DNA of 64,000 bases from an uncultured Faecalicatena sp. (GTDB taxonomy: Bacteria; Bacillota; Clostridia; Lachnospirales; Lachnospiraceae): assembly GCA_948468385.1 (NCBI GenBank), contig CAOKHZ010000018.1, forward strand, positions 24,551-88,550, written 5' to 3'. A program made the translations under genes and the position numbers. The notes under the pieces were generated by a model, which had not been told where the DNA came from, ran no database searches, and was given only the letters and a program-made list of their open reading frames with translations. This document shows, one piece after another, positions 1 to 64,000 of this stretch (its first letter is position 1; every line of letters starts with the position of its first letter).

Positions 1-41
1 GGAAATGGGGAAAGGAATTCGGAAAAAAGGAGGCGCGGCAA

Positions 42-656
42 ATGATTCGTATGGATAATCCGGGCATTTCTGCCTGGAATAAAATAACAAACCTCGTGCT
101 TTTGAATCTGCTGGTCGTCGCGACGAGCATCCCCGTTATCACGATAGGCGCGTCGCTGGCGGCCATGCACCATGTACTCTACCGAATGATGCGAAACGAG
201 GATGGATATTTGCTCAAGGACTATTTTACGGCCTTTAAGCAGAACTTTAAGAAAGCCACGCTTTTGTGGTTGATCATGCTGGGGGTTCTTTTGATACTGG
301 CCGTGGATGTCTGGTTTGTCGCGGCCGGTGCGGGGGAGATTCCGGGGTGGCTTGTGGGAATCATCCTGGTTACATGCGTCGTGTTGGTGATGGGTATGAT
401 GTACGTCTTTCCGTTGCAGGCGCGATTTGAAAACACGATAAAAAATACGATTCAGAATGCCGGACTCGTGATGGTGTTGAATCTTCCGAGGTCGGTCGTG
501 ATGCTTTTGGTGTATTTGCTTCCATTCGCGGCGGTCGGACTTACGTACTCGGCACTTATCGTTCTTTTCTTCTGCGGTTTTACATTACCGGCGTATGCGG
601 CATGCTTTCTCTATCGGAAAGTATTTGAACGAATCGAAAAATCAAACAAGAAGTGA
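42..656 (+). CDS. YesL-like (DUF624) membrane protein
   Basis: A 204-residue integral membrane protein with about five hydrophobic helices (near residues 18-45, 72-95, 103-125, 143-165 and 170-192) and a basic tail. Length, helix pattern and the start 'NPGISAWNKITNLVLLNLL' fit the YesL/DUF624 family, which is usually encoded beside ABC sugar importers in Firmicutes and has no proven biochemical role. AAAGGAGG at 26-33 sits 8 bases before the ATG. The ABC importer operon and its divergent DeoR regulator follow, so a link to sugar uptake is likely but inferred. A hairpin follows the stop codon. The family call is from recognition of the sequence pattern. Confidence 0.8.
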   Translation: MIRMDNPGISAWNKITNLVLLNLLVVATSIPVITIGASLAAMHHVLYRMMRNEDGYLLKDYFTAFKQNFKKATLLWLIMLGVLLILAVDVWFVAAGAGEIPGWLVGIILVTCVVLVMGMMYVFPLQARFENTIKNTIQNAGLVMVLNLPRSVVMLLVYLLPFAAVGLTYSALIVLFFCGFTLPAYAACFLYRKVFERIEKSNKK

Positions 657-659
657 AAT

Positions 660-690
660 GAGGCGGATTTTGAGGGATCCGCCTCGCTTT
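660..690 (+). terminator. Hairpin terminator after the YesL-like gene
   Basis: A perfect 9-bp stem (GAGGCGGAT, 660-668, with ATCCGCCTC, 677-685) and an 8-base loop lie 4 bases after the stop. The following T-run (GCTTTGTG) is short, so termination may be only moderate. Confidence 0.6.
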
Positions 691-781
691 GTGTAAAAAT
701 CATTTATGCTGATTCAAACTGTTGGCCGCCTGGTTTGTGGCGGCGAAAGGCTGCTTTTGGGCCTCGTGCCTTGTTGTCAAG

Positions 782-1594
782 TCAAGTGATATCGGCATTT
801 CTTGCGACGATGACCTTGATACCAATCTGCTCGAATTCTTTCTTGTCAGCTTCGCGAATCCCGTCATCCGTGACTAAGACGTCGACCTTGGAGACGTCGC
901 AGATGTAGAAACTGTCATCTCGGCCGATTTTGTCGCTGGAGGCGATGGCGATTACCATGCCGGTCGTCTGCGCAATCATCATCTGGTTGATGATGGATTC
1001 CTCGAGAACCGGGCTCGTGAGTCCCCCCTTGATGCTGATGCCGCACACCCCGATGATGCATTTTGTGGAATAATTCTTTTTTAAGGTCTCGATGGCATAA
1101 GTGCCGGATAGGCTGTCCCGCCCGGGCAGCACCTGGCCGCCGGTCATGAGTAAAATTGTATTTGGACTTACTTTTCGTGAAAGAATGTTTGTGTTGTTGG
1201 AAATAATAGTAACAGCCTTGTCATCGAGATACTCGACGACGTATGAGGCGGTAGAAGAACTGTTAATCAAAATCACGTCATCTGGAATCAATAAATCTGA
1301 CGCGGCACGTGCAATTCGTCGTTTGTGTAAAATGGAATTTGCCAAAACCGTGTCCGCAATCTTACTCTCGCGCGGGAGTTCGGCTGGGGCTTGTTCCGAT
1401 ACGAGTTTCTTTGCTCCGCCGAAAATTCTGGCGATTTTTTGTTCGGAAGCCAGAACGTCCAGGTCCCTGCGAATCGTGACCGTGGTGACGTCCAAAAGCT
1501 GTGCCAGATATTCGACGGTTACTTCTTTATGGTCATTTACAATGGATAAAATTTTGTTTCTGCGTTCATTGATAGCATATAAGGTGTTCTTCAT
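782..1594 (-). CDS. DeoR-family transcriptional regulator
   Basis: A 270-residue DeoR/GlpR-type repressor. The N-terminal winged helix reads 'ERRNKILSIVNDHKEVTVEYLA' in two parts, with the recognition segment 'VTTVTIRRDLDVLASE' and the family-typical 'R-FGGA' joint. The rest is the DeoR C-terminal sugar-phosphate sensor fold (NSSSTA at the phosphate-binding loop, then VITDDG-like 'VLVTDDGI'). The start at 1594 is chosen because GCGAGGG lies about 9 bases upstream; the frame stays open further upstream but without a ribosome binding site. The gene is divergent from the sugar-binding protein operon and probably controls it. The inducer would be a sugar phosphate; its identity cannot be read from the sequence. 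Confidence 0.88.
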   Translation of the reverse strand: MKNTLYAINERRNKILSIVNDHKEVTVEYLAQLLDVTTVTIRRDLDVLASEQKIARIFGGAKKLVSEQAPAELPRESKIADTVLANSILHKRRIARAASDLLIPDDVILINSSSTASYVVEYLDDKAVTIISNNTNILSRKVSPNTILLMTGGQVLPGRDSLSGTYAIETLKKNYSTKCIIGVCGISIKGGLTSPVLEESIINQMMIAQTTGMVIAIASSDKIGRDDSFYICDVSKVDVLVTDDGIREADKKEFEQIGIKVIVARNADIT

Positions 1595-1830
1595 GGATTT
1601 GCCCTCGCATTTTGTTTGGCGGCCGTGACATTGTCCCCCCGATTGGTGGATGCCGTCCTTTGCGGAGATTATATCACACAATGAATTAATAGTCGAGATT
1701 TAAAAAATTACTTTTTTTCATAAATTCAAGTTACAAATCGTAAAAAAGAATATAAAACAAAAGTAAAAAGAAAATTAGCACAAAAAACGAACTGAAAAAT
1801 TGTGTAAAATAACGAAAAAATAAATATAAG

Positions 1831-1859
1831 TTGCAAAGTGATGCGATATATGTTATAAA
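1831..1859 (+). promoter_or_regulatory. Promoter of the ABC sugar importer operon
   Basis: TTGCAA (1831-1836), 17 bases, TATAAA (1854-1859), in an AT-rich divergent region between the DeoR gene and the binding-protein gene. The ATG of the latter follows at 1915. A DeoR operator is expected here, but I could not single one out. Confidence 0.6.
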
Positions 1860-1914
1860 TATAGCATAAATCATTTGAGAATGATAAATAAAAAGAAAGG
1901 AAAAGGTGCAAAAA

Positions 1915-3225
1915 ATGAAAAAGAAACTACTTTGCCTATTTATGGCAGCGGCGTTGGCATTGGGCCTGACGGCATGCGGAGGAAATGGCGGAAACGGCGG
2001 AAGTGACGGAGACGGAGGAAGTTCCGATGCTAATGCGGGAAAGGATGACCAGGTGACGCTTAGACTGGCGCTCTGGGATTACGAGGTGGACGGCCCCACG
2101 ACATATGAGCCGATTATCAAAGCGTTTGAGGATGCAAACCCGGACATTAAGATTGAAGTGGTCAGCAGCCCGAACGCGGATTATGAGACGAAATTGACGA
2201 CCATGCTGTCCGGTGGGGATGAGGTGGATTTGTTCTTTGCAAAATCCAACACGGCACTTCCGGGCGTGCAGAGCAAAGGCTTTTGTATGGACTTGACTCC
2301 GTTGTTTGAGGAAAATAAGTATGATTTGACACCGTACGGTACCGTAATCGAGCAGCAGATGACGTATGACGGTGACGTGTACGCCCTGCCGTTTCGGACG
2401 AATGACTGGATTTTGTTCTATAATAAGAAGATTTTTGACGATGTGAAGATGGAGTATCCGTCAAATGACATGACGTGGGAGCAGGTTGGAGAGCTGGCGA
2501 AGGAAATCACGGCAAAGACCGATGACGGCATTTACGGATATTCGTTCTCTCCGAAGATGGGATTTATTTTCCCGGCACTGGCGGGCACGGAAGACGGATT
2601 TGACATCACGACGTCTGATTTGTCATGTATGACAAAGGCGTTGGACTGGATTTTGGACATGCAGGAGAGTGGAGCGATGGAAGAGTATGCGGAATCCGTT
2701 TCCATGAGCAAGGACCAGATGTATTTCATGAAGGGCGAATGGGCCATGATGTGGAACGGTTCCTGGTTCGTGCAGAACTTGAACAATCAGGAAGACCTGG
2801 GCTTTGAGTGGGGCGTGGCAAAATCCCCGTACTGGGAAGGCACCGAGAAGAATGGTTTCGTAACCTCCACCCCGCTTTGCATCAGCGCGAGCACGAAGCA
2901 CCCGGACGAGGCGTATAAGTTCCTTACGTTTATGTGCGGCGAGGAAGGTGCGGAAATCCTGGCGACGACCAATTTGGTTCCGGGCTATATGAACGACGAG
3001 GTTTTGGCATCTTACACGTCAAACTTGAACCTGGATGAATCCTCCATCGAGGCATTGACGAACAATGTAACCTATAGCTTTGGCGAGCCGAACCCGGTGT
3101 TCAGCCAGATTATCAGTGCCGGACAGAAAGAGGCGGAACTGGTTCTGACGGGAAATGAGACTCCGGAAGAATTCGTGAAGAACTTCGAGGCGCAGAGAGC
3201 GGAATTAATCGAAAACGCCGAGTAA
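1915..3225 (+). CDS. ABC sugar-binding lipoprotein
   Basis: A 436-residue extracellular solute-binding protein (family 1, MalE/UgpB-like). It begins with MKKKLLCL, a hydrophobic signal segment and the lipobox LTAC, so it is predicted to be lipid-anchored outside the membrane; a Gly/Asn/Ser/Asp-rich linker follows. The mature part has the usual opening 'VTLRLALWDYE', the hinge motif 'YALPFRTNDWILFYNKKIF' and the 'GEWAMMWNGSW' segment. A GTG at 1906 is possible, but the ATG at 1915 is better placed behind AAAGGAAAAGG. Two permease genes follow after a long hairpin. No ATPase is encoded, as is usual where a shared MsiK-type ATPase serves many importers. The substrate is probably an oligosaccharide cleaved by the downstream GH3 enzymes (inference). 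Confidence 0.92.
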   Translation: MKKKLLCLFMAAALALGLTACGGNGGNGGSDGDGGSSDANAGKDDQVTLRLALWDYEVDGPTTYEPIIKAFEDANPDIKIEVVSSPNADYETKLTTMLSGGDEVDLFFAKSNTALPGVQSKGFCMDLTPLFEENKYDLTPYGTVIEQQMTYDGDVYALPFRTNDWILFYNKKIFDDVKMEYPSNDMTWEQVGELAKEITAKTDDGIYGYSFSPKMGFIFPALAGTEDGFDITTSDLSCMTKALDWILDMQESGAMEEYAESVSMSKDQMYFMKGEWAMMWNGSWFVQNLNNQEDLGFEWGVAKSPYWEGTEKNGFVTSTPLCISASTKHPDEAYKFLTFMCGEEGAEILATTNLVPGYMNDEVLASYTSNLNLDESSIEALTNNVTYSFGEPNPVFSQIISAGQKEAELVLTGNETPEEFVKNFEAQRAELIENAE

Positions 3226-3248
3226 AGGAAAAGTAAAAAATAGGTATC

Positions 3249-3321
3249 AAAGGCAAATGTGGGGATGCCGTTGCTATGGGCGCTCATAGCAACCTTGTAA
3301 GTGCATGGGGCATTTGCCTTT
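3249..3321 (+). terminator. Two-tier hairpin between binding protein and permeases
   Basis: An outer perfect 11-bp arm pair (AAAGGCAAATG, 3249-3259, with CATTTGCCTTT, 3311-3321) encloses an inner perfect 9-bp pair (GTTGCTATG, 3270-3278, with CATAGCAAC, 3285-3293). A short TGTTTTCTG follows. This is the usual place for a partial terminator or mRNA-stabilising structure that keeps binding-protein levels above permease levels. Confidence 0.6.
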
Positions 3322-3343
3322 GTTTTCTGATATGGAGAGAATT

Positions 3344-4249
3344 ATGAGTAAAACGAATGTAAAAAATAAAAGGAGCACGGCCATTGTTCGAAGAAATCGT
3401 AGAAAAGCATATTTGTTTTTGTTACCTAATTTTATCGGGTTTGTCGTATTTACCCTGATTCCCGTGGCGATGGCATTGTTTTACAGTTTTACGAATTATG
3501 ATGGAAATCGGAGGATGGATTTCATCAGGCTGACTAATTTTATAAAATTGTTCAGTGACAGCAGTTTTGTGATTTCGCTGAAAAATACGATTATCTATAC
3601 GGTTGGCACGGTGCCGCTGATTATTATTTTGTCCCTGCTGGTTTCCGTTTTGATGAACAATGGCGTCAAGGGTGCACCGATTTACCGGGCGATTATGCTG
3701 TTCCCGCACATTGCGTCCATCGTGGCGGTGACCGTGGTCTGGCAGTTTTTGTATAATGCGAAAAACGGTCCCATCAATCAGATTCTGCGTTCCATCGGGG
3801 TTGTCGACCCGCCGTCCTGGCTGTCGGATCAGAAAACGGCACTCCTGGCGGTCATGATTATGATTATCTGGAAGGGAATCGGGTATTACATGATTACCTA
3901 CCTGGCAGGTCTTCGGGGGATTCCGAAGGATCAATACGAGGCGGCCACGGTGGACGGGGCGAACGCCTGGGAGAAGCTGATTTATGTCACGATTCCCAAT
4001 CTGCGTCCGGTTACGTTTTATGCGACGATTATGTGCATTATCAATTCGTTCCAGGTGTTTACGCCGATTTACGTGATGACGAAGGGGGGGCCTGGACGGG
4101 CGACAAGCGTGCTGGTGCTAAAGATTTACGAGGACGCGTTCGTGAACTATAAATTTGGATACGCGTCGGCGGAAGCGATGATTCTGTTCTTGCTGATTCT
4201 TGTCGTCACGTTGATTCAGTTCTACCATAATAAGAAATTAGAAGCATGA
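3344..4249 (+). CDS. ABC sugar permease, MalF/UgpA type
   Basis: A 301-residue inner-membrane permease with six predicted helices, starting after a basic N-terminus rich in Arg/Lys. The EAA loop that contacts the ATPase is visible as 'YEAATVDGANAWEKLIYVTIP'-like sequence near residue 200 (E-A-A...G). The ATG at 3344 is preferred because GGAGAGA lies 4-10 bases upstream; an upstream in-frame ATG would start inside the hairpin. It pairs with the next permease to form the channel for the binding protein encoded just upstream. Confidence 0.92.
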   Translation: MSKTNVKNKRSTAIVRRNRRKAYLFLLPNFIGFVVFTLIPVAMALFYSFTNYDGNRRMDFIRLTNFIKLFSDSSFVISLKNTIIYTVGTVPLIIILSLLVSVLMNNGVKGAPIYRAIMLFPHIASIVAVTVVWQFLYNAKNGPINQILRSIGVVDPPSWLSDQKTALLAVMIMIIWKGIGYYMITYLAGLRGIPKDQYEAATVDGANAWEKLIYVTIPNLRPVTFYATIMCIINSFQVFTPIYVMTKGGPGRATSVLVLKIYEDAFVNYKFGYASAEAMILFLLILVVTLIQFYHNKKLEA

Positions 4250-4275
4250 AAGAATGGGGAGAGGAGATAAAAGTT

Positions 4276-5112
4276 ATGAAAAAAACAAAAAGCCGAAATA
4301 TGATTTTCGCCATATTGAAATATGCGGTCGTGCTGACTCTCACCTTTTCCATGCTGGTTCCGTTCGTATGGATGCTTTCCGCTTCCTTTAAAACGAATCT
4401 GGAAGTGTTTGCTTTCCCTATCCAATGGATTCCGGAAGTGTTCCATTTTGAGAACTATTCCAACGTATGGGAGATCGCGAATTATCCGAGGATGTTTTTG
4501 AACACGGTGAAGCTGACGGCCATCATTACCGTTTTGCAGGTACTCACTTCGACGTTGGCGGCCTATGCATTTAGCAAAATTAAGTTTCCAGAACGGGACG
4601 TGTTGTTCCTTTTGTATTTGGCCACGATGATGGTGCCGTACCAGGTGGTGATGATTCCTCAGTTTTCCATTATTCGGAACATGGGGCTTTCCAATACGCA
4701 CATGGCGCTGATTTTGATTCAGGCATTTACACCGATGGGGGTATTCTTGATCAAACAGTTTTTTGACGGGATTCCCAATGAATTGATTGAGGCGGCGCGG
4801 ATTGACGGGTTAAATGAATTCGGCATTTACAGCAGGATCATGCTGCCGCTTTCGAAATCGGCAATCGTGTCACTGTCCATTTTGACGATTACGGCGACGT
4901 GGAACGATTTTTTGGCTCCGTTGATTTACATTAGTGACAAGGACTTGTTCACGATACAGTTGGGGCTTAGGAATCTGTGCTCGGAGTATACGGCAGAATA
5001 TGGGCAGATTATGGCGGCGTCCGTGATGTCCGTAATCCCGATTTTTGTTTTGTACTGTATATTCCAGAGGTTCTTTGAGGAAGGCATGATATCGGGCGCG
5101 GTGAAGGGGTGA
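4276..5112 (+). CDS. ABC sugar permease, MalG/UgpE type
   Basis: A 278-residue permease with six predicted helices, the second half of the channel. The EAA motif reads 'ELIEAARIDGLNEFGIYSRI' near residue 180, and the protein ends with the family-typical 'FEEGMISGAVKG'. An ATG at 4246 overlaps the stop of the preceding gene, but GAGGAGA at 4261 points to the ATG at 4276 (MKKTKS). Co-transcribed with the upstream permease; a dispersed palindrome and then a GH3 gene follow. Confidence 0.92.
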   Translation: MKKTKSRNMIFAILKYAVVLTLTFSMLVPFVWMLSASFKTNLEVFAFPIQWIPEVFHFENYSNVWEIANYPRMFLNTVKLTAIITVLQVLTSTLAAYAFSKIKFPERDVLFLLYLATMMVPYQVVMIPQFSIIRNMGLSNTHMALILIQAFTPMGVFLIKQFFDGIPNELIEAARIDGLNEFGIYSRIMLPLSKSAIVSLSILTITATWNDFLAPLIYISDKDLFTIQLGLRNLCSEYTAEYGQIMAASVMSVIPIFVLYCIFQRFFEEGMISGAVKG

Positions 5113-5115
5113 GAA

Positions 5116-5155
5116 GTTACAATTCGGCCCGTGTTGGCGTGGCGCTGAATGCAAC
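5116..5155. repeat. Dispersed GTTAC-type palindrome, copy 1
   Basis: A 40-bp imperfect palindrome starting GTTACAATTC and ending GAATGCAAC, with a GC-rich centre (GGCCCGTGTTGGCGTGGCGC). It lies directly after the second permease gene. Related copies are at 21895, 40864, 44895 and 47862; this copy has a degenerate right end. Confidence 0.6.
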
Positions 5156-5241
5156 CTTCGCCAAGTGGGCGGACAGCCGCGTTCGCACGTAAAGGCTTAA
5201 AACACAAGCGCGAAGCGCTCATAGTAAGGAGATTATGAAGA

Positions 5242-7623
5242 ATGGCTACTAGGTTGGCAGAGGATACGATAGAGCAAGTAATCCGGGAAATGACGTTGGA
5301 AGAAAAGGTGAGGCTCACGACCGGCGGGCTGCCGTACGGAACGGCGGCCATCGAGCGGTTTGGTATTCCGAACGCCTTGACGAAGGACTCGATGGCCGGA
5401 ATCAATTTCCGCCAGTTGTTCGCGGATTATTGCTCGATGGAAACCGGCGAAGGCATTTTAGACAGCCTTCGCCGGTGTGAGAAAATATTGAAACAACTGC
5501 GCGAGAGCCATCGGATTCATCCCGAGGAGTTGGACGAGTTCGAATTGGTCGCGTATGAGGCGATAAAGAAACATTTGAACGGGGGATTGGAGCAAATTTA
5601 TAATGCGACAAGTTTCCCGGCGGGAATTTTGTTGGGCGCGACGTGGAACCCGGAGGTGGTGAACCGATGCGCAAACGCGTTGGCGAGGGAACTTGACGCG
5701 TTTAAGGTGGACGTATTGATGTCCCCGAACGTGAACATTCAGAGAGATCCGCTTGGAGGCCGTTTGTTTGAAAGCTATTCGGAAGACCCTTACCTGACCG
5801 GGGAGATGGGCACGGAGTTTGTCAAGGGCGTTCAGGAAGTGGGCGTTTTGGCCGATCCGAAGCATTTTGCGGCAAACAACCATGAAAAGGAGCGAAAGGG
5901 AATCAATGTCCATGTTCCCGAGCGGGCACTGCGCGAGATTTATTTCCCGGGGTTCGAGGCGTGCATAAGGCGGGGGAAGGCGAAAACCGTCATGAGCGCG
6001 TATAACAAGCTGAACGGCACGGCGTGCTCGGCAAATCGTTGGCTGCTTGAGGAAGTGCTGCGAAAGGAATGGGGATTTGACGGAATCGTAATCAGTGACT
6101 GGGGTGGCGTGTATGATTCCAAAGCCGCGCTTCATGCCGGAAATGATTTGGAAATGCCGCAGAGGGCGGACGAGAAGGCCTTTATCGAAGATTTGAAGGC
6201 CGGCAGGATAACCATGGAGGATTTGGACTGTGCCGTCCGCCGGGTTTTAAAGGCGTTACTGGACATGCCGTGCATGAAGGGGCACAAATATACGGCGATT
6301 GACAAGGCGTTTTCGGAAACGGCGGCATATGACGCGGTGTGCGAGGGCATCGTGCTGTTAAAAAATGAAGGGATTCTGCCGCTTGCCAAAAATGCCATAG
6401 TAAACCTACAAGGAGAAGGCACGCGCCAGCTATTGGAGTGCGGGGGCGGCAGTGCGGAAGTGCTGCGCGGAAAATCGAAAAGCCTCTGTGCGTGCATGCA
6501 GGAAATCGGTGGAGCGGAAAACGTATTGAGTGACGCGAAGGTGGATGATGCTGCTTCGGAGTATGTCCTCGTGGTTGGAAAATCGAAAGGCCGGGAGGGC
6601 GCGGACAGGGATGCGATGCTTTTGGAGCCGGAGGATCAAAGGTACGTGACAGAAACGCTTCGGCAGGCGAAGGCGGCGGGGAAGAAGACGATACTCGTGT
6701 TAAATATTGCAGGCCCCGTGGACGTGCGTGAGTACGAAGGGGACGCGGACGCGATTGTTTGCGTGTTTATTCCCGGGTGCCAGGGAAGCCGGGCACTTGC
6801 GGACATTGTTTATGGAAACGTGAACCCCTCCGGAAAGTTGGCCATCACATTTCCGAACAAATACGAGGACTGTCCGACCTTCGGCAACTTCCCTGGATAC
6901 AATTGGGAAGTGTGGTATGGCGAAGGGATTTACGTCGGCTACCGCTATTATGACACGAAATTAATAGAACCGAAGTTTCCGTTTGGCCATGGGCTTTCCT
7001 ACACGACGTTTGAGATTCACGATTTGAAGACGGAGAAACGAGTGTTTACAGAAGAGCCAGTGCGGCTGTCCGTGGATGTCACGAATACGGGGGCGGTATA
7101 TGGAAAAGAAGTGGTTCAGATTTATGTGCATCATGACAACCCGACCTTGCAGAAGCCTTGTAAGGAATTGAAGGCATTTCAAAAAATCGGGTTGGAGCCG
7201 GGAGAGACGAAGACGCTTGACTTTGAATTGGATTTGACAAAATTTGCCAGTTATGATGAAAAATTAAAGCGGTTTACGGTGGAGCCGGGGACATATACAT
7301 TGTTGGCGGGCGATTCTAGCCGGAACATACAAGCCAGGGCGCAGATTTCCATAAAGGGAGAAGATCCGTACGGTTATCATGAGGAAACCCGGTTTGCGAC
7401 GCTCTGGTCGGACGCGCGCTGCGTGGAAATTTATAAGAAATATTTTGAAGACAAATGCGGCAGCAACATGTACAATGATTTGTTGGGGTATACTCCGGAT
7501 TATCCGAGCGGAAAGGCGTTTCGGGAGCGGATTCCTCAAAGCTGCTATGGCAGTGCTGAGGAAAAGGAGGAACAAATCAAGGCATTTTTTGCCGAGCTGG
7601 CAAGGCTGGACTTGGGAAAATAG
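5242..7623 (+). CDS. Glycoside hydrolase family 3, beta-glucosidase-like
   Basis: A 793-residue GH3 enzyme in the standard order: TIM barrel (about 10-310), alpha/beta sandwich (330-570) and fibronectin-III-like domain (about 610-700). It has no signal peptide, so it should act on imported sugars in the cytoplasm. The K-H pair is at 207-208 (DPKHFAANNHE) and the probable nucleophile is Asp286 in 'IVISDWGG'. The FnIII start is marked by 'PFGHGLSYTTF'. Residues 60-115 form an extra charged helical insertion in the barrel. AAGGAG lies 9 bases before the ATG. It follows the ABC permeases and probably cleaves the imported beta-linked oligosaccharide to monosaccharides; the exact linkage is unknown. 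Confidence 0.9.
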   Translation: MATRLAEDTIEQVIREMTLEEKVRLTTGGLPYGTAAIERFGIPNALTKDSMAGINFRQLFADYCSMETGEGILDSLRRCEKILKQLRESHRIHPEELDEFELVAYEAIKKHLNGGLEQIYNATSFPAGILLGATWNPEVVNRCANALARELDAFKVDVLMSPNVNIQRDPLGGRLFESYSEDPYLTGEMGTEFVKGVQEVGVLADPKHFAANNHEKERKGINVHVPERALREIYFPGFEACIRRGKAKTVMSAYNKLNGTACSANRWLLEEVLRKEWGFDGIVISDWGGVYDSKAALHAGNDLEMPQRADEKAFIEDLKAGRITMEDLDCAVRRVLKALLDMPCMKGHKYTAIDKAFSETAAYDAVCEGIVLLKNEGILPLAKNAIVNLQGEGTRQLLECGGGSAEVLRGKSKSLCACMQEIGGAENVLSDAKVDDAASEYVLVVGKSKGREGADRDAMLLEPEDQRYVTETLRQAKAAGKKTILVLNIAGPVDVREYEGDADAIVCVFIPGCQGSRALADIVYGNVNPSGKLAITFPNKYEDCPTFGNFPGYNWEVWYGEGIYVGYRYYDTKLIEPKFPFGHGLSYTTFEIHDLKTEKRVFTEEPVRLSVDVTNTGAVYGKEVVQIYVHHDNPTLQKPCKELKAFQKIGLEPGETKTLDFELDLTKFASYDEKLKRFTVEPGTYTLLAGDSSRNIQARAQISIKGEDPYGYHEETRFATLWSDARCVEIYKKYFEDKCGSNMYNDLLGYTPDYPSGKAFRERIPQSCYGSAEEKEEQIKAFFAELARLDLGK

Positions 7624-7711
7624 GAGAGCGTGTTGGCGGCATCGCTTTGCCGATTGCCGGCCGCGCGGAGGAAAGCGCGGCGTTGCCAAGCGTATGAAAC
7701 GGAGGCATGTT

Positions 7712-9457
7712 ATGGTGGATTTAAAGGGGAACCCGTTCTTTTTGGCAGATGAGGACGTGGAATGGGTTCGTGCGACCCTCGAGACTATGACCCTGGAAGA
7801 AAAAATAGGCCAGCTGTTTATCATGCTGGATCGGAAAAAAGACAGGGAAGAAGAAAAGAAGTTGATACAAAAGTATCATTTGGGCGGTTGCCGCTATGAA
7901 AATGAAAATGCAGAGGCCATTTATGAGCAAAATAAACATTATCAGCAATGCGCCCAAATCCCGTTGTTGATCGCGAGCAATTGTGACAGTGGGGGCAATG
8001 GCGCGTGTTCGGACGGAACCCATGTCGCAAGCGCCGCGGCATGCGGCGCGACTTCGGATACAAAGTCCGCCTATGACGTTGGACATGTGAGCGGCGTGGA
8101 GATGGCCGCCCTTGGCTGTAACTGGAATTTTGGTCCGGTGTGCGACATCAAAATGAATTGGAGAAACACGGTCGTCAATACGAGGAGCTATAGTTCACAA
8201 GCGGATGTCGTCCTTTTGAACGCGAGGGCCTACATTAAAGGAATGAGGGATTCGCACGTTGCCGTTACCGCGAAGCATTTCCCGGGAGACGGAGTGGAAG
8301 AATTAGACCAGCACCTGGTCATGGGAACTAATAACTTAAGCTGTGAAGCATGGGAGAAAAGTTTCGGCAAGGTTTATAGGGAGCTGATAGAAGAGGATCA
8401 GGTTGATGCCGTGATGGTCGGCCATATCGCGATGCCCGCCTATGAGAGAAAGTATAATCCGGCCATAAAAGACAGTGAAATTTTACCGGCGACATTGTCC
8501 GAAGGGTTGTTGAAAAACCTGTTGCGCGGAGAGCTTGGATTTAACGGGGTTATCGTGACGGACGCGACCCATATGGGTGGATTTACGAGCGCGATGCCAA
8601 GGCGTGAGCAGGTGCCGCGCGCGATTGCGGCGGGTTGTGACATGTTTTTATTCTTTAACGACATAGAAGAGGATTTCCGTTACATGCTGGAAGGATATAA
8701 AACCGGCGTGATTACAAAGGAACGGTTGAATGAGGCGGTCACGCGCATCCTTGCGCTGAAAGCAAAATTAAAGTTGCACAAAAAGAAGCAGGCGGGGACA
8801 TTGGTGCCTAAAAAGGATGGCCTGGATGTCATCGGCTGCGTGAAGCATAAAAGAATGGCAAAGGAAGCGGCGCGAAAGAGTATCACCCTGGTAAAGGACA
8901 CGCTTGGCCAATTGCCCGTGTCGCCGGATACGCATAAAAGGGCGTATGTCATCGTGGTGAGCAATCCGCCGATTACCCGGGGAAATAAAGAAGACCCGGT
9001 GAAAGAAATGATTCGCGGGAAGATGGAGGCACTCGGTTATGAGGTCGCCATGCATGAGAGTTATTATGACTTGGCGTTAAAAAACGGAACGGGAAAAGAC
9101 ACATTGCTGAAATCCGTGCTAATCGGAAGCACGGAGGAATTTAAAAGGAAATATGACGTGGTATTTACCTTTATCAATGTCAGCGGGTATGGTCAGACAA
9201 ACAACGTGCGCATGGGGCTTTCGGTAAAGCATTCTACGGAATATCCGTGGTATATCCGGGAGGTGCCGAGCATATTCGTATCATTGAATTATACGAATCA
9301 TTTGATTGACATACCGATGGCAAAAACGTTTATTAATGCTTATGCCCCGACGGAGACGGTCGTGGAGTGCTTGCTGCGAAAAATTTCCGGGGAGGAACCG
9401 TTTGAGGGGCATTATGAGGAGGAGGTATTTTGCGGTCGATGGGACGCGCGCACATAG
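7712..9457 (+). CDS. GH3 hydrolase, NagZ-like single-barrel type
   Basis: A 581-residue GH3 enzyme of the N-acetylhexosaminidase (NagZ-like) branch. The barrel carries K188-H189-F-P-G-D-G, D199-Q-H201 (the position of the catalytic His in 'KHFPGHGxxxxDSH') and Asp284 in 'GFNGVIVTDATHMGG', the probable nucleophile. The usual PGHG is PGDG here. After the barrel, residues 370-580 resemble a GH3 C-terminal sandwich. There is no signal peptide. The ATG at 7712 follows GGAGG at 7701; the frame stays open upstream but overlaps the previous gene. It could remove beta-linked amino sugars or glucosides; branch membership does not fix the substrate. Confidence 0.85.
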   Translation: MVDLKGNPFFLADEDVEWVRATLETMTLEEKIGQLFIMLDRKKDREEEKKLIQKYHLGGCRYENENAEAIYEQNKHYQQCAQIPLLIASNCDSGGNGACSDGTHVASAAACGATSDTKSAYDVGHVSGVEMAALGCNWNFGPVCDIKMNWRNTVVNTRSYSSQADVVLLNARAYIKGMRDSHVAVTAKHFPGDGVEELDQHLVMGTNNLSCEAWEKSFGKVYRELIEEDQVDAVMVGHIAMPAYERKYNPAIKDSEILPATLSEGLLKNLLRGELGFNGVIVTDATHMGGFTSAMPRREQVPRAIAAGCDMFLFFNDIEEDFRYMLEGYKTGVITKERLNEAVTRILALKAKLKLHKKKQAGTLVPKKDGLDVIGCVKHKRMAKEAARKSITLVKDTLGQLPVSPDTHKRAYVIVVSNPPITRGNKEDPVKEMIRGKMEALGYEVAMHESYYDLALKNGTGKDTLLKSVLIGSTEEFKRKYDVVFTFINVSGYGQTNNVRMGLSVKHSTEYPWYIREVPSIFVSLNYTNHLIDIPMAKTFINAYAPTETVVECLLRKISGEEPFEGHYEEEVFCGRWDART

Positions 9458-9549
9458 GCAGGGGCATATGTGCGGTAATGAATGATATCGCCGTGATTTG
9501 CCCCCGCGTTGGCGGGAGGCATGATGGCAAATAAACAAGGAGAAGGAAA

Positions 9550-10653
9550 ATGAGTAAGATTAGCGAAATGACAAGAGAATCATGGATAAAAAGCACGTTT
9601 CCGGAGTGGGGGACGTGGCTGGTGGAAGACATCGAACAAGAAGTGGTCGCCCCGGGCAACGTCGCCATGTGGTGGTTGGGATGCACCGGCATCTGGATGA
9701 AAACTCCGGGTGGAACAAACCTCACCGTGGACTTGTGGTGTGGAAACGGAAAGCGTACTCATGGCGACAATAAGATGAAGCCGGGGCATCAGATGGCGAA
9801 CATGTGCGGCGGGCGGTTGATGCAGCCAAATTTGCGTAATGTCCCGTTTGTGATTGACCCGTTTGCGTTTTCATCCGTGGACGCGGTGCTGGCGACGCAT
9901 TATCATCAGGATCATATGTCTGCGGAGTGGGCGGCACACGTGATTAACTCGGGCATGACGACGACGGACGGAAACGGCAATACGGTTCCGGTGCCGTTCA
10001 TCGGACCAAAAAAATCCGTGGAAACGTGGGTGAAGTGGGGAGTTCCAGAAGAACGCTGCATCGTGGTAAAACCCGGCGACGTAATCAAGGTGAAGGATAT
10101 TGAAATCGTCGCCTTGGACAGCTTTGACAGGACGTGTATCGTGACCACGGATTCCACAGGAGAAGATCGCGAGGAGCTGACCGGCATCTGCCCGACCGAC
10201 ATGGACGAGAAGGCGGTCAATTATCTGTTGAAAACGCCGGGCGGAAACATTTATCATTCCGGAGACTCGCATTTTTCCATTTATTTTGCGAAGCATGGAA
10301 AGGATTATGACGTGGACGTGGCGTTCGGCTCGTTTGGGGAAAATCCAATCGGCATGCAGGACAAGATGACTTCGATTGACATCCTTCGTATGGCCGAGAA
10401 TTTGCGGTGCAAGGTCGTGATTCCGATTCACTGGGACGTGTGGACGAATTTCCAGGCGGACTGCGAGGAAATCAAGGTGTTGTATGATTTTAAGAAAGAC
10501 CGGAACGAGTACAAGTTCCACCCGTTTTTCTGGCAGGTGGGAGGAAAGTATACATATCCGGCAGACAAGGACAAAATGTACTACCACCATCGCCGGGGCT
10601 TCGAGGACTGTTTCGAGGCACCGCAAAACATTCCGTTCCGCTCCTGCCTATAA
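9550..10653 (+). CDS. ulaG: UlaG-type metallo-beta-lactamase-fold lactonase
   Basis: A 367-residue metal-dependent hydrolase strongly resembling L-ascorbate-6-phosphate lactonase UlaG over its whole length. The opening (TRESWI-STFPEWG-WL, then [11 protein letters not shown]) and the ending (YHHRRGF-DCF) are family hallmarks, and the protein is about 13 residues longer than the E. coli enzyme. Metal ligands are visible in H117-Y-H119-Q-D121-H122 and in HSGDSH near residue 238. UlaG opens the lactone of imported ascorbate 6-phosphate, but no ascorbate PTS (UlaABC) or UlaD/E/F gene is near. Here the gene follows two GH3 genes, so another sugar-phosphate lactone may be the substrate. AAGGAG lies just before the ATG. 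Confidence 0.85.
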
Positions 10654-10671
10654 AGGAAGGAGTAAAACGAA

Positions 10672-11532
10672 ATGAAAGATTACCTGATTTGCGTTGACAG
10701 TGACGGATGTGCCATGGATACGATGACGATCAAGCATGAGCGTTGTTTTGGTCCGCAACTAGTGGGCGTGTTTGGGTTGGAGGAATGGGAAAAACCGATT
10801 TTGACACGTTGGAACGTCATTAATTTATATACGAAAAAGAGAGGAATTAACCGTTTCCAAGGACTTCTTTTGATGCTTGAGGAGGTTGACGCGCAATATG
10901 TAAAAATAAGCGGGTTGGAGAAATTTGCGGATTGGGTGAAACATACGGAAGCCTATTCGGAGGCCAGCTTGCAAGCGGCGATCAAGGAGGCGAAAGAGCG
11001 CGGGCGATTACAAGAGAAGCCCGGGGACGTGGATGGGTGTGAATTGCTGGAAAAGGTACTTGCATGGAGTCAAAGGGTAAATGCCGCGATTCAAAAGCTT
11101 CCCGAGGAGGAGAAAAGGGAATTTCCCGGTGTCAGGGAGGCGTTTGAAAAAATAAAGGCGGTGGCGGATCTGGCAATTGTTTCGAGCGCCAATAGGGAGG
11201 CTTTGGAGGAAGAGTGGTCACGCTGCGGCCTCCTGCGGTTCGTGGATTATGCCATGGCCCAGGATGTCGGAACCAAGGCCGCCTGCATCAAAGGAATGGT
11301 GGAAAAGGGTTATGAAAAGTCGAAAATCGTGATGGTCGGAGATGCCATGGGAGATTATAAGGCCGCGTCGGAGGCGGGAGTTTCCTTCTACCCGGTTCTG
11401 ACCGGAAAGGAAAAGGACAGTTGGGAGCATTTTTCGGAACGAGTGTTAGATGAAGTGATAAGCGGAACTTACACCTTGAAACGTCAGAGTGAGGAGTTGG
11501 ATGCATTTCATCAAAATTTGTCCGATTCGTAG
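10672..11532 (+). CDS. HAD-superfamily hydrolase
   Basis: A 286-residue haloacid-dehalogenase-type phosphatase. Motif I is D9-S-D11-G, motif II is 'AIVSSAN' near residue 170, and motif III/IV is K...'VMVGDAMGDYKAA' near residues 220-232. A large helical cap (about residues 20-145) sits between motifs I and II. It starts 19 bases after the UlaG-type gene with AAGGAAGGAG upstream, so the two are co-transcribed. A sugar-phosphate phosphatase is likely, substrate unknown. Its stop codon lies only about 10 bases from the break point of an AraC remnant on the other strand. Confidence 0.82.
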   Translation: MKDYLICVDSDGCAMDTMTIKHERCFGPQLVGVFGLEEWEKPILTRWNVINLYTKKRGINRFQGLLLMLEEVDAQYVKISGLEKFADWVKHTEAYSEASLQAAIKEAKERGRLQEKPGDVDGCELLEKVLAWSQRVNAAIQKLPEEEKREFPGVREAFEKIKAVADLAIVSSANREALEEEWSRCGLLRFVDYAMAQDVGTKAACIKGMVEKGYEKSKIVMVGDAMGDYKAASEAGVSFYPVLTGKEKDSWEHFSERVLDEVISGTYTLKRQSEELDAFHQNLSDS

Positions 11533-11541
11533 GGGCAAGGC

Positions 11542-11795
11542 CGTGCTTTTGCTTACAAGGAAGCGGCGGGCCGTCTGTGCCAAGGTGATTTTATCTTTCA
11601 AGTGCTTTTCAATGTAAATCATGATTTCGCCGATTAGTTCCGGAGTTTCTTGCAAAACCGGCAAGATGGAGGTAAACGCGCGGGAAAGTTCCACCAGAAG
11701 CTCCGTCGCTTTTCCGCACAAAATCAGCTCGCTTCCCGGACGTTGCATTAAGTCTTCTTTGCAGCATTTGCGAAAAATGGTTTCCAGATTTTCCC
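11542..11795 (-). pseudogene. AraC-family regulator remnant
   Basis: About 85 residues on the minus strand look like the end of an AraC-type sensor domain and the first DNA-binding helices: 'ENLETIFRKCC', 'ELILCGKATELLVEL', then 'YIEKHLKDKITLAQTARRF'. The second helix-turn-helix and C-terminus are missing after 'LVSKST', and there is no valid N-terminus. The gene is cut at both ends: on one side by the HAD gene, on the other by an esterase remnant on the opposite strand. It probably once regulated that esterase. Confidence 0.6.
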
Positions 11796-11812
11796 GTGGC
11801 GTGTTCGCCGTA

Positions 11813-12190
11813 CGCAACAAGCTCAAAGGCATCCGCTATGGCGCCGCGGGGAGCTGGGAGTATCCCGAACCCGTGATCCGCTGGCAAGGGGTATATGATG
11901 CCACGCAAGGGAGCGGTCTGCCCGTGTTGTTTTATATTCACGGCGGTGGCTTTACGGGTGGGTGCGGTCATGAAAAGCATTTTGACGGATCATATATTGC
12001 AAAGGCCGTGATGAGCAGCGGTTACGGCGTGAATAAAATGTTCGGTTCCGCTAACCCGCCGGATTGGAGGCCGACAACGGACGGACAAGACAAGGTTCTC
12101 TGCCTGGGAGAAAAAGAAACGCACATGGGAAAGCCGAGTGCGTTGAAAATGTATTTTACCATGCTGACGAAAAAGTTAGTGGGAGAGTAG
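11813..12190 (+). pseudogene. Type-B carboxylesterase remnant with internal deletions
   Basis: The frame keeps three blocks of a carboxylesterase: the N-terminal block 'GIRYG...WEYPEPVIRWQGVYDATQ', the oxyanion-hole block 'PVLFYIHGGGFTGGCG', and a C-terminal block 'WRPTTDGQDKVLCLGE'. In intact family members the first two are separated by roughly 50-60 residues, and several hundred residues, including the catalytic GESAG serine, lie before the last. These are missing here, so the gene is dead although the frame remains open. No ribosome binding site precedes it. It lies head-on to the AraC remnant. Confidence 0.6.
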
Positions 12191-12282
12191 AAAACGTATG
12201 GATGGAATCATGGCGGATAGAGTCATGAGATAAGAAATCCGTCAAGATAAAAAGCCATCAAATAAATATTGACTTAAAAGGT

Positions 12283-12317
12283 GCTTCGTAGCTTGGATTG
12301 GCTGCGAAGCGTTTTCA
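12283..12317 (+). terminator. Terminator after the esterase remnant
   Basis: A 10-bp stem with one G-T pair (GCTTCGTAGC, 12283-12292, with GCTGCGAAGC, 12301-12310) and an 8-base loop, followed by GTTTTCATTT. Confidence 0.65.
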
Positions 12318-12392
12318 TTTATGCGGGAAGGAGGAAATCGAGAACATGTCACAAAACGATACAATATACGAGGTTTTGGAGTCGTTTTGGCA

Positions 12393-12421
12393 TTGCATAA
12401 TTATTGTTTATTTTTTAATAT
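12393..12421 (+). promoter_or_regulatory. Promoter of the first GPH symporter
   Basis: TTGCAT (12393-12398), 17 bases, TAATAT (12416-12421). It lies between a terminator and the symporter gene. Confidence 0.5.
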
Positions 12422-12466
12422 ATATTGTACAAAAGTAACAAAAACTATAGAAAAATAGGAGGGATT

Positions 12467-13948
12467 ATGGAAATGAAGCACAAAACAAAAAAGAAAGATG
12501 CAATTGGTTTTAAGGAATGTTTTGGGACGACCGCGCTGTCTACCATATCGGCCATGAGCGGCGTTTTGATGTCCACTTTGTTCATGCAGTATATGACGGA
12601 TTATGCCGGTCTGGGGGCGATGGGCGCGTCTCTTGCCACAACACTGCTGTTTGCCGCAAGGATTATCGACGCGGTGGATGATCCGATTCAGGGATTTATC
12701 ATGGACAGTGGTAAAAAGACGAAAATCGGAAAATATAAACCCTTCTTTTTGATTAGTATCATTATGACGGCGATTGGTACGACCTGCCTTTATGCCTTGC
12801 CTTCGGGATTTGCGTCAAAGCCGGTGCTGGTGGTCATCTGGGTGGTGTTTTTCTATTTGGTATACGATGTCGGAAGTTCTTTCTACAAGGACAATTTGTT
12901 GTTCCGCACCATGTCCAATGACGTAAATGAAAGAACGAAGCTGGTTATCGGACCCCGGGTGTGGACGATGGTTCTGGGCGTGGTGGCTTCTGCGTTTACC
13001 GCGATTTTGGTTATGGTCAATCAGAAAATTGGAAACTATCATGATTCCTTTGCGCTTCTGGTATTGATTATTATCGGCATTTCGGCGGCCTTGTCCTTGC
13101 TGGGATGGCTTTTGGTCAAAGAGCGTCATGTAGTGGACGACGAGACGGACAAAGTAAAAATATCCGATTTTTTCGAGTTGTTTAAAACGAATAAGCCAAT
13201 GGTCATTTTTTACTTGAAGTGTATCTTTTCAGGATTTATTTGGACGTTGGTATTTGCAACGCCTACATATTATATTAAATGGGGGTATTGTACCGATTTG
13301 TCAACCGGGGTGCCGAACATGGAATTGTTTGCGATGTTTAGCGCGGTATCCGGCATGATGACATTGGTTCCTTTGCTTTTAGGCGCGGCCCTGGGAAGGG
13401 TGCTGTTGAAATTGTTTAAAAACAACCCCATCCGTATGACGTGTTTTCTGCTGATTATGCAGGCCGTCGGTGGGGGCGTGCTGTTTGTGGCTCAGATCCT
13501 GGGCATCCTGCAAAAGTCTCCTACGCTGTTCTTTGTCGGCATGTTCATCATTGCGGTGGGAGTTGGAACGGATTTTGTTCCGCAGTCCGTCGTGGAAATG
13601 GAAATCATGGATTACAATATTTATAAGACGGGAAAAGATCGTTCCGCGTTGACCATGGTTGCCGGGGGCTTCATCATGAAAGCACAGAATGCGTTTGCCG
13701 CGGCCATCGTGGGTGCGGTACTGGTTGCCATCGGTTATCAGGTGGATTCTGTTACCTCTGAGTATGTGGGCGAGCTTTCGAGTATTCCGTCGATGTTGAA
13801 TTGGTTCATTGTTATCATGGGATTAGTGCCAGCGATTCTCGGCGTGATTTCCGCGCTGATTTTAAGGAAGTACCCGATTGACGACGAGGAGCGAGGCCGG
13901 ATGAGGGCGTATCTTGACCGCAAAAATGAAAACGAAGGTGAAGAATGA
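12467..13948 (+). CDS. GPH-type sugar:cation symporter (MFS)
   Basis: A 493-residue, 12-helix transporter of the glycoside-pentoside-hexuronide (MelB/XynT-like) family. The N-terminal half has 'QYMTDYAGLG' in helix 1-2 and 'RIIDAVDDPIQGFIMD' with the paired acidic residues typical of cation-coupled GPH carriers, followed by the basic loop 'KKTKIGKYKPF'. AGGAGG at 12457-12462 lies 4 bases before this ATG; an ATG two codons later (12473) is equally plausible. It has its own promoter and is followed by a short overlapping ORF. Likely imports a glycoside or oligosaccharide; the substrate cannot be read. Confidence 0.88.
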   Translation: MEMKHKTKKKDAIGFKECFGTTALSTISAMSGVLMSTLFMQYMTDYAGLGAMGASLATTLLFAARIIDAVDDPIQGFIMDSGKKTKIGKYKPFFLISIIMTAIGTTCLYALPSGFASKPVLVVIWVVFFYLVYDVGSSFYKDNLLFRTMSNDVNERTKLVIGPRVWTMVLGVVASAFTAILVMVNQKIGNYHDSFALLVLIIIGISAALSLLGWLLVKERHVVDDETDKVKISDFFELFKTNKPMVIFYLKCIFSGFIWTLVFATPTYYIKWGYCTDLSTGVPNMELFAMFSAVSGMMTLVPLLLGAALGRVLLKLFKNNPIRMTCFLLIMQAVGGGVLFVAQILGILQKSPTLFFVGMFIIAVGVGTDFVPQSVVEMEIMDYNIYKTGKDRSALTMVAGGFIMKAQNAFAAAIVGAVLVAIGYQVDSVTSEYVGELSSIPSMLNWFIVIMGLVPAILGVISALILRKYPIDDEERGRMRAYLDRKNENEGEE

Positions 13949-14046
13949 TACAGACGGGAAAAAGAATTATGCGCAGGGAAAAGGTGACGCTTGCGTTCTT
14001 GGAAGACGGCGTGACACAAGGGTGTTTTGATTCGGGTCTTGTTTGA
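13945..14046 (+). pseudogene. Possible N-terminal gene remnant
   Basis: A 33-codon frame starting with an ATGA overlap with the symporter stop. It reads 'MIQTGKRIMRREKVTLAFLE...', which looks like the N-terminal strand of a carbohydrate enzyme rather than a finished small protein. Nothing similar continues in other frames. The overlap arrangement suggests a second gene of the symporter operon that has been lost. Weak evidence; it could be a chance frame. Confidence 0.25.
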
Positions 14047-14107
14047 AGAGGATGAAAAACGGTATGGTAACCGTTCCGCAGTGAAAACATAAGTCTTTGT
14101 AAAAAGT

Positions 14108-14136
14108 GAAACCGTACGCTTTTGGCGTACGGTTTC
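14108..14136. terminator. Perfect 12-bp hairpin, strongest on the minus strand
   Basis: GAAACCGTACGC (14108-14119) pairs perfectly with GCGTACGGTTTC (14125-14136) around a 5-base loop. Read on the minus strand it is followed by ACTTTTT, a classic terminator; on the plus strand the T-run is weak. No intact minus-strand gene ends here. Apart from this hairpin and the truA promoter, I see nothing in 14047-14352. Confidence 0.6.
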
Positions 14137-14240
14137 GCGGTTGTTTGGCGTTCATGCCCCGTGAAAACGGTAACCCTGCAATTTATCCCAACGTCGGCGT
14201 GGGTAAAATAAATGTAGCCGTTTTTGTTTTTACGTTGTGC

Positions 14241-14269
14241 TTGAAGTGGAAAGAAAATTGCAATATAAT
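14241..14269 (+). promoter_or_regulatory. Promoter of truA
   Basis: TTGAAG (14241-14246), 17 bases, TATAAT (14264-14269), about 100 bases before the truA start. Confidence 0.65.
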
Positions 14270-14373
14270 GCATGGTGTGGCGACGTGTTTGTACTTTGGC
14301 TTTTGTGGATGTTGGGTTGCCGTAGGCAAACGGGATGGTGGCGGGATAGATTTTGAGTGGGAGGAAGATGGGG

Positions 14374-15201
14374 ATGCGTACGTATAAGTTGACAATTGCC
14401 TATGACGGGTCGCGTTATTTCGGATGGCAGCGGCAGCCGGACACGGAGATGACCATTCAGGGCATGTTGGAAAAGAAAATTGGGGAAATCATGGGATACG
14501 CCGTGGAGGTGAACGGTTCGGGGCGCACGGACGGCGGCGTCCACGCCAGGGGTCAGACGGCAAGCGTTATCTTATCAGGAAAGGTGGAGGAAGGAAAGTT
14601 CCTCACTATGTTAAATGAACATTTGCCGGAGGACGTTCGGATACTTAAAATGGAACTTGTAAAAAATGGATTCCATGCCCGCCACGCGGCTCGTGGAAAA
14701 TACTACGAGTATACGATAGACACGGGGGAAAAGGCGAACCCGTTTACGAGAAAGTACGTGTACCATTATCCACTGCCTGACGGGCGAAAACTGGATTTGA
14801 AGGCCATGCGGGGGGCGGCCGGGGAACTGCTTGGGACGCATGATTTTGCCGCGTTCACCGACCGCGTGGACGAGAAATCGACCATACGGCGGATTGACGA
14901 GATTTCCATCGTGGAAGAATCAGGGGAAACCGTGGAAGTCGGGGAAATCGCAAGAATCAGCAGGAATGTCGGTACGATGGCGGAAATGGATGTGGGGCAG
15001 GGACAAATTCGTATTCGCTATAAGGGGAGCGGCTTCATGTACCACATGGTGCGCATTCTCACGGGGACGCTTTTGGAAGTCGGTACTGGAAAACGTGCGC
15101 CGGAGAGCGTGAAAAAAGCGTTGGAATCCGGGAAACGAGCGGATGCCGGCTTTTTGGCTCCGGCATGCGGGCTATGCCTGATGGAGGTGTATTACAAGTA
15201 A
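14374..15201 (+). CDS. truA: tRNA pseudouridine(38-40) synthase TruA
   Basis: A 275-residue TruA, which isomerises uridines 38, 39 and 40 of the tRNA anticodon arm. The N-terminus 'YKLTIAYDGS-YFGWQRQP' and the catalytic motif 'GSGRTDGGVHARGQ' (Asp near residue 53) are both present, as is the C-terminal 'GFMYHMVRILTGTLLEVG'. GGGAGG at 14359-14364 is 9 bases before this ATG and only 3 before an ATG at 14368. The gene appears monocistronic here. A loop near residues 180-205 is longer than in the E. coli enzyme. Confidence 0.95.
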   Translation: MRTYKLTIAYDGSRYFGWQRQPDTEMTIQGMLEKKIGEIMGYAVEVNGSGRTDGGVHARGQTASVILSGKVEEGKFLTMLNEHLPEDVRILKMELVKNGFHARHAARGKYYEYTIDTGEKANPFTRKYVYHYPLPDGRKLDLKAMRGAAGELLGTHDFAAFTDRVDEKSTIRRIDEISIVEESGETVEVGEIARISRNVGTMAEMDVGQGQIRIRYKGSGFMYHMVRILTGTLLEVGTGKRAPESVKKALESGKRADAGFLAPACGLCLMEVYYK

Positions 15202-15375
15202 GAGACGGTGAAAGAATGTCTTGCAAGAATCTTCCAAACGTTATATGATGTTGTTGGTCGGAGATGAGGTGAGGATTGTAAGAACACAAAGTGCGTGGCA
15301 ATCCATGGGTTCCGTAAGGTCATAGCGCATTTTGTTCCCAACATCATAAAAGGAAGGAAAGGTGGGAAGAAAAAG

Positions 15376-16465
15376 ATGAAGTTGTCATTAAGGAATATAG
15401 GGAAAATAGACGATGCATCGGTTGAAATAGAAGGGATAACCGTAATAGCCGGTGAGAACAACATAGGCAAAAGTACGGTTGGGCGGGTACTTTTTTCGGT
15501 CTTTCATGGTTTTTTCGATATTGAAGGGCAGATAAAAAGAGAATGTGTGCAAAGTGTTGGACATTTGATTGATGTAATATATGGGGCAGTAACAAATAGA
15601 CTTACAAGTAGAGTTGACACAAGAAGAATTGCCCAAGATGTCATGGAACAAAGAGATTTATTTAAGAATGATATAGGGGCAATTAAAAACGGGATTATTA
15701 AGTCAATTATACAGTATGACGTACATTTTGAGAAGCATTTGGAGAATACGGATATTGATGAAATGATTTTGAGAATACAAGAACTTTTAAACATATCCGA
15801 TAGTGAGATTTTCCAATCCATTTGTGCTGGATGAAATCTATTATACTTTTGGGAAATATGGGAAAAACCCGATGAATACAAATCATAGAATCTATCTGGA
15901 AAATAGGTTTATACATGATAAAGAAGAAACAAATATCGTTGAGGAAATTGTCGTAAATAAGAAATTTGAAAATATCTATAACAAAATTGCCATGGTTTGT
16001 GCTGGAGATGTTATTAGAAATGGGAAGGGTGAATTGGGCTATAAAAAGAAGCACAGTGACAAGGTTCTTGACGTGAGGAATGTTTCCGCGGGATTAAAAA
16101 TGTTCATGATATTGAAGATGCTTTTGCAAAAGGGGATTCTTGAATATAATGGCACGGTTATTTTGGATGAGCCGGAGATTCATCTGCATCCGGAATGGCA
16201 GTTGCTATTTGCGGAATTGATCGTGTTGCTTCACAAAGAATTTCGGATGCATGTATTGCTGAATACACACAGTCCTTATTTCTTACGTGCGCTTCAAGTG
16301 TATGCTGCTAAATACGAGGTCGCGGACAAGTGCAGGTATTACTTGGCGGAAGAGGCAGGTGATTACGCGCATATTTCAGATGTTACGGACGATATAGAGA
16401 AAATATATTTTAAATTATCGCGGCCGTTACAGAAACTGGAGGATGAGAGGTGGCAGGATGGTTGA
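15376..16465 (+). pseudogene. AAA/SMC-like ATPase, split by deletion and frameshift
   Basis: An OLD/AAA-type ATPase in two frames. The first (15376-15834) starts 'MKLSLRNIGKIDDASVEI' with Walker A 'GENNIGKST'. The second (about 15803-16465) has the ABC-signature-like 'NVSAGLKMF', Walker B 'VILDEPEIHLHPEW' and the His switch 'NTHSPYFLRAL'. Frames change near 15810, where one frame reads into 'IFQSICAG' and stops while the other begins 'RFSNPFVLDE'. The sum of both parts (about 365 residues) is short for the family, so the middle has also been shortened. Base composition is more AT-rich than in neighbouring genes, which suggests transfer. The partner gene overlaps its end. Confidence 0.7.
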
Positions 16466-16692
16466 TATTTCTACGTATCCGATATTAAGTGATTGTATGA
16501 CCACGCTGAAAGATACTTCAATAGATGATCGGGATGGCGGGGAAGTTGCATATATGACGGAATCCACCAGACAAGTGGTTAATTTTGACAAAGTATGTGT
16601 GTTTTGGCGTGAAATTATTTGAAAATTATTGTTTTAAGAAGGTTCATACTTATACGGAGAAAGAATTTGAAGAATACTTGGCGGCACTTTAG
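16458..16692 (+). pseudogene. Broken partner gene of the AAA ATPase
   Basis: It starts at an ATG overlapping the ATPase end by 8 bases. The N-terminal block 'MVDISTYPILSDCMTTLKDTSIDDRDGGEV' runs (in two parts) to 'VNFDKV', then the frame stops at 16620-16622. In the +1 frame a C-terminal-looking block follows: 'FGVKLFENYCFKKVHTYTEKE' to 'LAAL' and a stop at 16690. The two blocks match the ends of a protein of about 200 residues often paired with such ATPases, with the centre deleted. The family resemblance is from memory and needs a search. The pairing suggests a former two-gene defence or toxin-like cassette. Confidence 0.5.
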
Positions 16693-16775
16693 CACGCGGG
16701 AAGAATTGACAAGTAGCTCACGGTGGACGGAAAAAATGAAACGTCCATGTGGCGTACCAGAAAGGAGCATTTATT

Positions 16776-18692
16776 ATGTCATCAGAAGATTATGTAAGAG
16801 CATATAAGATGGGAAAAAAGAATTACGAGACCCGGATGATGCTAGGACAGCGTGCCACGCTGGAGGTTCTTGACGAAATATTGCCAGAGCGGCATGATTA
16901 TTCCGAAGTGTCCTTGGGACTCGTGCAGATACCGGTCAGTCAGATTGTGGGTACGAGGACCGGCGGCAGGAGTAACTCGTTTGCGGCTAATTTCATGCCG
17001 ATTTTAAAGGAGAATACGGAGTTTGCGGACAAGTGGATCACGCTGAGCAAGAGTCATGTGGAGGAGGGCATCCGCGATCCAATCAAGGCATATGAGTACA
17101 TGAACAAGTTTTATGTACAGGAAGGAAATAAACGGGTCAGCGTGATGAAGTATTTTGGGGCGGTCACGATTGCAGGCACGGTGACCCGTATCATTCCCAA
17201 GCGGACGGACGAACCGGAAAATAAGATGTATTATGAGTTTTTGGATTTTTATGACTGTTCCAAGATAAACTACGTTTGGTTTACGAAACCGGGAAGTTTT
17301 GTCAAGCTCCAAGAAGTGGTGGGGAAAGCACCAGACGAGGAGTGGAGCCGGGAGGAACAGTTGGACTTCAGCGCGATTTATGGACGTTTTCTGGCAGAGT
17401 ACAATGCACATGGTGGGGCGGAGCTGTCCATTCCGGCAGGAGACGCGTTTCTTGCCTTGATCAAGATGTATGGGTACCGTGAGGTGGAAGAGCGGACGAC
17501 GGCGCAGCTAAAAGAACTGGTGGACGCGTTTTGGGAGGAAATCGTGTTGCTTAATGAAAAAGAGGGCGTGGATCTCCAGATGAATCCGGTACAGGCAAAG
17601 AAACCGCTCTTAAGCCGTCTTTTGCAGCCGAGCCTTACGCATCTCAAAATTGCCTTTATTTATGCCAAGACCCCGATGTCCTCCGCATGGACCTATTCCC
17701 ATGAATTGGGAAGGCACCATCTGGAGACGGCGTTTTCGGACGAAGTGATTACGGTGTGCTATGAAAATACGACGTTGGAAAATATTGAACAAGTGCTGCA
17801 GGAGGCAGTTGATAGCGGGTGCAACTTGATTTTTACTACGACCCCGTCTTTTGTGCAGGCAAGTGTCAAGGCGGCCATTGCCAACCCGAAGGTGGGTATT
17901 TTGAATTGTTCCCTTAATACTTCGCACCGCTATATCCGCACGTATTATGCAAGGCTTCATGAGGCGAAGTTTTTGATGGGCGCGATCGCGGGGGCGATGG
18001 CCGAACACGGCAAGCTGGCTTATGTGGCCGATTATCCGATTTACGGATCGATTGCCAACATCAACGCGTTCGCCCTGGGGGCGAAGATTACCAATCCGCG
18101 CGCGCAGGTATATCTGGAGTGGAGTTCGATCAAGGATCAGGATTTGAATGAAAATATTCGCCGTCTGGGCGTGGACTTGATTTCCGGGCGCGACATGGTG
18201 ATTCCCGAGGAATGCTCCCGGTACTTCGGCATTTACCAGATGGACGGCGAGTACACGCGCAATATCGCGATGCCGGTGTTGCACTGGGGACGGTTTTACG
18301 AGCAGTTGATTCGCAAAGTGATGGACGGAACCTGGAAATACGAGGTTACGCCGGGGAATAACAAGGCCATCAATTATTGGTGGGGGATGTCGGCGGACGT
18401 GATTGACATCATCTGTTCGAAAAACTTGCCGATTGGCACGAAGCGGTTGGTCAATCTTTTGAAAGATACCATCCGCAGGGGGGAGTTTAATCCGTTTTCG
18501 GGCATCCTATATTCGCAGAACGGCATCGTGCAGGGCGACCCGGAGCGTGATTTGACCCCAGATGAAATCGTGAAAATGGATTGGCTGGCAGAGAACGTCG
18601 TCGGCAGCATTCCAGAGAAAAAGAGCCTCGTTCCGCAGGCGGAATCGGTGGTGGATCAACAAGGGGCGATAGAAAGGACCAGTATCGGATGA
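16776..18692 (+). CDS. Cytoplasmic ParB-like/BMP-type receptor protein
   Basis: A 638-residue protein of two parts. Residues 40-150 contain a ParB/sulfiredoxin-like pattern ('QIVGTRTGGRSNSFA', then 'YVQEGNKRVSVMKYFGA'). Residues about 300-590 resemble the BMP (PnrA/Med-type) purine-nucleoside-binding fold of ABC receptors, with 'KIAFIYAKTP', 'IFTTTPSFVQASVKAA' and 'YHITPGNN'-like 'YEVTPGNNKAINYWW'. There is no signal peptide or lipobox, so it should be cytosolic, unlike true transport receptors. AAAGGAG lies 8 bases before the ATG. Its stop overlaps the start of the phosphoesterase gene (ATGA), indicating coupled translation. Function unknown; a nucleoside- or nucleotide-sensing role is an inference. 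Confidence 0.75.
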   Translation: MSSEDYVRAYKMGKKNYETRMMLGQRATLEVLDEILPERHDYSEVSLGLVQIPVSQIVGTRTGGRSNSFAANFMPILKENTEFADKWITLSKSHVEEGIRDPIKAYEYMNKFYVQEGNKRVSVMKYFGAVTIAGTVTRIIPKRTDEPENKMYYEFLDFYDCSKINYVWFTKPGSFVKLQEVVGKAPDEEWSREEQLDFSAIYGRFLAEYNAHGGAELSIPAGDAFLALIKMYGYREVEERTTAQLKELVDAFWEEIVLLNEKEGVDLQMNPVQAKKPLLSRLLQPSLTHLKIAFIYAKTPMSSAWTYSHELGRHHLETAFSDEVITVCYENTTLENIEQVLQEAVDSGCNLIFTTTPSFVQASVKAAIANPKVGILNCSLNTSHRYIRTYYARLHEAKFLMGAIAGAMAEHGKLAYVADYPIYGSIANINAFALGAKITNPRAQVYLEWSSIKDQDLNENIRRLGVDLISGRDMVIPEECSRYFGIYQMDGEYTRNIAMPVLHWGRFYEQLIRKVMDGTWKYEVTPGNNKAINYWWGMSADVIDIICSKNLPIGTKRLVNLLKDTIRRGEFNPFSGILYSQNGIVQGDPERDLTPDEIVKMDWLAENVVGSIPEKKSLVPQAESVVDQQGAIERTSIG

Positions 18693-19285
18693 AAATTCTG
18701 GCGATTGCAGACGAGGAGTCCCGGTATTTGTGGGATTTTTATGAGCCGGGCAAATTAAAAGACATTGACTTGATTATATCGTGCGGCGACTTGAATCCGG
18801 ATTACCTGATGTTTTTGGTGACGTTGTCCAATGTCCCGGTGTTGTACGTGCATGGGAACCACGATGAAAAATATGAAACCAAGCCGCCGGAGGGGTGCGT
18901 CTGTATCGAGGATGACATTTTCGTGTACAAGGGCGTGCGCATCCTGGGACTGGGCGGTTCCATGCGTTACCGTCCGGGAAAGCACCAGTACACGGACGCG
19001 CAAATGAATCGGCGTGTGAGGAAGCTGTGGTGGAAGTTGTGGCGCAAGAAGGGGTTCGACATTCTCGTTACCCATGCCCCCGCGTACCAGTTAAACGACG
19101 GGATGGATTTGCCGCATCAGGGATTTACGGCTTTTCGCCGTTTGATGGAGAAATATAAGCCCAAATATTTTTTGCACGGCCATGTGCATTTGAATTACGG
19201 CCGGCAGCACAAGCGGTATGACCAGTATGAGGAGACGCAGGTGGTCAACGCGTTTGAACGGTGCGTGATTGAGTATGACGAATGA
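18689..19285 (+). CDS. Calcineurin-like metallophosphoesterase
   Basis: A 198-residue metallophosphoesterase. Metal-site motifs appear in order: 'ILAIADEES' (a variant of the first D-x-H, with Asp-Glu), 'IISCGDLNPDY', 'VHGNHDEKY', 'LVTHAP' and 'FLHGHVHLNYG'. The first motif lacks the usual His, as in some subfamilies. The start overlaps the stop of the ParB-like/BMP gene by 4 bases, so the two proteins probably work together. Substrate unknown; small phosphodiesters or nucleotides are plausible. Confidence 0.85.
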   Translation: MKILAIADEESRYLWDFYEPGKLKDIDLIISCGDLNPDYLMFLVTLSNVPVLYVHGNHDEKYETKPPEGCVCIEDDIFVYKGVRILGLGGSMRYRPGKHQYTDAQMNRRVRKLWWKLWRKKGFDILVTHAPAYQLNDGMDLPHQGFTAFRRLMEKYKPKYFLHGHVHLNYGRQHKRYDQYEETQVVNAFERCVIEYDE

Positions 19286-19305
19286 AATAGAAAGGGTTTT
19301 TGAAG

Positions 19306-20100
19306 ATGAAATTGGTATCGTGGAACGTGAACGGCCTTAGGGCCTGCGTTCAAAAAGGATTTTTGGACGTGTTCAAGGAGATTGACGCGGACATTTTCTG
19401 CCTGCAGGAGACGAAGCTGCAGGCGGGGCAGCTTGACTTGGAACTGGAAGGCTATTATCAATATTGGAACTATGCGGTGAAAAAGGGATATTCCGGAACG
19501 GCGGTCTTTACCAAGACGGAGCCGCTCACGGTGGCCTACGGCATCGGCATCGAGGAACATGCTCAGGAGGGGCGCGTCATCACGTGCGAGTTCGAGGAGT
19601 TTTATTTCGTGACGGTGTACACGCCAAATTCGCAGGACGAGTTAAAGCGGCTTGACTACCGGATGCGCTGGGAGGATGATTTCCGCGCGTATTTGAAAGG
19701 GCTGGAAAAGAAAAAGCCAGTCATCGTGACCGGGGACATGAACGTGGCACATCAGGAAATTGACTTGAAAAACCCGAAGACGAATCACAAGAATGCCGGG
19801 TTTACGGACGAGGAGCGGGGGAAGTTTGCGGAGCTTCTAAATGCCGGGTTCATTGACACGTTTCGCTACTTCTACCCGGAGCGGGAGGGCATTTATTCTT
19901 GGTGGTCCTATCGCTTCAAGGCGCGGGAGAAAAACGCCGGGTGGCGGATTGACTATTTCTGTGTGTCGGAAAGCTTGAAGGACAAGCTGAAGGACGCAGG
20001 TATATTGACGGACGTGATGGGGTCGGACCATTGCCCGGTGGAGTTGTTGCTAGATTGTGGGGGAAGCGATTACATTAAGCATGATGGTGAAAATCTATAG
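19306..20100 (+). CDS. xth: Exodeoxyribonuclease III (AP endonuclease)
   Basis: A 264-residue Xth/ExoA-type enzyme that cleaves DNA at abasic sites and trims 3' ends. Family motifs are complete: 'SWNVNGLRA' at the N-terminus, 'CLQETK' (metal-binding Glu), 'VTVYTPNSQ', 'TGDMNVAH', 'WRIDYFCVS' and the C-terminal 'GSDHCPVEL' (catalytic Asp-His). The ATG at 19306 has AAAGGG 9 bases upstream; a TTG two codons earlier is less likely. A tail of about 17 residues after the last motif is unusual and runs to 10 bases before the MNT gene. It follows the phosphoesterase by 20 bases, so probably same operon. Confidence 0.93.
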
Positions 20101-20109
20101 GATTTTGAG

Positions 20110-20436
20110 GTGTTTCTGGATTGTTGCTATGCGAATGCAAACCACATTCATCCATTAAAACAACGAGACGTGAATTGCTTGATTGACCAGATTAAATCGG
20201 ACGAGCATGTTTTAGAAGTGATTATATTTGGAAGTGCCGTGCGGTTTGATTGTAATTCTGTTAGCGATTTGGACGTTTTGGTTGTCAGGGATGATGAGAA
20301 AATAGGAGTGGAGAGTTCATTGGAGGCGGTTGAAAGCGAATTGGATATTATTTTCAGTTCTAAATTAGGGAAAAGATTAAAGGATGAAATTGCTCGAACG
20401 GGAGTTTGCGTTTTTAGGAGAAATAAATATGTGTGA
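20110..20436 (+). CDS. MNT-type nucleotidyltransferase (antitoxin-like)
   Basis: A 108-residue minimal nucleotidyltransferase. The catalytic pattern 'IIFGSAVRFDCNSVSDLDVLVV' (in two parts: GSAVR, then SDLDVLV) gives the G-S and D-x-D residues, and a third acidic position is in 'ELDIIF'. MntA-type proteins AMPylate and silence HEPN toxins encoded next door, and a truncated HEPN frame overlaps its end. The GTG start at 20110 is uncertain; no strong ribosome binding site is visible. With the toxin broken, this copy may be a relic. Confidence 0.7.
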   Translation: MFLDCCYANANHIHPLKQRDVNCLIDQIKSDEHVLEVIIFGSAVRFDCNSVSDLDVLVVRDDEKIGVESSLEAVESELDIIFSSKLGKRLKDEIARTGVCVFRRNKYV

Positions 20437-20554
20437 CGTTCGTTATTTTAAATCAGCGTATCACTGTTATGACGTGGCAAGGAATTTGATGAAGTTTTAT
20501 GAGAATGATGAATTATATTTGAATGATGTCGCATGCAATCTGCAACAGTGCTAA
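20429..20554 (+). pseudogene. Truncated HEPN toxin
   Basis: A 41-codon frame, overlapping the MNT gene by 8 bases and preceded by AGGAG, reads 'YFKSAYHCYDVARNLMKFYE' and then 'LYLNDVACNLQQC' before a stop. This is the first helical pair of a HEPN domain. The downstream helices with the RNase R-x(4-6)-H motif are absent in all frames before the next promoter, so the toxin is inactive. Confidence 0.6.
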
Positions 20555-20598
20555 AAAACGCATGGCGGCTCCCTGACATCTTTGTTCAATCCCCTGAC

Positions 20599-20627
20599 TT
20601 GCATTATTCGAAAAAGAGGATTATAAT
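20599..20627 (+). promoter_or_regulatory. Promoter of the zinc-type GTPase gene
   Basis: TTGCAT (20599-20604), 17 bases, TATAAT (20622-20627), 35 bases before the start codon. A Zur operator might be expected but I cannot identify one. Confidence 0.65.
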
Positions 20628-20661
20628 GGTGCGGAAGAAAGATTTTTAGGAGGCGTTTTAA

Positions 20662-21891
20662 ATGACGAAGATTGACATTGTTTCTGGTTTCTTGGGAGCC
20701 GGAAAAACGACATTTATCAAGAAGATGTTAAAAGAGGCGTTTGTCGGCGAGCAAGTGGTTTTGATAGAGAACGAATTTGGCGAGATTGGCATCGACGGCG
20801 GGTTCTTGAAGGATTCAGGAATCGAAATCAAGGAGATGAATTCCGGCTGCATCTGCTGTTCCCTGGTGGGGGACTTTGGAAAGTCCCTGCACGAGGTGGT
20901 GGAGACCTATCATCCGGATCGGATTTTGATTGAGCCGTCCGGGGTCGGCAAGTTGTCTGACGTGATTAAGGCGGTGCAGGACGCGCAGGGCGACTTGGAT
21001 GCGGAGTTGAATAGTTTCACGACCATCGTGGACGTGACGAAATGCAGGATTTACAGTAAGAATTTTGGTGAATTTTTCAGTAACCAGATTGAATACGCGG
21101 GTGCGATCATTTTGAGCAGGACCGACAAGGCGAAGCGGGAAAAAATCGAGGAGAGCGTGGAAATCCTGCGCACGATGAACGCGAAAGCGCCGATTATCAC
21201 GACCCCCATCGAGCAATTATCCGGGGAGAAACTGTTGGAGACGATGGAGGGCAGCAAATCCCTTGAGGAGGAGTTGTTGGCGGAGCTTGTATGCCCGGAG
21301 TGCGGCGAAGTGCATGAGCATGGGGAATCCTGCGGATGCGGACATCATCATGACCATGACGAGGAAGGGCATGAGCACCACCATCATCATGAGCATGAGG
21401 AGGAACACGAGCACTGCCATCATCACGACCACGAGGAGGAGCACGAGCATCCGCATCATGACTACGATGAGGAGGGGCATGGGCACCACCACCATCGTCA
21501 TGAGCATGAGCATCACCATGAGCATGAGGAGCATGAGCATCATCACCACGATGAAGAGTGCGGCTGTGGACATGACCATGAACATCACCACCATCACGGA
21601 CATCACCATGCGGACGAAGTGTTCACAAGCTGGGGACGCGAGACGATTAAGACTTATAGCAAAGAGGAAATCGGCAGCATCTTGGCGGCGTTGGAGTCGG
21701 ACGGCCAGTATGGGACGATACTGCGTGCGAAGGGCATGGTGGCAGGAGCCGACGGAGAATGGATTTATTTTGACATGGTGCCAGAGGAGCACGAGGTGCG
21801 CACCGGGGCGGCGGAGTATACCGGACGTTTGTGCGTGATTGGATCCAAGTTAAATGAGGAAAAGATTGCCGAGCTGTTCGGAATAAAATAA
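20662..21891 (+). CDS. CobW/ZNG1-type GTPase with giant His-rich loop
   Basis: A 409-residue G3E-family metallochaperone GTPase. Walker A is 'GFLGAGKTT' (9-17), the metal-binding CxCC motif is C63-I-C65-C66, and the base-recognition motif is 'SRTDK' near residue 153. Between the GTPase domain and the C-terminal CobW_C domain (about 325-409) lies roughly 100 residues made almost entirely of His, Glu and Asp with scattered Cys pairs ('CGCGHHHDHDEE'), a likely zinc store or sensor. AGGAGG lies 8 bases before the ATG. A second CobW-like gene follows, so both probably deliver zinc to client enzymes in zinc shortage (inference from the family). Confidence 0.88.
   Translation: MTKIDIVSGFLGAGKTTFIKKMLKEAFVGEQVVLIENEFGEIGIDGGFLKDSGIEIKEMNSGCICCSLVGDFGKSLHEVVETYHPDRILIEPSGVGKLSDVIKAVQDAQGDLDAELNSFTTIVDVTKCRIYSKNFGEFFSNQIEYAGAIILSRTDKAKREKIEESVEILRTMNAKAPIITTPIEQLSGEKLLETMEGSKSLEEELLAELVCPECGEVHEHGESCGCGHHHDHDEEGHEHHHHHEHEEEHEHCHHHDHEEEHEHPHHDYDEEGHGHHHHRHEHEHHHEHEEHEHHHHDEECGCGHDHEHHHHHGHHHADEVFTSWGRETIKTYSKEEIGSILAALESDGQYGTILRAKGMVAGADGEWIYFDMVPEEHEVRTGAAEYTGRLCVIGSKLNEEKIAELFGIK
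21300..21610 (+). repeat. In-frame His/Glu codon repeat
   Basis: A low-complexity stretch of CAT/CAC and GAG/GAC codons coding for the His-rich loop of the CobW-type GTPase. Units such as HEHEEEHEH and HHHDHDEE recur imperfectly. Such tracts can change length by recombination. Confidence 0.75.
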
Positions 21892-21894
21892 TAG

Positions 21895-21933
21895 GTTACA
21901 AGTTACTACTATTCCAGTGTGTGGACTTGTAAC
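21895..21933. repeat. Dispersed GTTAC-type palindrome, copy 2
   Basis: A 39-bp element with perfect 9-bp ends (GTTACAAGT and ACTTGTAAC) between the two CobW-type genes. Its centre is AT-richer than in the other copies. Confidence 0.6.
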
Positions 21934-21978
21934 GTAAAATAATTGTTGCGTAGAGGAAAGAAGCAAAAGGAGAAAATC

Positions 21979-22926
21979 ATGAAACAGCGAGAAGTTATGG
22001 TCTATCTGATGACTGGTTTTTTGGACAGCGGAAAAACGCAGTTTTTGCAATTCACGTTGACGCAGAATTACTTTCAGATACGGGGAGCGACGCTTTTGAT
22101 TCTCTGCGAGGAAGGCGAGGAAGAATATGACGCGGAGCTTTTAAAGAAGCACCGCGTAGTGATGGAGACGGTGGAAAATCCAGAGGACTTGACGGAAGAG
22201 CGGCTTCGTGAAATGGATGAAAAGTATCATCCGGCGCGGGTCGTCATTGAGTACAATGGCATGTGGCGGGTCAGCGAGTTTGAGGCGATGTCTCTTCCGA
22301 TGGGCTGGGTGATGGAACAGAAGCTGACGACGGTGGACGCGAGCACGTTCCAGCTTTACCTGAACAACATGAAGCCCTTGTTCGTGGAAATGGTGCGGGG
22401 TTCGGAGATGGTGCTGTTTAACCGGTGCACGGACACGAAGCCCCTGGCGGGATACAGAAGAAGCGTAAAGGTGGTAAGTCCCCAGGCGGAAGTCATTTTT
22501 GAGGACGAGGAAGGCGAGATTGAGGACATTTTTGCCGACAGCGTGCCGTTTGACTTAGAGCAGCCCGTGATTGAGATTCCCCCGGAGGATTACGGCATTT
22601 GGTACATTGACGCGATGGAGCACGAGGAGCGCTATGACGGGAAGACCGTGGAATTTGTGGCCAGAGCCCTAAGGCCGAAAAGCTTTCCGGCCAAGACTTT
22701 TTTGCCGGGGCGCATGGCGATGACCTGCTGCGCGGACGACACGAGTTTTCTTGGCTATGTCTGCAAAGTCGGTGGCGCGGTGGAGCCGAAGGCCGGGCAG
22801 TGGATCAAGGTACGGGGAAAGATAAGCTATGAGGAACTCAAGATGTATCGCGGACGCGGACCGGTCATCACGGCGGAGTGCGTGGAACCGGCCGAGGAGA
22901 TTAAAGAGTTGGTATACTTTAATTAG
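21979..22926 (+). CDS. CobW-like GTPase with YcgQ-type C-terminal domain
   Basis: A 315-residue protein. Residues 1-180 resemble a CobW GTPase ('LMTGFLDSGKTQFLQ' as Walker A; the CxCC motif is replaced, leaving only 'LILCEEGEEEY'). Residues about 190-315 resemble the YcgQ/TIGR03943 domain, with 'LPGRMAMTCCADD' as a probable metal site. In Bacillus-type genomes YcgQ works with the permease YcgR in zinc limitation; no permease is seen here. AAAGGAG is 6 bases before the ATG. It lies 87 bases after the His-rich GTPase, with a palindrome between. Confidence 0.72.
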   Translation: MKQREVMVYLMTGFLDSGKTQFLQFTLTQNYFQIRGATLLILCEEGEEEYDAELLKKHRVVMETVENPEDLTEERLREMDEKYHPARVVIEYNGMWRVSEFEAMSLPMGWVMEQKLTTVDASTFQLYLNNMKPLFVEMVRGSEMVLFNRCTDTKPLAGYRRSVKVVSPQAEVIFEDEEGEIEDIFADSVPFDLEQPVIEIPPEDYGIWYIDAMEHEERYDGKTVEFVARALRPKSFPAKTFLPGRMAMTCCADDTSFLGYVCKVGGAVEPKAGQWIKVRGKISYEELKMYRGRGPVITAECVEPAEEIKELVYFN

Positions 22927-22940
22927 TGGAGCGTGAGAAA

Positions 22941-23489
22941 ATGAGCGTGGCAAGGCAAATAGAATATTACACTGTGGATGATGTTTATAATTTGCCGGAG
23001 GGGCAAAGGGCGGAGCTGATCGATGGCCATTTATACATGATGGCGGCACCTGGAAGACGGCATCAGCGGATTGTCGGTGCCCTATACCGTAAAATTGCGG
23101 ATTATATTGACGGGAAAAAGGGGTTGTGCGAGGTAAATATTGCTCCATTCGCCGTATTTTTGAATGAGGACGATTATAATTATGTCGAGCCGGATCTGGT
23201 TGTCGTTTGTGATAAGGATAAGCTAACGGACAAAGGGTGCAATGGCGCACCTGACTGGATTATCGAGGTGGTTTCGCCTACAAGCCGTCCTATGGATTAT
23301 TATAAAAAGTTGTTTAAATACCGCATGGCAAGAGTTCGGGAATATTGGATTGTGGATTATGAAAAGAATCACGTCATTGTGTATGATTTTGACCATGACA
23401 TGATGGTGGACCACTCTCTTTCGGATAAAGTGAAAGCCGGTATTTATGAAGATTTGGAAATTGATTTTTCTCAAATAGCTACAGAATAA
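22941..23489 (+). CDS. Uma2 family protein (DUF820, PD-(D/E)XK fold)
   Basis: A 182-residue Uma2-type protein. The fold's catalytic pattern is visible as 'YVEPDLVVVCDKD' followed by 'DWIIEVVSPTS', with the usual N-terminal 'EGQRAELIDGHLYMM'. Family members are predicted nucleases of unknown role, abundant in cyanobacteria and some Clostridia. A GTG at 22926 overlaps the previous stop, but the ATG at 22941 is better spaced from GGAG. Likely cotranscribed with the CobW-like gene; the functional link is unclear. Confidence 0.82.
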   Translation: MSVARQIEYYTVDDVYNLPEGQRAELIDGHLYMMAAPGRRHQRIVGALYRKIADYIDGKKGLCEVNIAPFAVFLNEDDYNYVEPDLVVVCDKDKLTDKGCNGAPDWIIEVVSPTSRPMDYYKKLFKYRMARVREYWIVDYEKNHVIVYDFDHDMMVDHSLSDKVKAGIYEDLEIDFSQIATE

Positions 23490-23501
23490 AAAGTACTTTT
23501 G

Positions 23502-23552
23502 ATAAAACGGCATGGGAGGACAACGCATTGCCTTCTTCCTATGCCGTTTTAT
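23502..23552. terminator. Bidirectional terminator between Uma2 and AraC genes
   Basis: A 19-bp arm starting ATAAAACGGCAT (23502-23520) pairs with 23534-23552, ending ATGCCGTTTTAT, with two G-T type mismatches. Both strands give A/T-rich flanks. It overlaps the last codons of the AraC gene on the minus strand. Confidence 0.7.
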
Positions 23553-24624
23553 GCGTTTTCCGGTACTCCTTCGGCAGCATCCCATAAGTCTGTTTAAATA
23601 AGCGATAAAAATGTCCCTGGTTGGAAAATTTCAGTGTTTCCGCAACCGCGGTTACGGACATGTCTGTCTCGGTCAGAAGCTGCGCGGCTTTTTCCATGCA
23701 GAAGGTCATGCCGTAGTCGAATAAATTCATTCCCGTGTGCGCCTTGACAATCGTATTCAAATAATTCCCGCTGTAATTCAAAGACTTTTCCAGCTCGGCG
23801 CGGGTCATGCGCCCGTTCGTGTCCTCCATCAGGTGGCGGATGCGGGAAAAGAGCAAGGCGTCATTTTTGGAACTGAGCTTCACCGGAATGATGTGATAAG
23901 CTTGTTTCGTGTCCAGATAGTCAAATAGTTCATAAAGCAGTCCTTTTAATACATAATCCGCCCCGAGCTTCGGCAAAAATAGCGTGCGAACAAGCGCGTC
24001 GGCAATTCGATGAAGATTTTCAATGCTTTTGCGGTTCTGATAGACCGGGAAAAAATCCAGATAATACTTTTGCGTGTCGCTGGCAATGTTTTCTTCCATA
24101 AACGCAAGCACGGAGTTTGATAAAGGTGCGCCCCCGTCAGGAAAGAAAGAAGACTTGCATCCGGCAATCAATTCTTTGACGAAATCTTTTTTCAATCCCA
24201 GAAATAGAATGCCTCCTTCCTCAAGAAATCGTTCCGTATGTGTGATGTTGTGGTTGATCAGGCAGCAGGAACCGGCCGGATAAAGGTACTCCTTGCCCTC
24301 GATTTCCTGCATGACCTTTCCTTTTAAAACAATCAGGAATTCAAAATAATTATGCCTGTGCGGTTTGGAAATATTGCCGATATGGTTGTCGTTGTACATA
24401 AACTGGGAGCCGACAGGGGAAATGCCGAGGAAATTATCGGTCACGTTCGGGATGCCGCAAGTATTGTACATTAAAATCAAGTGCAGGGGCGTGTTGATAT
24501 TGTAGTAGGTGTTGGAATTACTGTCATAATTGTGAATCTCCAGAGAATTGTCGTCAAATCCCAAATTGCCCTGAAGGTGATTGAAATCGAAAAAATAATC
24601 TGGGTTCATCTTACGCTTTTGCAT
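23539..24624 (-). CDS. AraC-family regulator with cupin sensor
   Basis: A 361-residue regulator. An N-terminal cupin-like sensor (about residues 65-160, 'PHRHNYFEFLIVLKG' and 'YPAGSCCLINHNITH') binds an unknown sugar. The C-terminal AraC domain (about 255-355) has both helix-turn-helices: 'MTRAELEKSLNYSGNYLNTIV' (first part) and 'SVTAVAETLKFSNQGHFYRLF', then 'YGMLPKEYRK'. AAGGAG lies 7-8 bases before the ATG. It is divergent from the first GH2 gene and most likely activates it. Confidence 0.88.
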   Translation of the reverse strand: MQKRKMNPDYFFDFNHLQGNLGFDDNSLEIHNYDSNSNTYYNINTPLHLILMYNTCGIPNVTDNFLGISPVGSQFMYNDNHIGNISKPHRHNYFEFLIVLKGKVMQEIEGKEYLYPAGSCCLINHNITHTERFLEEGGILFLGLKKDFVKELIAGCKSSFFPDGGAPLSNSVLAFMEENIASDTQKYYLDFFPVYQNRKSIENLHRIADALVRTLFLPKLGADYVLKGLLYELFDYLDTKQAYHIIPVKLSSKNDALLFSRIRHLMEDTNGRMTRAELEKSLNYSGNYLNTIVKAHTGMNLFDYGMTFCMEKAAQLLTETDMSVTAVAETLKFSNQGHFYRLFKQTYGMLPKEYRKTHKTA

Positions 24625-24738
24625 GTGTTCTCTCCTTGGCTTATGTTTTGTATCTGTACATTGGCACTAAAATGCGGATATTGTCAGACGGCTCCCGTGC
24701 GCCTCCGCGTAGTTTGCGTTTTCATGCTCCTAAAAATA

Positions 24739-24768
24739 AGTATACACGAATTTGTAAGTAAATGGCAA
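24739..24768 (-). promoter_or_regulatory. Promoter of the AraC gene
   Basis: On the minus strand, TTGCCA (24763-24768), 18 bases, TATACT (24739-24744). Confidence 0.5.
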
Positions 24769-24798
24769 GAAAAAAAGTGGTTTTGAATGATATTGTTA

Positions 24799-24828
24799 TT
24801 GTGAGCTGAGGTTTTAGGGGAGTAAAAT
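24799..24828 (+). promoter_or_regulatory. Candidate promoter of the first GH2 gene
   Basis: TTGTGA (24799-24804), 18 bases, TAAAAT (24823-24828). The -35 is non-consensus, as expected for an AraC-activated promoter. It sits about 30 bases from the divergent AraC promoter. Confidence 0.45.
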
Positions 24829-24896
24829 AAAAACAAGAACACGCAAATACAAAAAATGTACCAAACAAGATTACGAAATCAAGGAGGTAGATGCAA

Positions 24897-27395
24897 ATGC
24901 AGAAGCAAAGTTTCAACAAGGGATGGACGTTTAACAAGGGTGGCGGAGGCGCCCTGATGTCATTGGCCGGCGGTGCGGCAGCGGGAAAAGAGGTATGTGT
25001 TCCTCATGACGCGTCTGTGGGAATGACACGGAATCCCGAGGAACCAAACGGCAGCGGAAACGGATTTTTCCGGGAGGAAAATTATAACTATACGAAGAAT
25101 TTTTCCATGGCGGCAGAGGACGAGGGAAAAAATATCTGGTTAGAGTTTGAGGGCGTTTATCAGAATGCGTTTGTCTATGTAAATAATTCATACGTGGGAA
25201 AATGTCCTTACGGATACAGCAATTTCTATCTTGACATTACGAATTATGTTCATTTTGGCGAGCCGAACGCAATCAAGGTTATCGTGAAGAACGGCGTGCC
25301 GAGCGGACGCTGGTACACGGGCGGCGGCATTTACCGTGACGTAAATCTGATGGTGGCGGACAGACTTCACTTGGCGGCGGACAGCGTGCATTTGGCGACG
25401 ACGGAGGTCGAGGACGGCCAGGCCGTCATCCGCGTGAAATCTACGATTGAGTATACGGGAATCGGCGTGCGCGACGTACAGTTGGTTGTAGAGTTAAAAG
25501 ACGCGGACGGAAATGTGGTGGCGACGGATGTGATGCCGATTACCGTCATGGAGCGCACGAGTCAAGAGTATCAGCAGAAAATATACGTGCAGGACGCGAA
25601 GCTGTGGGATGAAGAGAATCCATATCTCTATACCTATTGTGCTTATATCAAGGAAGGGGAAACTGTCATCGACACGGAATGCGGAACCTTTGGTATCCGC
25701 AAACTGCAGCTTGACACGAAGCATGGCCTGCGTGTCAACGGCAAGGTGGTAAAATTGCGCGGCGGATGTATTCATCATGACAACGGAATCATCGGAACGG
25801 CAGAATTTGCCCATGCGGCGGAAGACCGCATAAAGAAGCTGAAAGCAGCGGGATTTAACGCCATTAGAAGCTCCCATTATCCGATGAGCAGAAAACTGCT
25901 GGCGGCGTGCGACAAGTACGGCATGTACGTGATGGATGAATTTGCGGACGTGTGGACGACGACGAAGGTGGATTTCGATTATGGCATTCACATGGCAGAG
26001 TGGTGGGAGCATGACGTGACGAACCTGGTAAAGAAGGATTACAACCATCCGTGCGTCATCATGTATTCAATTGGAAACGAGATTCCAGAAGTGGGAAATA
26101 AATTTGACGTGCAGTGGGGCAAGAAGTTGGCCGACAAGCTGCGCAGCCTTGATGATTCCCGTTACGTGACCAATAGCTTGAACCTTTTGCTGGCCATGAT
26201 GGATCAGCTGCCGAAGCTGATGGCGCAGTCGGCCGGAGCGGCCGCGGCGCAAGGAGCCGGCGGGGCGCAATCGGCGGCAGGCGCCGCGCAAGGACAAGAT
26301 GGGGAGCCGAAGGAAATCAACAGCATGATGAGCGGCATGGGCGCGATGATGGCGCAGCTGATGGCGAGTGATTTTGCGGCAGACCTAGTCAAAGAAGCTT
26401 GTGCGCAGGTCGATATCACCGGCTATAATTATGCGGCATCCCGTTATGAGAAAGACGGGGAGTTGTTCCCGAACCGCATCCTTGTCGGTTCCGAGACGAA
26501 TCCGCCGGATTTGGATGTGAACTGGGCGCTGGTAGAGAAATTGCCGTACGTGATTGGCGATTTTGACTGGACCGCGTGGGATTACCTGGGCGAGGCCGGT
26601 ATTGGCAAGGTGAACTATGATGCCGATGGCGGAATGGGCTTTTATGCGCCGTACCCGTGCAAGGTGGCATATTGCGGCGACATCAATATTATCGGCGACA
26701 GAAGGGTGACCTCTTACTGGCGAGAGTTGATTTGGGGATTCCGCACGCGGCCGTTTATCGGCGTGCAGTCACCGGAGCATTATGCACAAAAGCATGGCAT
26801 GACGCAGTGGAGCATGACGAACGCCGTGCGCAGTTGGAACTGGAAGGGCTATGAAGGAAAGCCGGTGAAGGTGGAAGTATATGCCAACGCGGACGAGGCG
26901 GAATTGATTGTCAATGGAACTTCGGTTGAGAAAAAGAAAGTCGGCGAGGACAAGAAATATATCGTGATTTTTGACACGGTGTACGAGCCGGGCACGGTGG
27001 AAGTCGTTGCTTACAAGGACGGCGCGGAAGTAGGGCGCGACAAGCTGGTAACCGCGTCGGAGGACGTGGTAATCTCCGCCGTGGCGGACTGTGCGCAGGT
27101 TCCGGCGGACGAAAGTGATATCGCATATGTGGAAATCAGCATGCTTGACGCGGATGGAAACCTCAATCCGGGCGCGGACAAATCAGTGTCCATTAGCATT
27201 GAGGGGCCGGGTGTCATCCTAGGCTTCGGCAGTGCGGATCCGGAGTCGGAGGAGAACTACTTTGACACGACGGCCAAGGCGTACGAAGGCAGGTTGCGGG
27301 CTGCGGTTCGCGGTACCGGAGAAAAGGGCACGATTACCGTGACGCTTTCTTCCGAAGGCATGGCGGACGCGAAAGTACAGATAGAGGCAGTGTAA
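24897..27395 (+). CDS. Glycoside hydrolase family 2 (beta-galactosidase-like)
   Basis: An 832-residue GH2 enzyme with the sugar-binding jelly-roll (about 1-165), an Ig-like domain (170-275), the TIM barrel (about 280-600) and C-terminal Ig-like domains including 'AEAELIVNGTSV'-like 'ADEAELIVNGTSV'. The acid/base is Glu395 in 'SIGNEIPE' and the probable nucleophile is Glu533 in 'VGSETNP'. Between them, near residues 440-480, is an Ala/Gly/Gln-rich low-complexity insert. There is no signal peptide, so it is cytoplasmic. AAGGAGGT favours the ATG at 24897 over one at 24891. A beta-galactoside or beta-glucuronide is the likely substrate; which one is not clear. Confidence 0.88.
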   Translation: MQKQSFNKGWTFNKGGGGALMSLAGGAAAGKEVCVPHDASVGMTRNPEEPNGSGNGFFREENYNYTKNFSMAAEDEGKNIWLEFEGVYQNAFVYVNNSYVGKCPYGYSNFYLDITNYVHFGEPNAIKVIVKNGVPSGRWYTGGGIYRDVNLMVADRLHLAADSVHLATTEVEDGQAVIRVKSTIEYTGIGVRDVQLVVELKDADGNVVATDVMPITVMERTSQEYQQKIYVQDAKLWDEENPYLYTYCAYIKEGETVIDTECGTFGIRKLQLDTKHGLRVNGKVVKLRGGCIHHDNGIIGTAEFAHAAEDRIKKLKAAGFNAIRSSHYPMSRKLLAACDKYGMYVMDEFADVWTTTKVDFDYGIHMAEWWEHDVTNLVKKDYNHPCVIMYSIGNEIPEVGNKFDVQWGKKLADKLRSLDDSRYVTNSLNLLLAMMDQLPKLMAQSAGAAAAQGAGGAQSAAGAAQGQDGEPKEINSMMSGMGAMMAQLMASDFAADLVKEACAQVDITGYNYAASRYEKDGELFPNRILVGSETNPPDLDVNWALVEKLPYVIGDFDWTAWDYLGEAGIGKVNYDADGGMGFYAPYPCKVAYCGDINIIGDRRVTSYWRELIWGFRTRPFIGVQSPEHYAQKHGMTQWSMTNAVRSWNWKGYEGKPVKVEVYANADEAELIVNGTSVEKKKVGEDKKYIVIFDTVYEPGTVEVVAYKDGAEVGRDKLVTASEDVVISAVADCAQVPADESDIAYVEISMLDADGNLNPGADKSVSISIEGPGVILGFGSADPESEENYFDTTAKAYEGRLRAAVRGTGEKGTITVTLSSEGMADAKVQIEAV

Positions 27396-27417
27396 ATCAA
27401 TGTAAAAGAATGCAGAG

Positions 27418-27449
27418 AGAGGGCTATCGGAAACGGATGCCCTCTTTTT
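27418..27449 (+). terminator. Terminator after the first GH2 gene
   Basis: AGAGGGC (27418-27424) pairs with GCCCTCT (27439-27445), followed by TTTT. It separates the two GH2 genes into independent units. Confidence 0.75.
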
Positions 27450-27498
27450 GATTCACGGATATGATACAGTTTTGGTATCGTAAACGAGGGATGTGACA

Positions 27499-27527
27499 TT
27501 GCCGGGGCGGGCGGAAATTGTTAAAAT
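27499..27527 (+). promoter_or_regulatory. Promoter of the second GH2 gene
   Basis: TTGCCG (27499-27504), 17 bases, TAAAAT (27522-27527), 54 bases before the start codon. Confidence 0.55.
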
Positions 27528-27581
27528 ACAGCTATCACACATATATCACGCAAATCATGAAACAAATCAGGAGGGAGCTTT

Positions 27582-30140
27582 ATGCAAAGACAACGTTTTA
27601 ATGAGAAATGGCAGTTCATTAACGGTGCGGGGGACAGTCTGATTACTACCCTGAACGGGCAGGAGAAGGAAGTCGTCTACGTCGATCTTCCGCATGATGC
27701 CATGGTGCACGAGAAGCGCGCCGAGGACGCGCCGGCGGGCAGCCAGTCGGGGTTTTGGCCGGGTGGCATTTATCATTATAAAAAGACGTTCCATGCGCCT
27801 GAGGAGTGGGCGGATCAGACGGTCATATTTGAGTTTGAGGGCGTCTACGCCAATGCGGCGGTTTACATTAATAATGATTACGCAGGCGGATATCCTTACG
27901 GATATAGCAACTTTTACGTGTGTGCCGACGAGTTCCTCAAATATGGTGAGGAAAATGAAATCAAGGTGACGGCGAATAACAGCGCGCAGCCATGTAGTCG
28001 CTGGTATTCGGGCAGCGGCATTTACCGCGACGTGAATTTGTTCGTGGGCGGGGCTCTGCGCATCCCGGTGAACGGCGTTCGCATCACCCCGATGGAAATC
28101 GGCCAGGGGACTGCGGTCGTCCAGGTGGAGACGCAGATTGAAAACGACTTGCTGCAAGGAAAGAAAATCATTGTCCGCACGGAAATCAAGGACGAGGCCG
28201 GCAATGTGGCGGCAGGGGACGACAAGCCGATTACGGTGTATAAAAAGCAGCAGACAAAGACGTGCCAGCGTATTTTGTTGGAAAATCCCAAGCTGTGGGA
28301 CTGCGAAAATCCAAACCTATATTACGCGACGGTTTCCTTGTTGGTGGACGGCGTTTCGGCGGATGGCGTGACGGAGCATTTCGGCATCCGTACCATTTCC
28401 GTGGATTCTAAAAATGGTTTCCGTTTAAACGGAAAAGAAGTGAACCTGCGCGGAACCTGCATTCACCATGATAATGGCATTATTGGGGCGACGACGCTTT
28501 ATCGGGCGGAGGAACGCCGCTGCGAGCAAATGAAGGCGGCTGGCTTTAACTGCATCCGCAGCGCGCATCACCCGATGGGCAAGGCGATGCTCGATGCATG
28601 TGACAAGTTGGGCATGCTGGTAATGGACGAGTTGTCGGACATTTGGACCCGTCCGAAAAACACGCATGATTATTCCCGGGACTTCATGGCTTATTGGGAG
28701 GAAGACGTGAGGCGCATCGTGGAGAAAGATTACAATCGGCCTTCGGTCGTCCTTTATAGTACCGGAAATGAGATTCAGGAAGCGGGAACGGCCAAGGGCG
28801 CGCAGATTAATAGGATGATTGCGGACAAGTTCAAGGAACTGGATTCGACCCGCTTTACGACCAGCGCGATAAATGGCATGTTGGCAGTTTCGGATGAAAT
28901 GCAGACGATAATCATGGACGTGCTTATGAAGGCCGGAATCCAACTGCCAGGCTCGCAAGCGGCGGCCGAAGCGAAACCGCAAGACGGGGAGCAGGCGGCT
29001 GAGACGGCAGAGCGGGCAGGCTCGGAAGACGCGGCCGAAGAGGCGGGGGGCAGCAATGCCCTGAATAATTTAATGTCGTTAATTATGTCTGGAGCGACCG
29101 GGGACGCGTTTGCGTCACATCCGAGGATGACGGCCCGTGTGGAAGAATTTGCAGACGCGACGGACATTGCCGGATATAACTATTTGACCGGGCGGCACGC
29201 GGTGGAGCATGAGTTGAACCCGAATCGCGTGGTGCTTGGCACGGAGACGTTTCCGGCTGACATCGTGCGCCTATGGGATGTTGTAAAGAAAAATCCGCAC
29301 GTCATTGGCGATATGACGTGGACGGGGTATGATTATCTGGGCGAGGCGGGATGCGGCATTTTCTATTATGACGGCACGATGAATTTCTCGTCGCACTGGC
29401 CGGATCGGGCGGCTTACATCGGGGATATCGACCTCGTGGGTTATCGTCGTCCCATCAGCTACTTGCGGGAGATCGTATACGGGTTGCGGAAAGAGCCGTA
29501 TTTGGCGGTGGAGCGCGCAAATCGCTACGGGCAGGTTCACAGCCAGACCCCATGGATGTTCAAGGATAACGTCGCGAGTTGGACATGGCCGGGATATGAG
29601 GGCAAGCAGGTGAACGTGGACGTTTATTCCGTGTCCGACGAGGTGGAGTTGTTCATGAACGGCACGTCGCTTGGCAGGAAGCCGGCGGGCGAGGCCAATG
29701 GGTTTACGGCCACGTTTGAAATTACCTATCAGCCGGGCGAGTTGAAAGCCGTCGGTTATGGCGCAAATGGAATTGACGGGGAATGTGTTTTGCAAACGGC
29801 ATCGGACAAGGTTGAATTGGACGCGCGGGTAGACCGCACGGAGATTGCGGCAGACGGCGCGGATCTTTCTTTTGTCACGGTTGGTTTGAAAGACGCGGCA
29901 GGAATCTGCAATCTGAACGCCGTCAGGGAAATTACGGTGAACGTGGAAGGCGCGGGCTATTTACAAGGCTTTGGCAGCGCCGACCCGCAGGCGACGTCAA
30001 GTTATGACGATGTCACATGGCCAACGTATGACGGACTGGTGTTGGCGGCGGTGCGCTCCAACGGAGAGCCGGGTGAAATTACGGTGACTTTTGCGGCAGA
30101 CGGCATGAAACCGGCGGTCGTAAAAATCGCGGCGGTTTGA
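27582..30140 (+). CDS. Glycoside hydrolase family 2, paralog
   Basis: An 852-residue GH2 enzyme collinear with the preceding one and clearly a paralog, though diverged. The acid/base is Glu397 in 'STGNEIQE' and the nucleophile Glu555 in 'LGTETFP'. The insert between them is longer (about residues 455-505) and is rich in Ala, Glu and Gln ('AAETAERAGSEDAAEEAGG'). AGGAGGGA precedes the ATG. No signal peptide. It has its own terminator-separated promoter, so the two enzymes are probably induced under different conditions. The LacI gene follows. Confidence 0.88.
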   Translation: MQRQRFNEKWQFINGAGDSLITTLNGQEKEVVYVDLPHDAMVHEKRAEDAPAGSQSGFWPGGIYHYKKTFHAPEEWADQTVIFEFEGVYANAAVYINNDYAGGYPYGYSNFYVCADEFLKYGEENEIKVTANNSAQPCSRWYSGSGIYRDVNLFVGGALRIPVNGVRITPMEIGQGTAVVQVETQIENDLLQGKKIIVRTEIKDEAGNVAAGDDKPITVYKKQQTKTCQRILLENPKLWDCENPNLYYATVSLLVDGVSADGVTEHFGIRTISVDSKNGFRLNGKEVNLRGTCIHHDNGIIGATTLYRAEERRCEQMKAAGFNCIRSAHHPMGKAMLDACDKLGMLVMDELSDIWTRPKNTHDYSRDFMAYWEEDVRRIVEKDYNRPSVVLYSTGNEIQEAGTAKGAQINRMIADKFKELDSTRFTTSAINGMLAVSDEMQTIIMDVLMKAGIQLPGSQAAAEAKPQDGEQAAETAERAGSEDAAEEAGGSNALNNLMSLIMSGATGDAFASHPRMTARVEEFADATDIAGYNYLTGRHAVEHELNPNRVVLGTETFPADIVRLWDVVKKNPHVIGDMTWTGYDYLGEAGCGIFYYDGTMNFSSHWPDRAAYIGDIDLVGYRRPISYLREIVYGLRKEPYLAVERANRYGQVHSQTPWMFKDNVASWTWPGYEGKQVNVDVYSVSDEVELFMNGTSLGRKPAGEANGFTATFEITYQPGELKAVGYGANGIDGECVLQTASDKVELDARVDRTEIAADGADLSFVTVGLKDAAGICNLNAVREITVNVEGAGYLQGFGSADPQATSSYDDVTWPTYDGLVLAAVRSNGEPGEITVTFAADGMKPAVVKIAAV

Positions 30141-30159
30141 CAGAATACGCACTCTTCCC

Positions 30160-30188
30160 TTGACGTTTTTGTCGGGCGGTGATATCTT
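30160..30188 (+). promoter_or_regulatory. Promoter of the LacI-type gene
   Basis: TTGACG (30160-30165), 17 bases, TATCTT (30183-30188), about 100 bases before the LacI start. Confidence 0.55.
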
Positions 30189-30290
30189 TAAATTGGTGTC
30201 GGCGTACAAAGGCGCATGGCCGTTTGTGCATTGACGTTATATCTGAAGAAGCATCATTGCCCGCAAAAGGCGGGAGAAGAGGAAGGCATC

Positions 30291-31346
30291 ATGGTTACGA
30301 TAAAAGACATTGCAAAGAAGGCGGGCGTCTCGAGAGGCACGGTGGACAGGGTACTTCACGATAGAGGAAAGGTGGCACCGGAAAAGGAAAAAAAGATACG
30401 CCGTATCGCGCAGGAGTTGGGTTATCAGCCCAATATCGCCGGGAAAGGACTGGCGGCACGAAAGAAACATATCCGAATTGGTTTCGTCTATATCAGCAGT
30501 GATTGGGCTCCGTTTCATGGCGTGATTTACGAGAGTGCGAGGCAGTACGCGAGGCAGGAATTATTGCCATTTGGCGTGGAGGTACATTTTTTCCCGTTTG
30601 ACTTAAAGGATTATGAGGAAAATTTTCGGACGTGGGATCAAAAGTTTATCAAGGCGGTTCGTGAACAGAGGATTAACGGTTTGGTTGTCGTGGGCATGAT
30701 TGGGGGGCATTTGCAGCAAGTTTTGGAACAAAACGGAATCGCTGACATTCCCTTCGTCCTTTATAATCAAAATGAGGATGTAAAAGGAAAACTTGCATAC
30801 GTGGGCTGCGACTATGAGAGGGCGGGACGCCTGGCCTGCGGTCTGGCCGCGTTGATGACAAAAAATAAGGCGCATGTGGGAATCGTTTCGTTGGATGATG
30901 GAAATATGCAAAGTTCTTTAAATCGCGTTGTGGGTTTTGAGGCGGAAATTCGCGAGCGTTATCCGCAGATTCAAATCGTGGAAAAATATTTCACGGCGAA
31001 CGTGGAGGAGATGAGCGAATTGTTCGCGGAGGTGCAGCAGATGATGGAGCGGCATCCGGACATGGATGTGCTCTATTTGGCGAATCCGGGCGATTATAGC
31101 CTCTGTCAGTCCATTCGCCGTTCGGGGAAGACGAGTGACGTCCGCATCATTACCAATGACCTGGTAACGGAATGTCAGCGGGAGATGGTGAAAAATGGCA
31201 CCATCGACGCGACGATTTGCCAGGAGCCTGAAAAGCAGGGTGTCAAGCCGTTGGAAATTCTTTTTAATTATCTGGCATTGGGCATTTTGCCGGAGACGGA
31301 GTGGTACAAGACGGAGCTGAGTGTGCGGATAGGCCAAAACGTTTAA
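30291..31346 (+). CDS. LacI-family transcriptional regulator
   Basis: A 351-residue LacI/PurR-type regulator. The helix-turn-helix and hinge read 'TIKDIAKKAGVSRGTVDRVL' then 'GYQPNIAGKGLAARKK', and the periplasmic-binding-protein-like effector domain follows ('RIGFVYISSDW', 'VGCDYERAGRLA', 'IITNDL'). The variant VSRGTVDRVLH (instead of VSxxTVSRVLN) and the long effector domain resemble the YurK/sugar-ABC-type subgroup. The start at 30291 has GAGGAAGG just upstream. Palindromes at the next promoter are candidate operators for it. Confidence 0.88.
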   Translation: MVTIKDIAKKAGVSRGTVDRVLHDRGKVAPEKEKKIRRIAQELGYQPNIAGKGLAARKKHIRIGFVYISSDWAPFHGVIYESARQYARQELLPFGVEVHFFPFDLKDYEENFRTWDQKFIKAVREQRINGLVVVGMIGGHLQQVLEQNGIADIPFVLYNQNEDVKGKLAYVGCDYERAGRLACGLAALMTKNKAHVGIVSLDDGNMQSSLNRVVGFEAEIRERYPQIQIVEKYFTANVEEMSELFAEVQQMMERHPDMDVLYLANPGDYSLCQSIRRSGKTSDVRIITNDLVTECQREMVKNGTIDATICQEPEKQGVKPLEILFNYLALGILPETEWYKTELSVRIGQNV

Positions 31347-31451
31347 ACTTTGCGAGCGACGAGCCGAACGGGGGTGTTTGCCGTCCGCTTGATGACAATG
31401 GTTTTCTTTTGTGTAAATTTGATAATTTTAGAAACAAATTAGTCCGAATTA

Positions 31452-31503
31452 TTGACAAAATGACAAAAAATTAGTATACTAATTCTAGTGTGTTCGTGAA
31501 CAC
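31452..31503 (+). promoter_or_regulatory. Consensus promoter with overlapping palindromic operators
   Basis: TTGACA (31452-31457), 17 bases, TATACT (31475-31480): a near-perfect sigma-A promoter. A perfect 16-bp palindrome, AATTAGTATACTAATT (31469-31484), covers the -10 box, and GTGTTC-GT-GAACAC (31490-31503) covers the start site. Either could hold a repressor, with the adjacent LacI protein the obvious candidate. Confidence 0.65.
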
Positions 31504-31666
31504 TTTCCGATGGCCGCCTTGATGGCGTGTTAGGCGGCCGACGGGAAGAGCGAAAAAACCGAATGTTGATGCGTGACAACATTCCCTTAGTGTGAACACT
31601 TGGCGAGGTGTTATCGAGCTTGGTGTCCGCGCGGTGTAACCCGTAGGATAATCATTAACAGATTAG

Positions 31667-31814
31667 ATGCCCTCCTCCTCAGGTGGAACAAAAAACATGG
31701 CGGCCATGAATGGCCAAGGTCAAAACCCGGCGTGAAATGATAAGTGCGGTCAAAGTGGTGGACAAAAGCGATTTTAAACCGGATTTCACGTATAAAGTGG
31801 GGGACGATAGCTAA
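31667..31814 (+). pseudogene. C-terminal gene remnant, one-base frameshift
   Basis: One frame reads 'GGTKNMAAMNGQGQNPA' and stops near 31733; the +1 frame continues 'EMISAVKVVDKSDFKPDFTY' to 'KVGDDS' and a stop at 31812. Joined by one missing base they make a plausible protein tail. I do not recognise the family. Confidence 0.3.
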
Positions 31815-31840
31815 ATAAATGCTGTTTTTTGGAAATTTGT

Positions 31841-31851
31841 GGGGGGGGGGG
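31841..31851 (+). repeat. Poly(G) tract of 11
   Basis: Eleven consecutive G residues lie 21 bases before the symporter ATG and just ahead of its ribosome binding site (AAAGGAAGG, 31858-31866). Such a tract is prone to slipped-strand length changes. Confidence 0.8.
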
Positions 31852-31872
31852 TACACGAAAGGAAGGTTTTTT

Positions 31873-33255
31873 ATGAATGAGAAAAAGTACTTGAAGTGGT
31901 ACAACAAGGTGGGGTATGGTTCTGGTGACTTGGCGGCAAATACGGTCTACGCGCTTTTGACCAGCTTCGTCATGATTTATCTGACGGACACGGTGGACTT
32001 GAATGCCGGCGTGATTGGTATTTTAATTATGCTTTCAAAGTTTGCCGACGGCGTGACGGACATTTTCTTTGGACGCTTGATTGACAAGACGAAGAGCAAG
32101 CTGGGAAAGGCTCGTCCGTGGATGCTCTATTCTTTTGTCGGTAACGCGGTTTGCCTGGTGGCGATTTTCTCGATTCCGCTGAGTTGGGGCAAGACCGCGC
32201 AGTACGCATTTTTCTTCATTGCTTATACGCTTTTGAACGCGGTGTTCTATACGGCAAACAATATCGCGTATGCGTCCTTGACGGCCTTAATTACGAAGAA
32301 CGGCAACGAGCGCGTGCAGATGGGGTCGATTCGTTTCATGTTTTCTCTGGCGACAAACCTGGTTGTGGCTTCCATTACGACGACGTTGGTGGGAACGCTC
32401 GGCGGCGGGGCCGTTGGTTGGAGAAGCGTGGCCTTGATTTATGCCATCATAGGTTTAATCGTAAACACGATTTCCGTATTCTCCGTGAAAGAGCTTCCAG
32501 ATTCCGAATTGATGGATCAAGAGGAAGGCAAAACGGCGGACGCGGCGGCAGAGGCCGAAAAGCTTACGTTTTTGGATTCGTTTAAGTTATTGTTAAAGAA
32601 CAAATATTATTTGCTGATTTGTGTGATTTATATTTTTACATATGTGCAGACTGGTATTGCGGGGGTAGGCATTTATTACATGAAGTACGTGTTAGGAAAT
32701 GAGCAGTTGCTGGGGCTTTTCTCCATGGCACAGATGTTCCCGATGATTATCGGTCTGGCGTTTACCCCGATGCTGGTTGCGAAGCTGAAAGGTATGTACA
32801 AGGTAAACCTGGGTGGTTACACGTTGGCGTTTATTTTCCGTATTGGTTTCATGGTTGGCGGCTATTTGGGAATTGTCCCGATGATGCTTGCGTTCTCCGT
32901 ATTGGCAGGCTTGTGTTCCAGCCCGCTGACCGGTGACTTGAACGCGTTGATTGCGGCAGCGTCTGACTGGACTTATAAAACCTCTGGAAAACGTGTGGAT
33001 GGCACGATGTTCTCTTGTTCTTCCCTTGGCATCAAGGTGGGCAGCGGCATTGGTAGCGCGCTTTCTGGTCTCCTTTTGGCGGCGGGTGGCTATGTCAACG
33101 CGGCGGAAGTACAGCCGCAATCGGCGATTAACATGCTGCAGTTTATGTATTTGTGGTTCCCGATGATTTCCATCGCCATCATCTGGCTGTGCCTGAAGAA
33201 TTTGAAGGTGGAGCAGGCAAACGCGGAATTGGACGCGAAAGCGGGAAGAAGTTGA
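31873..33255 (+). CDS. GPH-type sugar:cation symporter (MFS)
   Basis: A 460-residue, 12-helix GPH transporter. Hallmarks are 'NKVGYGSGDLAANTVY' at the start, 'KFADGVTDIFFGRLIDKTKSK' (split here) with the cation-site Asp residues, and 'GKARPWML'. An in-frame ATG at 31819 reads through the poly(G) tract but has no ribosome binding site; the ATG at 31873 follows AAAGGAAGG. Likely cotranscribed alone from the promoter at 31452 and repressed by the LacI protein. It probably imports the substrate of the GH2 enzymes. Confidence 0.88.
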   Translation: MNEKKYLKWYNKVGYGSGDLAANTVYALLTSFVMIYLTDTVDLNAGVIGILIMLSKFADGVTDIFFGRLIDKTKSKLGKARPWMLYSFVGNAVCLVAIFSIPLSWGKTAQYAFFFIAYTLLNAVFYTANNIAYASLTALITKNGNERVQMGSIRFMFSLATNLVVASITTTLVGTLGGGAVGWRSVALIYAIIGLIVNTISVFSVKELPDSELMDQEEGKTADAAAEAEKLTFLDSFKLLLKNKYYLLICVIYIFTYVQTGIAGVGIYYMKYVLGNEQLLGLFSMAQMFPMIIGLAFTPMLVAKLKGMYKVNLGGYTLAFIFRIGFMVGGYLGIVPMMLAFSVLAGLCSSPLTGDLNALIAAASDWTYKTSGKRVDGTMFSCSSLGIKVGSGIGSALSGLLLAAGGYVNAAEVQPQSAINMLQFMYLWFPMISIAIIWLCLKNLKVEQANAELDAKAGRS

Positions 33256-33318
33256 GAGGATGATTAGAATTATGAAAGTGCGTTGGCATGGTATAATTCA
33301 TATGTAATGTGTGAAAAG

Positions 33319-33347
33319 ACGGAGACCGTTTTTTGTGCGGTCTCCGT
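33319..33347 (+). terminator. Terminator after the second GPH symporter
   Basis: ACGGAGACCG (33319-33328) pairs perfectly with CGGTCTCCGT (33338-33347). Apart from this and the next promoter, I see nothing in the 396 bases up to the DUF6465 gene. Confidence 0.65.
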
Positions 33348-33546
33348 TTCCGCGATTGGGGGAACTGAAAAGTGCCGAATAAGGTATCAGGAGCTGATGG
33401 GGGAGGAATAATTCGCTTTTTGGGATTCATGTCAAGGGATGAGGTTTGATTAATTAAAAAATGACCAAAATTGATTGGAAAACATTTCGAAATAACTGAA
33501 ATTTGCAAAAATAACTGGAATTAATGGTGGATATTGCATATTCTTT

Positions 33547-33575
33547 TTGACATTTTGCAAAAAATGAGGTAGAAT
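33547..33575 (+). promoter_or_regulatory. Promoter of the DUF6465-type gene
   Basis: TTGACA (33547-33552), 17 bases, TAGAAT (33570-33575), close to consensus, implying strong constitutive expression. Confidence 0.7.
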
Positions 33576-33651
33576 ACGAAATTGAAGAAATAAATATTAC
33601 TACATAGTACATGTCGGATATAAAGAGCATGGTACTTGGGAGGGAATTATT

Positions 33652-34353
33652 ATGGCAAGACCAAGAAAGAATGCGGCTGGAAAGACGGCTGCGAAGTCAG
33701 ATACAAAGGCGAATGTAAAGGCAACGAGGACGAGGGCATCAGCAAAAGCATCTGAGAAAAAAGCAGAGGCCGCAAAGGCAGAAGTGGAAGCGGCGGCAGA
33801 AGTAAAGGACGTTGCACCGACGGTAGAGGCAGAAGCCGCAAAAGTAGAGACGAAGGTCGCGCCGGAAGTGAAAGTGGTAGAGACGAAGGCGGCTTCGGAA
33901 GCGGAAGAAAAAGCCACGCCAGAGAAAGAGGAAAAGGTTGCAAAGACGGCAAGGAAAGCTCCAGGGGCGAAGGCTGCATTGAAACTGGAGACGAAGAAAG
34001 ACACCACTAAGGCGATTGAGACGAAGGCGGGCGTGTTGCAGGACGCTTCAGCGGAGACGGAAGTTGCCCCGAAGAAAAAACCGGGTAGAAAACCAGGAAA
34101 GACCGTGAAACCAGGAAAGCCGGGAAGAAAGCCGGGTTCAAAGAAAACGGAAGTGACGACGGAGATGTTCTTACAGTTTGATGGCAAGGAGTTCACGGAA
34201 AAGGAAATCTTTGCGAAGGTCAAGGAAGTTTGGACGAAGGGCCTGAAGAACAAGGTAGGCGACTTGAAGGACGTCAAGATTTATCTGAAGCCGGAGGAGT
34301 CGGCCGCATATTTCGTCGTAAACGGTGAAGTGAGTGGCAGGGTGGACTTGTAA
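33652..34353 (+). CDS. DUF6465-type protein with basic, Ala/Lys-rich tail
   Basis: A 233-residue protein in two parts. Residues 1-160 are a histone-H1-like low-complexity region of Ala, Lys, Glu and Thr, ending with AT-hook-like repeats (PGRKPGK, PGRKPGS). Residues about 165-233 form a small folded domain ('MFLQFDGKEFTEKEIFAKVK', then 'IYLKPEESAAYFVVNGE'), matching the DUF6465 pattern of Lachnospiraceae. GGAGG precedes the ATG. The strong promoter and the DNA-binding-type tail suggest an abundant nucleoid-associated protein, but this is inference. Confidence 0.75.
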   Translation: MARPRKNAAGKTAAKSDTKANVKATRTRASAKASEKKAEAAKAEVEAAAEVKDVAPTVEAEAAKVETKVAPEVKVVETKAASEAEEKATPEKEEKVAKTARKAPGAKAALKLETKKDTTKAIETKAGVLQDASAETEVAPKKKPGRKPGKTVKPGKPGRKPGSKKTEVTTEMFLQFDGKEFTEKEIFAKVKEVWTKGLKNKVGDLKDVKIYLKPEESAAYFVVNGEVSGRVDL

Positions 34354-34569
34354 GAATCGTGAGGGCGCGTTGGCGCGAGGCGGTTCGTGTATGGCAAGGA
34401 CATAATTGCGGTTCATGGTCACGATTTACTCAGAAAAATAATGATGATGTAAGCGCAGAAAGGAAAGCATGGCATGAATGGCTGTGCTTTCTTTGTATCA
34501 GCTGAATTTTTTGCCATGAGGCTTTCGTTGGATGAAGCGGATGGCAGGTTGATTGGAAAGGAAATTATC

Positions 34570-35157
34570 ATGACACGGTTGGAACAACAGATTCAGTTTA
34601 TTGTGGAAGTGGACAAGGTGAAACAAATTTTCCGGCAGACATATCTGGCAGACGCGACACGCAAGGAAAATGACGCGGAGCATTCCTGGCATCTGGCGTT
34701 GATGGCGTGTTTGTTGAAAGAACATGTGAGTGAGCCCGTGGACGTGGCACGGGTGACGACCATGGTGCTGATTCACGACCTGGTGGAGATTGACGCGGGT
34801 GACACCTATGCCTATGACCCGGAGGGTGCGAAGACGAAGGCGGAGCGGGAGCAAAAGGCAGCGGAGCGGATTTTCGGCCTGCTTCCAAAAGACCAGGGGG
34901 ACTATTTCATGGAATTGTGGCAGGAGTTTGAGGGATACCAGACCCCGGACGCGAAATACGCGCACCTTTTGGATAATTTCCAACCCCTGCTCTTAAATGA
35001 CGCTTCAGATGGAAAGAGTTGGGAGGAACATGGGGTGAAGAAGTCGCAGATTTATAAAAGAAATGAAAAAATCCCGGAAACCTCCCCGGAAATTTGGCGT
35101 TGCATGCAGGCGTTTATCGACAAACATGTGGAGGCCGGACATATAAAAGACGAGTGA
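34570..35157 (+). CDS. HD-domain hydrolase (YfbR/HDDC2-like)
   Basis: A 195-residue HD-fold phosphohydrolase. The metal-binding residues are seen in 'DAEHSWHLALMA', 'VLIHDLVEIDAGDTYAYD' and a late Asp in 'LLDNFQP'. The layout fits the YfbR/HDDC2 group, which removes the 5' phosphate of deoxynucleoside monophosphates. The ATG at 34570 has GGAAAGG upstream. It lies before a sirtuin, cytidine deaminase and inosine glycosylase, a nucleotide-metabolism neighbourhood. Confidence 0.85.
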   Translation: MTRLEQQIQFIVEVDKVKQIFRQTYLADATRKENDAEHSWHLALMACLLKEHVSEPVDVARVTTMVLIHDLVEIDAGDTYAYDPEGAKTKAEREQKAAERIFGLLPKDQGDYFMELWQEFEGYQTPDAKYAHLLDNFQPLLLNDASDGKSWEEHGVKKSQIYKRNEKIPETSPEIWRCMQAFIDKHVEAGHIKDE

Positions 35158-35229
35158 AGAGAGACTTTGGCTTGGAATACGCGTGTTGGCGAAGGGAAAT
35201 CGGGGTGAAGGACATGGCGAGGTGGCATT

Positions 35230-35958
35230 ATGTATGAAAAGGAAATAGGACAATTACAAGTGATGATAGACGAGAGTAGCCGTATCGTGTTTTTTGGCGG
35301 GGCCGGCGTGTCCACGGAAAGCGGAATTCCGGACTTCCGCAGCGCCGACGGCATTTACCACCAGCAGTATAAATATTCACCGGAGGAAGTGGTCAGCCAT
35401 AGTTTTTTTATGCGGCATACGGAGGCGTTTTATGAGTTTTACAAGGAGAAAATGATGGTTCTTGATGCCAAGCCGAACGCGGCGCATTTGAAATTGGCAA
35501 AGCTGGAGGCGGCAGGGAAATTGACGGCCGTGGTCACGCAAAATATTGACGGGCTTCATCAGGCGGCGGGTAGCAAGAACGTCTATGAATTGCATGGCGG
35601 CATTTTGCGAAATTATTGCATGGATTGCCACGCGTTTTATGACGCGGAAACGGTGAAGGCCTCGAAAGGTGTTCCGCGTTGCGCGAAATGCGGCGGCATC
35701 GTCAAGCCGGACGTGGTGCTTTACGAAGAGGGCTTGGATTCACGGGTGATTCACGGGGCGGTGAACGCGATTGGCGAGGCGGACATGCTGATAATCGGAG
35801 GCACTTCGTTGGTCGTATATCCGGCGGCCGGATTTATTGATTATTTTCAGGGAAAATATCTTGTCGTCATAAACAAGTCGGAAACGGCGCGCAGCGTCCG
35901 TGCGGATTTGACGATTGCCGCGCCTATCGGGGAAATATTGGGCAGGATTGAAGTATGA
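35230..35958 (+). CDS. cobB: NAD-dependent protein deacylase (sirtuin)
   Basis: A 242-residue Sir2 enzyme that removes acyl groups from lysines using NAD+. NAD-binding 'FFGGAGVSTESGIPDFRS' (start of domain), 'TQNIDGLHQAAGS', catalytic His in 'ELHGG', and the zinc ribbon Cys pairs 'CMDCHAFY' and 'CAKCGG' are all present, followed by 'GTSLVVYPAAGF'. Length is typical. It lies 72 bases after the HD gene with GAGGTGG before the ATG. Confidence 0.95.
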   Translation: MYEKEIGQLQVMIDESSRIVFFGGAGVSTESGIPDFRSADGIYHQQYKYSPEEVVSHSFFMRHTEAFYEFYKEKMMVLDAKPNAAHLKLAKLEAAGKLTAVVTQNIDGLHQAAGSKNVYELHGGILRNYCMDCHAFYDAETVKASKGVPRCAKCGGIVKPDVVLYEEGLDSRVIHGAVNAIGEADMLIIGGTSLVVYPAAGFIDYFQGKYLVVINKSETARSVRADLTIAAPIGEILGRIEV

Positions 35959-36043
35959 AATTGGTTTTGGAAAAATCACTTGTTTCGTTTGCCGCGCGAG
36001 GAGGGATTTGCGGCCAGAAAGTATGACTAGGAGGATGAAGACG

Positions 36044-36448
36044 ATGGATGACAAAACGTTGCTGGAGCGGGCGCATGATGCAAGGGAGCGGGCCTATGCG
36101 CCTTATTCGGGATTTTGCGTTGGAGCCGCGCTCTTGGCAAAATCGGGGGAGGTTTATGCGGGCTGCAACGTGGAAAACGCGTCCTATGGGGCAACTAATT
36201 GTGCGGAACGTACCGCGTTTTTCAAGGCCGTTTCCGAAGGTGAGCGGGAGTTTTCCAAAATCGCCATTGTCGGCGGAAAGGATTGCGAGGCGGCTTATTG
36301 CCCGCCTTGCGGAATCTGTCGGCAGGTGATGCGGGAGTTTTGTAATCCAAAGGAATTTTATATCGTGCTGGAGGATGGGGACGGGGGCGTGAAAAAATTT
36401 CTTTTGGGTGAATTGTTGCCGGAAGGATTCGGGCCGGAAAATTTGTAA
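36044..36448 (+). CDS. cdd: Cytidine deaminase
   Basis: A 134-residue tetrameric-type cytidine deaminase. The active site is 'GCNVENASYGATNCAERTA' (zinc Cys and catalytic Glu in CAE) plus the second zinc pair in 'CPPCGICRQV'. It converts cytidine and deoxycytidine to uridine forms for salvage. AGGAGG at 36029-36034 favours the ATG at 36044 over one at 36035. Runs in the same direction as the sirtuin and glycosylase genes. Confidence 0.94.
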   Translation: MDDKTLLERAHDARERAYAPYSGFCVGAALLAKSGEVYAGCNVENASYGATNCAERTAFFKAVSEGEREFSKIAIVGGKDCEAAYCPPCGICRQVMREFCNPKEFYIVLEDGDGGVKKFLLGELLPEGFGPENL

Positions 36449-36499
36449 AAACGATTGACGTTTTGTTTTTTAGGGTGATAAAAAAGGAGGGATGTCACG

Positions 36500-36991
36500 G
36501 TGGAGTATCAAACGCTTAGCCACGTATTTGCGCCCGTTTTTGACGAGCGTTCGGAAATTTTGATTCTGGGTTCATTTCCATCGGTAAAGTCGCGGGAAAT
36601 CCAATTTTATTATGGGCATCCGCAGAATCGTTTTTGGAAGTTGCTTGCCGCGTTATGGGAATGCGAAGTGCCGGGCACGATTGCGGAAAAGAAAGCATTT
36701 CTCTTGAAGCGTCATATCGCCCTCTGGGACGTGATTGCCCGTTGTGACATCCTTGGTTCAAGTGACAGTTCTATTAAAAACGTGGTACCAAACGATATGG
36801 ACGTGATTTTGAAAAGGGCGCCAATCACGCGGATTTATGCAAATGGCGGGAAGTCATACGAGTTGTATATGAAATATTGTTACCCGGTTTGCAAGCGGGA
36901 AATCGTCAAGCTGCCCTCCACGAGTCCGGCCAATGCCGCGTTTGGCATGGAGCGGCTGCAGGCGGCGTGGAGGGCGGTGCTTACGCCGTGA
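36500..36991 (+). CDS. DNA-deoxyinosine glycosylase (UDG superfamily)
   Basis: A 163-residue glycosylase of the uracil-DNA-glycosylase superfamily, hypoxanthine/deoxyinosine type. Motif 1 is 'ILILGSFPSVKSRE', followed by 'FYYGHPQNRFWKLL', and motif 2 is 'LPSTSPANAAFG'. It removes hypoxanthine from DNA. The start is GTG at 36500 with AAAGGAGG 9 bases upstream; an overlapping ATG at 36492 is in another frame. It lies 51 bases after the cytidine deaminase. Confidence 0.88.
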   Translation: MEYQTLSHVFAPVFDERSEILILGSFPSVKSREIQFYYGHPQNRFWKLLAALWECEVPGTIAEKKAFLLKRHIALWDVIARCDILGSSDSSIKNVVPNDMDVILKRAPITRIYANGGKSYELYMKYCYPVCKREIVKLPSTSPANAAFGMERLQAAWRAVLTP

Positions 36992-37031
36992 AAGGGGCGG
37001 GGATGTCGTTGACTGACGGATTTGGGGAAAT

Positions 37032-38132
37032 TTATGACGGCTCTTTATAATGAGACGCGGTACTGGCGGATTCGGTTCGAAACCGGTGCGGCGTGGTGCC
37101 GTAGTATTTTTTGAAGGTGCGGATGAACTGTGTCGTGTCCTGATATCCGACCTTGTCACAAACCTGCTCCACTTTCATGTCAGTCTCGGTCAGTAATTGT
37201 GCCGCATGTTCCATCCTGATTTTTTGCATGATGTGCGAGAACGTATATCCCGTTTGTTTTTTTACCATGGTGCTTAAATAAGCGGGGCTGATATAAAAAT
37301 GATTTGCGGTACCGGTCAACGTGGCGGTTTGATAATTTTGCCGCATATAATTTTCAATGGCGGTCATCCGTTCGTTTAGCTTGTTGCTTCCGCTGGCAAG
37401 TTCTATCGTGTCCTCATAGTTCTGTACCAGGTAAGAGAAAAAGGTGGTCAACATCCCGTCAAGCACATAATTGTAGTAGAGTTTCTTTTCAATTTGCTGG
37501 GCAAACATATAAAGCAGTAAATCGGATAAAAACGTATCTTGTCCACAGTGGAAGGTGAGTGAATTTTGATACTGTTTTGAGTAGAGGGTTTGGGAAAAAT
37601 AGGCGGACAGCGTGCTGCCGCTGCGCATAAAAACAGAAAAGACGTTGTCAAACGTGGTCTTTCTGATTTTTATGGTAAAGGCGGTACAGTCAGGTTCTGC
37701 CAGTAGATGATGCTTGACGTTTGGCGGAATAATCGTGACATCCCCTTGATGCATGAAAATTTTTTTGTCCTCGATACAGTGCAGGCACGTCCCTTCAATG
37801 GTGCAAACAATTTCAAAAAAACCATGCTTGTGCTTTGCAATGTCAATGTATCTTGGCAAATGCTGGATTTCCGCATTGGTACCATGCGGAATAAAAAGCT
37901 GTTCTTGGAGTATCTCCAAATATCCATGTTTTAATTTTGAGAGGATATCGTCTTTGTGCGCCTGGGCGGCGGTTTTCGATAAGCTGGAAAAATCGTGGGG
38001 AGTCCCGGTCTTTAGCAGAAAGACGAGGTCGATATAGTCCAGATATTGGTTCGTCCTTTTAAAATATTCATAGCCGATTGCTTCCTCGTGATCGAATTCC
38101 ATAATATGTTTATAAATTTCATCCAGTTGCAT
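37032..38132 (-). CDS. AraC-family regulator with cupin sensor
   Basis: A 366-residue regulator. The cupin-type sensor is seen around residues 120-165 ('KHKHGFFEIVCTIEG', 'QGDVTIIPPNVKHHL'). The C-terminal AraC domain (about 262-355) has 'GTANHFYISPAYLSTMVKK' and 'KVEQVCDKVGYQDTTQFIRTF', ending 'YYGTTPHRFR'. AGGAGG lies 5 bases before the ATG. It is divergent from the GPH symporter/hydrolase operon and likely activates it. The effector sugar is unknown. Confidence 0.88.
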   Translation of the reverse strand: MQLDEIYKHIMEFDHEEAIGYEYFKRTNQYLDYIDLVFLLKTGTPHDFSSLSKTAAQAHKDDILSKLKHGYLEILQEQLFIPHGTNAEIQHLPRYIDIAKHKHGFFEIVCTIEGTCLHCIEDKKIFMHQGDVTIIPPNVKHHLLAEPDCTAFTIKIRKTTFDNVFSVFMRSGSTLSAYFSQTLYSKQYQNSLTFHCGQDTFLSDLLLYMFAQQIEKKLYYNYVLDGMLTTFFSYLVQNYEDTIELASGSNKLNERMTAIENYMRQNYQTATLTGTANHFYISPAYLSTMVKKQTGYTFSHIMQKIRMEHAAQLLTETDMKVEQVCDKVGYQDTTQFIRTFKKYYGTTPHRFRTESASTASHYKEPS

Positions 38133-38392
38133 AAGAGCCTCCTAAAATGCGGTTGTTGACATCCGTGTATTTGGGCTGGTGACCATGTTGCCGTTTGCAT
38201 ATCGACACTGTAAGGACAGTATATCACAGAAACAGAAAAAATTACCGATTATTTTCAAAATAATATGTTATTCTTTTTTGCGGTGGCTTATGATATGATG
38301 ATAAAAAGGTACAAAGTACGCGGTTTTAGTAAGACGGCATGCCGTTGTATGAAACGAAAAGCAAATGGAAAATAGGAAAGCGAGGGTGGAAG

Positions 38393-39778
38393 ATGGGGGC
38401 ACAAGAGTATAAGGCGACGTTAAAGGAAAAAATTCCGTATGGAATGTATTATTTTGGACAAGGGATGGTATACACCCTGGTGTCCCAGTTTTTGATGATG
38501 TATTACACGGATTATGCGTTGTTGCCGTCGCTTGCTATCACGGCGATTATGTTCGGCGGGAAAATCTGGGACGGAGTGAACGACACGCTGTTCGGGCTTA
38601 TCATGGACAAGGTGCGCTGGAAAAGCGGAAGGCGTTTTTTGCCATGGCTGAAAATTTCAGTGGTCGCGATTCCCATTTCCACGATTTTATTGTTTTCCAT
38701 TCAGGACGCGGGAAATGTCGGGCTTCGGATTGCCGCAGCCGTCATCACTTATGCAGTCTGGGATCTTTGCTATACCATATCGGACGCGCCGATACTGGCT
38801 TTGCCGACCGTGATGACACCGAACGTCAAGGAACGCGCCTCCTTTATGACGTTTTCCGGCATGGGCGGGGCGTTTGCCATGGCGTTTTCGGCCATCGTCA
38901 TCCCGTTTATTTTTGACAAGGCGGGCTTTTTTACCGCGGGCGTCGCGGCAGCCGTCATTTGCTTTGTGGCAATGAGTCTTGTCACGGTTTTTTGCAAGGA
39001 AAAATATTATGTCAAGGTGGAAGCGCAGAAAGAGTCGACGCTTAAGGAAACTTGGATTTATTTACGGGGGAATAAATATCTGTTTTTATATTACGGCTAT
39101 CGGCTGGTGTCCGGCATCGTGTCCGTGTCCATGCTTTCCTACATGGCAAAATATTGTCTGGGGGACGTGACGGCGGTTTCCTTGATTGCCATTTATTCGA
39201 TGCCGATGATTGTTATCGTTTATGTCTGTTCCCCATTTCTTTTGAAGAAATTTGACAAAATCGTCATCTACCGTGTTTCCGTCATTTTGACGGCGGCGAT
39301 GTACGGCATTACATACTTGATTGGATTTGGAAATAAGACGCTGGTTCTTCTTTCGATGGCCGTAATCGCGGCGTTGGCGATTATGCCGTCCATCATCATG
39401 GGGGCACTTCCGCAGGATTGCATCGAATATGGAACGTTTAAGACCGGCGTGCGAAAGGAAGGAATCACGTTTGCCCTCCAGAGCTTCATTGCCAAAGTGA
39501 CGGCCGCCTTTGCGTCCGCGAACGCTTCTTTGATTTTTCATTTTATCCATTATGACGGTTCCTTGGAGGTGCAGCCACCGCAGACGGTATCCGTCATCTG
39601 GAATTGCAGCATGCTGATTCCTATGGCGGGAATGTTGCTCGGACTGGCATTTTTATTCGCATACAATCTGCGGGATGCGGACGTGCAGCTTATGAGTGAC
39701 GCCAACGAGGGAAAGATTACAAGGGAAGAAGCCTTGGAGAAGATGTCACGGAAATATGGCATGGGGGAGAAGAGATGA
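38393..39778 (+). CDS. GPH-type sugar:cation symporter (MFS)
   Basis: A 461-residue 12-helix GPH transporter: 'EKIPYGMYYFGQGMVYTLVS' at the start, 'KIWDGVNDTLFGLIMDKVRW' with cation-site acids, and 'GRRFLPWLK'. The ATG at 38393 has a GAGGGTGGA stretch upstream. Its stop overlaps the start of the hydrolase gene by 4 bases (ATGA). Third GPH carrier in this window; each sits next to its own regulator or enzyme genes, so each likely takes a different substrate. Confidence 0.88.
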   Translation: MGAQEYKATLKEKIPYGMYYFGQGMVYTLVSQFLMMYYTDYALLPSLAITAIMFGGKIWDGVNDTLFGLIMDKVRWKSGRRFLPWLKISVVAIPISTILLFSIQDAGNVGLRIAAAVITYAVWDLCYTISDAPILALPTVMTPNVKERASFMTFSGMGGAFAMAFSAIVIPFIFDKAGFFTAGVAAAVICFVAMSLVTVFCKEKYYVKVEAQKESTLKETWIYLRGNKYLFLYYGYRLVSGIVSVSMLSYMAKYCLGDVTAVSLIAIYSMPMIVIVYVCSPFLLKKFDKIVIYRVSVILTAAMYGITYLIGFGNKTLVLLSMAVIAALAIMPSIIMGALPQDCIEYGTFKTGVRKEGITFALQSFIAKVTAAFASANASLIFHFIHYDGSLEVQPPQTVSVIWNCSMLIPMAGMLLGLAFLFAYNLRDADVQLMSDANEGKITREEALEKMSRKYGMGEKR

Positions 39779-40776
39779 TGGTAGTTTTGCTCGTGATATT
39801 GGGAATCATAATTATGTTCATAGGGGCGGCTCTTTTATATTTTATTTGTTCCCCGATGCCGGTGGTGCGTTTGCTCCGGCGCGGCATGGAGGATGCTTTG
39901 AGTTATCCGGGCGATTATGATTCGGTGAAGGAACAAGTGGAGGTTTATAAGGATTTGGAGTATCCTTCCCGATATGGAAATCATACCTATGATTTCTATT
40001 TGCCGAAAAAAGAGGGAAAACATCCGCTTGTCTTATGGGTGCACGGAGGGGCGTTCGTGGCAGGGGACAAGGCGGGCGTGGAGAATTGGGGCGTGATGCT
40101 GGCAGGACAAGGTTACGCCGTCGCCGCCATGAATTATTGTCTGGCACCGGAGGCGGCTTATCCCGCCCAGATTCGGCAGATTTGCGAGGCACTGACGGCG
40201 GTTGTGTCGGTTGCAGGAACAACCGTGCAATATGGCAATCGGATTGACTTGGGGAATGTGGCGGTCGCGGGTGATTCCGCCGGTGCCTACATGGCGGCGC
40301 AGTTCGCCGTCGCCCATGCCAATCCCGTGCTGGCGGGGCAAATCGGTGTTGCGTCCCCGCTTGAAAAAAATGCGCTCAAGTGCGCCTTGCTTTTTTGCGG
40401 GCCGTATGATGTGAAAAGAATGTTTAATGTGGAAGACAAGAAGCTTCGGCTATTTATCAGCAGGATCGGATGGAGCTTTCTGGGAAAGAAAAATTGGAGC
40501 AAGGCACCGTTGATTTCCACGGTCACGCCGATGGATTTTGTGACGGGGCAGACGGTTCCGTGCTACATCACGGATGGAAATACCATGTCTTTCGAGCCGC
40601 AGGGAAGGGCGCTGGGCGAGGCGTTGCGAAAGAACGGCGTGAAAGTGAAAGAACGCTATTTTGCCCGGGAAGAGTACGGCGAAGTTTCCCATGAATACCA
40701 GATGAAACTGGAGACGGAGAACGCAAGAAAATGTTTTGCGGATGTGTTGGAATTTTTGGGAGAATGTATGGGATGA
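39775..40776 (+). CDS. Membrane-anchored alpha/beta hydrolase (esterase)
   Basis: A 333-residue hydrolase of the hormone-sensitive-lipase/acetyl-esterase type. An N-terminal helix (about 2-25) anchors it. The oxyanion motif is 'LWVHGGAFVAGDKAG', the nucleophile Ser is in 'VAGDSAGAYMA', the Asp is in 'CYITDGNTMSFEP' and the His in 'VSHEYQM'. Translationally coupled to the sugar symporter, it may deacetylate or de-esterify the incoming glycoside. Substrate is inferred only from context. Confidence 0.85.
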   Translation: MMVVLLVILGIIIMFIGAALLYFICSPMPVVRLLRRGMEDALSYPGDYDSVKEQVEVYKDLEYPSRYGNHTYDFYLPKKEGKHPLVLWVHGGAFVAGDKAGVENWGVMLAGQGYAVAAMNYCLAPEAAYPAQIRQICEALTAVVSVAGTTVQYGNRIDLGNVAVAGDSAGAYMAAQFAVAHANPVLAGQIGVASPLEKNALKCALLFCGPYDVKRMFNVEDKKLRLFISRIGWSFLGKKNWSKAPLISTVTPMDFVTGQTVPCYITDGNTMSFEPQGRALGEALRKNGVKVKERYFAREEYGEVSHEYQMKLETENARKCFADVLEFLGECMG

Positions 40777-40863
40777 TAGAAAAAGCGTAAAAGTCCTCTA
40801 TTGACACGGGGAATGATAAAAAGATAATAATAAAGTAATTCCATAGAGAATGGGAAGATGCCC

Positions 40864-40904
40864 GTTACAATCCAGCCCGCGCTGGCACGGTGCTGAATTG
40901 TAAC
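40864..40904. repeat. Dispersed GTTAC-type palindrome, copy 3
   Basis: A 41-bp imperfect palindrome: GTTACAATCCAGC at the left and GCTGAATTGTAAC at the right, with the centre CCGCGCTGGCACGGT. It lies after the hydrolase gene and could act as its terminator, though no T-run follows. Confidence 0.65.
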
Positions 40905-40942
40905 AGATGTTAGATTTTGTGTATATTTTAATTAATAAAGGC

Positions 40943-40971
40943 TTTACTCCTTTTTGGTAATCTGTTATGAT
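40943..40971 (+). promoter_or_regulatory. Promoter of the small-protein gene
   Basis: TTTACT (40943-40948), 17 bases, TATGAT (40966-40971). Confidence 0.5.
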
Positions 40972-41017
40972 TAATAATGGTAATGATCAGTGCAGATTAT
41001 AGAAAGTGGGTGATTGT

Positions 41018-41206
41018 ATGCCGACTGCAGCGGATATCATAAAAGATTATATTACTGAGTTTTCACGACTTCAAGACTGGATGGTTCCAATCAAGGAAGT
41101 GGCACCGGACACATATGATTCAATGCATAAGAGGTATATTGAATTGAAAGTTACATTGTCAAGCTTGGGTGTTAACTTGGCTGAAATTGACAGAATCAAA
41201 GAGTAA
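41018..41206 (+). CDS. Small conserved-looking protein, unknown function
   Basis: A 62-residue soluble protein, 'MPTAADIIKDYITEFSRLQD' onward, predicted as two to three helices with no membrane segment. It is supported as real by its own promoter and a strong terminator immediately downstream. GTGGGTGA lies before the ATG; a GTG at 41006 is a possible alternative start. I do not recognise the family; similar short proteins are common in Lachnospiraceae. Confidence 0.6.
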   Translation: MPTAADIIKDYITEFSRLQDWMVPIKEVAPDTYDSMHKRYIELKVTLSSLGVNLAEIDRIKE

Positions 41207-41268
41207 CTGTTGACAATTGAAAAAAGGTTGAAAGTAATTGATAAGGGAAGTTATCAAGAATAGGAATC

Positions 41269-41340
41269 AAGGCATGTCGGATATGTCAGGGTCATTTGAA
41301 TCTGGCCAGGAATATCCGATGTGCCTTGTTTTTTATTTTT
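41269..41340 (+). terminator. Strong long-stem terminator
   Basis: A 16-bp stem (from AAGGCATGTCGG, 41269, to CCGATGTGCCTT, 41327, with two mismatches) is followed by GTTTTTTATTTTT. Confidence 0.85.
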
Positions 41341-41370
41341 GTCATGTGTTTGAGTTTTATAAAAATGCAA

Positions 41371-41421
41371 TTGACAAAACTTTGAGAAAGAGGTATGATG
41401 ATTTTAAATGAACGCGTTCAT
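41371..41421 (+). promoter_or_regulatory. TetR gene promoter with palindromic operator
   Basis: TTGACA (41371-41376), 17 bases, TATGAT (41394-41399). A perfect 14-bp palindrome, ATGAACGCGTTCAT (41408-41421), covers the expected start site. It fits an autoregulatory TetR operator. Confidence 0.7.
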
Positions 41422-41459
41422 AAAAATGCGAGGGAGAACAAAGAGGGAGTTGGGCATAC

Positions 41460-41987
41460 ATGCCAAAACAGATTGAGGATGTTAAAAACAAATTGTTTCA
41501 CAGTGCGAAAATGATTTTGGAGACGGAAGGATACGCCGCCCTTTCCATGCGCAAGGTGGCGAGGGCGTGTTCCATTGCCGTGGGCACGGTATATAATTAT
41601 GTGCAGAACAAGGATGAACTGGTGGCGCAGGTCATCATGGAGGACTGGGTCGCCGCTCTGGAGCGGATGGCGGGAACGGCAAAGGAATGTACGTCTATTG
41701 CCGATGGAATGTGTGGGATTTATCGGGTGCTCATGACGTTTGTTGAAGAATATCAGGACGTATGGACGCAATACTCGCAGGCGGGCGGGTCGTCAAACGT
41801 CATCGCTTCTCACCACATGATGCTTCGGGGGCAGATTGCCGCGCAGATTCAGAAGATATTCGAGCGCTTCGAGGCGGCCGAACTGGATCGGTTCACCCCG
41901 CTTTTGGCAGAGCTGGTGCTTGTGGCGGTGATGCAGCCTGACATGGATGAAAACCTTGTCCGGGATTTCACGGAGAGGCTTTTATAA
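41460..41987 (+). CDS. TetR-family transcriptional regulator
   Basis: A 175-residue TetR-type repressor. The helix-turn-helix is 'LSMRKVARACSIAVGTVYNY', preceded by 'AKMILETEGYAA'. The remaining helices form the ligand-binding and dimer part; the C-terminus 'LDRFTPLLAELVLVAVMQPD' is less conserved. The promoter carries a palindrome, so it probably represses itself and the following operon (flavin-binding protein, NAD-binding protein, DUF1295 protein), which starts 129 bases downstream without a clear promoter of its own. Confidence 0.88.
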   Translation: MPKQIEDVKNKLFHSAKMILETEGYAALSMRKVARACSIAVGTVYNYVQNKDELVAQVIMEDWVAALERMAGTAKECTSIADGMCGIYRVLMTFVEEYQDVWTQYSQAGGSSNVIASHHMMLRGQIAAQIQKIFERFEAAELDRFTPLLAELVLVAVMQPDMDENLVRDFTERLL

Positions 41988-42116
41988 AACGTCGTCCATT
42001 CCCGGCCGTTTGTGCCGCGTGCGGATGGGACGCGGCCACTATGCGCGGCCAAAGGCCGTGAATAGTTATGGGACGCGGGAGGGTGACAAAAAACAAAGTA
42101 AAGGAGTGGAGGAAAC

Positions 42117-43043
42117 ATGAGTAGTTACAAAGATTTACGAATCGTGGACAATTTTTACCAGACATCGGCATTTTTCCCGATGCCGACCATTCTCGTCGGG
42201 ACGCTGACCGACGAAGGCAAGACGACTTTCGGGCCGTATTCCCTATGTCAACCGTATTATATCGCGGGGAAAGAGTATTACGCGATGCTCTTGTGTTGCC
42301 GCAATTCGTCGAATACGGCGCAGAACATATTGAAGCATAAGAAGTGTAGCCTGAACTTCATTTACGACGATAAAAGACTGTTTAAGGAAGCGGTGCGTAT
42401 GGGATTCCCGGGCGACACGCCGGAGGAGAAAATGAAAGACTGCATTTACACGCTTGAAGACGGCCTTCGCAAGGAAAACGACCCGGATGGCACATATCCG
42501 CAGGTGATTCAAGAGTGTTTTCAGGTATTCGAGTGTACCTGGGTGGACACGTTGGATGGCGCGCAGGACGACAAGGCGGGGGAACTCAATGGCTATCCCG
42601 GGCCATATCATGACTTTAACGGTATCACGTCGCAGTTCGGCGCGCATTTTATCTTGAAGGTCGAGAAAATCTTGATGAAGGAAAAGCAGTACAATGCCAT
42701 CGTCAATGGAGTGAAGGCGAGCGCGTTCCCACGCGTGCCGGTCGATTATGGATACCGTGATTCCAAGAATTTCTGGTATACGAAGTTCCGTCGTCCGATA
42801 CCGGAACTTTTGCCGGTGCGGGAAGGAAATTTGGATTCCGTGAAATATGCGGCGAACCGTATTGACCCGGACATCAAGTTTACCGACGAGGCGTGCATGA
42901 AAATGATCAAGGTGCCGCGTATTTTCCTGCCGACCGCGCTCAAAGGCTGCGTGGAGTGGGCGAAGGAAAACAACGTGACGCTGATTACCGCGGAGCATAT
43001 GGACATCATCAACGACAAGCGGGCGAAAGAAAAGCAGAAATGA
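42117..43043 (+). CDS. Flavin-reductase-like split barrel with PCP-red-like tail
   Basis: A 308-residue protein. Residues 15-215 resemble the flavin reductase/flavoredoxin split barrel ('FFPMPTILVGTLTDEGKTTF', 'LCCRNSSNTAQNI', 'SLNFIYDD'). Residues 255-305 resemble the PCP_red (protochlorophyllide-reductase C-terminal) fold: 'DEACMKMIKVPRIFLPTALK' and 'WAKENNVTLITAEH'. This combination points to FMN-dependent redox chemistry; the partner is unknown. AAAGGAGTGGAGG precedes the ATG. It is the first gene of the TetR-controlled operon. Confidence 0.72.
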   Translation: MSSYKDLRIVDNFYQTSAFFPMPTILVGTLTDEGKTTFGPYSLCQPYYIAGKEYYAMLLCCRNSSNTAQNILKHKKCSLNFIYDDKRLFKEAVRMGFPGDTPEEKMKDCIYTLEDGLRKENDPDGTYPQVIQECFQVFECTWVDTLDGAQDDKAGELNGYPGPYHDFNGITSQFGAHFILKVEKILMKEKQYNAIVNGVKASAFPRVPVDYGYRDSKNFWYTKFRRPIPELLPVREGNLDSVKYAANRIDPDIKFTDEACMKMIKVPRIFLPTALKGCVEWAKENNVTLITAEHMDIINDKRAKEKQK

Positions 43044-43052
43044 GGTTGAAAA

Positions 43053-43142
43053 ATGGAGAGGGAAAGTGGAAGGATTTCCGCAGCCGTAGTCGAGCTGGCG
43101 CGCAAGTTTTTTAAAACCGTGATTATGCCGGTGGGGGCATGA
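43053..43142 (+). CDS. Possible 29-residue small protein
   Basis: The frame starts at 43053 with GAGG overlapping the preceding stop, 7 bases upstream. It codes for 'MERESGRISAAVVELARKFF' and nine more residues, an amphipathic helix. It ends 17 bases before the next ATG and fills the gap between two operon genes exactly. It may be real or a leader for translational coupling. Confidence 0.35.
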   Translation: MERESGRISAAVVELARKFFKTVIMPVGA

Positions 43143-43159
43143 AAAGGAAGGAGAATAAA

Positions 43160-44011
43160 ATGAAGGTTGTATTGGCGGGAGCCTATGGGAAGTTGGGAAG
43201 TGACATTTTGAAGGCACTGCTGTCTGCCGGACACGAGGTGGTGGCTGCGGACATGATTGACCGTGACGTGGAGGGCGTGGATAAAAATGCCTATACATAT
43301 AAAAAGCTGGACGTGACCAACACGGATGCCCTGAAAGGTTTGTGTGACGGCGCGGACGCGGTGATTACCACGGTTGGGTTGACGGCGACCAGCGCGACGC
43401 TGACGAATTATGATATTGATTACCATGGAAATTTGAACTTGTTGAACGAGGCGAAGGCGGCGGGCGTGAAAAAATTTGTCTATATTTCCGTCATCAAGGC
43501 GGACAAGGCGCCGGACGTGCCAATGCTGCACGCGAAATACCTTTTGGAAGAGGAATTGAAGAAGAGCGGAATCGAGTACGTCATCCATCGTCCGACGGGA
43601 TATTTCTACGACATCGTGAAAGTGTTCCGTCCAATGATTGAGAATGGCAAGGTGACACTTTTAGGCAAGAAACCGGTGCATGCGAACGTCATCGACACAC
43701 CGGATTTTGCCGAATTTATTGTAAAACATATCGGCGATAAGAACGTGACTTACGACGTGGGCGGCAAGGAGACGTGGTCGTATGAGGAAATTGCCCGGAT
43801 GTGCTTTAAAGCGGCGGGGAAGGAGCCGGTTATCAAACGCGCCCCGGCATGGCTGTTCGACGTGTTGGGAAGTTTGCCGAAGAACAAGAAGAATGGCAAG
43901 CAGGCCATCTTGAAATTCTCCAAGTGGACGCTGACCGAGGAGATGGTGGGCGACACGAAGTATGGCGAGCACAGCTTCAAGCAATATATTGAGGACAGTT
44001 TCCATGAGTAG
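43160..44011 (+). CDS. NAD(P)-binding NmrA/SDR-like protein
   Basis: A 283-residue Rossmann-fold protein of the atypical SDR/NmrA type. The dinucleotide motif is 'VVLAGAYGKLGSDIL' at the N-terminus. 'GLTATSATLTNYDIDYHGNL' and 'FVYISVIKADK' correspond to the SDR core, and 'HRPTGYFYDI' to the extended loop. The usual YxxxK pair appears degenerate ('HAKYLLEEELK'). AAGGAAGGAG is 7 bases before the ATG. Likely a redox enzyme or NADP-sensing protein working with the flavin protein upstream. Confidence 0.82.
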   Translation: MKVVLAGAYGKLGSDILKALLSAGHEVVAADMIDRDVEGVDKNAYTYKKLDVTNTDALKGLCDGADAVITTVGLTATSATLTNYDIDYHGNLNLLNEAKAAGVKKFVYISVIKADKAPDVPMLHAKYLLEEELKKSGIEYVIHRPTGYFYDIVKVFRPMIENGKVTLLGKKPVHANVIDTPDFAEFIVKHIGDKNVTYDVGGKETWSYEEIARMCFKAAGKEPVIKRAPAWLFDVLGSLPKNKKNGKQAILKFSKWTLTEEMVGDTKYGEHSFKQYIEDSFHE

Positions 44012-44023
44012 GGAGGTAATAGG

Positions 44024-44833
44024 ATGGCTTGGGATTTATTGGTGATTTTCTTCATTGTCAGCGCGGTTTGTTGTTGCATTGGGTTTAAGAAATATGTGTA
44101 TTTTTTGTCGGTTGGATACGGATTTTCCGTGGCGGGCTTGGGGCTGGCCTATTTCATGACGGCCTTGGTAAATGGTTACGCGTGGAACGTGGTCGTATTG
44201 CTGCAATGTGCTTTGTTCGTGGCATACGGGGCCAGGCTTTCCGGTTTCTTGATCGTGCGGGAGCTGAAGAACGGGAATTACCGACAAGTGTTAAAGGAAG
44301 TGACCAAGGAGGGCGAAAAACCAATGCCGGTGTTTGTCAAGGCGGTCATCTGGATTTGCGTGTCGGCGTTGTACGTCGTGCAGACCTGCCCGGTATTTTA
44401 CCGTGTCTATAATGGTGACGGTGGCGAGATGACCTTGCCGTTAATCGGGGCGCTTGTCAGTTTGGCGGGACTTCTTTTGGAGGCGTGGTCCGACAAACAG
44501 AAAAGTGCGCAAAAGGCACAAAATCCGAACATGGTCGCCACGAAAGGGCTGTTTAAGCTGGTGCGTTGCCCGAACTACTTGGGCGAGGTCATTTTCTGGA
44601 CGGGGGTCATCGTCGGCGCGGCGAACTCCTTGGACGGAGCCGGACAGTGGACGGCAGCCTTGATTGGTTACGTGCTGATTGTCATGATTATGTTTAATGG
44701 CGCGCAGCGTCTGGACAAGAGGCAGGAGGCGAGATATGGGAAGATGGCGGAGTATCGCGCTTATGCGGATCATACGCCTCTGATTATCCCGTGGGTTCCG
44801 CTGTATCATATCGGGAATTACAAGGGGGAATAA
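44024..44833 (+). CDS. DUF1295 / steroid-5-alpha-reductase-like membrane protein
   Basis: A 269-residue membrane protein with about six or seven helices. The conserved C-terminal motif of the family is present: 'LVRCPNYLGEVIFWTGV' and 'ARYGKMAEYRAYADHTPLII'. Family members are NADPH-dependent reductases or of unknown function. GGGAGGTAATAGG precedes the ATG, 12 bases after the NAD-binding protein gene. It completes a three-gene redox operon, probably acting on a lipid-like or hydrophobic substrate (inference). Confidence 0.85.
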   Translation: MAWDLLVIFFIVSAVCCCIGFKKYVYFLSVGYGFSVAGLGLAYFMTALVNGYAWNVVVLLQCALFVAYGARLSGFLIVRELKNGNYRQVLKEVTKEGEKPMPVFVKAVIWICVSALYVVQTCPVFYRVYNGDGGEMTLPLIGALVSLAGLLLEAWSDKQKSAQKAQNPNMVATKGLFKLVRCPNYLGEVIFWTGVIVGAANSLDGAGQWTAALIGYVLIVMIMFNGAQRLDKRQEARYGKMAEYRAYADHTPLIIPWVPLYHIGNYKGE

Positions 44834-44894
44834 AGTTATGGTTTTACGGTGCCGTGCGCTTTGGCGTACGGCCGCCGCCCGATAAAGTGATGCC

Positions 44895-44931
44895 GTTACA
44901 ATCCGCGGTCGGTTAGGCCGTGAATTGTAAC
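44895..44931. repeat. Dispersed GTTAC-type palindrome, copy 4
   Basis: A 37-bp element with left end GTTACAATCC and right end GAATTGTAAC around GGTCGGTTAGGCC. It follows the DUF1295 gene. A GC-rich hairpin (GCCGTGCGC/GCGTACGGC, about 44852-44873) lies just before it. Confidence 0.65.
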
Positions 44932-44984
44932 GATAAAAAAATGGTGCCAATTGGTTTGAGTACGAGAGGAAGGGGGTTTTACAA

Positions 44985-45608
44985 ATGAGCGTACCGATGG
45001 CGTTGGTGGATTTTATTCCGGTGGGAATGTTTTTGGCGGCTTCGATTCTTTTGCAGCGTGACCTTTATAACAAGATGAGCAAGGGGGCGTTCGCGTTATT
45101 TTCGGCAGGCACGATCACGGTGTTCGTGGCGGGGTGTTACAAGGCAACGTGGAAATTGATATATGCGTTGGGAATCTGTGATTTTGCCGCGCTGAACAAG
45201 ACGTTTTTCCCGATGCAGACGACGGGCTTCATTCTGGCGGCGTTGGGAATCGTCGCCCTTTTGATTCACAAGCAAGGAAAGGGCGCGGCCTATTCGGTGG
45301 CGGCGGTTCCTATGCTCCATGAGAGCAACATGATTTTCGTCATATTGATGGTGCTCGGCGTGGTTTGCTTGGATGGGGTGTTGATGGTAATCGCGGCGCG
45401 CAGGAAAAAACCGGTGGCCCTTGTGTTGTATGTGGTTTCGTTCGTGTTCATCATGGGGATGGGCTATCTTTCATCCAAGGATTTTGCCGATCCGATGATG
45501 AACTGGATTGGGGAATGCGTCAACATCGTCGGCCAGGGGACGTTCCTTGTGGGAACCATTATTTTACATAAAAATGGATTGGCTGCGGCGGACTCGTTGG
45601 CGAAGTGA
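44985..45608 (+). CDS. Six-helix membrane protein, unknown function
   Basis: A 207-residue protein with about six hydrophobic helices (near 7-27, 35-55, 77-95, 113-135, 142-160 and 172-193), short loops and few conserved-looking polar residues. GAGGAAGGGGG precedes the ATG. I do not recognise the family. It lies between a palindrome and a 143-residue helical protein; no enzymatic motif is visible. Confidence 0.7.
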   Translation: MSVPMALVDFIPVGMFLAASILLQRDLYNKMSKGAFALFSAGTITVFVAGCYKATWKLIYALGICDFAALNKTFFPMQTTGFILAALGIVALLIHKQGKGAAYSVAAVPMLHESNMIFVILMVLGVVCLDGVLMVIAARRKKPVALVLYVVSFVFIMGMGYLSSKDFADPMMNWIGECVNIVGQGTFLVGTIILHKNGLAAADSLAK

Positions 45609-45774
45609 CGGAGTTGGACGCGTTTGTCAAATCCATCGGGGAGGAGAAGGCACGGGATATGTTCGAGACGGTGGTGTTCGGGGTGCGATGAAAGAAAATA
45701 AGTGAATTTTTCTTGAAAATCCGTCCATCCTATGGTTAGTGTGGATTATACTAGGAAAATGGAGGATTGGCAAA

Positions 45775-46206
45775 ATGGAAGAAAACACGATTAAATTGCT
45801 GAAGGAATGTGATTCCGGCTGCAAGATGGCGGTGAAGAGCATCGCGCAGGTCATGGAGTACGCGCAAGGTAAGAAGTTGGGCGACATCCTTTCCGCATAT
45901 GATAAAAAGCACAAGGAGCTGGATGTGGAGGTGGAAGAGGCGCTTGCGGCGTATGACAAGGAGGGCAAGGAACCGCCCATGATGGCGGAAGCCGGTGCGT
46001 GGATGAAAATCGAGATGAAGATGCTGATGCACGCGGACGACCATCAAATCGCCAAGTTGATGATGGATGGGTGCAACATGGGCATCCAGTCCGTCAGCGA
46101 ATACGTGAACAAGTATCACGACGCGTCGGGGGAGAGCGTGGCCATCGCGAAACGTCTCATTAAAATCGAGGAAGATTTCATGAAGGAGATGAAGGAGTTC
46201 GTGTAA
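45775..46206 (+). CDS. Helical-bundle protein, unknown function
   Basis: A 143-residue protein predicted to be almost all alpha-helix, rich in Lys, Glu, Met and Ala, with no signal peptide. The spacing of helices and residues such as 'MEENTIKLLKECDSGCKMAV' resembles four-helix ferritin-like or DUF2383-type bundles, but a diiron E-x-x-H set is not obvious. GGAGG is 9 bases before the ATG. A strong bidirectional terminator follows. Function not inferred. Confidence 0.65.
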   Translation: MEENTIKLLKECDSGCKMAVKSIAQVMEYAQGKKLGDILSAYDKKHKELDVEVEEALAAYDKEGKEPPMMAEAGAWMKIEMKMLMHADDHQIAKLMMDGCNMGIQSVSEYVNKYHDASGESVAIAKRLIKIEEDFMKEMKEFV

Positions 46207-46244
46207 TGCGTGGTCGGGACTAAGACGTTTGGAATGAGAAATGG

Positions 46245-46280
46245 CGGGCAAAGAGCTTCATGGGTGAAGTTCTTTGCCCG
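46245..46280. terminator. Bidirectional terminator
   Basis: A 16-bp stem with one G-T pair: CGGGCAAAGAGCTTCA (46245-46260) with 46265-46280 (ending TCTTTGCCCG), loop TGGG. It lies between convergent genes. Confidence 0.75.
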
Positions 46281-46287
46281 AATCTCC

Positions 46288-47667
46288 TTACCGGAGGAAC
46301 ATGTGCACGATTTTTTCGTGCAGTTTCGTATATGGTTGGTAACGCATCGGCAAATCCATCCAGGTCTTCTTGTCCACGATACTTTTACTGTGGGAGAAAG
46401 TTTCAAATCCTTCCTTGCCGTGGTAGGAGCCCATGCCGCTTTCGCCAAAGCCGCCGAAGCCCATCTCGCTTGTCGCCAGGTGGATGATGGTGTCGTTGAC
46501 GCATCCGCCGCCGAAACCGCAGCGGGTCATGACTTGCCTGGCGGCCTTTTGGTTTTCCGTGAAGAGGTACAAGGCCAGCGGATGCTGCATGGAATTGACT
46601 TTCACCACGACTTCTTTTAGCGTGTCAAAAGTCAAGACGGGCAGAATCGGCCCGAAAATTTCTTCCTGCATCACGGCATCATCAAAGGTCACGCCGTCCA
46701 TCACGGTCGGTTCGATTTGCAAGGTTGCCGGATTCGAGGCTCCGCCGTGCACTACTTTTGTCTCGTCGATAAGTCCGAGGAGGCGTTCAAAATGCTTCTG
46801 GTTGATGATTTTTCCATAGTTCGTGTTCTGCAAGGGCCGTTTCCCAAATTGTTTTTGAATCTGTTTTTTGATTTCCATGATTAACTCATCCTTGACGGCG
46901 CGGTCGCAATAGAGGTAGTCAGGCGCGACGCAGGTTTGTCCGCAGTTTAAATATTTTCCAAATACGATGCGCTTGGCCGCCAGCTTCAGGTTCGCGCTTT
47001 TTTCCACGATGCAGGGGCTTTTCCCGCCAAGTTCCAGCGTGATTGGCGTAAGGTGGCTGGCCGCCTTTCGCATCACTTCCTTGCCGACGGCCTGGCTCCC
47101 GGTGAAGAAAATATAGTCAAAGTGCTCGCCCAAAAGGCAGGTATTTTCCGCTCGTCCCCCGGTGATGACGGCGGTGTGCCGTTCATCAAAGCATTCGGAA
47201 ATAAGTCTGGCAATGAGTTCGCTGGTATGTGGCGAGTAGGCACTGGGCTTTACCACGACGGTATTACCTGCGGCGATCGCGTCCACCAGAGGGTCAATGG
47301 TCAAGAGGAACGGGTAGTTCCAAGGACTCATGACGAGAACGACCCCGTAGGGCGACGGCTTTTGAAAGCTTCGCGCGGCAAATTGCGCCAGCGGGGTACG
47401 AACACGCCTTTCACGGGAAAGGAATCGCGCGTGTTTTAGCATATAATGGATTTCGTCCAGGACCAGTCCGGTCTCGCACATGTAGCCCTCGAAGGGACTT
47501 TTCCCCAAATCTGCGCGAAGGGCCGCGCCAATGTCCTTCTCGTATTTTTGAATCGTCATTTTCAACCGCTGCAAGGCGGCCAGCCGGAATTCGACGTTTA
47601 ATGTCGCCCCGGTATAAAAATAGTTTTTCTGTTTTTCAATGAGTGTTTTGATTTCGGTTTCGGTCAT
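46288..47667 (-). CDS. Aldehyde dehydrogenase, class-3 (ALDH3/YwdH) type
   Basis: A 459-residue NAD(P)-dependent aldehyde dehydrogenase. It has 'SPWNYPFLLTIDPLVDAIAA', 'VVKPSAYSPHTSELI', the Rossmann 'FFTGSQAVGKEVM', general base Glu in 'TLELGGKSP', and the catalytic Cys in 'NCGQTCVAPDY'. The short length and C-terminal hydrophobic tail fit the fatty-aldehyde ALDH3 group. AGGTGA favours the ATG at 47667 over a GTG three codons upstream. Oxidises aldehydes to acids; the physiological substrate is not evident. The 327 bases up to the PadR gene hold only promoters and a palindrome. Confidence 0.92.
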   Translation of the reverse strand: MTETEIKTLIEKQKNYFYTGATLNVEFRLAALQRLKMTIQKYEKDIGAALRADLGKSPFEGYMCETGLVLDEIHYMLKHARFLSRERRVRTPLAQFAARSFQKPSPYGVVLVMSPWNYPFLLTIDPLVDAIAAGNTVVVKPSAYSPHTSELIARLISECFDERHTAVITGGRAENTCLLGEHFDYIFFTGSQAVGKEVMRKAASHLTPITLELGGKSPCIVEKSANLKLAAKRIVFGKYLNCGQTCVAPDYLYCDRAVKDELIMEIKKQIQKQFGKRPLQNTNYGKIINQKHFERLLGLIDETKVVHGGASNPATLQIEPTVMDGVTFDDAVMQEEIFGPILPVLTFDTLKEVVVKVNSMQHPLALYLFTENQKAARQVMTRCGFGGGCVNDTIIHLATSEMGFGGFGESGMGSYHGKEGFETFSHSKSIVDKKTWMDLPMRYQPYTKLHEKIVHMFLR

Positions 47668-47861
47668 AAATGTCACCTCGTTTCTGGATGGAACCGACGT
47701 GCCGGTTCTTTGGCAAAAAGCCAGATAGGCGGTACGCGGGCATTTTCTTATATTTTTCCAATATAATCCGCGCTAATTTCCCGTATGTTTTCTAGTATAA
47801 CCCAAAGTGGTTGATTTTGAAAGAGTTACGTGAAAAGAAGTCTGAAAAGAAGTTATAAAGG

Positions 47862-47903
47862 GTTACTGTTCAGCCCCGCGCTAGCGTGGGGCTGAGTTGT
47901 AAC
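47862..47903. repeat. Dispersed GTTAC-type palindrome, copy 5
   Basis: A 42-bp element: left end GTTACTGTTCAGCCCC, right end GGGGCTGAGTTGTAAC, centre GCGCTAGCGT. The inner CAGCCCCGCGCTAGCGTGGGGCTG is a near-perfect hairpin. It lies 13 bases before the PadR promoter. Confidence 0.65.
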
Positions 47904-47916
47904 TATAAAGGTGCTC

Positions 47917-47976
47917 TTGACATATATAGATTTTCTATATATAATAATGATAAAAGATATATAGACCATCTATATA
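47917..47976 (+). promoter_or_regulatory. Consensus promoter with two identical PadR-type operators
   Basis: TTGACA (47917-47922), 17 bases, TATAAT (47940-47945): a perfect sigma-A promoter. Two identical inverted repeats TATATAGA-N3-TCTATATA lie at 47923-47941 (filling the spacer) and 47958-47976 (just past the start site), 35 bp centre to centre. This strongly suggests tight autorepression by the PadR protein encoded next. Confidence 0.8.
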
Positions 47977-47994
47977 GAAAAGGGGTTGGTGACC

Positions 47995-48354
47995 ATGGCA
48001 GACAGGGCGACGTTGCAGGGGAACGCGGCGATGTTGATATTGGGGCTTCTCGCCGGGCGTGACATGTATGGCTACGAGATGCTTGAAGAGTTGCGCCGGC
48101 GTTCACAGAATGTGTTCGAGATGAAGGCAGGAACATTGTATCCGCTACTGCATTCCTTGGAGGAGAAAGGATTCGTGACCGTCTACGAGGAAAAGGTGGG
48201 CGAGGGCGTACAGAAGGTGCGCAAGTATTACCACATTACGCGGGCGGGAAAAAGGGCGTTCGCACAAAAACATGCGGAGTGGGAAAATTACGCTCGGGCG
48301 GTGGCGGGCGTGGTTGGCGTGGGCGGCTATGTTTCAATAAGGGGGATTGTATGA
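47995..48354 (+). CDS. PadR-family transcriptional regulator
   Basis: A 119-residue PadR repressor of the short class. The winged helix is plain: 'LILGLLAGRDMYGYEMLEEL', 'FEMKAGTLYPLLHSLEEKGF', 'RKYYHITRAGKRAFA'. The ATG at 47995 follows GGGG by 9 bases. Its promoter carries two matching operators. The stop overlaps the start of the SEDS-type gene (ATGA), so regulator and target form one autoregulated operon. PadR proteins commonly respond to envelope stress or antimicrobials; the signal here is unknown. Confidence 0.9.
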   Translation: MADRATLQGNAAMLILGLLAGRDMYGYEMLEELRRRSQNVFEMKAGTLYPLLHSLEEKGFVTVYEEKVGEGVQKVRKYYHITRAGKRAFAQKHAEWENYARAVAGVVGVGGYVSIRGIV

Positions 48355-49739
48355 AGGCTGGAGAATATTTGGATCGTTTGACGGAGCAGATTCGTTATCA
48401 ACCGGCGCGCTACGCCGTGCGCGAGGAGGTTCGTGCCCACATTGAAGATCAGCGGGCGGCATATGAGGCGCGGGGGCTTGCGCCGGAGGAGGCGGAGGTC
48501 TTGGCCGTGCGGCAGATGGGCGACCCGGTCGAGGCGGGCGTGGAACTAGACCGAGTCCACCGTCCGAGGATGGCCTGGGGGATGTTTGTTCTGGCGGGCG
48601 TTTTGTGTGCCGTGTGGATGGTGTTGCCAAAGCTCTTGTCCGCGGGAAATACTTACGAGAACGTGCAGGAATTGCTGCCCCGAGGATTTTTTGCCGTTTT
48701 TTGCATGGGGGTCATGATGGCGGTATGTCATCTGGACTATAGCAGGATTGGGAGGCACGCGCATATAATCGCGTTGGCGGCGGGCATCTTGTGTCTTGTG
48801 GGAATTGTTTCGTTGTGGGCATCTTCGGGCATTTCGGGTGACATAAATGGGATGGGCGTTTGGCTTTCCGGCATGAGCGTGGGAAGGATTGACCTGCGTC
48901 TTTGCTTGTTGCTATACGTGCCGCTGTATGCGGCAATTCTTTACGGCTATCGAAACGGTGGTTATAAGGATGTGGGAACGAGCCTTTTGTGGCTGTTGCC
49001 GCCGTTTTGCATGGCGTTTTGCATGGCGGACGTGGCGACGGCGTTCTTGCTGCTTTTTTGTTGTGGAACCTTGTTCATGGTCGCGGTGTGCAAAAACTGG
49101 TATCAAGTGTCGAGAAAATTTGTGTTATGTGTTTCTTTTGTCGTGATGGCATCGGTGATTCTGTCCTTGGCCATGTACATTTTGCTTGCCGCGCCGGAGT
49201 ATCAGGTGAACCGGATACGAAACCTTATTGGCAGAGGGGAACCCTCCTATATGATACAGATGGCGCAGGAGGTCCTGGCGGGCAGCAGGTGGCTTGGCAA
49301 GGCAAACGGGCAGATTGTGGAAGAAATTTTGAGCGGGGAAAATCAGGGCTTGTGCATGGGAGACTTTATGCTCACGGAGCTTAGCGGCCACTATGGAATG
49401 ATTTTCGCGGCGGCACTGGTGGCGGTTCTCTTGTTTTTGCTGTCTTATCTTTTGTGGGCTTGCCTGCGGCAGAAAAATCAGCTGGGAATGTTGATGGGGC
49501 TGGGCTGTGCCTTGGTGCTCTTGGTGCAAACGGGGTGTTACGCCTTGCTTAACATGGGAATCGTGAATATGGGCGTCGTTTTCTTTTGTCCGTTTGTGAC
49601 GTATGGGCGCGGCGGGATGCTTCTGACATCCGTGCTACTGGGGATTTTGTTGAGCGTCTATCGGTATCAGAGCGTGTTGTCAAAAGACACGGCAGTGATA
49701 CGTTTGGGACGGATTCGTTTTACCGTCACATCAGAATAA
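48351..49739 (+). CDS. HAAS-like domain fused to a SEDS (FtsW/RodA-type) protein
   Basis: A 462-residue protein. Residues 1-70 resemble the HAAS/DUF1700 cytoplasmic adaptor that pairs with PadR regulators ('YLDRLTEQIRY', 'EEVRAHIEDQRAAYEARGL'). The rest, about ten helices, resembles the SEDS glycosyltransferases: 'GDFMLTELSGHYG' places Asp338 at the RodA catalytic Asp, and 'NMGIVNMGVVFFCPFVTYGR' (residues 401-420) is the FtsW/RodA/SpoVE signature with TYG for SYG. SEDS proteins polymerise peptidoglycan with a partner PBP; none is encoded nearby. Start overlaps padR. A stress-inducible wall polymerase is plausible. Confidence 0.82.
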   Translation: MKAGEYLDRLTEQIRYQPARYAVREEVRAHIEDQRAAYEARGLAPEEAEVLAVRQMGDPVEAGVELDRVHRPRMAWGMFVLAGVLCAVWMVLPKLLSAGNTYENVQELLPRGFFAVFCMGVMMAVCHLDYSRIGRHAHIIALAAGILCLVGIVSLWASSGISGDINGMGVWLSGMSVGRIDLRLCLLLYVPLYAAILYGYRNGGYKDVGTSLLWLLPPFCMAFCMADVATAFLLLFCCGTLFMVAVCKNWYQVSRKFVLCVSFVVMASVILSLAMYILLAAPEYQVNRIRNLIGRGEPSYMIQMAQEVLAGSRWLGKANGQIVEEILSGENQGLCMGDFMLTELSGHYGMIFAAALVAVLLFLLSYLLWACLRQKNQLGMLMGLGCALVLLVQTGCYALLNMGIVNMGVVFFCPFVTYGRGGMLLTSVLLGILLSVYRYQSVLSKDTAVIRLGRIRFTVTSE

Positions 49740-49822
49740 GGGCATGTTCGTAAAGGGTGGCTGACGACGTGCCACTTGATGGATAAAGAGGTTTTTGGGT
49801 ACTGTGAAGCGGGGGTGAAACG

Positions 49823-50536
49823 ATGTTGCGGATTGCGGTCGTGGACGACGAACGAGAGTTTCAGGGACAAATGAAGGAATATCTTTCGCGTTATGAAAGG
49901 GAGGAAAACGAGAGCGTTTCCGTGACGGTGTTTGCGGACGGGATGGATGTTACGGAAAAATATCAGGGGAACTGGGACATTATTTTCATGGACATCAAAA
50001 TGAAGCACATGGACGGCATGGAGGCGGCGCGCAAGATTCGCAGGTATGACCGGCGTGTGATCCTGATTTTTATTACAACCATGGGAAATTATGCAATCAA
50101 CGGGTATGAGGTGGAGGCCTTGGATTTTGTGGTGAAGCCGCTTTCCTACGAGCTGTTTCAATTGAAAATGCGAAAGGCCGTCAATGCGGTGAGAAAGCAG
50201 GCGGCGGGGCGGCACTTGATGCTGCCGGTGGAGGGGCACAGAGAAAGAGTTTCTACCGACGACATTTTGTATATCGAGGTGAAAAACCATAACTTGCATT
50301 ATGTGACGAGTGAGCGAACCTATGTGGCGCGGGGACGTCTGGGTGACGCGGCAAAGGACTTGGCAGAGGTTCATTTTATGCGTTGTAGCCAGTCATATTT
50401 GGTGAATTTAAAGCAAGTCGTCCGCGTGGAGAAGGAGCGGGTCTGGGTGGGAAATTGTCAGCTTGCCTTTAGCAGGACGTGGAAGAAGGATTTTTTGCAA
50501 GCACTATCGGATTATTTGGAAGCGGGATATTCATGA
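49823..50536 (+). CDS. LytTR response regulator (AgrA-like), system 1
   Basis: A 237-residue response regulator. The receiver domain has the acidic pocket D8-D9-E10 and phosphoacceptor Asp57 ('IIFMDIKM'), with Thr in 'IFITTMG' and Lys in 'FVVKPLS'. The C-terminal LytTR DNA-binding domain (about 130-237) shows 'LMLPVEGHRERVSTDDILYI' and 'MRCSQSYLVNLKQV'. A GGGGGTG stretch precedes the ATG. The kinase gene follows after 78 bases, then a permuted GH3 gene whose promoter region carries 21-bp-spaced repeats. Confidence 0.93.
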   Translation: MLRIAVVDDEREFQGQMKEYLSRYEREENESVSVTVFADGMDVTEKYQGNWDIIFMDIKMKHMDGMEAARKIRRYDRRVILIFITTMGNYAINGYEVEALDFVVKPLSYELFQLKMRKAVNAVRKQAAGRHLMLPVEGHRERVSTDDILYIEVKNHNLHYVTSERTYVARGRLGDAAKDLAEVHFMRCSQSYLVNLKQVVRVEKERVWVGNCQLAFSRTWKKDFLQALSDYLEAGYS

Positions 50537-50614
50537 TGTTGCGTGGGGAATGTCATGTTGATAGCAAGGAACGTGTGTATCAAGTTTGGGATGTCATGCT
50601 GGAGGGTGGAATTT

Positions 50615-51943
50615 ATGGGTCAGGTGACGACGTCCATATTGGAAATGGAGTTGGGGCTTTTGCCCTTTGTGTTGGAGCTTTTTTCGGCGGCGGTCGTTTA
50701 TGTATATTTGTTGAAGCGGAAAAGGCAGTTCTGGATCAGGATTTTGTTTGTCTGCCTGCTCGTGTCTCAAAGTCCGCTTTGCATGTTGATTTTCGTGCCG
50801 AAGGAAGAGACGCGCATGGAAACCGTGCTTTTCTTATATGCCTTGTTTTGCGTGGTTGTGTTCGTCGTGCTCATCTGGGGGATTTGGTTTTGTTTTGAGG
50901 TACGTCCACGGGAAGCACTGTACTGTGCGACTTGCGCGTATATTACGGAGCACGTTGTATATTGTTTGCGCATTTTGCTTAACATGCTGATGAAGACGAA
51001 CATCTGGGACGACGGAAGTATTTGGTATTTTCTTCTGCACGCGGCGATATATTTGCTGTCATACCACGTGGTGGCCAAAAAGATGGTGCAAAACTACCAT
51101 TATGAAACACGGGCCTTGCATTCGGTCGGGTTGATGGCACTTGCGCTTTTGATTGTATTTTTAATGAGCGTGGTCAGCCTCATGCATGGCTTAGGCTGGC
51201 TTCACGCCATTTACGCGTTGGTCTGTTGCACGTTCATGTTACTTAGCCAGCGCAATCAGGTCAATCAATTACGGATGCAAAGGGAATTGCATATGAAGGA
51301 GCAAATTTGGCGGCAAAACAAGACGCGGTACGAGATGTCGAAGGAGACGATTGAAATCATCAATCGCAAATGTCATGATTTGAAGCACCAGATTGAGGCC
51401 TTGAAGGGAATTGAAAATACTCAGAAGCAAAAAGACGTGGTTGCCGGTATAGAGGAATCCGTGATGATTTACGAGGCCATCAAAAATACGGGAAATCCAA
51501 TCCTCGACACGGTGCTGATGGAGAAAGGGCTTTTGTGCAAGGAAAATCATATTTGTCTGAATGTTATGGCGGACGGAAAGCTTCTCGACTTCATGGACGA
51601 GATTGATTTGTATACATTGTTTTGTAACGCCTTGGACAATGCCATCGAGGCCAATTTGCAGGTCGCGGGGACGCAGGAACGGTATGTCAATTTGCAGATT
51701 CGTAAAAAGGCGGGGTTGGTGCTGATACGTCTGGAAAATCCATATGTCGGCGAAGTAAGGATGTCGGACGGGCAGTTGCAAACGGTGAAGGCGAACAAGG
51801 ACGAGCATGGGTTTGGCAGTCGGAGTATTCGGCACACGGTGGAGGAATATGGAGGGCTGGTAAAAATTGAGACGGAAAATCAAATCTTCGTCCTGCGTAT
51901 CACGATACCATTGGAGGAGGCGCGTATCGACGAAACCGCCTGA
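50615..51943 (+). CDS. GHKL sensor histidine kinase (AgrC-like), system 1
   Basis: A 442-residue membrane kinase. Five to six helices fill the first 215 residues and probably sense a signal in or near the membrane. The phosphoacceptor His254 is in 'RKCHDLKHQIEAL', followed by the GHKL ATPase: N box 'CNALDNAIEAN' and G box 'GFGSRSIRHTVEEYGG'. GGAGGGTGGA just upstream favours this ATG over one at 50543. No AgrD-like peptide or AgrB gene is visible nearby, so the signal may be a carbohydrate or wall fragment rather than a peptide (inference). Confidence 0.9.
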   Translation: MGQVTTSILEMELGLLPFVLELFSAAVVYVYLLKRKRQFWIRILFVCLLVSQSPLCMLIFVPKEETRMETVLFLYALFCVVVFVVLIWGIWFCFEVRPREALYCATCAYITEHVVYCLRILLNMLMKTNIWDDGSIWYFLLHAAIYLLSYHVVAKKMVQNYHYETRALHSVGLMALALLIVFLMSVVSLMHGLGWLHAIYALVCCTFMLLSQRNQVNQLRMQRELHMKEQIWRQNKTRYEMSKETIEIINRKCHDLKHQIEALKGIENTQKQKDVVAGIEESVMIYEAIKNTGNPILDTVLMEKGLLCKENHICLNVMADGKLLDFMDEIDLYTLFCNALDNAIEANLQVAGTQERYVNLQIRKKAGLVLIRLENPYVGEVRMSDGQLQTVKANKDEHGFGSRSIRHTVEEYGGLVKIETENQIFVLRITIPLEEARIDETA

Positions 51944-51959
51944 TGTGGCCATTCGCGTT

Positions 51960-52024
51960 AATTGCGACACAAAAATGCCGAATTACGACAAAACCACATC
52001 ACAGCCATGGAAATTTGCTAAAAT
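51960..52024 (+). promoter_or_regulatory. Predicted LytTR-activated promoter of the first permuted GH3 gene
   Basis: Direct repeats AATTGCGACA (51960-51969) and AATTACGACA (51981-51990) are spaced 21 bp apart, the LytTR pattern. A -10 box TAAAAT (52019-52024) follows; the matching -35 position (around 51996) has no consensus, as expected for an activated promoter. The second repeat ends near -41. Confidence 0.5.
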
Positions 52025-52062
52025 CTTTTTATTAACAATTATGAAAGAAAGGGGAAATTTTC

Positions 52063-55000
52063 ATGGAAAAGAAAGCAAAAAAACAGCCCACGATGAAGGG
52101 GAAAATCATCAAGACCGTGATTTCCGCCATTCTCATCGTCGTGATGGTGGTGGCGATTGTCGCGGCCAATTCCGTGTTGACCGACAATAACCGGATGGTC
52201 AACAACATGATGGGCACCAGCGATTCCAAGCTGGACAACTCCAAGGCAAAGACGGACGGCCTGGATTTGGAGTACAACAAGTCGGATTATTCAAAGGACG
52301 AAATCGGGGCGGCCGAGGACGAGCTGGCACTTCGAATCGCCGCGGAGGGCGTGGTTCTTCTAAAAAACGAGAATGACGCGCTGCCGATGAATAAGGACAT
52401 CACGTTCAGCTTTTTCGGACGGAATTCAACGGCGGTCAAGACGAACATCGGCATGATGGGCATGATGGGCGTAGGCGTGGATATGAAGACGGCTTTTGAA
52501 GAGAAGGGGATGACCGTCAACGAGACATTGTGGGACTTCTATAACAGTGGAAAAGGCTCGTCATACGTGCTTGGCACGGGATCCGTGGCGTTTGGACAAG
52601 ACGAGGACTTTGGCATCAACGAGTGTCCGCTGTCCGTATTAAAGGAGGACGCTTCGGTACTTGAGAGCGCGCAAGGGACGACCCCTATTTTCGTGATGAA
52701 GCGCGTGGCCGGCGAGGGGCGCGACATGCCTCGTTCCATGTACAATCACACGGACGTGGCCGAGGACAAGACAAAGAGTTATTTGGAGCCGGATTCGGTG
52801 GAATTGGAAATTTTGCAGTATTTGAACGATAATTTCTCGAACATCATCCTGGTGGTGCAATCGAACGCGGCCATCGAGATGGGCTGGGTGGACGAGTTTC
52901 AAAACATCACGTCCGTGATTCTCGCGCCGGACGGATTGTCCGCGCTGCCAGGTATCCTGACCGGGGAAATCAACCCGTCGGGGCGCACGGTGGACACGTT
53001 CGCGAGGGACGTTTTAGCTTCCCCGGCGGCGCAGAACTTTGGTGATTATGCCTATTATAATGAAGACGGCACGGCGACGAAGTACAATTATGTCAGCTAC
53101 GCCGAGGGAATTTACGTTGGCTATAAATATTACGAGACTCGCTACGAGGACGTGGTTTTAGGCCAGGGAAACGCAGGGGATTATGATTATGGCACGGAAG
53201 TGGTTTATCCGTTTGGATATGGACTTTCTTATACGACGTTTGACTGGGGCGTGCCGGATGTTTCATGGAACGGCAAGGAGTGCAACGTGACCGTCGAGGT
53301 AACGAATACCGGAGACGTGTCGGGTAAGGACGTGGTGGAGATTTACGCGCAGAGCCCGTACACCGACTACGACAAGGAAAACGGTGTCGAGAAAGCGGCG
53401 GTACAGCTTGTGGGTTACGGCAAAACGGGTACTTTGGAGCCGGGCGCGAGCGAGAAGGTAACGGTGACGTTTGCTGAGGAACAGCTGAAGGCTTACGACG
53501 CGAATGGCGCGAAGACGTTCATACTTGACGCGGGCGAGTATTTTATCACGGCGGCAAAAAATGCACATGACGCGGTGAATAACGTACTGGCGGCAAAGGG
53601 AAAAACGACGGCGGACGGCATGACGGCGGAGGGAAATGCCGACATGGTGGTTTCCTACGTTCCGGACATCACGGAGACGGACGTAGAGACGTATTCCAAG
53701 GATAGTTACAGCGGCGCGGAGATTACCAACCAGTTTGATGACGCGAAGGGAGAGTTTACATACCTGACCAGAAGTGACTGGACGGGGACGTTTCCGCAGC
53801 ATGACGGCGAAGTGATGTCCGAGATTAGTACGTGGGGCAATGAAATCAACGGCACGGACGCAGATGGAAATCCGGCGGCCTACGTGTTTGGCAAGACGAT
53901 TGACAAGGAGGACTTGGCGAAGCTGGACGCATTTGAATCCGGCAGCCCGGTCGACCCGGAATCTTTTGACGACGAGATTGTTTATGGTAAGAGAAACGGC
54001 CTGACGCTCATCGAGATGCGCGGCCTTGACTTTGACGACCCGAAGTGGGACGACCTGCTTGACCAACTGACGGCGGAAGAATACTATGAAACAATTGGTA
54101 TTTCGGGATATGGTATTGCTTATATTGATTCCATCAACATGCCGTTCTGTATGGACGCGGATACGGCAAATGGATTGATTTATGGCGGAACGGGAAAATT
54201 TTATCCGAACTCCATGACATTGGCGCAGACGTGGAACCAGGAGCTGGCGCACGAGTACGGCGTGATGCTTGGCAACGAGGCGATTCTCGGCGGCACGGAC
54301 GGCTGGTATGCCCCGTCCATGAACATCCATAGGACGCCGTGTTCCGGGCGTAACGGCGAATATTTCTCCGAGGACGGATTCCTTTCCGGCGCGGTCGCCT
54401 CGAACGAGGTGCTAGGCATTGCCTCGAAGGGCGTGTACGCATATATCAAGCATTTTGCGTTTAACGATCAGGAAAACCATCGCGGAGACACCGAGGGGCA
54501 GTTCAGCATCGCGACTTGGCTGAACGAGCAGTCGGCGCGCGAGATTTATCTGTTGCCGTTCGAAATGTGCATGAAGGCCGGCGACGTGGAGCTGAATTAC
54601 CTGGAAGCGAAAGACGACGGAAGTTATGAGAACGCGACACGCGACATTCGCGCCTGCCAGGCGGTGATGACCGGATTTAACCGCATTGGTTACACCTGGA
54701 CCGGTGGTTCCTATAATCTGATTACCGGTATCGTGAGAAACGAGTGGGATTTCGACGGACTGATTATCACGGATAATGCCAACACCGGCGTGTTCATGGA
54801 CTGTTATCAGATGATTGAGTCCGGGGCGGATATCAAACTGACTTCCCAGCCGGAGTCGGCGAGGTTCGATTTCGACAAGGACAACAAGGCGCATTATCAT
54901 TACGCGCGTGAGGCGTTGCACCGTATGCTGTACACGATTGCCAATTCCAAGGCAATGTTGGGCGCGATGCCGGGCAGCGTGTTCGTGGACGACGCGACGA

Positions 55001-55110
55001 TGACCGACAAGGTGACGAGGGGCGTGAACATCGGTTGCGGTATTGGCATTGCGGTGCTGGTATTGCTGACGATTCTGCGGTTCATACCGAGGAAGAAAAA
55101 GGAAGATTAG
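52063..55110 (+). CDS. Circularly permuted, double-anchored GH3 hydrolase, system 1
   Basis: A 1015-residue GH3 enzyme with reversed domains. After an N-terminal helix (about 18-36) come the alpha/beta sandwich (about 85-345), the FnIII-like domain (about 415-525; 'PFGYGLSYTTF' marks its start) and only then the TIM barrel (about 650-960). The barrel has K796-H797 ('YIKHFAFNDQENHRG') and probable nucleophile Asp904 in 'DFDGLIITDNANTG'. A C-terminal helix (about 990-1007) and RKKKED end the protein. With Lys-rich ends inside, the catalytic part lies outside, held at both termini. AAAGGGG precedes the ATG. Reversed GH3 enzymes are known from rumen anaerobes; the double anchor is less familiar. 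Substrate unknown. Confidence 0.88.
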   Translation: MEKKAKKQPTMKGKIIKTVISAILIVVMVVAIVAANSVLTDNNRMVNNMMGTSDSKLDNSKAKTDGLDLEYNKSDYSKDEIGAAEDELALRIAAEGVVLLKNENDALPMNKDITFSFFGRNSTAVKTNIGMMGMMGVGVDMKTAFEEKGMTVNETLWDFYNSGKGSSYVLGTGSVAFGQDEDFGINECPLSVLKEDASVLESAQGTTPIFVMKRVAGEGRDMPRSMYNHTDVAEDKTKSYLEPDSVELEILQYLNDNFSNIILVVQSNAAIEMGWVDEFQNITSVILAPDGLSALPGILTGEINPSGRTVDTFARDVLASPAAQNFGDYAYYNEDGTATKYNYVSYAEGIYVGYKYYETRYEDVVLGQGNAGDYDYGTEVVYPFGYGLSYTTFDWGVPDVSWNGKECNVTVEVTNTGDVSGKDVVEIYAQSPYTDYDKENGVEKAAVQLVGYGKTGTLEPGASEKVTVTFAEEQLKAYDANGAKTFILDAGEYFITAAKNAHDAVNNVLAAKGKTTADGMTAEGNADMVVSYVPDITETDVETYSKDSYSGAEITNQFDDAKGEFTYLTRSDWTGTFPQHDGEVMSEISTWGNEINGTDADGNPAAYVFGKTIDKEDLAKLDAFESGSPVDPESFDDEIVYGKRNGLTLIEMRGLDFDDPKWDDLLDQLTAEEYYETIGISGYGIAYIDSINMPFCMDADTANGLIYGGTGKFYPNSMTLAQTWNQELAHEYGVMLGNEAILGGTDGWYAPSMNIHRTPCSGRNGEYFSEDGFLSGAVASNEVLGIASKGVYAYIKHFAFNDQENHRGDTEGQFSIATWLNEQSAREIYLLPFEMCMKAGDVELNYLEAKDDGSYENATRDIRACQAVMTGFNRIGYTWTGGSYNLITGIVRNEWDFDGLIITDNANTGVFMDCYQMIESGADIKLTSQPESARFDFDKDNKAHYHYAREALHRMLYTIANSKAMLGAMPGSVFVDDATMTDKVTRGVNIGCGIGIAVLVLLTILRFIPRKKKED

Positions 55111-55116
55111 GATTTG

Positions 55117-55140
55117 GGCGGGGAATTCCCCGCCTTTTTT
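55117..55140 (+). terminator. Terminator of the first permuted GH3 gene
   Basis: A perfect palindrome GGCGGGGAATTCCCCGCC (55117-55134) followed by TTTTTT. Confidence 0.9.
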
Positions 55141-55260
55141 GTGTCATAGGAAACTTCGTTCCCTATGACACAAAACCCTCCGGGGGGATGCGCACTTTGC
55201 GCATAAAGAAAATGGCTGCTGGCGCAGCCGCGCTCCGGCGCGCGAGTCCGGCAAGCCAGA
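55141..55260. repeat. GC-rich structured intergenic element
   Basis: It starts with a hairpin (GTGTCATAGG...CCTATGACAC, 55141-55172) and continues with small palindromes (GCGCACTTTGCGC; GCCGCGCTCCGGCGCGC). It resembles intergenic repeats of Lachnospiraceae genomes (from memory). It ends where the TetR gene is cut short. Confidence 0.4.
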
Positions 55261-55269
55261 CTCTTTGTT

Positions 55270-55668
55270 CTATTGCGACAAGGGGCTTTGCCGGAAAATT
55301 TCTACGATTTGTTCATTACATTTTTTGGTTGCCCTGGCAAGGTAGCGCGCCCCAAAGTCATCCAAGGTCATAAGGACGCGTAAGTTTTTATCGTTGTACA
55401 TCATGAGGCAGATTTCTTTCAGCATCTGTTCAAAGTCGCGCCCGGGCGCGGTTTCCTGAATGGTTTTTATTGCCATTTTTTCGTAATATGTGATGATTTC
55501 CTCAAGAATGTCCGCCGTATTTTCGTAATGTGAGTAAAACGTGTTTCTATTTATGCCGGCTTTTTTGCATAACCGTGAAACGGCAATGCTGTATAACGGT
55601 TGTTTCTCCATGAGTTCAATCAGGGCGGTATGAAGTTTTTCCTTTGTTTTTTCTACACGTTTATCCAT
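55270..55668 (-). pseudogene. TetR-family regulator, C-terminally truncated
   Basis: A 132-residue frame with a complete TetR DNA-binding region ('LHTALIELMEKQPLYSIAVS', 'CKKAGINRNTFYSHYEN') but only part of the ligand-binding domain. Typical members are about 180-195 residues. The frame ends 'FRQSPLSQ' at the edge of the GC-rich element, suggesting that an insertion or deletion removed the end. AGGAAAA precedes the ATG. It is divergent from a broken SDR gene, probably its former target. DNA binding may persist. Confidence 0.6.
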
Positions 55669-55725
55669 TTGTTTTCCTATTATTCCATCAAGATATCGAA
55701 CACTTTGCTGAATAGTTGCGGTTTA

Positions 55726-55750
55726 ATTATAAGCCGTGGTAGTTTATAAT
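55726..55750. promoter_or_regulatory. Candidate TetR operator / SDR promoter
   Basis: An inverted repeat ATTATAA-N11-TTATAAT (55726-55750) lies between the divergent TetR and SDR genes; TATAAT in its right arm (55745-55750) can serve as the -10 of the SDR promoter. Confidence 0.45.
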
Positions 55751-55781
55751 GCAAGCATGAATCATCGAAGGAGGAATGGAC

Positions 55782-56217
55782 ATGAAAATAGGTAGCGTGG
55801 TTGTTACGGGGGGCGTATCTGGTGTCCAAGTACGGCGTGGAGGGAATTACGAATGTCCTTCGTTATGAAATGGCTCCCTTTGGTATTCAGGCGACGAGCA
55901 TTGAACCGGCGGGAATGAAGACACCCATGACGGCGGACGCGGATGCCAGGACGAAGAAAACCTGGGAGGCGATGGAGCCGCAGGTGAGAGATGCTTATTA
56001 TGACAAGATTAATCCGACGCTTGAATTTATGAACAGCGTCATTGACACGGCGGAAAAGCCGGAAAACGTGGCGAAAGTGATTTTGAAAGCGTTAAACGAC
56101 AAGAAAATGAAGATTCGCTACATGGCGAAATCCGTGGCATGGCAGGCGGGGGTTCAGCGATTGCGGGGAGAAAACGCGTTTGAAAGCATGATGATGAAAG
56201 GGATGAAATTGAAGTAA
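55782..56217 (+). pseudogene. Short-chain dehydrogenase with internal deletion
   Basis: The N-terminus 'MKIGSVVVTGGVSGV' (from 55782) is the SDR nucleotide-binding start. It then jumps, with a frame change near 55815, to the catalytic region 'VSKYGVEGITNVLRYEMAPF' and the SDR C-terminal half. About 130 residues, including the NAG motif and catalytic Ser, are missing. GGAGGA lies before the ATG. The rest of the gene is well preserved, so the loss is recent. Confidence 0.7.
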
Positions 56218-56236
56218 TTCGTAAGCAATTTTTTGG

Positions 56237-56265
56237 TTGTAATAGTTGTCCGATGAAGATATAAT
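56237..56265 (+). promoter_or_regulatory. Promoter of the AAA-like/PD-(D/E)XK gene
   Basis: TTGTAA (56237-56242), 17 bases, TATAAT (56260-56265). The block GATGAAGATATAATAGAAA is repeated in front of the decayed copy at 63302. Confidence 0.6.
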
Positions 56266-56305
56266 AGAAAGCGGACAAGGTGGAATGATTTGCGAGGTGA
56301 AGGTC

Positions 56306-57988
56306 ATGGCAAGGACGATCGGGATCGGCATACAAGATTTTGAAAAATTGCGGACGAGGAATTATTTTTACGTGGATAAGACATCCTTTATCAAGGAGTG
56401 GTGGGATGGCGGGGACGACGTGACGTTGCTGACCCGTCCGCGGCGGTTTGGAAAGACGCTGACGCTTGACATGGTGGAGAAGTTTTTTTCCGTCAAGTAT
56501 GCGGACAAGGGTGACTTGTTTGAAAATCTGGCCATTTGGAACGAGGAAAAATACCGCGAGTTACAAGGGATGTACCCGGTGATTTTTTTGAGTTTTGCGG
56601 ACGTGAAGGATACATGCTTTTCTGACACGCGGGAGAGGATTTGTCAGCTCATCACGGACGTGTACAACCAGTATGATTTTTTGCTTAAAGGGGAACTGTT
56701 GAATGAAAATGAGAAATCCCAGTTTCGAAGCGTGTCCGTCGGCATGAATACACCTTTGGCCACAAGTTCTTTAAAGGCGTTGTCCAATTACCTGGCACGT
56801 TATTATGGTAAAAGGGTGATCATTTTATTGGACGAGTATGACACGCCCATGCAGGAGGCTTATGTAAATGGATATTGGGATGAGTTGGCTTCTTTCACGA
56901 GAAGCTTGTTTAATTCCACGTTCAAAACGAATCCTTATCTGGAAAGGGCCTTGATGACGGGGATTACGAGGGTCAGCCGGGAATCGATTTTTTCGGACTT
57001 TAACAATCCGGTGGTGGTGACCACGACTTCGGAACGATATGAAGATTCTTTTGGCTTTACGCAGGAAGAAGTCTGGAAGGTATTGAAAGAGTACGATTTG
57101 TATGCGGAACGGGAGGATGTAAGGGCATGGTATGACGGGTTCACGTTTGGCAGGAAGCGGGACATTTACAACCCATGGTCCATCCTGAACTACTTGAAGG
57201 AACGAAGGTTTGCTTCGTATTGGGCGAACACGAGCGGCAACAGTCTGGTAGGGAAGCTGATTCGTGAGGGGAGCGTGGACGTAAAGGTCGCCATGGAGGA
57301 CTTGCTGGCAGGCAAGGCGCTTCATACGAAGATAGACGAACAGATTGTGTACGGCCAATTAAATGGTAGCGAGAACGCCATCTGGAGCTTGCTTTTGGCA
57401 AGCGGTTATTTGCGCGTGGAATCGAGCGAGTTAAAGGAGGGGGAGCGGGAATATGATTTGAAGCTCACCAATAGGGAAGTCGTCATCATGTTTAAGAAAA
57501 TGATAGGCGGTTGGTTTGAGGCATCCACGTCGGCGTACAACACCTTTATTAAGGCGCTGCTTCTGGGGGACGTGGAGGCCATGAATGACTACATGAACCA
57601 GGTCGTTTCCACGACGTTTAGCTATTTCGACACGGGAGCCGGGGCTTTCGAGGCGACGAAATCAGAAAAGTTTTATCATGGTTTCGTGCTGGGAATGATG
57701 GTGGATTTGGCCAATCGGTATAGGATTACCTCGAACCGGGAAAGTGGGTTTGGACGGTATGACGTGATGCTCGAGCCAAGAAATGAGGATGACAACGCCA
57801 TCATTATTGAGTTCAAGGTCTGTAAGGCGGCGAAGGGACAGATGCTGGAAGAAACGGTGGCGGAAGCGTTAAAGCAGATTGAGGAAAAGAACTACGCGGC
57901 GAGTCTGGAGGAGGCCGGATTTAGGGCTGAGCGGATTAAGAAATATGGGTTCGCGTTTGCGGGAAAGAACGTGCTGATCGGGGAATGA
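56306..57988 (+). CDS. AAA-ATPase-like protein with PD-(D/E)XK nuclease domain
   Basis: A 560-residue protein of the common AAA-ATPase_like (PF09820-type) plus PDDEXK_9 architecture. The N-terminal part has 'GIQDFEKLRTRNYFYVDKTS' and the degenerate P-loop 'RPRRFGKTLTLDMV', then Walker-B-like 'VIILLDEYDTP'. The C-terminal nuclease-like part has 'GFGRYDVMLEP' and 'AIIIEFKV' (Asp and E-x-K). Multi-copy in many Clostridia and Bacteroidetes; function unproven, possibly mobile or defence related. GAGGTGA 6 bases before 56306 favours this ATG over 56285. A decayed paralog lies at 63391. Confidence 0.85.
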   Translation: MARTIGIGIQDFEKLRTRNYFYVDKTSFIKEWWDGGDDVTLLTRPRRFGKTLTLDMVEKFFSVKYADKGDLFENLAIWNEEKYRELQGMYPVIFLSFADVKDTCFSDTRERICQLITDVYNQYDFLLKGELLNENEKSQFRSVSVGMNTPLATSSLKALSNYLARYYGKRVIILLDEYDTPMQEAYVNGYWDELASFTRSLFNSTFKTNPYLERALMTGITRVSRESIFSDFNNPVVVTTTSERYEDSFGFTQEEVWKVLKEYDLYAEREDVRAWYDGFTFGRKRDIYNPWSILNYLKERRFASYWANTSGNSLVGKLIREGSVDVKVAMEDLLAGKALHTKIDEQIVYGQLNGSENAIWSLLLASGYLRVESSELKEGEREYDLKLTNREVVIMFKKMIGGWFEASTSAYNTFIKALLLGDVEAMNDYMNQVVSTTFSYFDTGAGAFEATKSEKFYHGFVLGMMVDLANRYRITSNRESGFGRYDVMLEPRNEDDNAIIIEFKVCKAAKGQMLEETVAEALKQIEEKNYAASLEEAGFRAERIKKYGFAFAGKNVLIGE

Positions 57989-58010
57989 GAAAGGGGTAAA
58001 GCAGGGAGGC

Positions 58011-58034
58011 GAGGCGGCCATATAAGGCCGCCTC
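58011..58034. terminator. Bidirectional terminator
   Basis: GAGGCGGCC (58011-58019) pairs perfectly with GGCCGCCTC (58026-58034), loop ATATAA, followed by GTTTAC. It separates the convergent nuclease-like and kinase genes. Confidence 0.7.
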
Positions 58035-58036
58035 GT

Positions 58037-59392
58037 TTACATGTTCTCCTCTGGAATCGGCAGCAGTAGCTGCAGTGAAAACCAGTTATTTTTCTGGTGC
58101 AAAGTCATCGTGCCATTGTATTTTTCAACAGTTTGCTTGATGCTTTTCAATCCATATCCGTGCATTGCCTTTTCCGCCTTGGTGGTGGCGGGCAGGGCAT
58201 TTTTTAATTCCAGCGGATTCTCGCTATAATTTTCAAATTGTATCATTACAAAATAATCTTGCCGGTACACGTTAAGGAGCAGGATTCGCTTCTCAGGTTC
58301 GGCATATTGCTCCACGCATTCAATCGCGTTGTCCAAGGCGTCGCCAAAAATGGAGCAGATATCCTTTTTGTTCATGAAATCAAGCAGGGCGCCGTTGACC
58401 ATGCAGTTGAAGGTGATGTTTTCGCGCAGGCACTGGTGCTTTTTCGTGGTGAGAATCACGTCGAGGATATGGTTCCCGGTCTCCATCTGTGCCTCGTGAA
58501 GTTCGATTCCTTTCAGCATTTCCGAAAAATATTGATGAAACACGTCCGGGTCGGATTCGGACTGCATGGCGAGGAGGTAGTGCTTTAAGTCGTGCAGTTC
58601 CTTTTTTAAGAAATCCATATTGTCCCGTTCTAATTTATACTGTTCGTATTGACGTTGAAACAAGCCGGCCAAGGCCTGAGATTCCCCACGGATGCGGTAT
58701 TCCTCGCGTCGGTCCTGCTGCACGAACAAGATGGAGAGTGCGCATAGATCCAGTAAAAAGCGTATGGTAAAAGTGAACTGCGCGAAATCCGGGTTGTAGG
58801 TCAACGTGAAGAGGGAAGGATTGCTCAGAAAAAAGGCACTAAGGGCGAGAATCAGGGAACTGACCGCGTCCTTCGCGTCCACCGTCAGGATTTTTTCTTG
58901 TGGGAAATGCTTGCGTTCCAGCAAAAAATAGCCGATTAACAAGGGCAGGTAGGCAAGTGACATTAGAATCCAGGAGGTGGACGTTCGATAGTGCTTGGCA
59001 AGGGCGAACCACCCATAATGTAAAAGGCGCGAAAAGGAACTGATGGTTTCGGCCACCATGATGGCTCTCGCGCAACAATAGAGGGCGTCAAAAAAAGAGG
59101 CCTTGCACAAGGCGAAAATGACAAGGAACATGCTTAGGAATGCCGCCATCATGGTGAAAAACCAGCCGAAGGAGTAGGTGAGCAGGTTGGTAAGCGTATC
59201 GGTAAGCTGATAGGAAAAGCGCGCCTGATACCATAACAAGAAAAAGAAAAAGGCGCAAAACAACGCGGCGGTCTTTCCCTTGGAAAAACGACGTTTTAAT
59301 AGAAGGACGAACAAAAGGCAGGCCAGGCCTTCGGCGATGGCGGTGTGTACGCGGGGCGTGATTAAGATTTGATATAAAATTTCCTGCGACAT
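58037..59392 (-). CDS. GHKL sensor histidine kinase (AgrC-like), system 2
   Basis: A 451-residue kinase with about six membrane helices (first 225 residues). The phosphoacceptor is His267 in 'KKELHDLKHYLLAM'. The ATPase domain has 'GDALDNAIECV' and 'GYGLKSIKQTVEKYNG'. Its start codon overlaps the stop of the response regulator gene (TAATG). It shares architecture with system 1 but the sequences are clearly diverged, so signals may differ. No autoinducer gene is seen. Confidence 0.9.
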   Translation of the reverse strand: MSQEILYQILITPRVHTAIAEGLACLLFVLLLKRRFSKGKTAALFCAFFFFLLWYQARFSYQLTDTLTNLLTYSFGWFFTMMAAFLSMFLVIFALCKASFFDALYCCARAIMVAETISSFSRLLHYGWFALAKHYRTSTSWILMSLAYLPLLIGYFLLERKHFPQEKILTVDAKDAVSSLILALSAFFLSNPSLFTLTYNPDFAQFTFTIRFLLDLCALSILFVQQDRREEYRIRGESQALAGLFQRQYEQYKLERDNMDFLKKELHDLKHYLLAMQSESDPDVFHQYFSEMLKGIELHEAQMETGNHILDVILTTKKHQCLRENITFNCMVNGALLDFMNKKDICSIFGDALDNAIECVEQYAEPEKRILLLNVYRQDYFVMIQFENYSENPLELKNALPATTKAEKAMHGYGLKSIKQTVEKYNGTMTLHQKNNWFSLQLLLPIPEENM

Positions 59393-60108
59393 TAGCGGAT
59401 TCCTCCTATGTGGTTTGTAAGTGCTGCCAGAAACGTCTGCCGGTAAGTCCGGCTGACGGGCAGTGTCTGGCGGTTGGACAACAAGATGTCGTTATGCTTT
59501 AAGCAAATCACGTGTGCCAGGTTCACGAAATAGGAATTGTGGCATTTGGAAAAACCATGAGTTTCGTATTGCGTGATATATTTTTTAAATGGCCCCGCCG
59601 TGCGGTGGATGCCGGATTCCGTGTGAATCAGTACCGCGTGCAACTGGCTCTCAAAGTAGAGGATGCGGTCCAGCCCGATGCGGACGGCTCCGGCGGAAGT
59701 GTTTGCCACGAGATCGTCGCTGTGACTTTTGCCGCTTGCGAGCTTGCGCAGGGCTTTTTGCATCAACTGGGAAAACGCCAGGTAGGAAACCGGCTTCAAC
59801 ACGTAACCCAGGGCGTCCACAAGGTAGCCTTGCACCGCGTACTGTGAAGTGGAGGTGATGAAAATGATGATGACGTTTTCGTCCAGTTCGCGGATTTGGG
59901 CGGCGGTCTTCATGCCGTCCAACCCCGGCATCTGGATGTCAAGTAAGAGGATGTCGAAAGCGGCACGATAATCGTCGGCAAGATCCTGCCCGTCATGATA
60001 TGTCCGGATATCAAAATTTTCCGAAAATTTAGTCGAAAACGCTTGTAAATATTTCTGGAGGACTTTCATGTCTCCCTGGTGGTCTTCCACGATGGCGATA
60101 CGCGTCAT
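59392..60108 (-). CDS. LytTR response regulator (AgrA-like), system 2
   Basis: A 238-residue regulator with receiver residues E8-D9, phosphoacceptor Asp57 ('ILLLDIQMPG'), Thr in 'FITSTSQ' and Lys in 'YVLKPVS'. The LytTR domain covers about 135-238 ('GAVRIGLDRILYFESQ', 'FSKCHNSYFVNLAHV'). AGGGGG precedes the ATG. Transcribed divergently from the second permuted GH3 gene, with predicted binding repeats between them. Confidence 0.92.
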   Translation of the reverse strand: MTRIAIVEDHQGDMKVLQKYLQAFSTKFSENFDIRTYHDGQDLADDYRAAFDILLLDIQMPGLDGMKTAAQIRELDENVIIIFITSTSQYAVQGYLVDALGYVLKPVSYLAFSQLMQKALRKLASGKSHSDDLVANTSAGAVRIGLDRILYFESQLHAVLIHTESGIHRTAGPFKKYITQYETHGFSKCHNSYFVNLAHVICLKHNDILLSNRQTLPVSRTYRQTFLAALTNHIGGIR

Positions 60109-60131
60109 GACGATACCCCCTTTTTGCTTTT

Positions 60132-60161
60132 AGTATAAAAGAAAGGGGGATTCATTGTCAA
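60132..60161 (-). promoter_or_regulatory. Promoter of two-component system 2
   Basis: On the minus strand, TTGACA (60156-60161), 18 bases, TATACT (60132-60137), just upstream of the response regulator ATG. Confidence 0.6.
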
Positions 60162-60227
60162 CGAAAGATTAATATTTTAGGCTCATGCCGGTCACTCGTG
60201 CCGGATGCACGTAAGTCTGGTCAATGT

Positions 60228-60293
60228 CAGTTGTGCGTCGTTTGGCGTTAGTTGTGCAGATGAGAGAAAAAAGCTTGGAATTTGTGGTAGAGT
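60228..60293 (+). promoter_or_regulatory. Predicted LytTR-activated promoter of the second permuted GH3 gene
   Basis: Direct repeats CAGTTGTGC (60228-60236) and TAGTTGTGC (60249-60257) have a 21-bp period and contain the GTT core of LytTR boxes. A weak -10, TAGAGT (60288-60293), follows at nearly the same distance as in system 1, with no -35 consensus. Confidence 0.5.
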
Positions 60294-60329
60294 ACGTGTA
60301 CGGTATAAAAAAGAAGGGAGAAATGAGGT

Positions 60330-63191
60330 ATGTTAACAGTAAGTATTGATGATGTGATGGGGGTTTTGAAGCTGTGCGTCCCCTATCTCGCGGGATGTGG
60401 GATTGCCATCGTGCTGGCGGTCGTCGTTTGTATTGCCTGCATGAAAATGAAGCGGCCGACAAAGTTTTTGGTGAGGAATCAGGCGGGAATAGCCGCGCTT
60501 TTGGCCGTGGTCGTCGTGGCGAATTTGATTTGCACGGGGCCGATGTCGAGCCTATTGTCGCTCTTAAGCGGCGAGGGCGTGATTTCCGAGGAGTCCAGCA
60601 AGGAGGCCATGGAACTGTGTCAGGACATTGCGGAGGAAGGAATCGTGCTTCTGGAAAATGAGGAGGGCGTGCTCCCGCTCGATGAAGGGGGCAAGTTAAA
60701 CGTCTTTGGCTGGGCTTCCATCGACCCGTGCTACGGAGGCACCGGATCGGGTGCCATTTCCGACAAGGCGGAGAAGGTAAGCTTGTTGAAGGGATTGAAG
60801 GATGCCGGCATCGAGACAAACGGCGAACTGTCAAAGTTTTATAAAGACTATTTGCCGCAGAGGCCGGTGCTGGGGTACGGAAATTGTAATTGGACGTTGC
60901 CGGAACCGCCGGCGGAAAATTATTCGGACGAGCTGCTTGCGCAGGCAAAAGAATATTCGGACAAGGCCATGATCGTCATTACCCGTCTGGGCGGGGAGCA
61001 TGCGGATTTGCCGGTGGACATGACGGTCGTGCAGTATGAAAATAATTCCGACAAGTACGAGGACTTTCCGGCCGGGACGCATTACCTGGAGCTGAGCCAG
61101 TCGGAAAAGGACATGGTAAAACTGGTCTGCGAAAATTTCGAGGACGTGATTGTCGTTTATAACGGCGCGAACACGCTGGAACTGGGATTTTGTAAGGAGT
61201 ATGAGCAAATCAAGGGCGTCATCTGGTGCCCGCCCGTGGGGCAGAACGGATTTCGGGCGCTGGGCGAGATTGTCAGCGGGAAGGTGAACCCGTCGGGGCA
61301 TGCCGTGGACACGTTCGTTTATGACCTGACCGCGACGCCGTATTATAACAACATCGGTGAGTTTGAATACACCAACGTGGAAGAATTCGGGTTCGAGGCG
61401 AACGGATATTTTACGGAGGGCATCACGAGGCCACATTTCGTGAATTATGTGGAAAATATCTATGTGGGATATCGTTTTTATGAGACGGCCGCCGAGGAAG
61501 GGCTGATTACATACGACGAGGTCGTGCAATACCCGTTTGGACAAGGGTTGTCATACACGACCTTCACGCAGAAAATAGAGGACATTGCCGTGGACGGGGC
61601 GGGAAACGTCACGGCCAGGGTCAAGGTGGAAAATAGCGGGAACGCGGCCGGCAAGGAGGTCGTGCAAGTATATTATAATCCGCCGTATACGGACGGCGGT
61701 ATTGAAAAGGCGTCCGCCAACCTGGTGGCATTTGACAAGACAAAGGAGCTGGAGCCGGGTGAGTCGCAGACGCTGGAACTTCATTTTGCAAAGGAGGACA
61801 TGGCATCCTATGACACGGCGCAGGGGGGCGGCTATGTCTTGGAGGAGGGTGAATACCGGGTTTCGGTTCGAGCCAATTCCCATGACATTTTAGACGAGAA
61901 GAACGTCTTGATTGAGGAAGAAGTCCGCTATGACGGGGAAAATCCGCGAAGCACGGATGAGACGGCGGCCGTCAACCAGTTTGATTTTGCCGAAGGAGAT
62001 GTCACGTATCTTTCCCGGGCAAACCATTTTGCAAATTATGAGGAGGCGGTGGCCGCGCCCGAGGACTATCTGATGAGCGACGAGGCGAAAGCGGGATTTT
62101 ATAACTCCCATAATTACAATCCAGAAGATTTTAACGATCCGGACGAGGAAATGCCGGTCACCGGTGCGAAAAACGGGCTCAAATTGGCGGATTTGCGAGG
62201 GGCGGACTATGACGACGAGCGGTGGGAGGCATTGCTTGACCAGATGACGGTCGAGGAAATGGACAACCTGATTGCCCTGGGCGGATATCAGACGTTGGAG
62301 GTGAAGAGTATCGAGAAGCCGGTCACCATCGACTGTGACGGCCCCGCTTCCATCAACAACATGTTCGCGGGCCTTAGTTCCATCGGATTTCCGGCGGAGG
62401 TGGTTATCGCGTCCACGTTCAATCTGGATTTGGCGCAGGAGTTTGGCCGAAGCATCGGGCGCATGGCCGACGAGATGAACGTGTCTGGCTGGTACGCGCC
62501 GGCCATGGACATGCACCGTTCGGCGTTCGACGGCAGGAATTTTGAATATTATTCCGAGGACGGGCTTTTGTCCGGGCTGATGGGCGCGATGTCGGTGGCG
62601 GGAGCGAAGGAGTACGGAATTTATGCATATGTCAAACATTTCGCCCTCAACGACCAGCAGGTGAGCCAGGAGGAAATGCTTTGTACGTGGTCCACGGAGC
62701 AGGCGATTCGGGAAATTTACCTGAAGCCGTTCGAGTTGTGCGTCAAGGTGGGTGAAAACAACGCCATGATGTCCTCGTGGAATTATATCGGCAACGTGTG
62801 GACGGGAGGATGCGAGGAGCTGCTTACGAACGTTTTGCGGGACGAGTGGGGATTTGAAGGAATGGTCATTTCAGACGGGTTCCATCATACGGGCTATATG
62901 AATTCCGACCAGGCAATCCGCGCGGGCGGCGACATCATGCTGAAGAATTTTGACGTGGAGACGAACCATGTAAAAGACCAGGAAAGTGCCACGGGAATCC
63001 GAGCCATGAGAAATGCCTGCCACAACATTCTTTACACGGTGGCGAACAGCCGGGCGTGCGATGCAAAACGCACGACGGGATGGGCGACGTGGAAGGTGGT
63101 ATTGACGATTGCCGACGCGGCGGCGGTAGTGCTTGTCATCCTCTGGGAGGTGCTGGCCGCCAGGGGATATCGAAAGAGACAAGGAAAGTAA
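60330..63191 (+). CDS. Circularly permuted, membrane-anchored GH3 hydrolase, system 2
   Basis: A 953-residue GH3 enzyme with the same reversed order: two N-terminal helices (about 12-38 and 50-72), sandwich (about 90-330), FnIII-like domain ('PFGQGLSYTTF' near residue 405), TIM barrel (about 600-905) and a C-terminal helix (about 923-943) with a basic tail. The barrel carries K769-H770 ('YVKHFALNDQQ') and probable nucleophile Asp849 in 'GFEGMVISDGFHH'. The extra N-terminal helix puts the N-terminus outside and the catalytic part outside. AAGGGAG lies 9 bases before the ATG. It is a diverged paralog of the system 1 enzyme; substrate unknown. Confidence 0.88.
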   Translation: MLTVSIDDVMGVLKLCVPYLAGCGIAIVLAVVVCIACMKMKRPTKFLVRNQAGIAALLAVVVVANLICTGPMSSLLSLLSGEGVISEESSKEAMELCQDIAEEGIVLLENEEGVLPLDEGGKLNVFGWASIDPCYGGTGSGAISDKAEKVSLLKGLKDAGIETNGELSKFYKDYLPQRPVLGYGNCNWTLPEPPAENYSDELLAQAKEYSDKAMIVITRLGGEHADLPVDMTVVQYENNSDKYEDFPAGTHYLELSQSEKDMVKLVCENFEDVIVVYNGANTLELGFCKEYEQIKGVIWCPPVGQNGFRALGEIVSGKVNPSGHAVDTFVYDLTATPYYNNIGEFEYTNVEEFGFEANGYFTEGITRPHFVNYVENIYVGYRFYETAAEEGLITYDEVVQYPFGQGLSYTTFTQKIEDIAVDGAGNVTARVKVENSGNAAGKEVVQVYYNPPYTDGGIEKASANLVAFDKTKELEPGESQTLELHFAKEDMASYDTAQGGGYVLEEGEYRVSVRANSHDILDEKNVLIEEEVRYDGENPRSTDETAAVNQFDFAEGDVTYLSRANHFANYEEAVAAPEDYLMSDEAKAGFYNSHNYNPEDFNDPDEEMPVTGAKNGLKLADLRGADYDDERWEALLDQMTVEEMDNLIALGGYQTLEVKSIEKPVTIDCDGPASINNMFAGLSSIGFPAEVVIASTFNLDLAQEFGRSIGRMADEMNVSGWYAPAMDMHRSAFDGRNFEYYSEDGLLSGLMGAMSVAGAKEYGIYAYVKHFALNDQQVSQEEMLCTWSTEQAIREIYLKPFELCVKVGENNAMMSSWNYIGNVWTGGCEELLTNVLRDEWGFEGMVISDGFHHTGYMNSDQAIRAGGDIMLKNFDVETNHVKDQESATGIRAMRNACHNILYTVANSRACDAKRTTGWATWKVVLTIADAAAVVLVILWEVLAARGYRKRQGK

Positions 63192-63249
63192 GGGGAAGAC
63201 GCACGTATATCTTGGCGATGCATTACTCGTTTCGCCAATGGCGATTTCA

Positions 63250-63283
63250 AAATGCCTGAATCGTTAGAGTCAGGCATTTTTTT
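63250..63283 (+). terminator. Terminator of the second permuted GH3 gene
   Basis: AAATGCCTGA (63250-63259) pairs perfectly with TCAGGCATTT (63270-63279) and runs into a seven-T tract. Confidence 0.85.
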
Positions 63284-63390
63284 CTGGTGTAATAATAGTT
63301 TGATGAAGATATAATAGAAAAGAAGCAAGCACAACTTGCCAATTGGCGAATGGAAAATAGACGAGGAAAATGGTTTGCGAGGTGAAGGTC

Positions 63391-63916
63391 ATGGCGAGGA
63401 CGGTAGGAATCGGTCATCAGGATTTTGAAGAGGTGATTACGAAAGAAATATTTTATATAGACAAGACGGGGGTTATCAAGGAATGGTGGGAGAACGAGGA
63501 CGTGGTGACTTGTTTGAAAATCTGTCCATTTGGAACGAGGAAAAATACCGCGAGTTACAAGGGACGTACCCGGTGATTTTTTTGAGTTTTGCGGACGTAA
63601 AGGATACATGCTTTTCTGACATGCGGGAGAGGATTTGGAAGGACGGTATAAAATCACGTCAAATCGGGAAAGTGGTTTCGGACGGTACGACGTGATGCTC
63701 GAGCCGCTAAAGCCGGGGGATGATGCCATCATTATCGAATTTAAGGTCTGCAGGGCGGTGAAAAAACAAACGTTGGAAGAAGCGGTGGAGGAAGCGTTAA
63801 AGCAGATTGAAGAGAAGAATTACGCGGCGGACTTGGAGGCGACGCAGATTGCGCCGGAGCGGATTAAGAAATACGGGTTCGCGTTCGAGGGGAAAAAGGT
63901 ATTGATTGGGGAATGA
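63391..63916 (+). pseudogene. Decayed AAA-like/PD-(D/E)XK paralog
   Basis: Three pieces of the protein encoded at 56306 are recognisable in two different frames: the N-terminus 'MARTVGIGHQDFEE' to 'NEDVVT', a middle piece 'GDLFENLSIWNEEKYRELQG' to 'MRERIW', and the C-terminal nuclease piece 'RYKITSNRESGFGRYDVMLE' to 'KKVLIGE'. The P-loop region, the Walker B region and most of the centre are deleted. The upstream promoter block and GCGAGGTGAAGGTC ribosome-site region match the intact copy. The final 84 bases of the window hold nothing I recognise. Confidence 0.8.
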
Positions 63917-64000
63917 GAAGATGGAGCCGTGACGGTCGGAATTTTCGTTACTTTTCACGGGGTGGGGAAATAAGACACGATAATAAGGGACTCTTGTGGG

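What the first reader, a model, noticed from the sequence alone, without database searches (positions are those of the whole stretch)
49823..63191. Two LytTR two-component systems, each paired with a permuted, membrane-anchored GH3 enzyme
System 1 (49823-51943) precedes the GH3 gene at 52063; system 2 (58037-60108) is divergent from the GH3 gene at 60330. The same three-part set (AgrA-like regulator, AgrC-like kinase, reversed-domain GH3 with helices at both ends) occurs twice but with diverged sequences and different gene order. LytTR systems usually control peptides, toxins or competence rather than glycosidases. This looks like a duplicated surface module that senses something and displays an exo-glycosidase, perhaps acting on exopolysaccharide, wall glycans or host glycans.
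Basis: partly seen in the sequence, partly recalled or inferred. Interest (0 to 1): 0.8.

Follow-up and report, generated by a model that had tools for sequence, protein, structure and literature searches.

The report
Sensor-controlled membrane-anchored sugar-cutting enzymes
This bacterium carries about a dozen small gene kits in which a two-gene sensor sits beside, and probably switches on, its own sugar-cutting enzyme tethered to the outer face of the cell membrane; similar kits occur in two bacterial phyla, and a 2010 genome paper already hinted at them.

Summary
Both three-gene sets are present at the stated coordinates; both GH3 proteins are domain-permuted with membrane helices at both ends. 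They are two of many. In this genome 12 of 17 membrane-anchored permuted GH3 genes lie within 7 kb of a LytTR gene (1.4 expected), against 0 of 8 soluble permuted and 2 of 13 canonical GH3s. In other genomes 25 of 41 permuted GH3s with enough flank do, in Bacillota and Actinomycetota. The two window sets are ancient paralogues, not a recent duplication.

New here: part of the linked GH3 promoters carry LytTR-type operators, two ~10-bp direct repeats 21 bp apart with a -10 hexamer about 30 bp downstream; words differ between modules, and the GH3-2 operator has no second copy in the genome. Each regulator most likely activates its neighbouring GH3 directly. Catalytic residues are intact in 17 of 17. 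Signal and substrate are unknown. Kelly et al. 2010 (PMC2914790) had already noted LytTR-GH3 proximity at three Butyrivibrio loci. Rated a new variant of a known kind.

The parts
49823..50536 (+). RR1, LytTR response regulator
   Evidence: ORF; Response_reg + LytTR
50543..51943 (+). HK1, polytopic GHKL sensor kinase
   Evidence: ORF; PF14501; six hydrophobic segments; H-box His invariant in 19 of 19 aligned kinases
51959..51969 (+). GH3-1 operator, upstream half-site TAATTGCGACA
   Evidence: direct repeat at offset 21, 9 of 11 matches; letters rechecked
51980..51990 (+). GH3-1 operator, downstream half-site GAATTACGACA
52019..52024 (+). candidate -10 hexamer TAAAAT of the GH3-1 promoter (proposed)
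   Evidence: position after the second half-site as in other linked promoters
52063..55110 (+). GH3-1, permuted GH3 with a membrane helix at each end
58037..59392 (-). HK2, polytopic GHKL sensor kinase
   Evidence: PF14501; model with six long helices plus the start of a seventh before the kinase core
59392..60108 (-). RR2, LytTR response regulator
60226..60236 (+). GH3-2 operator, upstream half-site GTCAGTTGTGC
   Evidence: direct repeat at offset 21, 10 of 11 matches; no second copy in the genome at up to 3 mismatches; letters rechecked
60247..60257 (+). GH3-2 operator, downstream half-site GTTAGTTGTGC
60288..60293 (+). candidate -10 hexamer TAGAGT of the GH3-2 promoter (proposed)
60330..63191 (+). 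GH3-2, permuted GH3 with two N-terminal and one C-terminal membrane helix
   Evidence: model

Best explanation
Each set is a regulatory module of its own. The polytopic GHKL kinase senses a small signal in or at the membrane and phosphorylates its LytTR regulator. The regulator binds two direct half-sites about two DNA turns apart, just upstream of the GH3 (or GH3 operon) promoter, and switches that GH3 on. The GH3 is held in the membrane by helices at both ends, so its catalytic core lies outside the cell at the membrane surface, where it most likely removes a terminal sugar from glycosides that reach the cell before uptake. Supported by computation: gene sets, linkage, topology, catalytic residues, operator-like repeats in part of the promoters. 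Inferred: phosphorelay, activation, and exo-glycosidase action on incoming glycosides. Unknown: signal and sugar. Confidence is about 0.8 for direct regulation of the GH3 and lower for the proposed role.
For: Linkage 12 of 17 against 0 of 8 soluble permuted and 2 of 13 canonical GH3s in the own genome, and 25 of 41 in outside loci with at least 5 kb on both sides. Direct repeats at offset 21 placed 80-140 bp before 10 of 48 linked GH3s, other offsets mean 0.48 and at most 3. A -10 hexamer 28-34 nt after the repeat in 9 of 10 strict cases, against 6 of 34 linked promoters without a repeat. This matches published LytTR geometry (PMC6193735 passages). Operator words kept in part of the GH3-2 homologues and scored in 16 of 49 other linked promoters against 5-7 at wrong spacings. 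Repeats before the first gene of multi-gene modules. H-box His in 19 of 19 kinases. Acid/base Glu, nucleophile Asp and substrate-binding Arg/Lys/His unchanged in 17 of 17 own enzymes. GPH/MFS_2 transporters with GH2 or GH78 near 10 loci, 4 of them own.
Against: Only a minority of linked promoters show a clear repeat (10 of 48 strict). Offset 21 is also the commonest offset before other genes (14 of 284). At the stricter matrix cut-off the contrast is weak (8 of 49 against 1-5 at wrong spacings). The three own multi-gene modules show no repeat directly before the GH3 itself (z 0.59). 5 of 17 own TM-GH3s have no LytTR within 7 kb, nor do 16 of 41 outside ones. The window modules have no transporter among the ORFs examined, so uptake is not shown. 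No expression data.
Confidence: 0.6

Rival explanations
1. The membrane GH3 acts on the cell's own envelope glycans (teichoic-acid, capsule or lipid-linked sugars), and the kinase monitors envelope state rather than food.
For: Anchoring at both ends keeps the enzyme at the membrane surface under the wall. In 20 outside loci a GtrA-like gene is nearby, in 10 a GT2-cluster gene (one of them, L148, looks like a spurious frame) and in 4 UDP-galactopyranose mutase, in both phyla.
Against: None of these three clusters occurs near the own-genome TM-GH3s compared; of the three GtrA genes of this genome one lies about 7 kb beyond the C8 GH3 and none lies in the window. Other modules carry GPH/MFS_2 transporters with GH2 or GH78.
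Confidence: 0.22
2. The doubly anchored GH3 is the extracellular sensing partner of the kinase: ligand binding or turnover is passed to the kinase through the membrane helices, and the system regulates its own receptor.
For: The kinases have no extracellular domain. The only AgrB of the genome lies elsewhere. The GH3-2 operator has no second copy, so the GH3 may be the sole target. In 39 outside sets GH3 and kinase sensor-region distances correlate (Mantel r 0.40; partial r 0.25 with RR held constant).
Against: No correlation among the 12 own paralogues (r -0.04, P 0.58). The outside correlation is confounded with species descent. Intact catalytic residues fit an enzyme without a sensing role. 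Some TM-GH3s have no linked kinase.
Confidence: 0.13
3. The neighbourhood is chance: both gene families are numerous in Lachnospiraceae and simply land near each other, and the repeats are background.
For: Both families are numerous, and repeats at offset 21 have a background excess before other genes.
Against: 12 observed against 1.4 expected in this genome. In 16 outside genomes LytTR counts predict 0.5 linked within 7 kb and 12 are, although I chose these 16 knowing that 13 had a LytTR in the locus. Demequina has a single LytTR, 7.1 kb from its TM-GH3.
Confidence: 0.03

Closest known systems
LytTR-GH3 proximity in Butyrivibrio proteoclasticus B316 (Kelly et al. 2010, PMC2914790; passages read)
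   Different: The passages give no domain permutation, N-terminal anchor, operators, or spread beyond that genome; three copies against twelve linked here.
Permuted GH3 subfamily: GlyA1 (PMC5104943, PDB 5k6l-o), P. barengoltzii 5wug, BrGH3A (PMC11233000) (passages read)
   Same: Order (alpha/beta)6 sandwich - FnIII - (beta/alpha)8 barrel; acid/base Glu and nucleophile Asp; best fold matches of the GH3-2 model (TM-score 0.67-0.69 by query).
   Different: No membrane helices are described in the passages seen ('transmembrane' 0 occurrences in both texts); BrGH3A is proposed to be intracellular. The TM-anchored proteins form a group apart from 7 of the 8 soluble permuted GH3s of this genome.
AgrA/AgrC-type LytTR two-component systems (PMC4227749, passages)
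   Same: Receiver-LytTR regulator, GHKL kinase with polytopic sensor, dimeric site of direct repeats upstream of the promoter.
   Different: No AgrB at the GH3-linked sets; the apparent target is a glycosidase.
LytTR regulatory systems, LRS (PMC6193735, passages)
   Same: Direct repeats about 21 bp apart, a few bases upstream of -35.
   Different: In LRS a membrane inhibitor partners a LytTR regulator; here the regulators have a receiver domain and a kinase partner.
Gram-positive polysaccharide utilization loci of the Roseburia/E. rectale group (PMC5320581, passages)
   Same: Glycosidase genes with local regulators; one listed locus (Ros-7) has RR[LytTR] and HK.
   Different: No transporter was seen at the window modules; Ros-7 lists no GH3.

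Membership tests
LytTR/GHKL two-component system | Regulator with receiver and LytTR domains | tested here: met
   both regulators
LytTR/GHKL two-component system | GHKL kinase with H-box His and polytopic sensor | tested here: met
   PF14501, His invariant in 19 of 19, helices
LytTR/GHKL two-component system | Direct-repeat operator, period about 21, upstream of -35 | tested here: met
   met in sequence for both window GH3 promoters and 10 of 48 linked promoters; binding not tested
LytTR/GHKL two-component system | Phosphotransfer from kinase to regulator | not testable with these tools
   needs biochemistry
agr quorum-sensing system | AgrB protease at the locus | tested here: not met
   one AgrB in the genome, at C22, not near these sets
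Permuted GH3 (GlyA1 type) | Domain order C-Fn3-N | tested here: met
   fold matches
Permuted GH3 (GlyA1 type) | Catalytic Glu and Asp present | tested here: met
   E223 and D849 unchanged in 17 of 17 own and 35 of 35 aligned sequences
Permuted GH3 (GlyA1 type) | Glycosidase activity | not testable with these tools
   no assay
LRS | LytTR regulator paired with an inhibitory membrane protein instead of a kinase | tested here: not met
   receiver domains and GHKL kinases are present
Gram-positive PUL | Glycosidase plus transporter plus regulator in one locus | tested here: not met
   no transporter among the window ORFs examined around the two sets; own modules C9b, C11a and C11b do have MFS_2-type genes

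The most novel reading that the evidence does not exclude
The doubly anchored GH3 is both the only target and the extracellular sensor of its own two-component system: an enzyme-receptor that reports substrate or product to a kinase without a sensor domain, giving a one-enzyme feedback circuit with a private operator, held as a dozen insulated channels in one genome.
Probability: 0.13. Interest if true: 0.85.

Novelty: new variant of a known kind. Interest (0 to 1): 0.55.

Why it matters
It gives a large branch of GH3 enzymes a likely regulator, a place in the cell and a promoter signature, and provides operator words for predicting targets of orphan LytTR regulators. It offers a natural set of about a dozen parallel signalling channels in one cell in which regulator-operator specificity can be tested. 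It extends a one-sentence remark on three Butyrivibrio loci to a module found in two phyla.

Tried and rejected
Recent tandem duplication: rejected; GH3-1 and GH3-2 are 33% identical and lie in different deep branches. Chance neighbourhood: rejected. agr-type peptide circuit: no AgrB at the modules. Degenerate, binding-only GH3: rejected as a general rule, catalytic residues are unchanged. Kinase-GH3 co-evolution in the 12 own paralogues: Mantel r -0.04, P 0.58; in 39 outside sets r 0.40 but confounded with descent. Scan with a recalled AgrA/LytTR consensus: 1 of 17 upstream regions below P 0.05, probably because words differ between modules; replaced by a period test. Autoregulation: no repeat enrichment before outside regulator genes (z 0.38) and 2 of 48 overall. 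Viral-contig scan: nothing. tRNA and Rfam scans of the window: nothing. The GH3-1 degenerate pattern is too loose at 3 mismatches (151 hits, reversed control 32); at 0-1 mismatch it finds GH3-1 itself, the C14 GH3 promoter and one place at C10 that I did not examine; the C6 GH3 promoter is among the 3-mismatch hits.

Literature: LytTR with 'glycoside hydrolase family 3' 0 papers, with 'glycosyl hydrolase family 3' 0, with GH3 6 papers (term passages read in PMC5320581, PMC10222030, PMC2914790 and PMC5945754; the other 2 seen in the listing only), with beta-glucosidase 10 (listing and abstract starts only), GtrA + glycoside hydrolase + UDP-galactopyranose mutase + GH3 0. The library holds open-licence PMC papers only. 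Of every paper cited I saw term passages, not the whole text.
Full report
What is there. The six genes are present at the stated places. RR1/HK1/GH3-1 run in one direction; HK2/RR2 run away from GH3-2. Pfam shows receiver plus LytTR in both regulators, a GHKL ATPase in both kinases, and the order GH3 C-domain, Fn3-like, GH3 N-domain in both enzymes. Hydropathy places one helix at each end of GH3-1, and two N-terminal plus one C-terminal in GH3-2. The AlphaFold model of GH3-2 is confident (pLDDT 91.0, pTM 0.90) and has three terminal helices; its nearest solved folds are the permuted enzymes GlyA1 (5k6l-o) and 5wug. The HK2 model (pLDDT 83.9, pTM 0.59) has six long helices plus the start of a seventh before the kinase core, and no extracellular domain; its Foldseek matches are kinase cores, among them S. 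aureus AgrC, with low whole-chain TM-scores.

How common it is in this genome. The genome has 38 GH3 C-domains, 24 LytTR and 25 GHKL domains. Sorted by domain order and terminal helices the 38 are 17 TM-anchored permuted, 8 soluble permuted and 13 canonical. C37, with one weak internal hydrophobic stretch, was counted as soluble. C17 and C28 show only the C-terminal helix with the start codon chosen; C17 gains a hydrophobic N-terminus with an earlier start, C28 does not clearly. Within 7 kb of a LytTR domain are 12 of 17, 0 of 8 and 2 of 13; within 2 kb 8, 0 and 1. Random placement predicts 1.4 of 17 within 7 kb, binomial P 4e-10; Fisher for 12/17 against 2/21 gives P 1.4e-4. The 12 use 12 different LytTR genes of 24, and each has a GHKL gene too.

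Other genomes. 79 of the 80 loci hold 91 permuted GH3s; 46 of 91 have a LytTR within 10 kb, many of the rest being cut by contig ends. Of the 41 with at least 5 kb on both sides, 25 have one within 7 kb. The scan was blind to LytTR, but it ranks by similarity to GH3-2, which is linked. The 39 linked outside loci fall in Clostridia (24), Actinomycetes (5), Coriobacteriia (4), Bacilli (2), Erysipelotrichia (2) and unnamed (2). For 16 of the genomes, LytTR counts predict 0.5 linked within 7 kb and 12 are; I chose the 16 knowing that 13 had a LytTR in the locus, so the less biased figure is 25 of 41.

Family tree. In a 115-row FastTree the TM-anchored permuted GH3s lie together, and 7 of the 8 soluble permuted ones of this genome form a separate, fully supported group; the eighth branches at the base of the TM group, and four rows scored soluble lie inside it, all from outside loci. 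The label needs at least six changes on the tree, so I do not claim a strict single origin. Linkage is scattered over the whole TM group, and GH3-1 and GH3-2 lie far apart, so the arrangement is old and the window pair is not a fresh duplication.

Operators. Upstream of the nine closely linked own GH3s, direct repeats at an offset of exactly 21 bp stand out against 48 other offsets (z 3.8); they do not before the three own GH3s of multi-gene modules (z 0.59) or four unlinked ones (z -0.6). Outside, offset 21 also leads before 27 close GH3s (z 2.9) and before 44 permuted GH3s in loci without a LytTR (z 3.3), but not before 39 regulator genes (z 0.38). Over 98 de-duplicated permuted GH3s, repeats of 9/11 or better at offset 21 starting 80-140 bp before the gene occur in 10 of 48 linked and 3 of 50 unlinked GH3s, 14 of 284 other genes and 2 of 48 regulator genes; other offsets in the linked set average 0.48, at most 3. 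Linked against other genes P 7e-4, against unlinked P 0.03. Offset 21 is also the commonest before other genes, so part of this is background; the linked set is about four times above it. Start codons are mostly first in-frame starts, so positions are approximate.

In the 10 strict cases a TAnnnT -10 hexamer lies 28-34 nt after the second half-site in 9, with none 35-62 nt away (3 have one at 14-20, 1 at 21-27); with a looser repeat cut-off it is 11 of 17. Of 34 linked promoters without a repeat, 6 have such a hexamer at the equivalent place and 7 in the next seven bases. The arrangement equals published LytTR sites: 9-bp repeats mostly 12 bp apart, 4-11 bp upstream of -35 (PMC6193735, passages).

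The words differ between modules. GH3-1: AATTGCGACA/AATTACGACA; GH3-2: CAGTTGTGC/TAGTTGTGC. C17 has five TTTACGAAAA-like half-sites spaced 21, 21, 20 and 21 bp before its operon, C11b has AACCACTTGGG/AACCACTTAGG before its GH2-transporter-GH3 run, and Anaerobium has CAGATTATGCG/CAGGTTGTGCC before a GH43 gene; nine other upstream regions tried gave weaker or no repeats at this offset, and L142 GT2 gave one. Nine promoters of GH3-2 homologues in the same genus and family were read: CAG/CAA-TTTATGC-like repeats 20-21 bp apart are clear in L195, L196, L199 and L202 (L202 by eye), weak in L194, L197 and L201, not seen in L198 and L200. A matrix from these words finds pairs of at least 8 bits in 16 of 49 other linked promoters against 5-7 at wrong spacings, in 8 of 51 unlinked ones against 0-5, and in 38 of 618 other genes against 26-39; at 10 bits the linked figures are 8 against 1-5. 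16/49 against 38/618 gives P 2e-7. The GH3-2 operator has one match in the genome with up to three mismatches, itself; the reversed control has 2. So its regulon may be a single gene, if RR2 tolerates no more than that.

Enzyme. The acid/base Glu (E223 of GH3-2, aligned with TnBgl3B; its role there is recalled; GlyA1 uses Glu143), nucleophile Asp849, Arg736, Lys769-His770 and Glu743-Asp744 are the same in all 17 own sequences. The Asp of DGP (position 670) is Asn in 4 of 17, which may mean more than one sugar specificity; that is inference.

Function. Two recurring neighbourhoods point two ways. One has a GPH/MFS_2 transporter (10 loci, 4 own), at some loci with GH2 or GH78, as for uptake of glycosides. 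The other has a GtrA-like protein (20 loci, none own), a GT2 (10 loci, one of them, L148, probably a false frame) and UDP-galactopyranose mutase (4), often with a canonical GH3 next door, as for envelope glycans. I saw neither at the window modules. I prefer trimming of incoming glycosides at the membrane, at modest confidence.

Prior knowledge. Kelly et al. 2010 state for B. proteoclasticus that three LytTR regulators are each close to a secreted GH3 with a C-terminal TM helix (PMC2914790; passages). I found no other mention in the searches listed under Tried and rejected.

Noticed in passing
L113, L115, L117, L136, L142, L156, L158, L176, L182: A second conserved neighbourhood: TM-GH3 with a canonical GH3, a GtrA-like gene, a GT2 and sometimes UDP-galactopyranose mutase and a GH43, in Clostridia, Bacilli and Actinomycetes. 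Looks like an envelope-glycan cluster; function not worked out.
   Followed up: partly
L124:9792-9823 (Pauljensenia hongkongensis): A clear operator-like repeat (GGCAGATTGTG / TACAGATTGTG, offset 21) before a TM-GH3 in a genome with no LytTR match at E 0.001. Which protein would read it is unexplained.
   Followed up: no
L085:9873-9965 (own genome C17, between a small lipoprotein-like gene and the regulator): Five TTTACGAAAA-like half-sites in one row, spaced 21, 21, 20 and 21 bp, more than the two needed for one dimer.
   Followed up: partly
L085, L087, L089 and L091:6275-9277 GH3 proteins: The Asp of the DGP motif is Asn in these 4 of 17 TM-GH3s, perhaps another sugar specificity.
   Followed up: no
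window 56246-57988 and 63635-63916: An AAA-ATPase_like/PDDEXK_9 gene lies between the two sets, and a PDDEXK_9 fragment follows GH3-2; a similar gene lies near a TM-GH3 in L126 (by eye).
   Followed up: no
window 47986-49739: A PadR-like regulator and an FtsW/RodA-like membrane protein lie just upstream of RR1.
   Followed up: no
own genome C9:13302-21830 (L084): A LytTR/GHKL pair lies between two canonical, soluble GH3 genes: possibly the same kind of circuit with a cytosolic enzyme.
   Followed up: no
own genome C22:51284-53192: The only AgrB of the genome, beside a GHKL and a LytTR: a probable true agr-type system.
   Followed up: no
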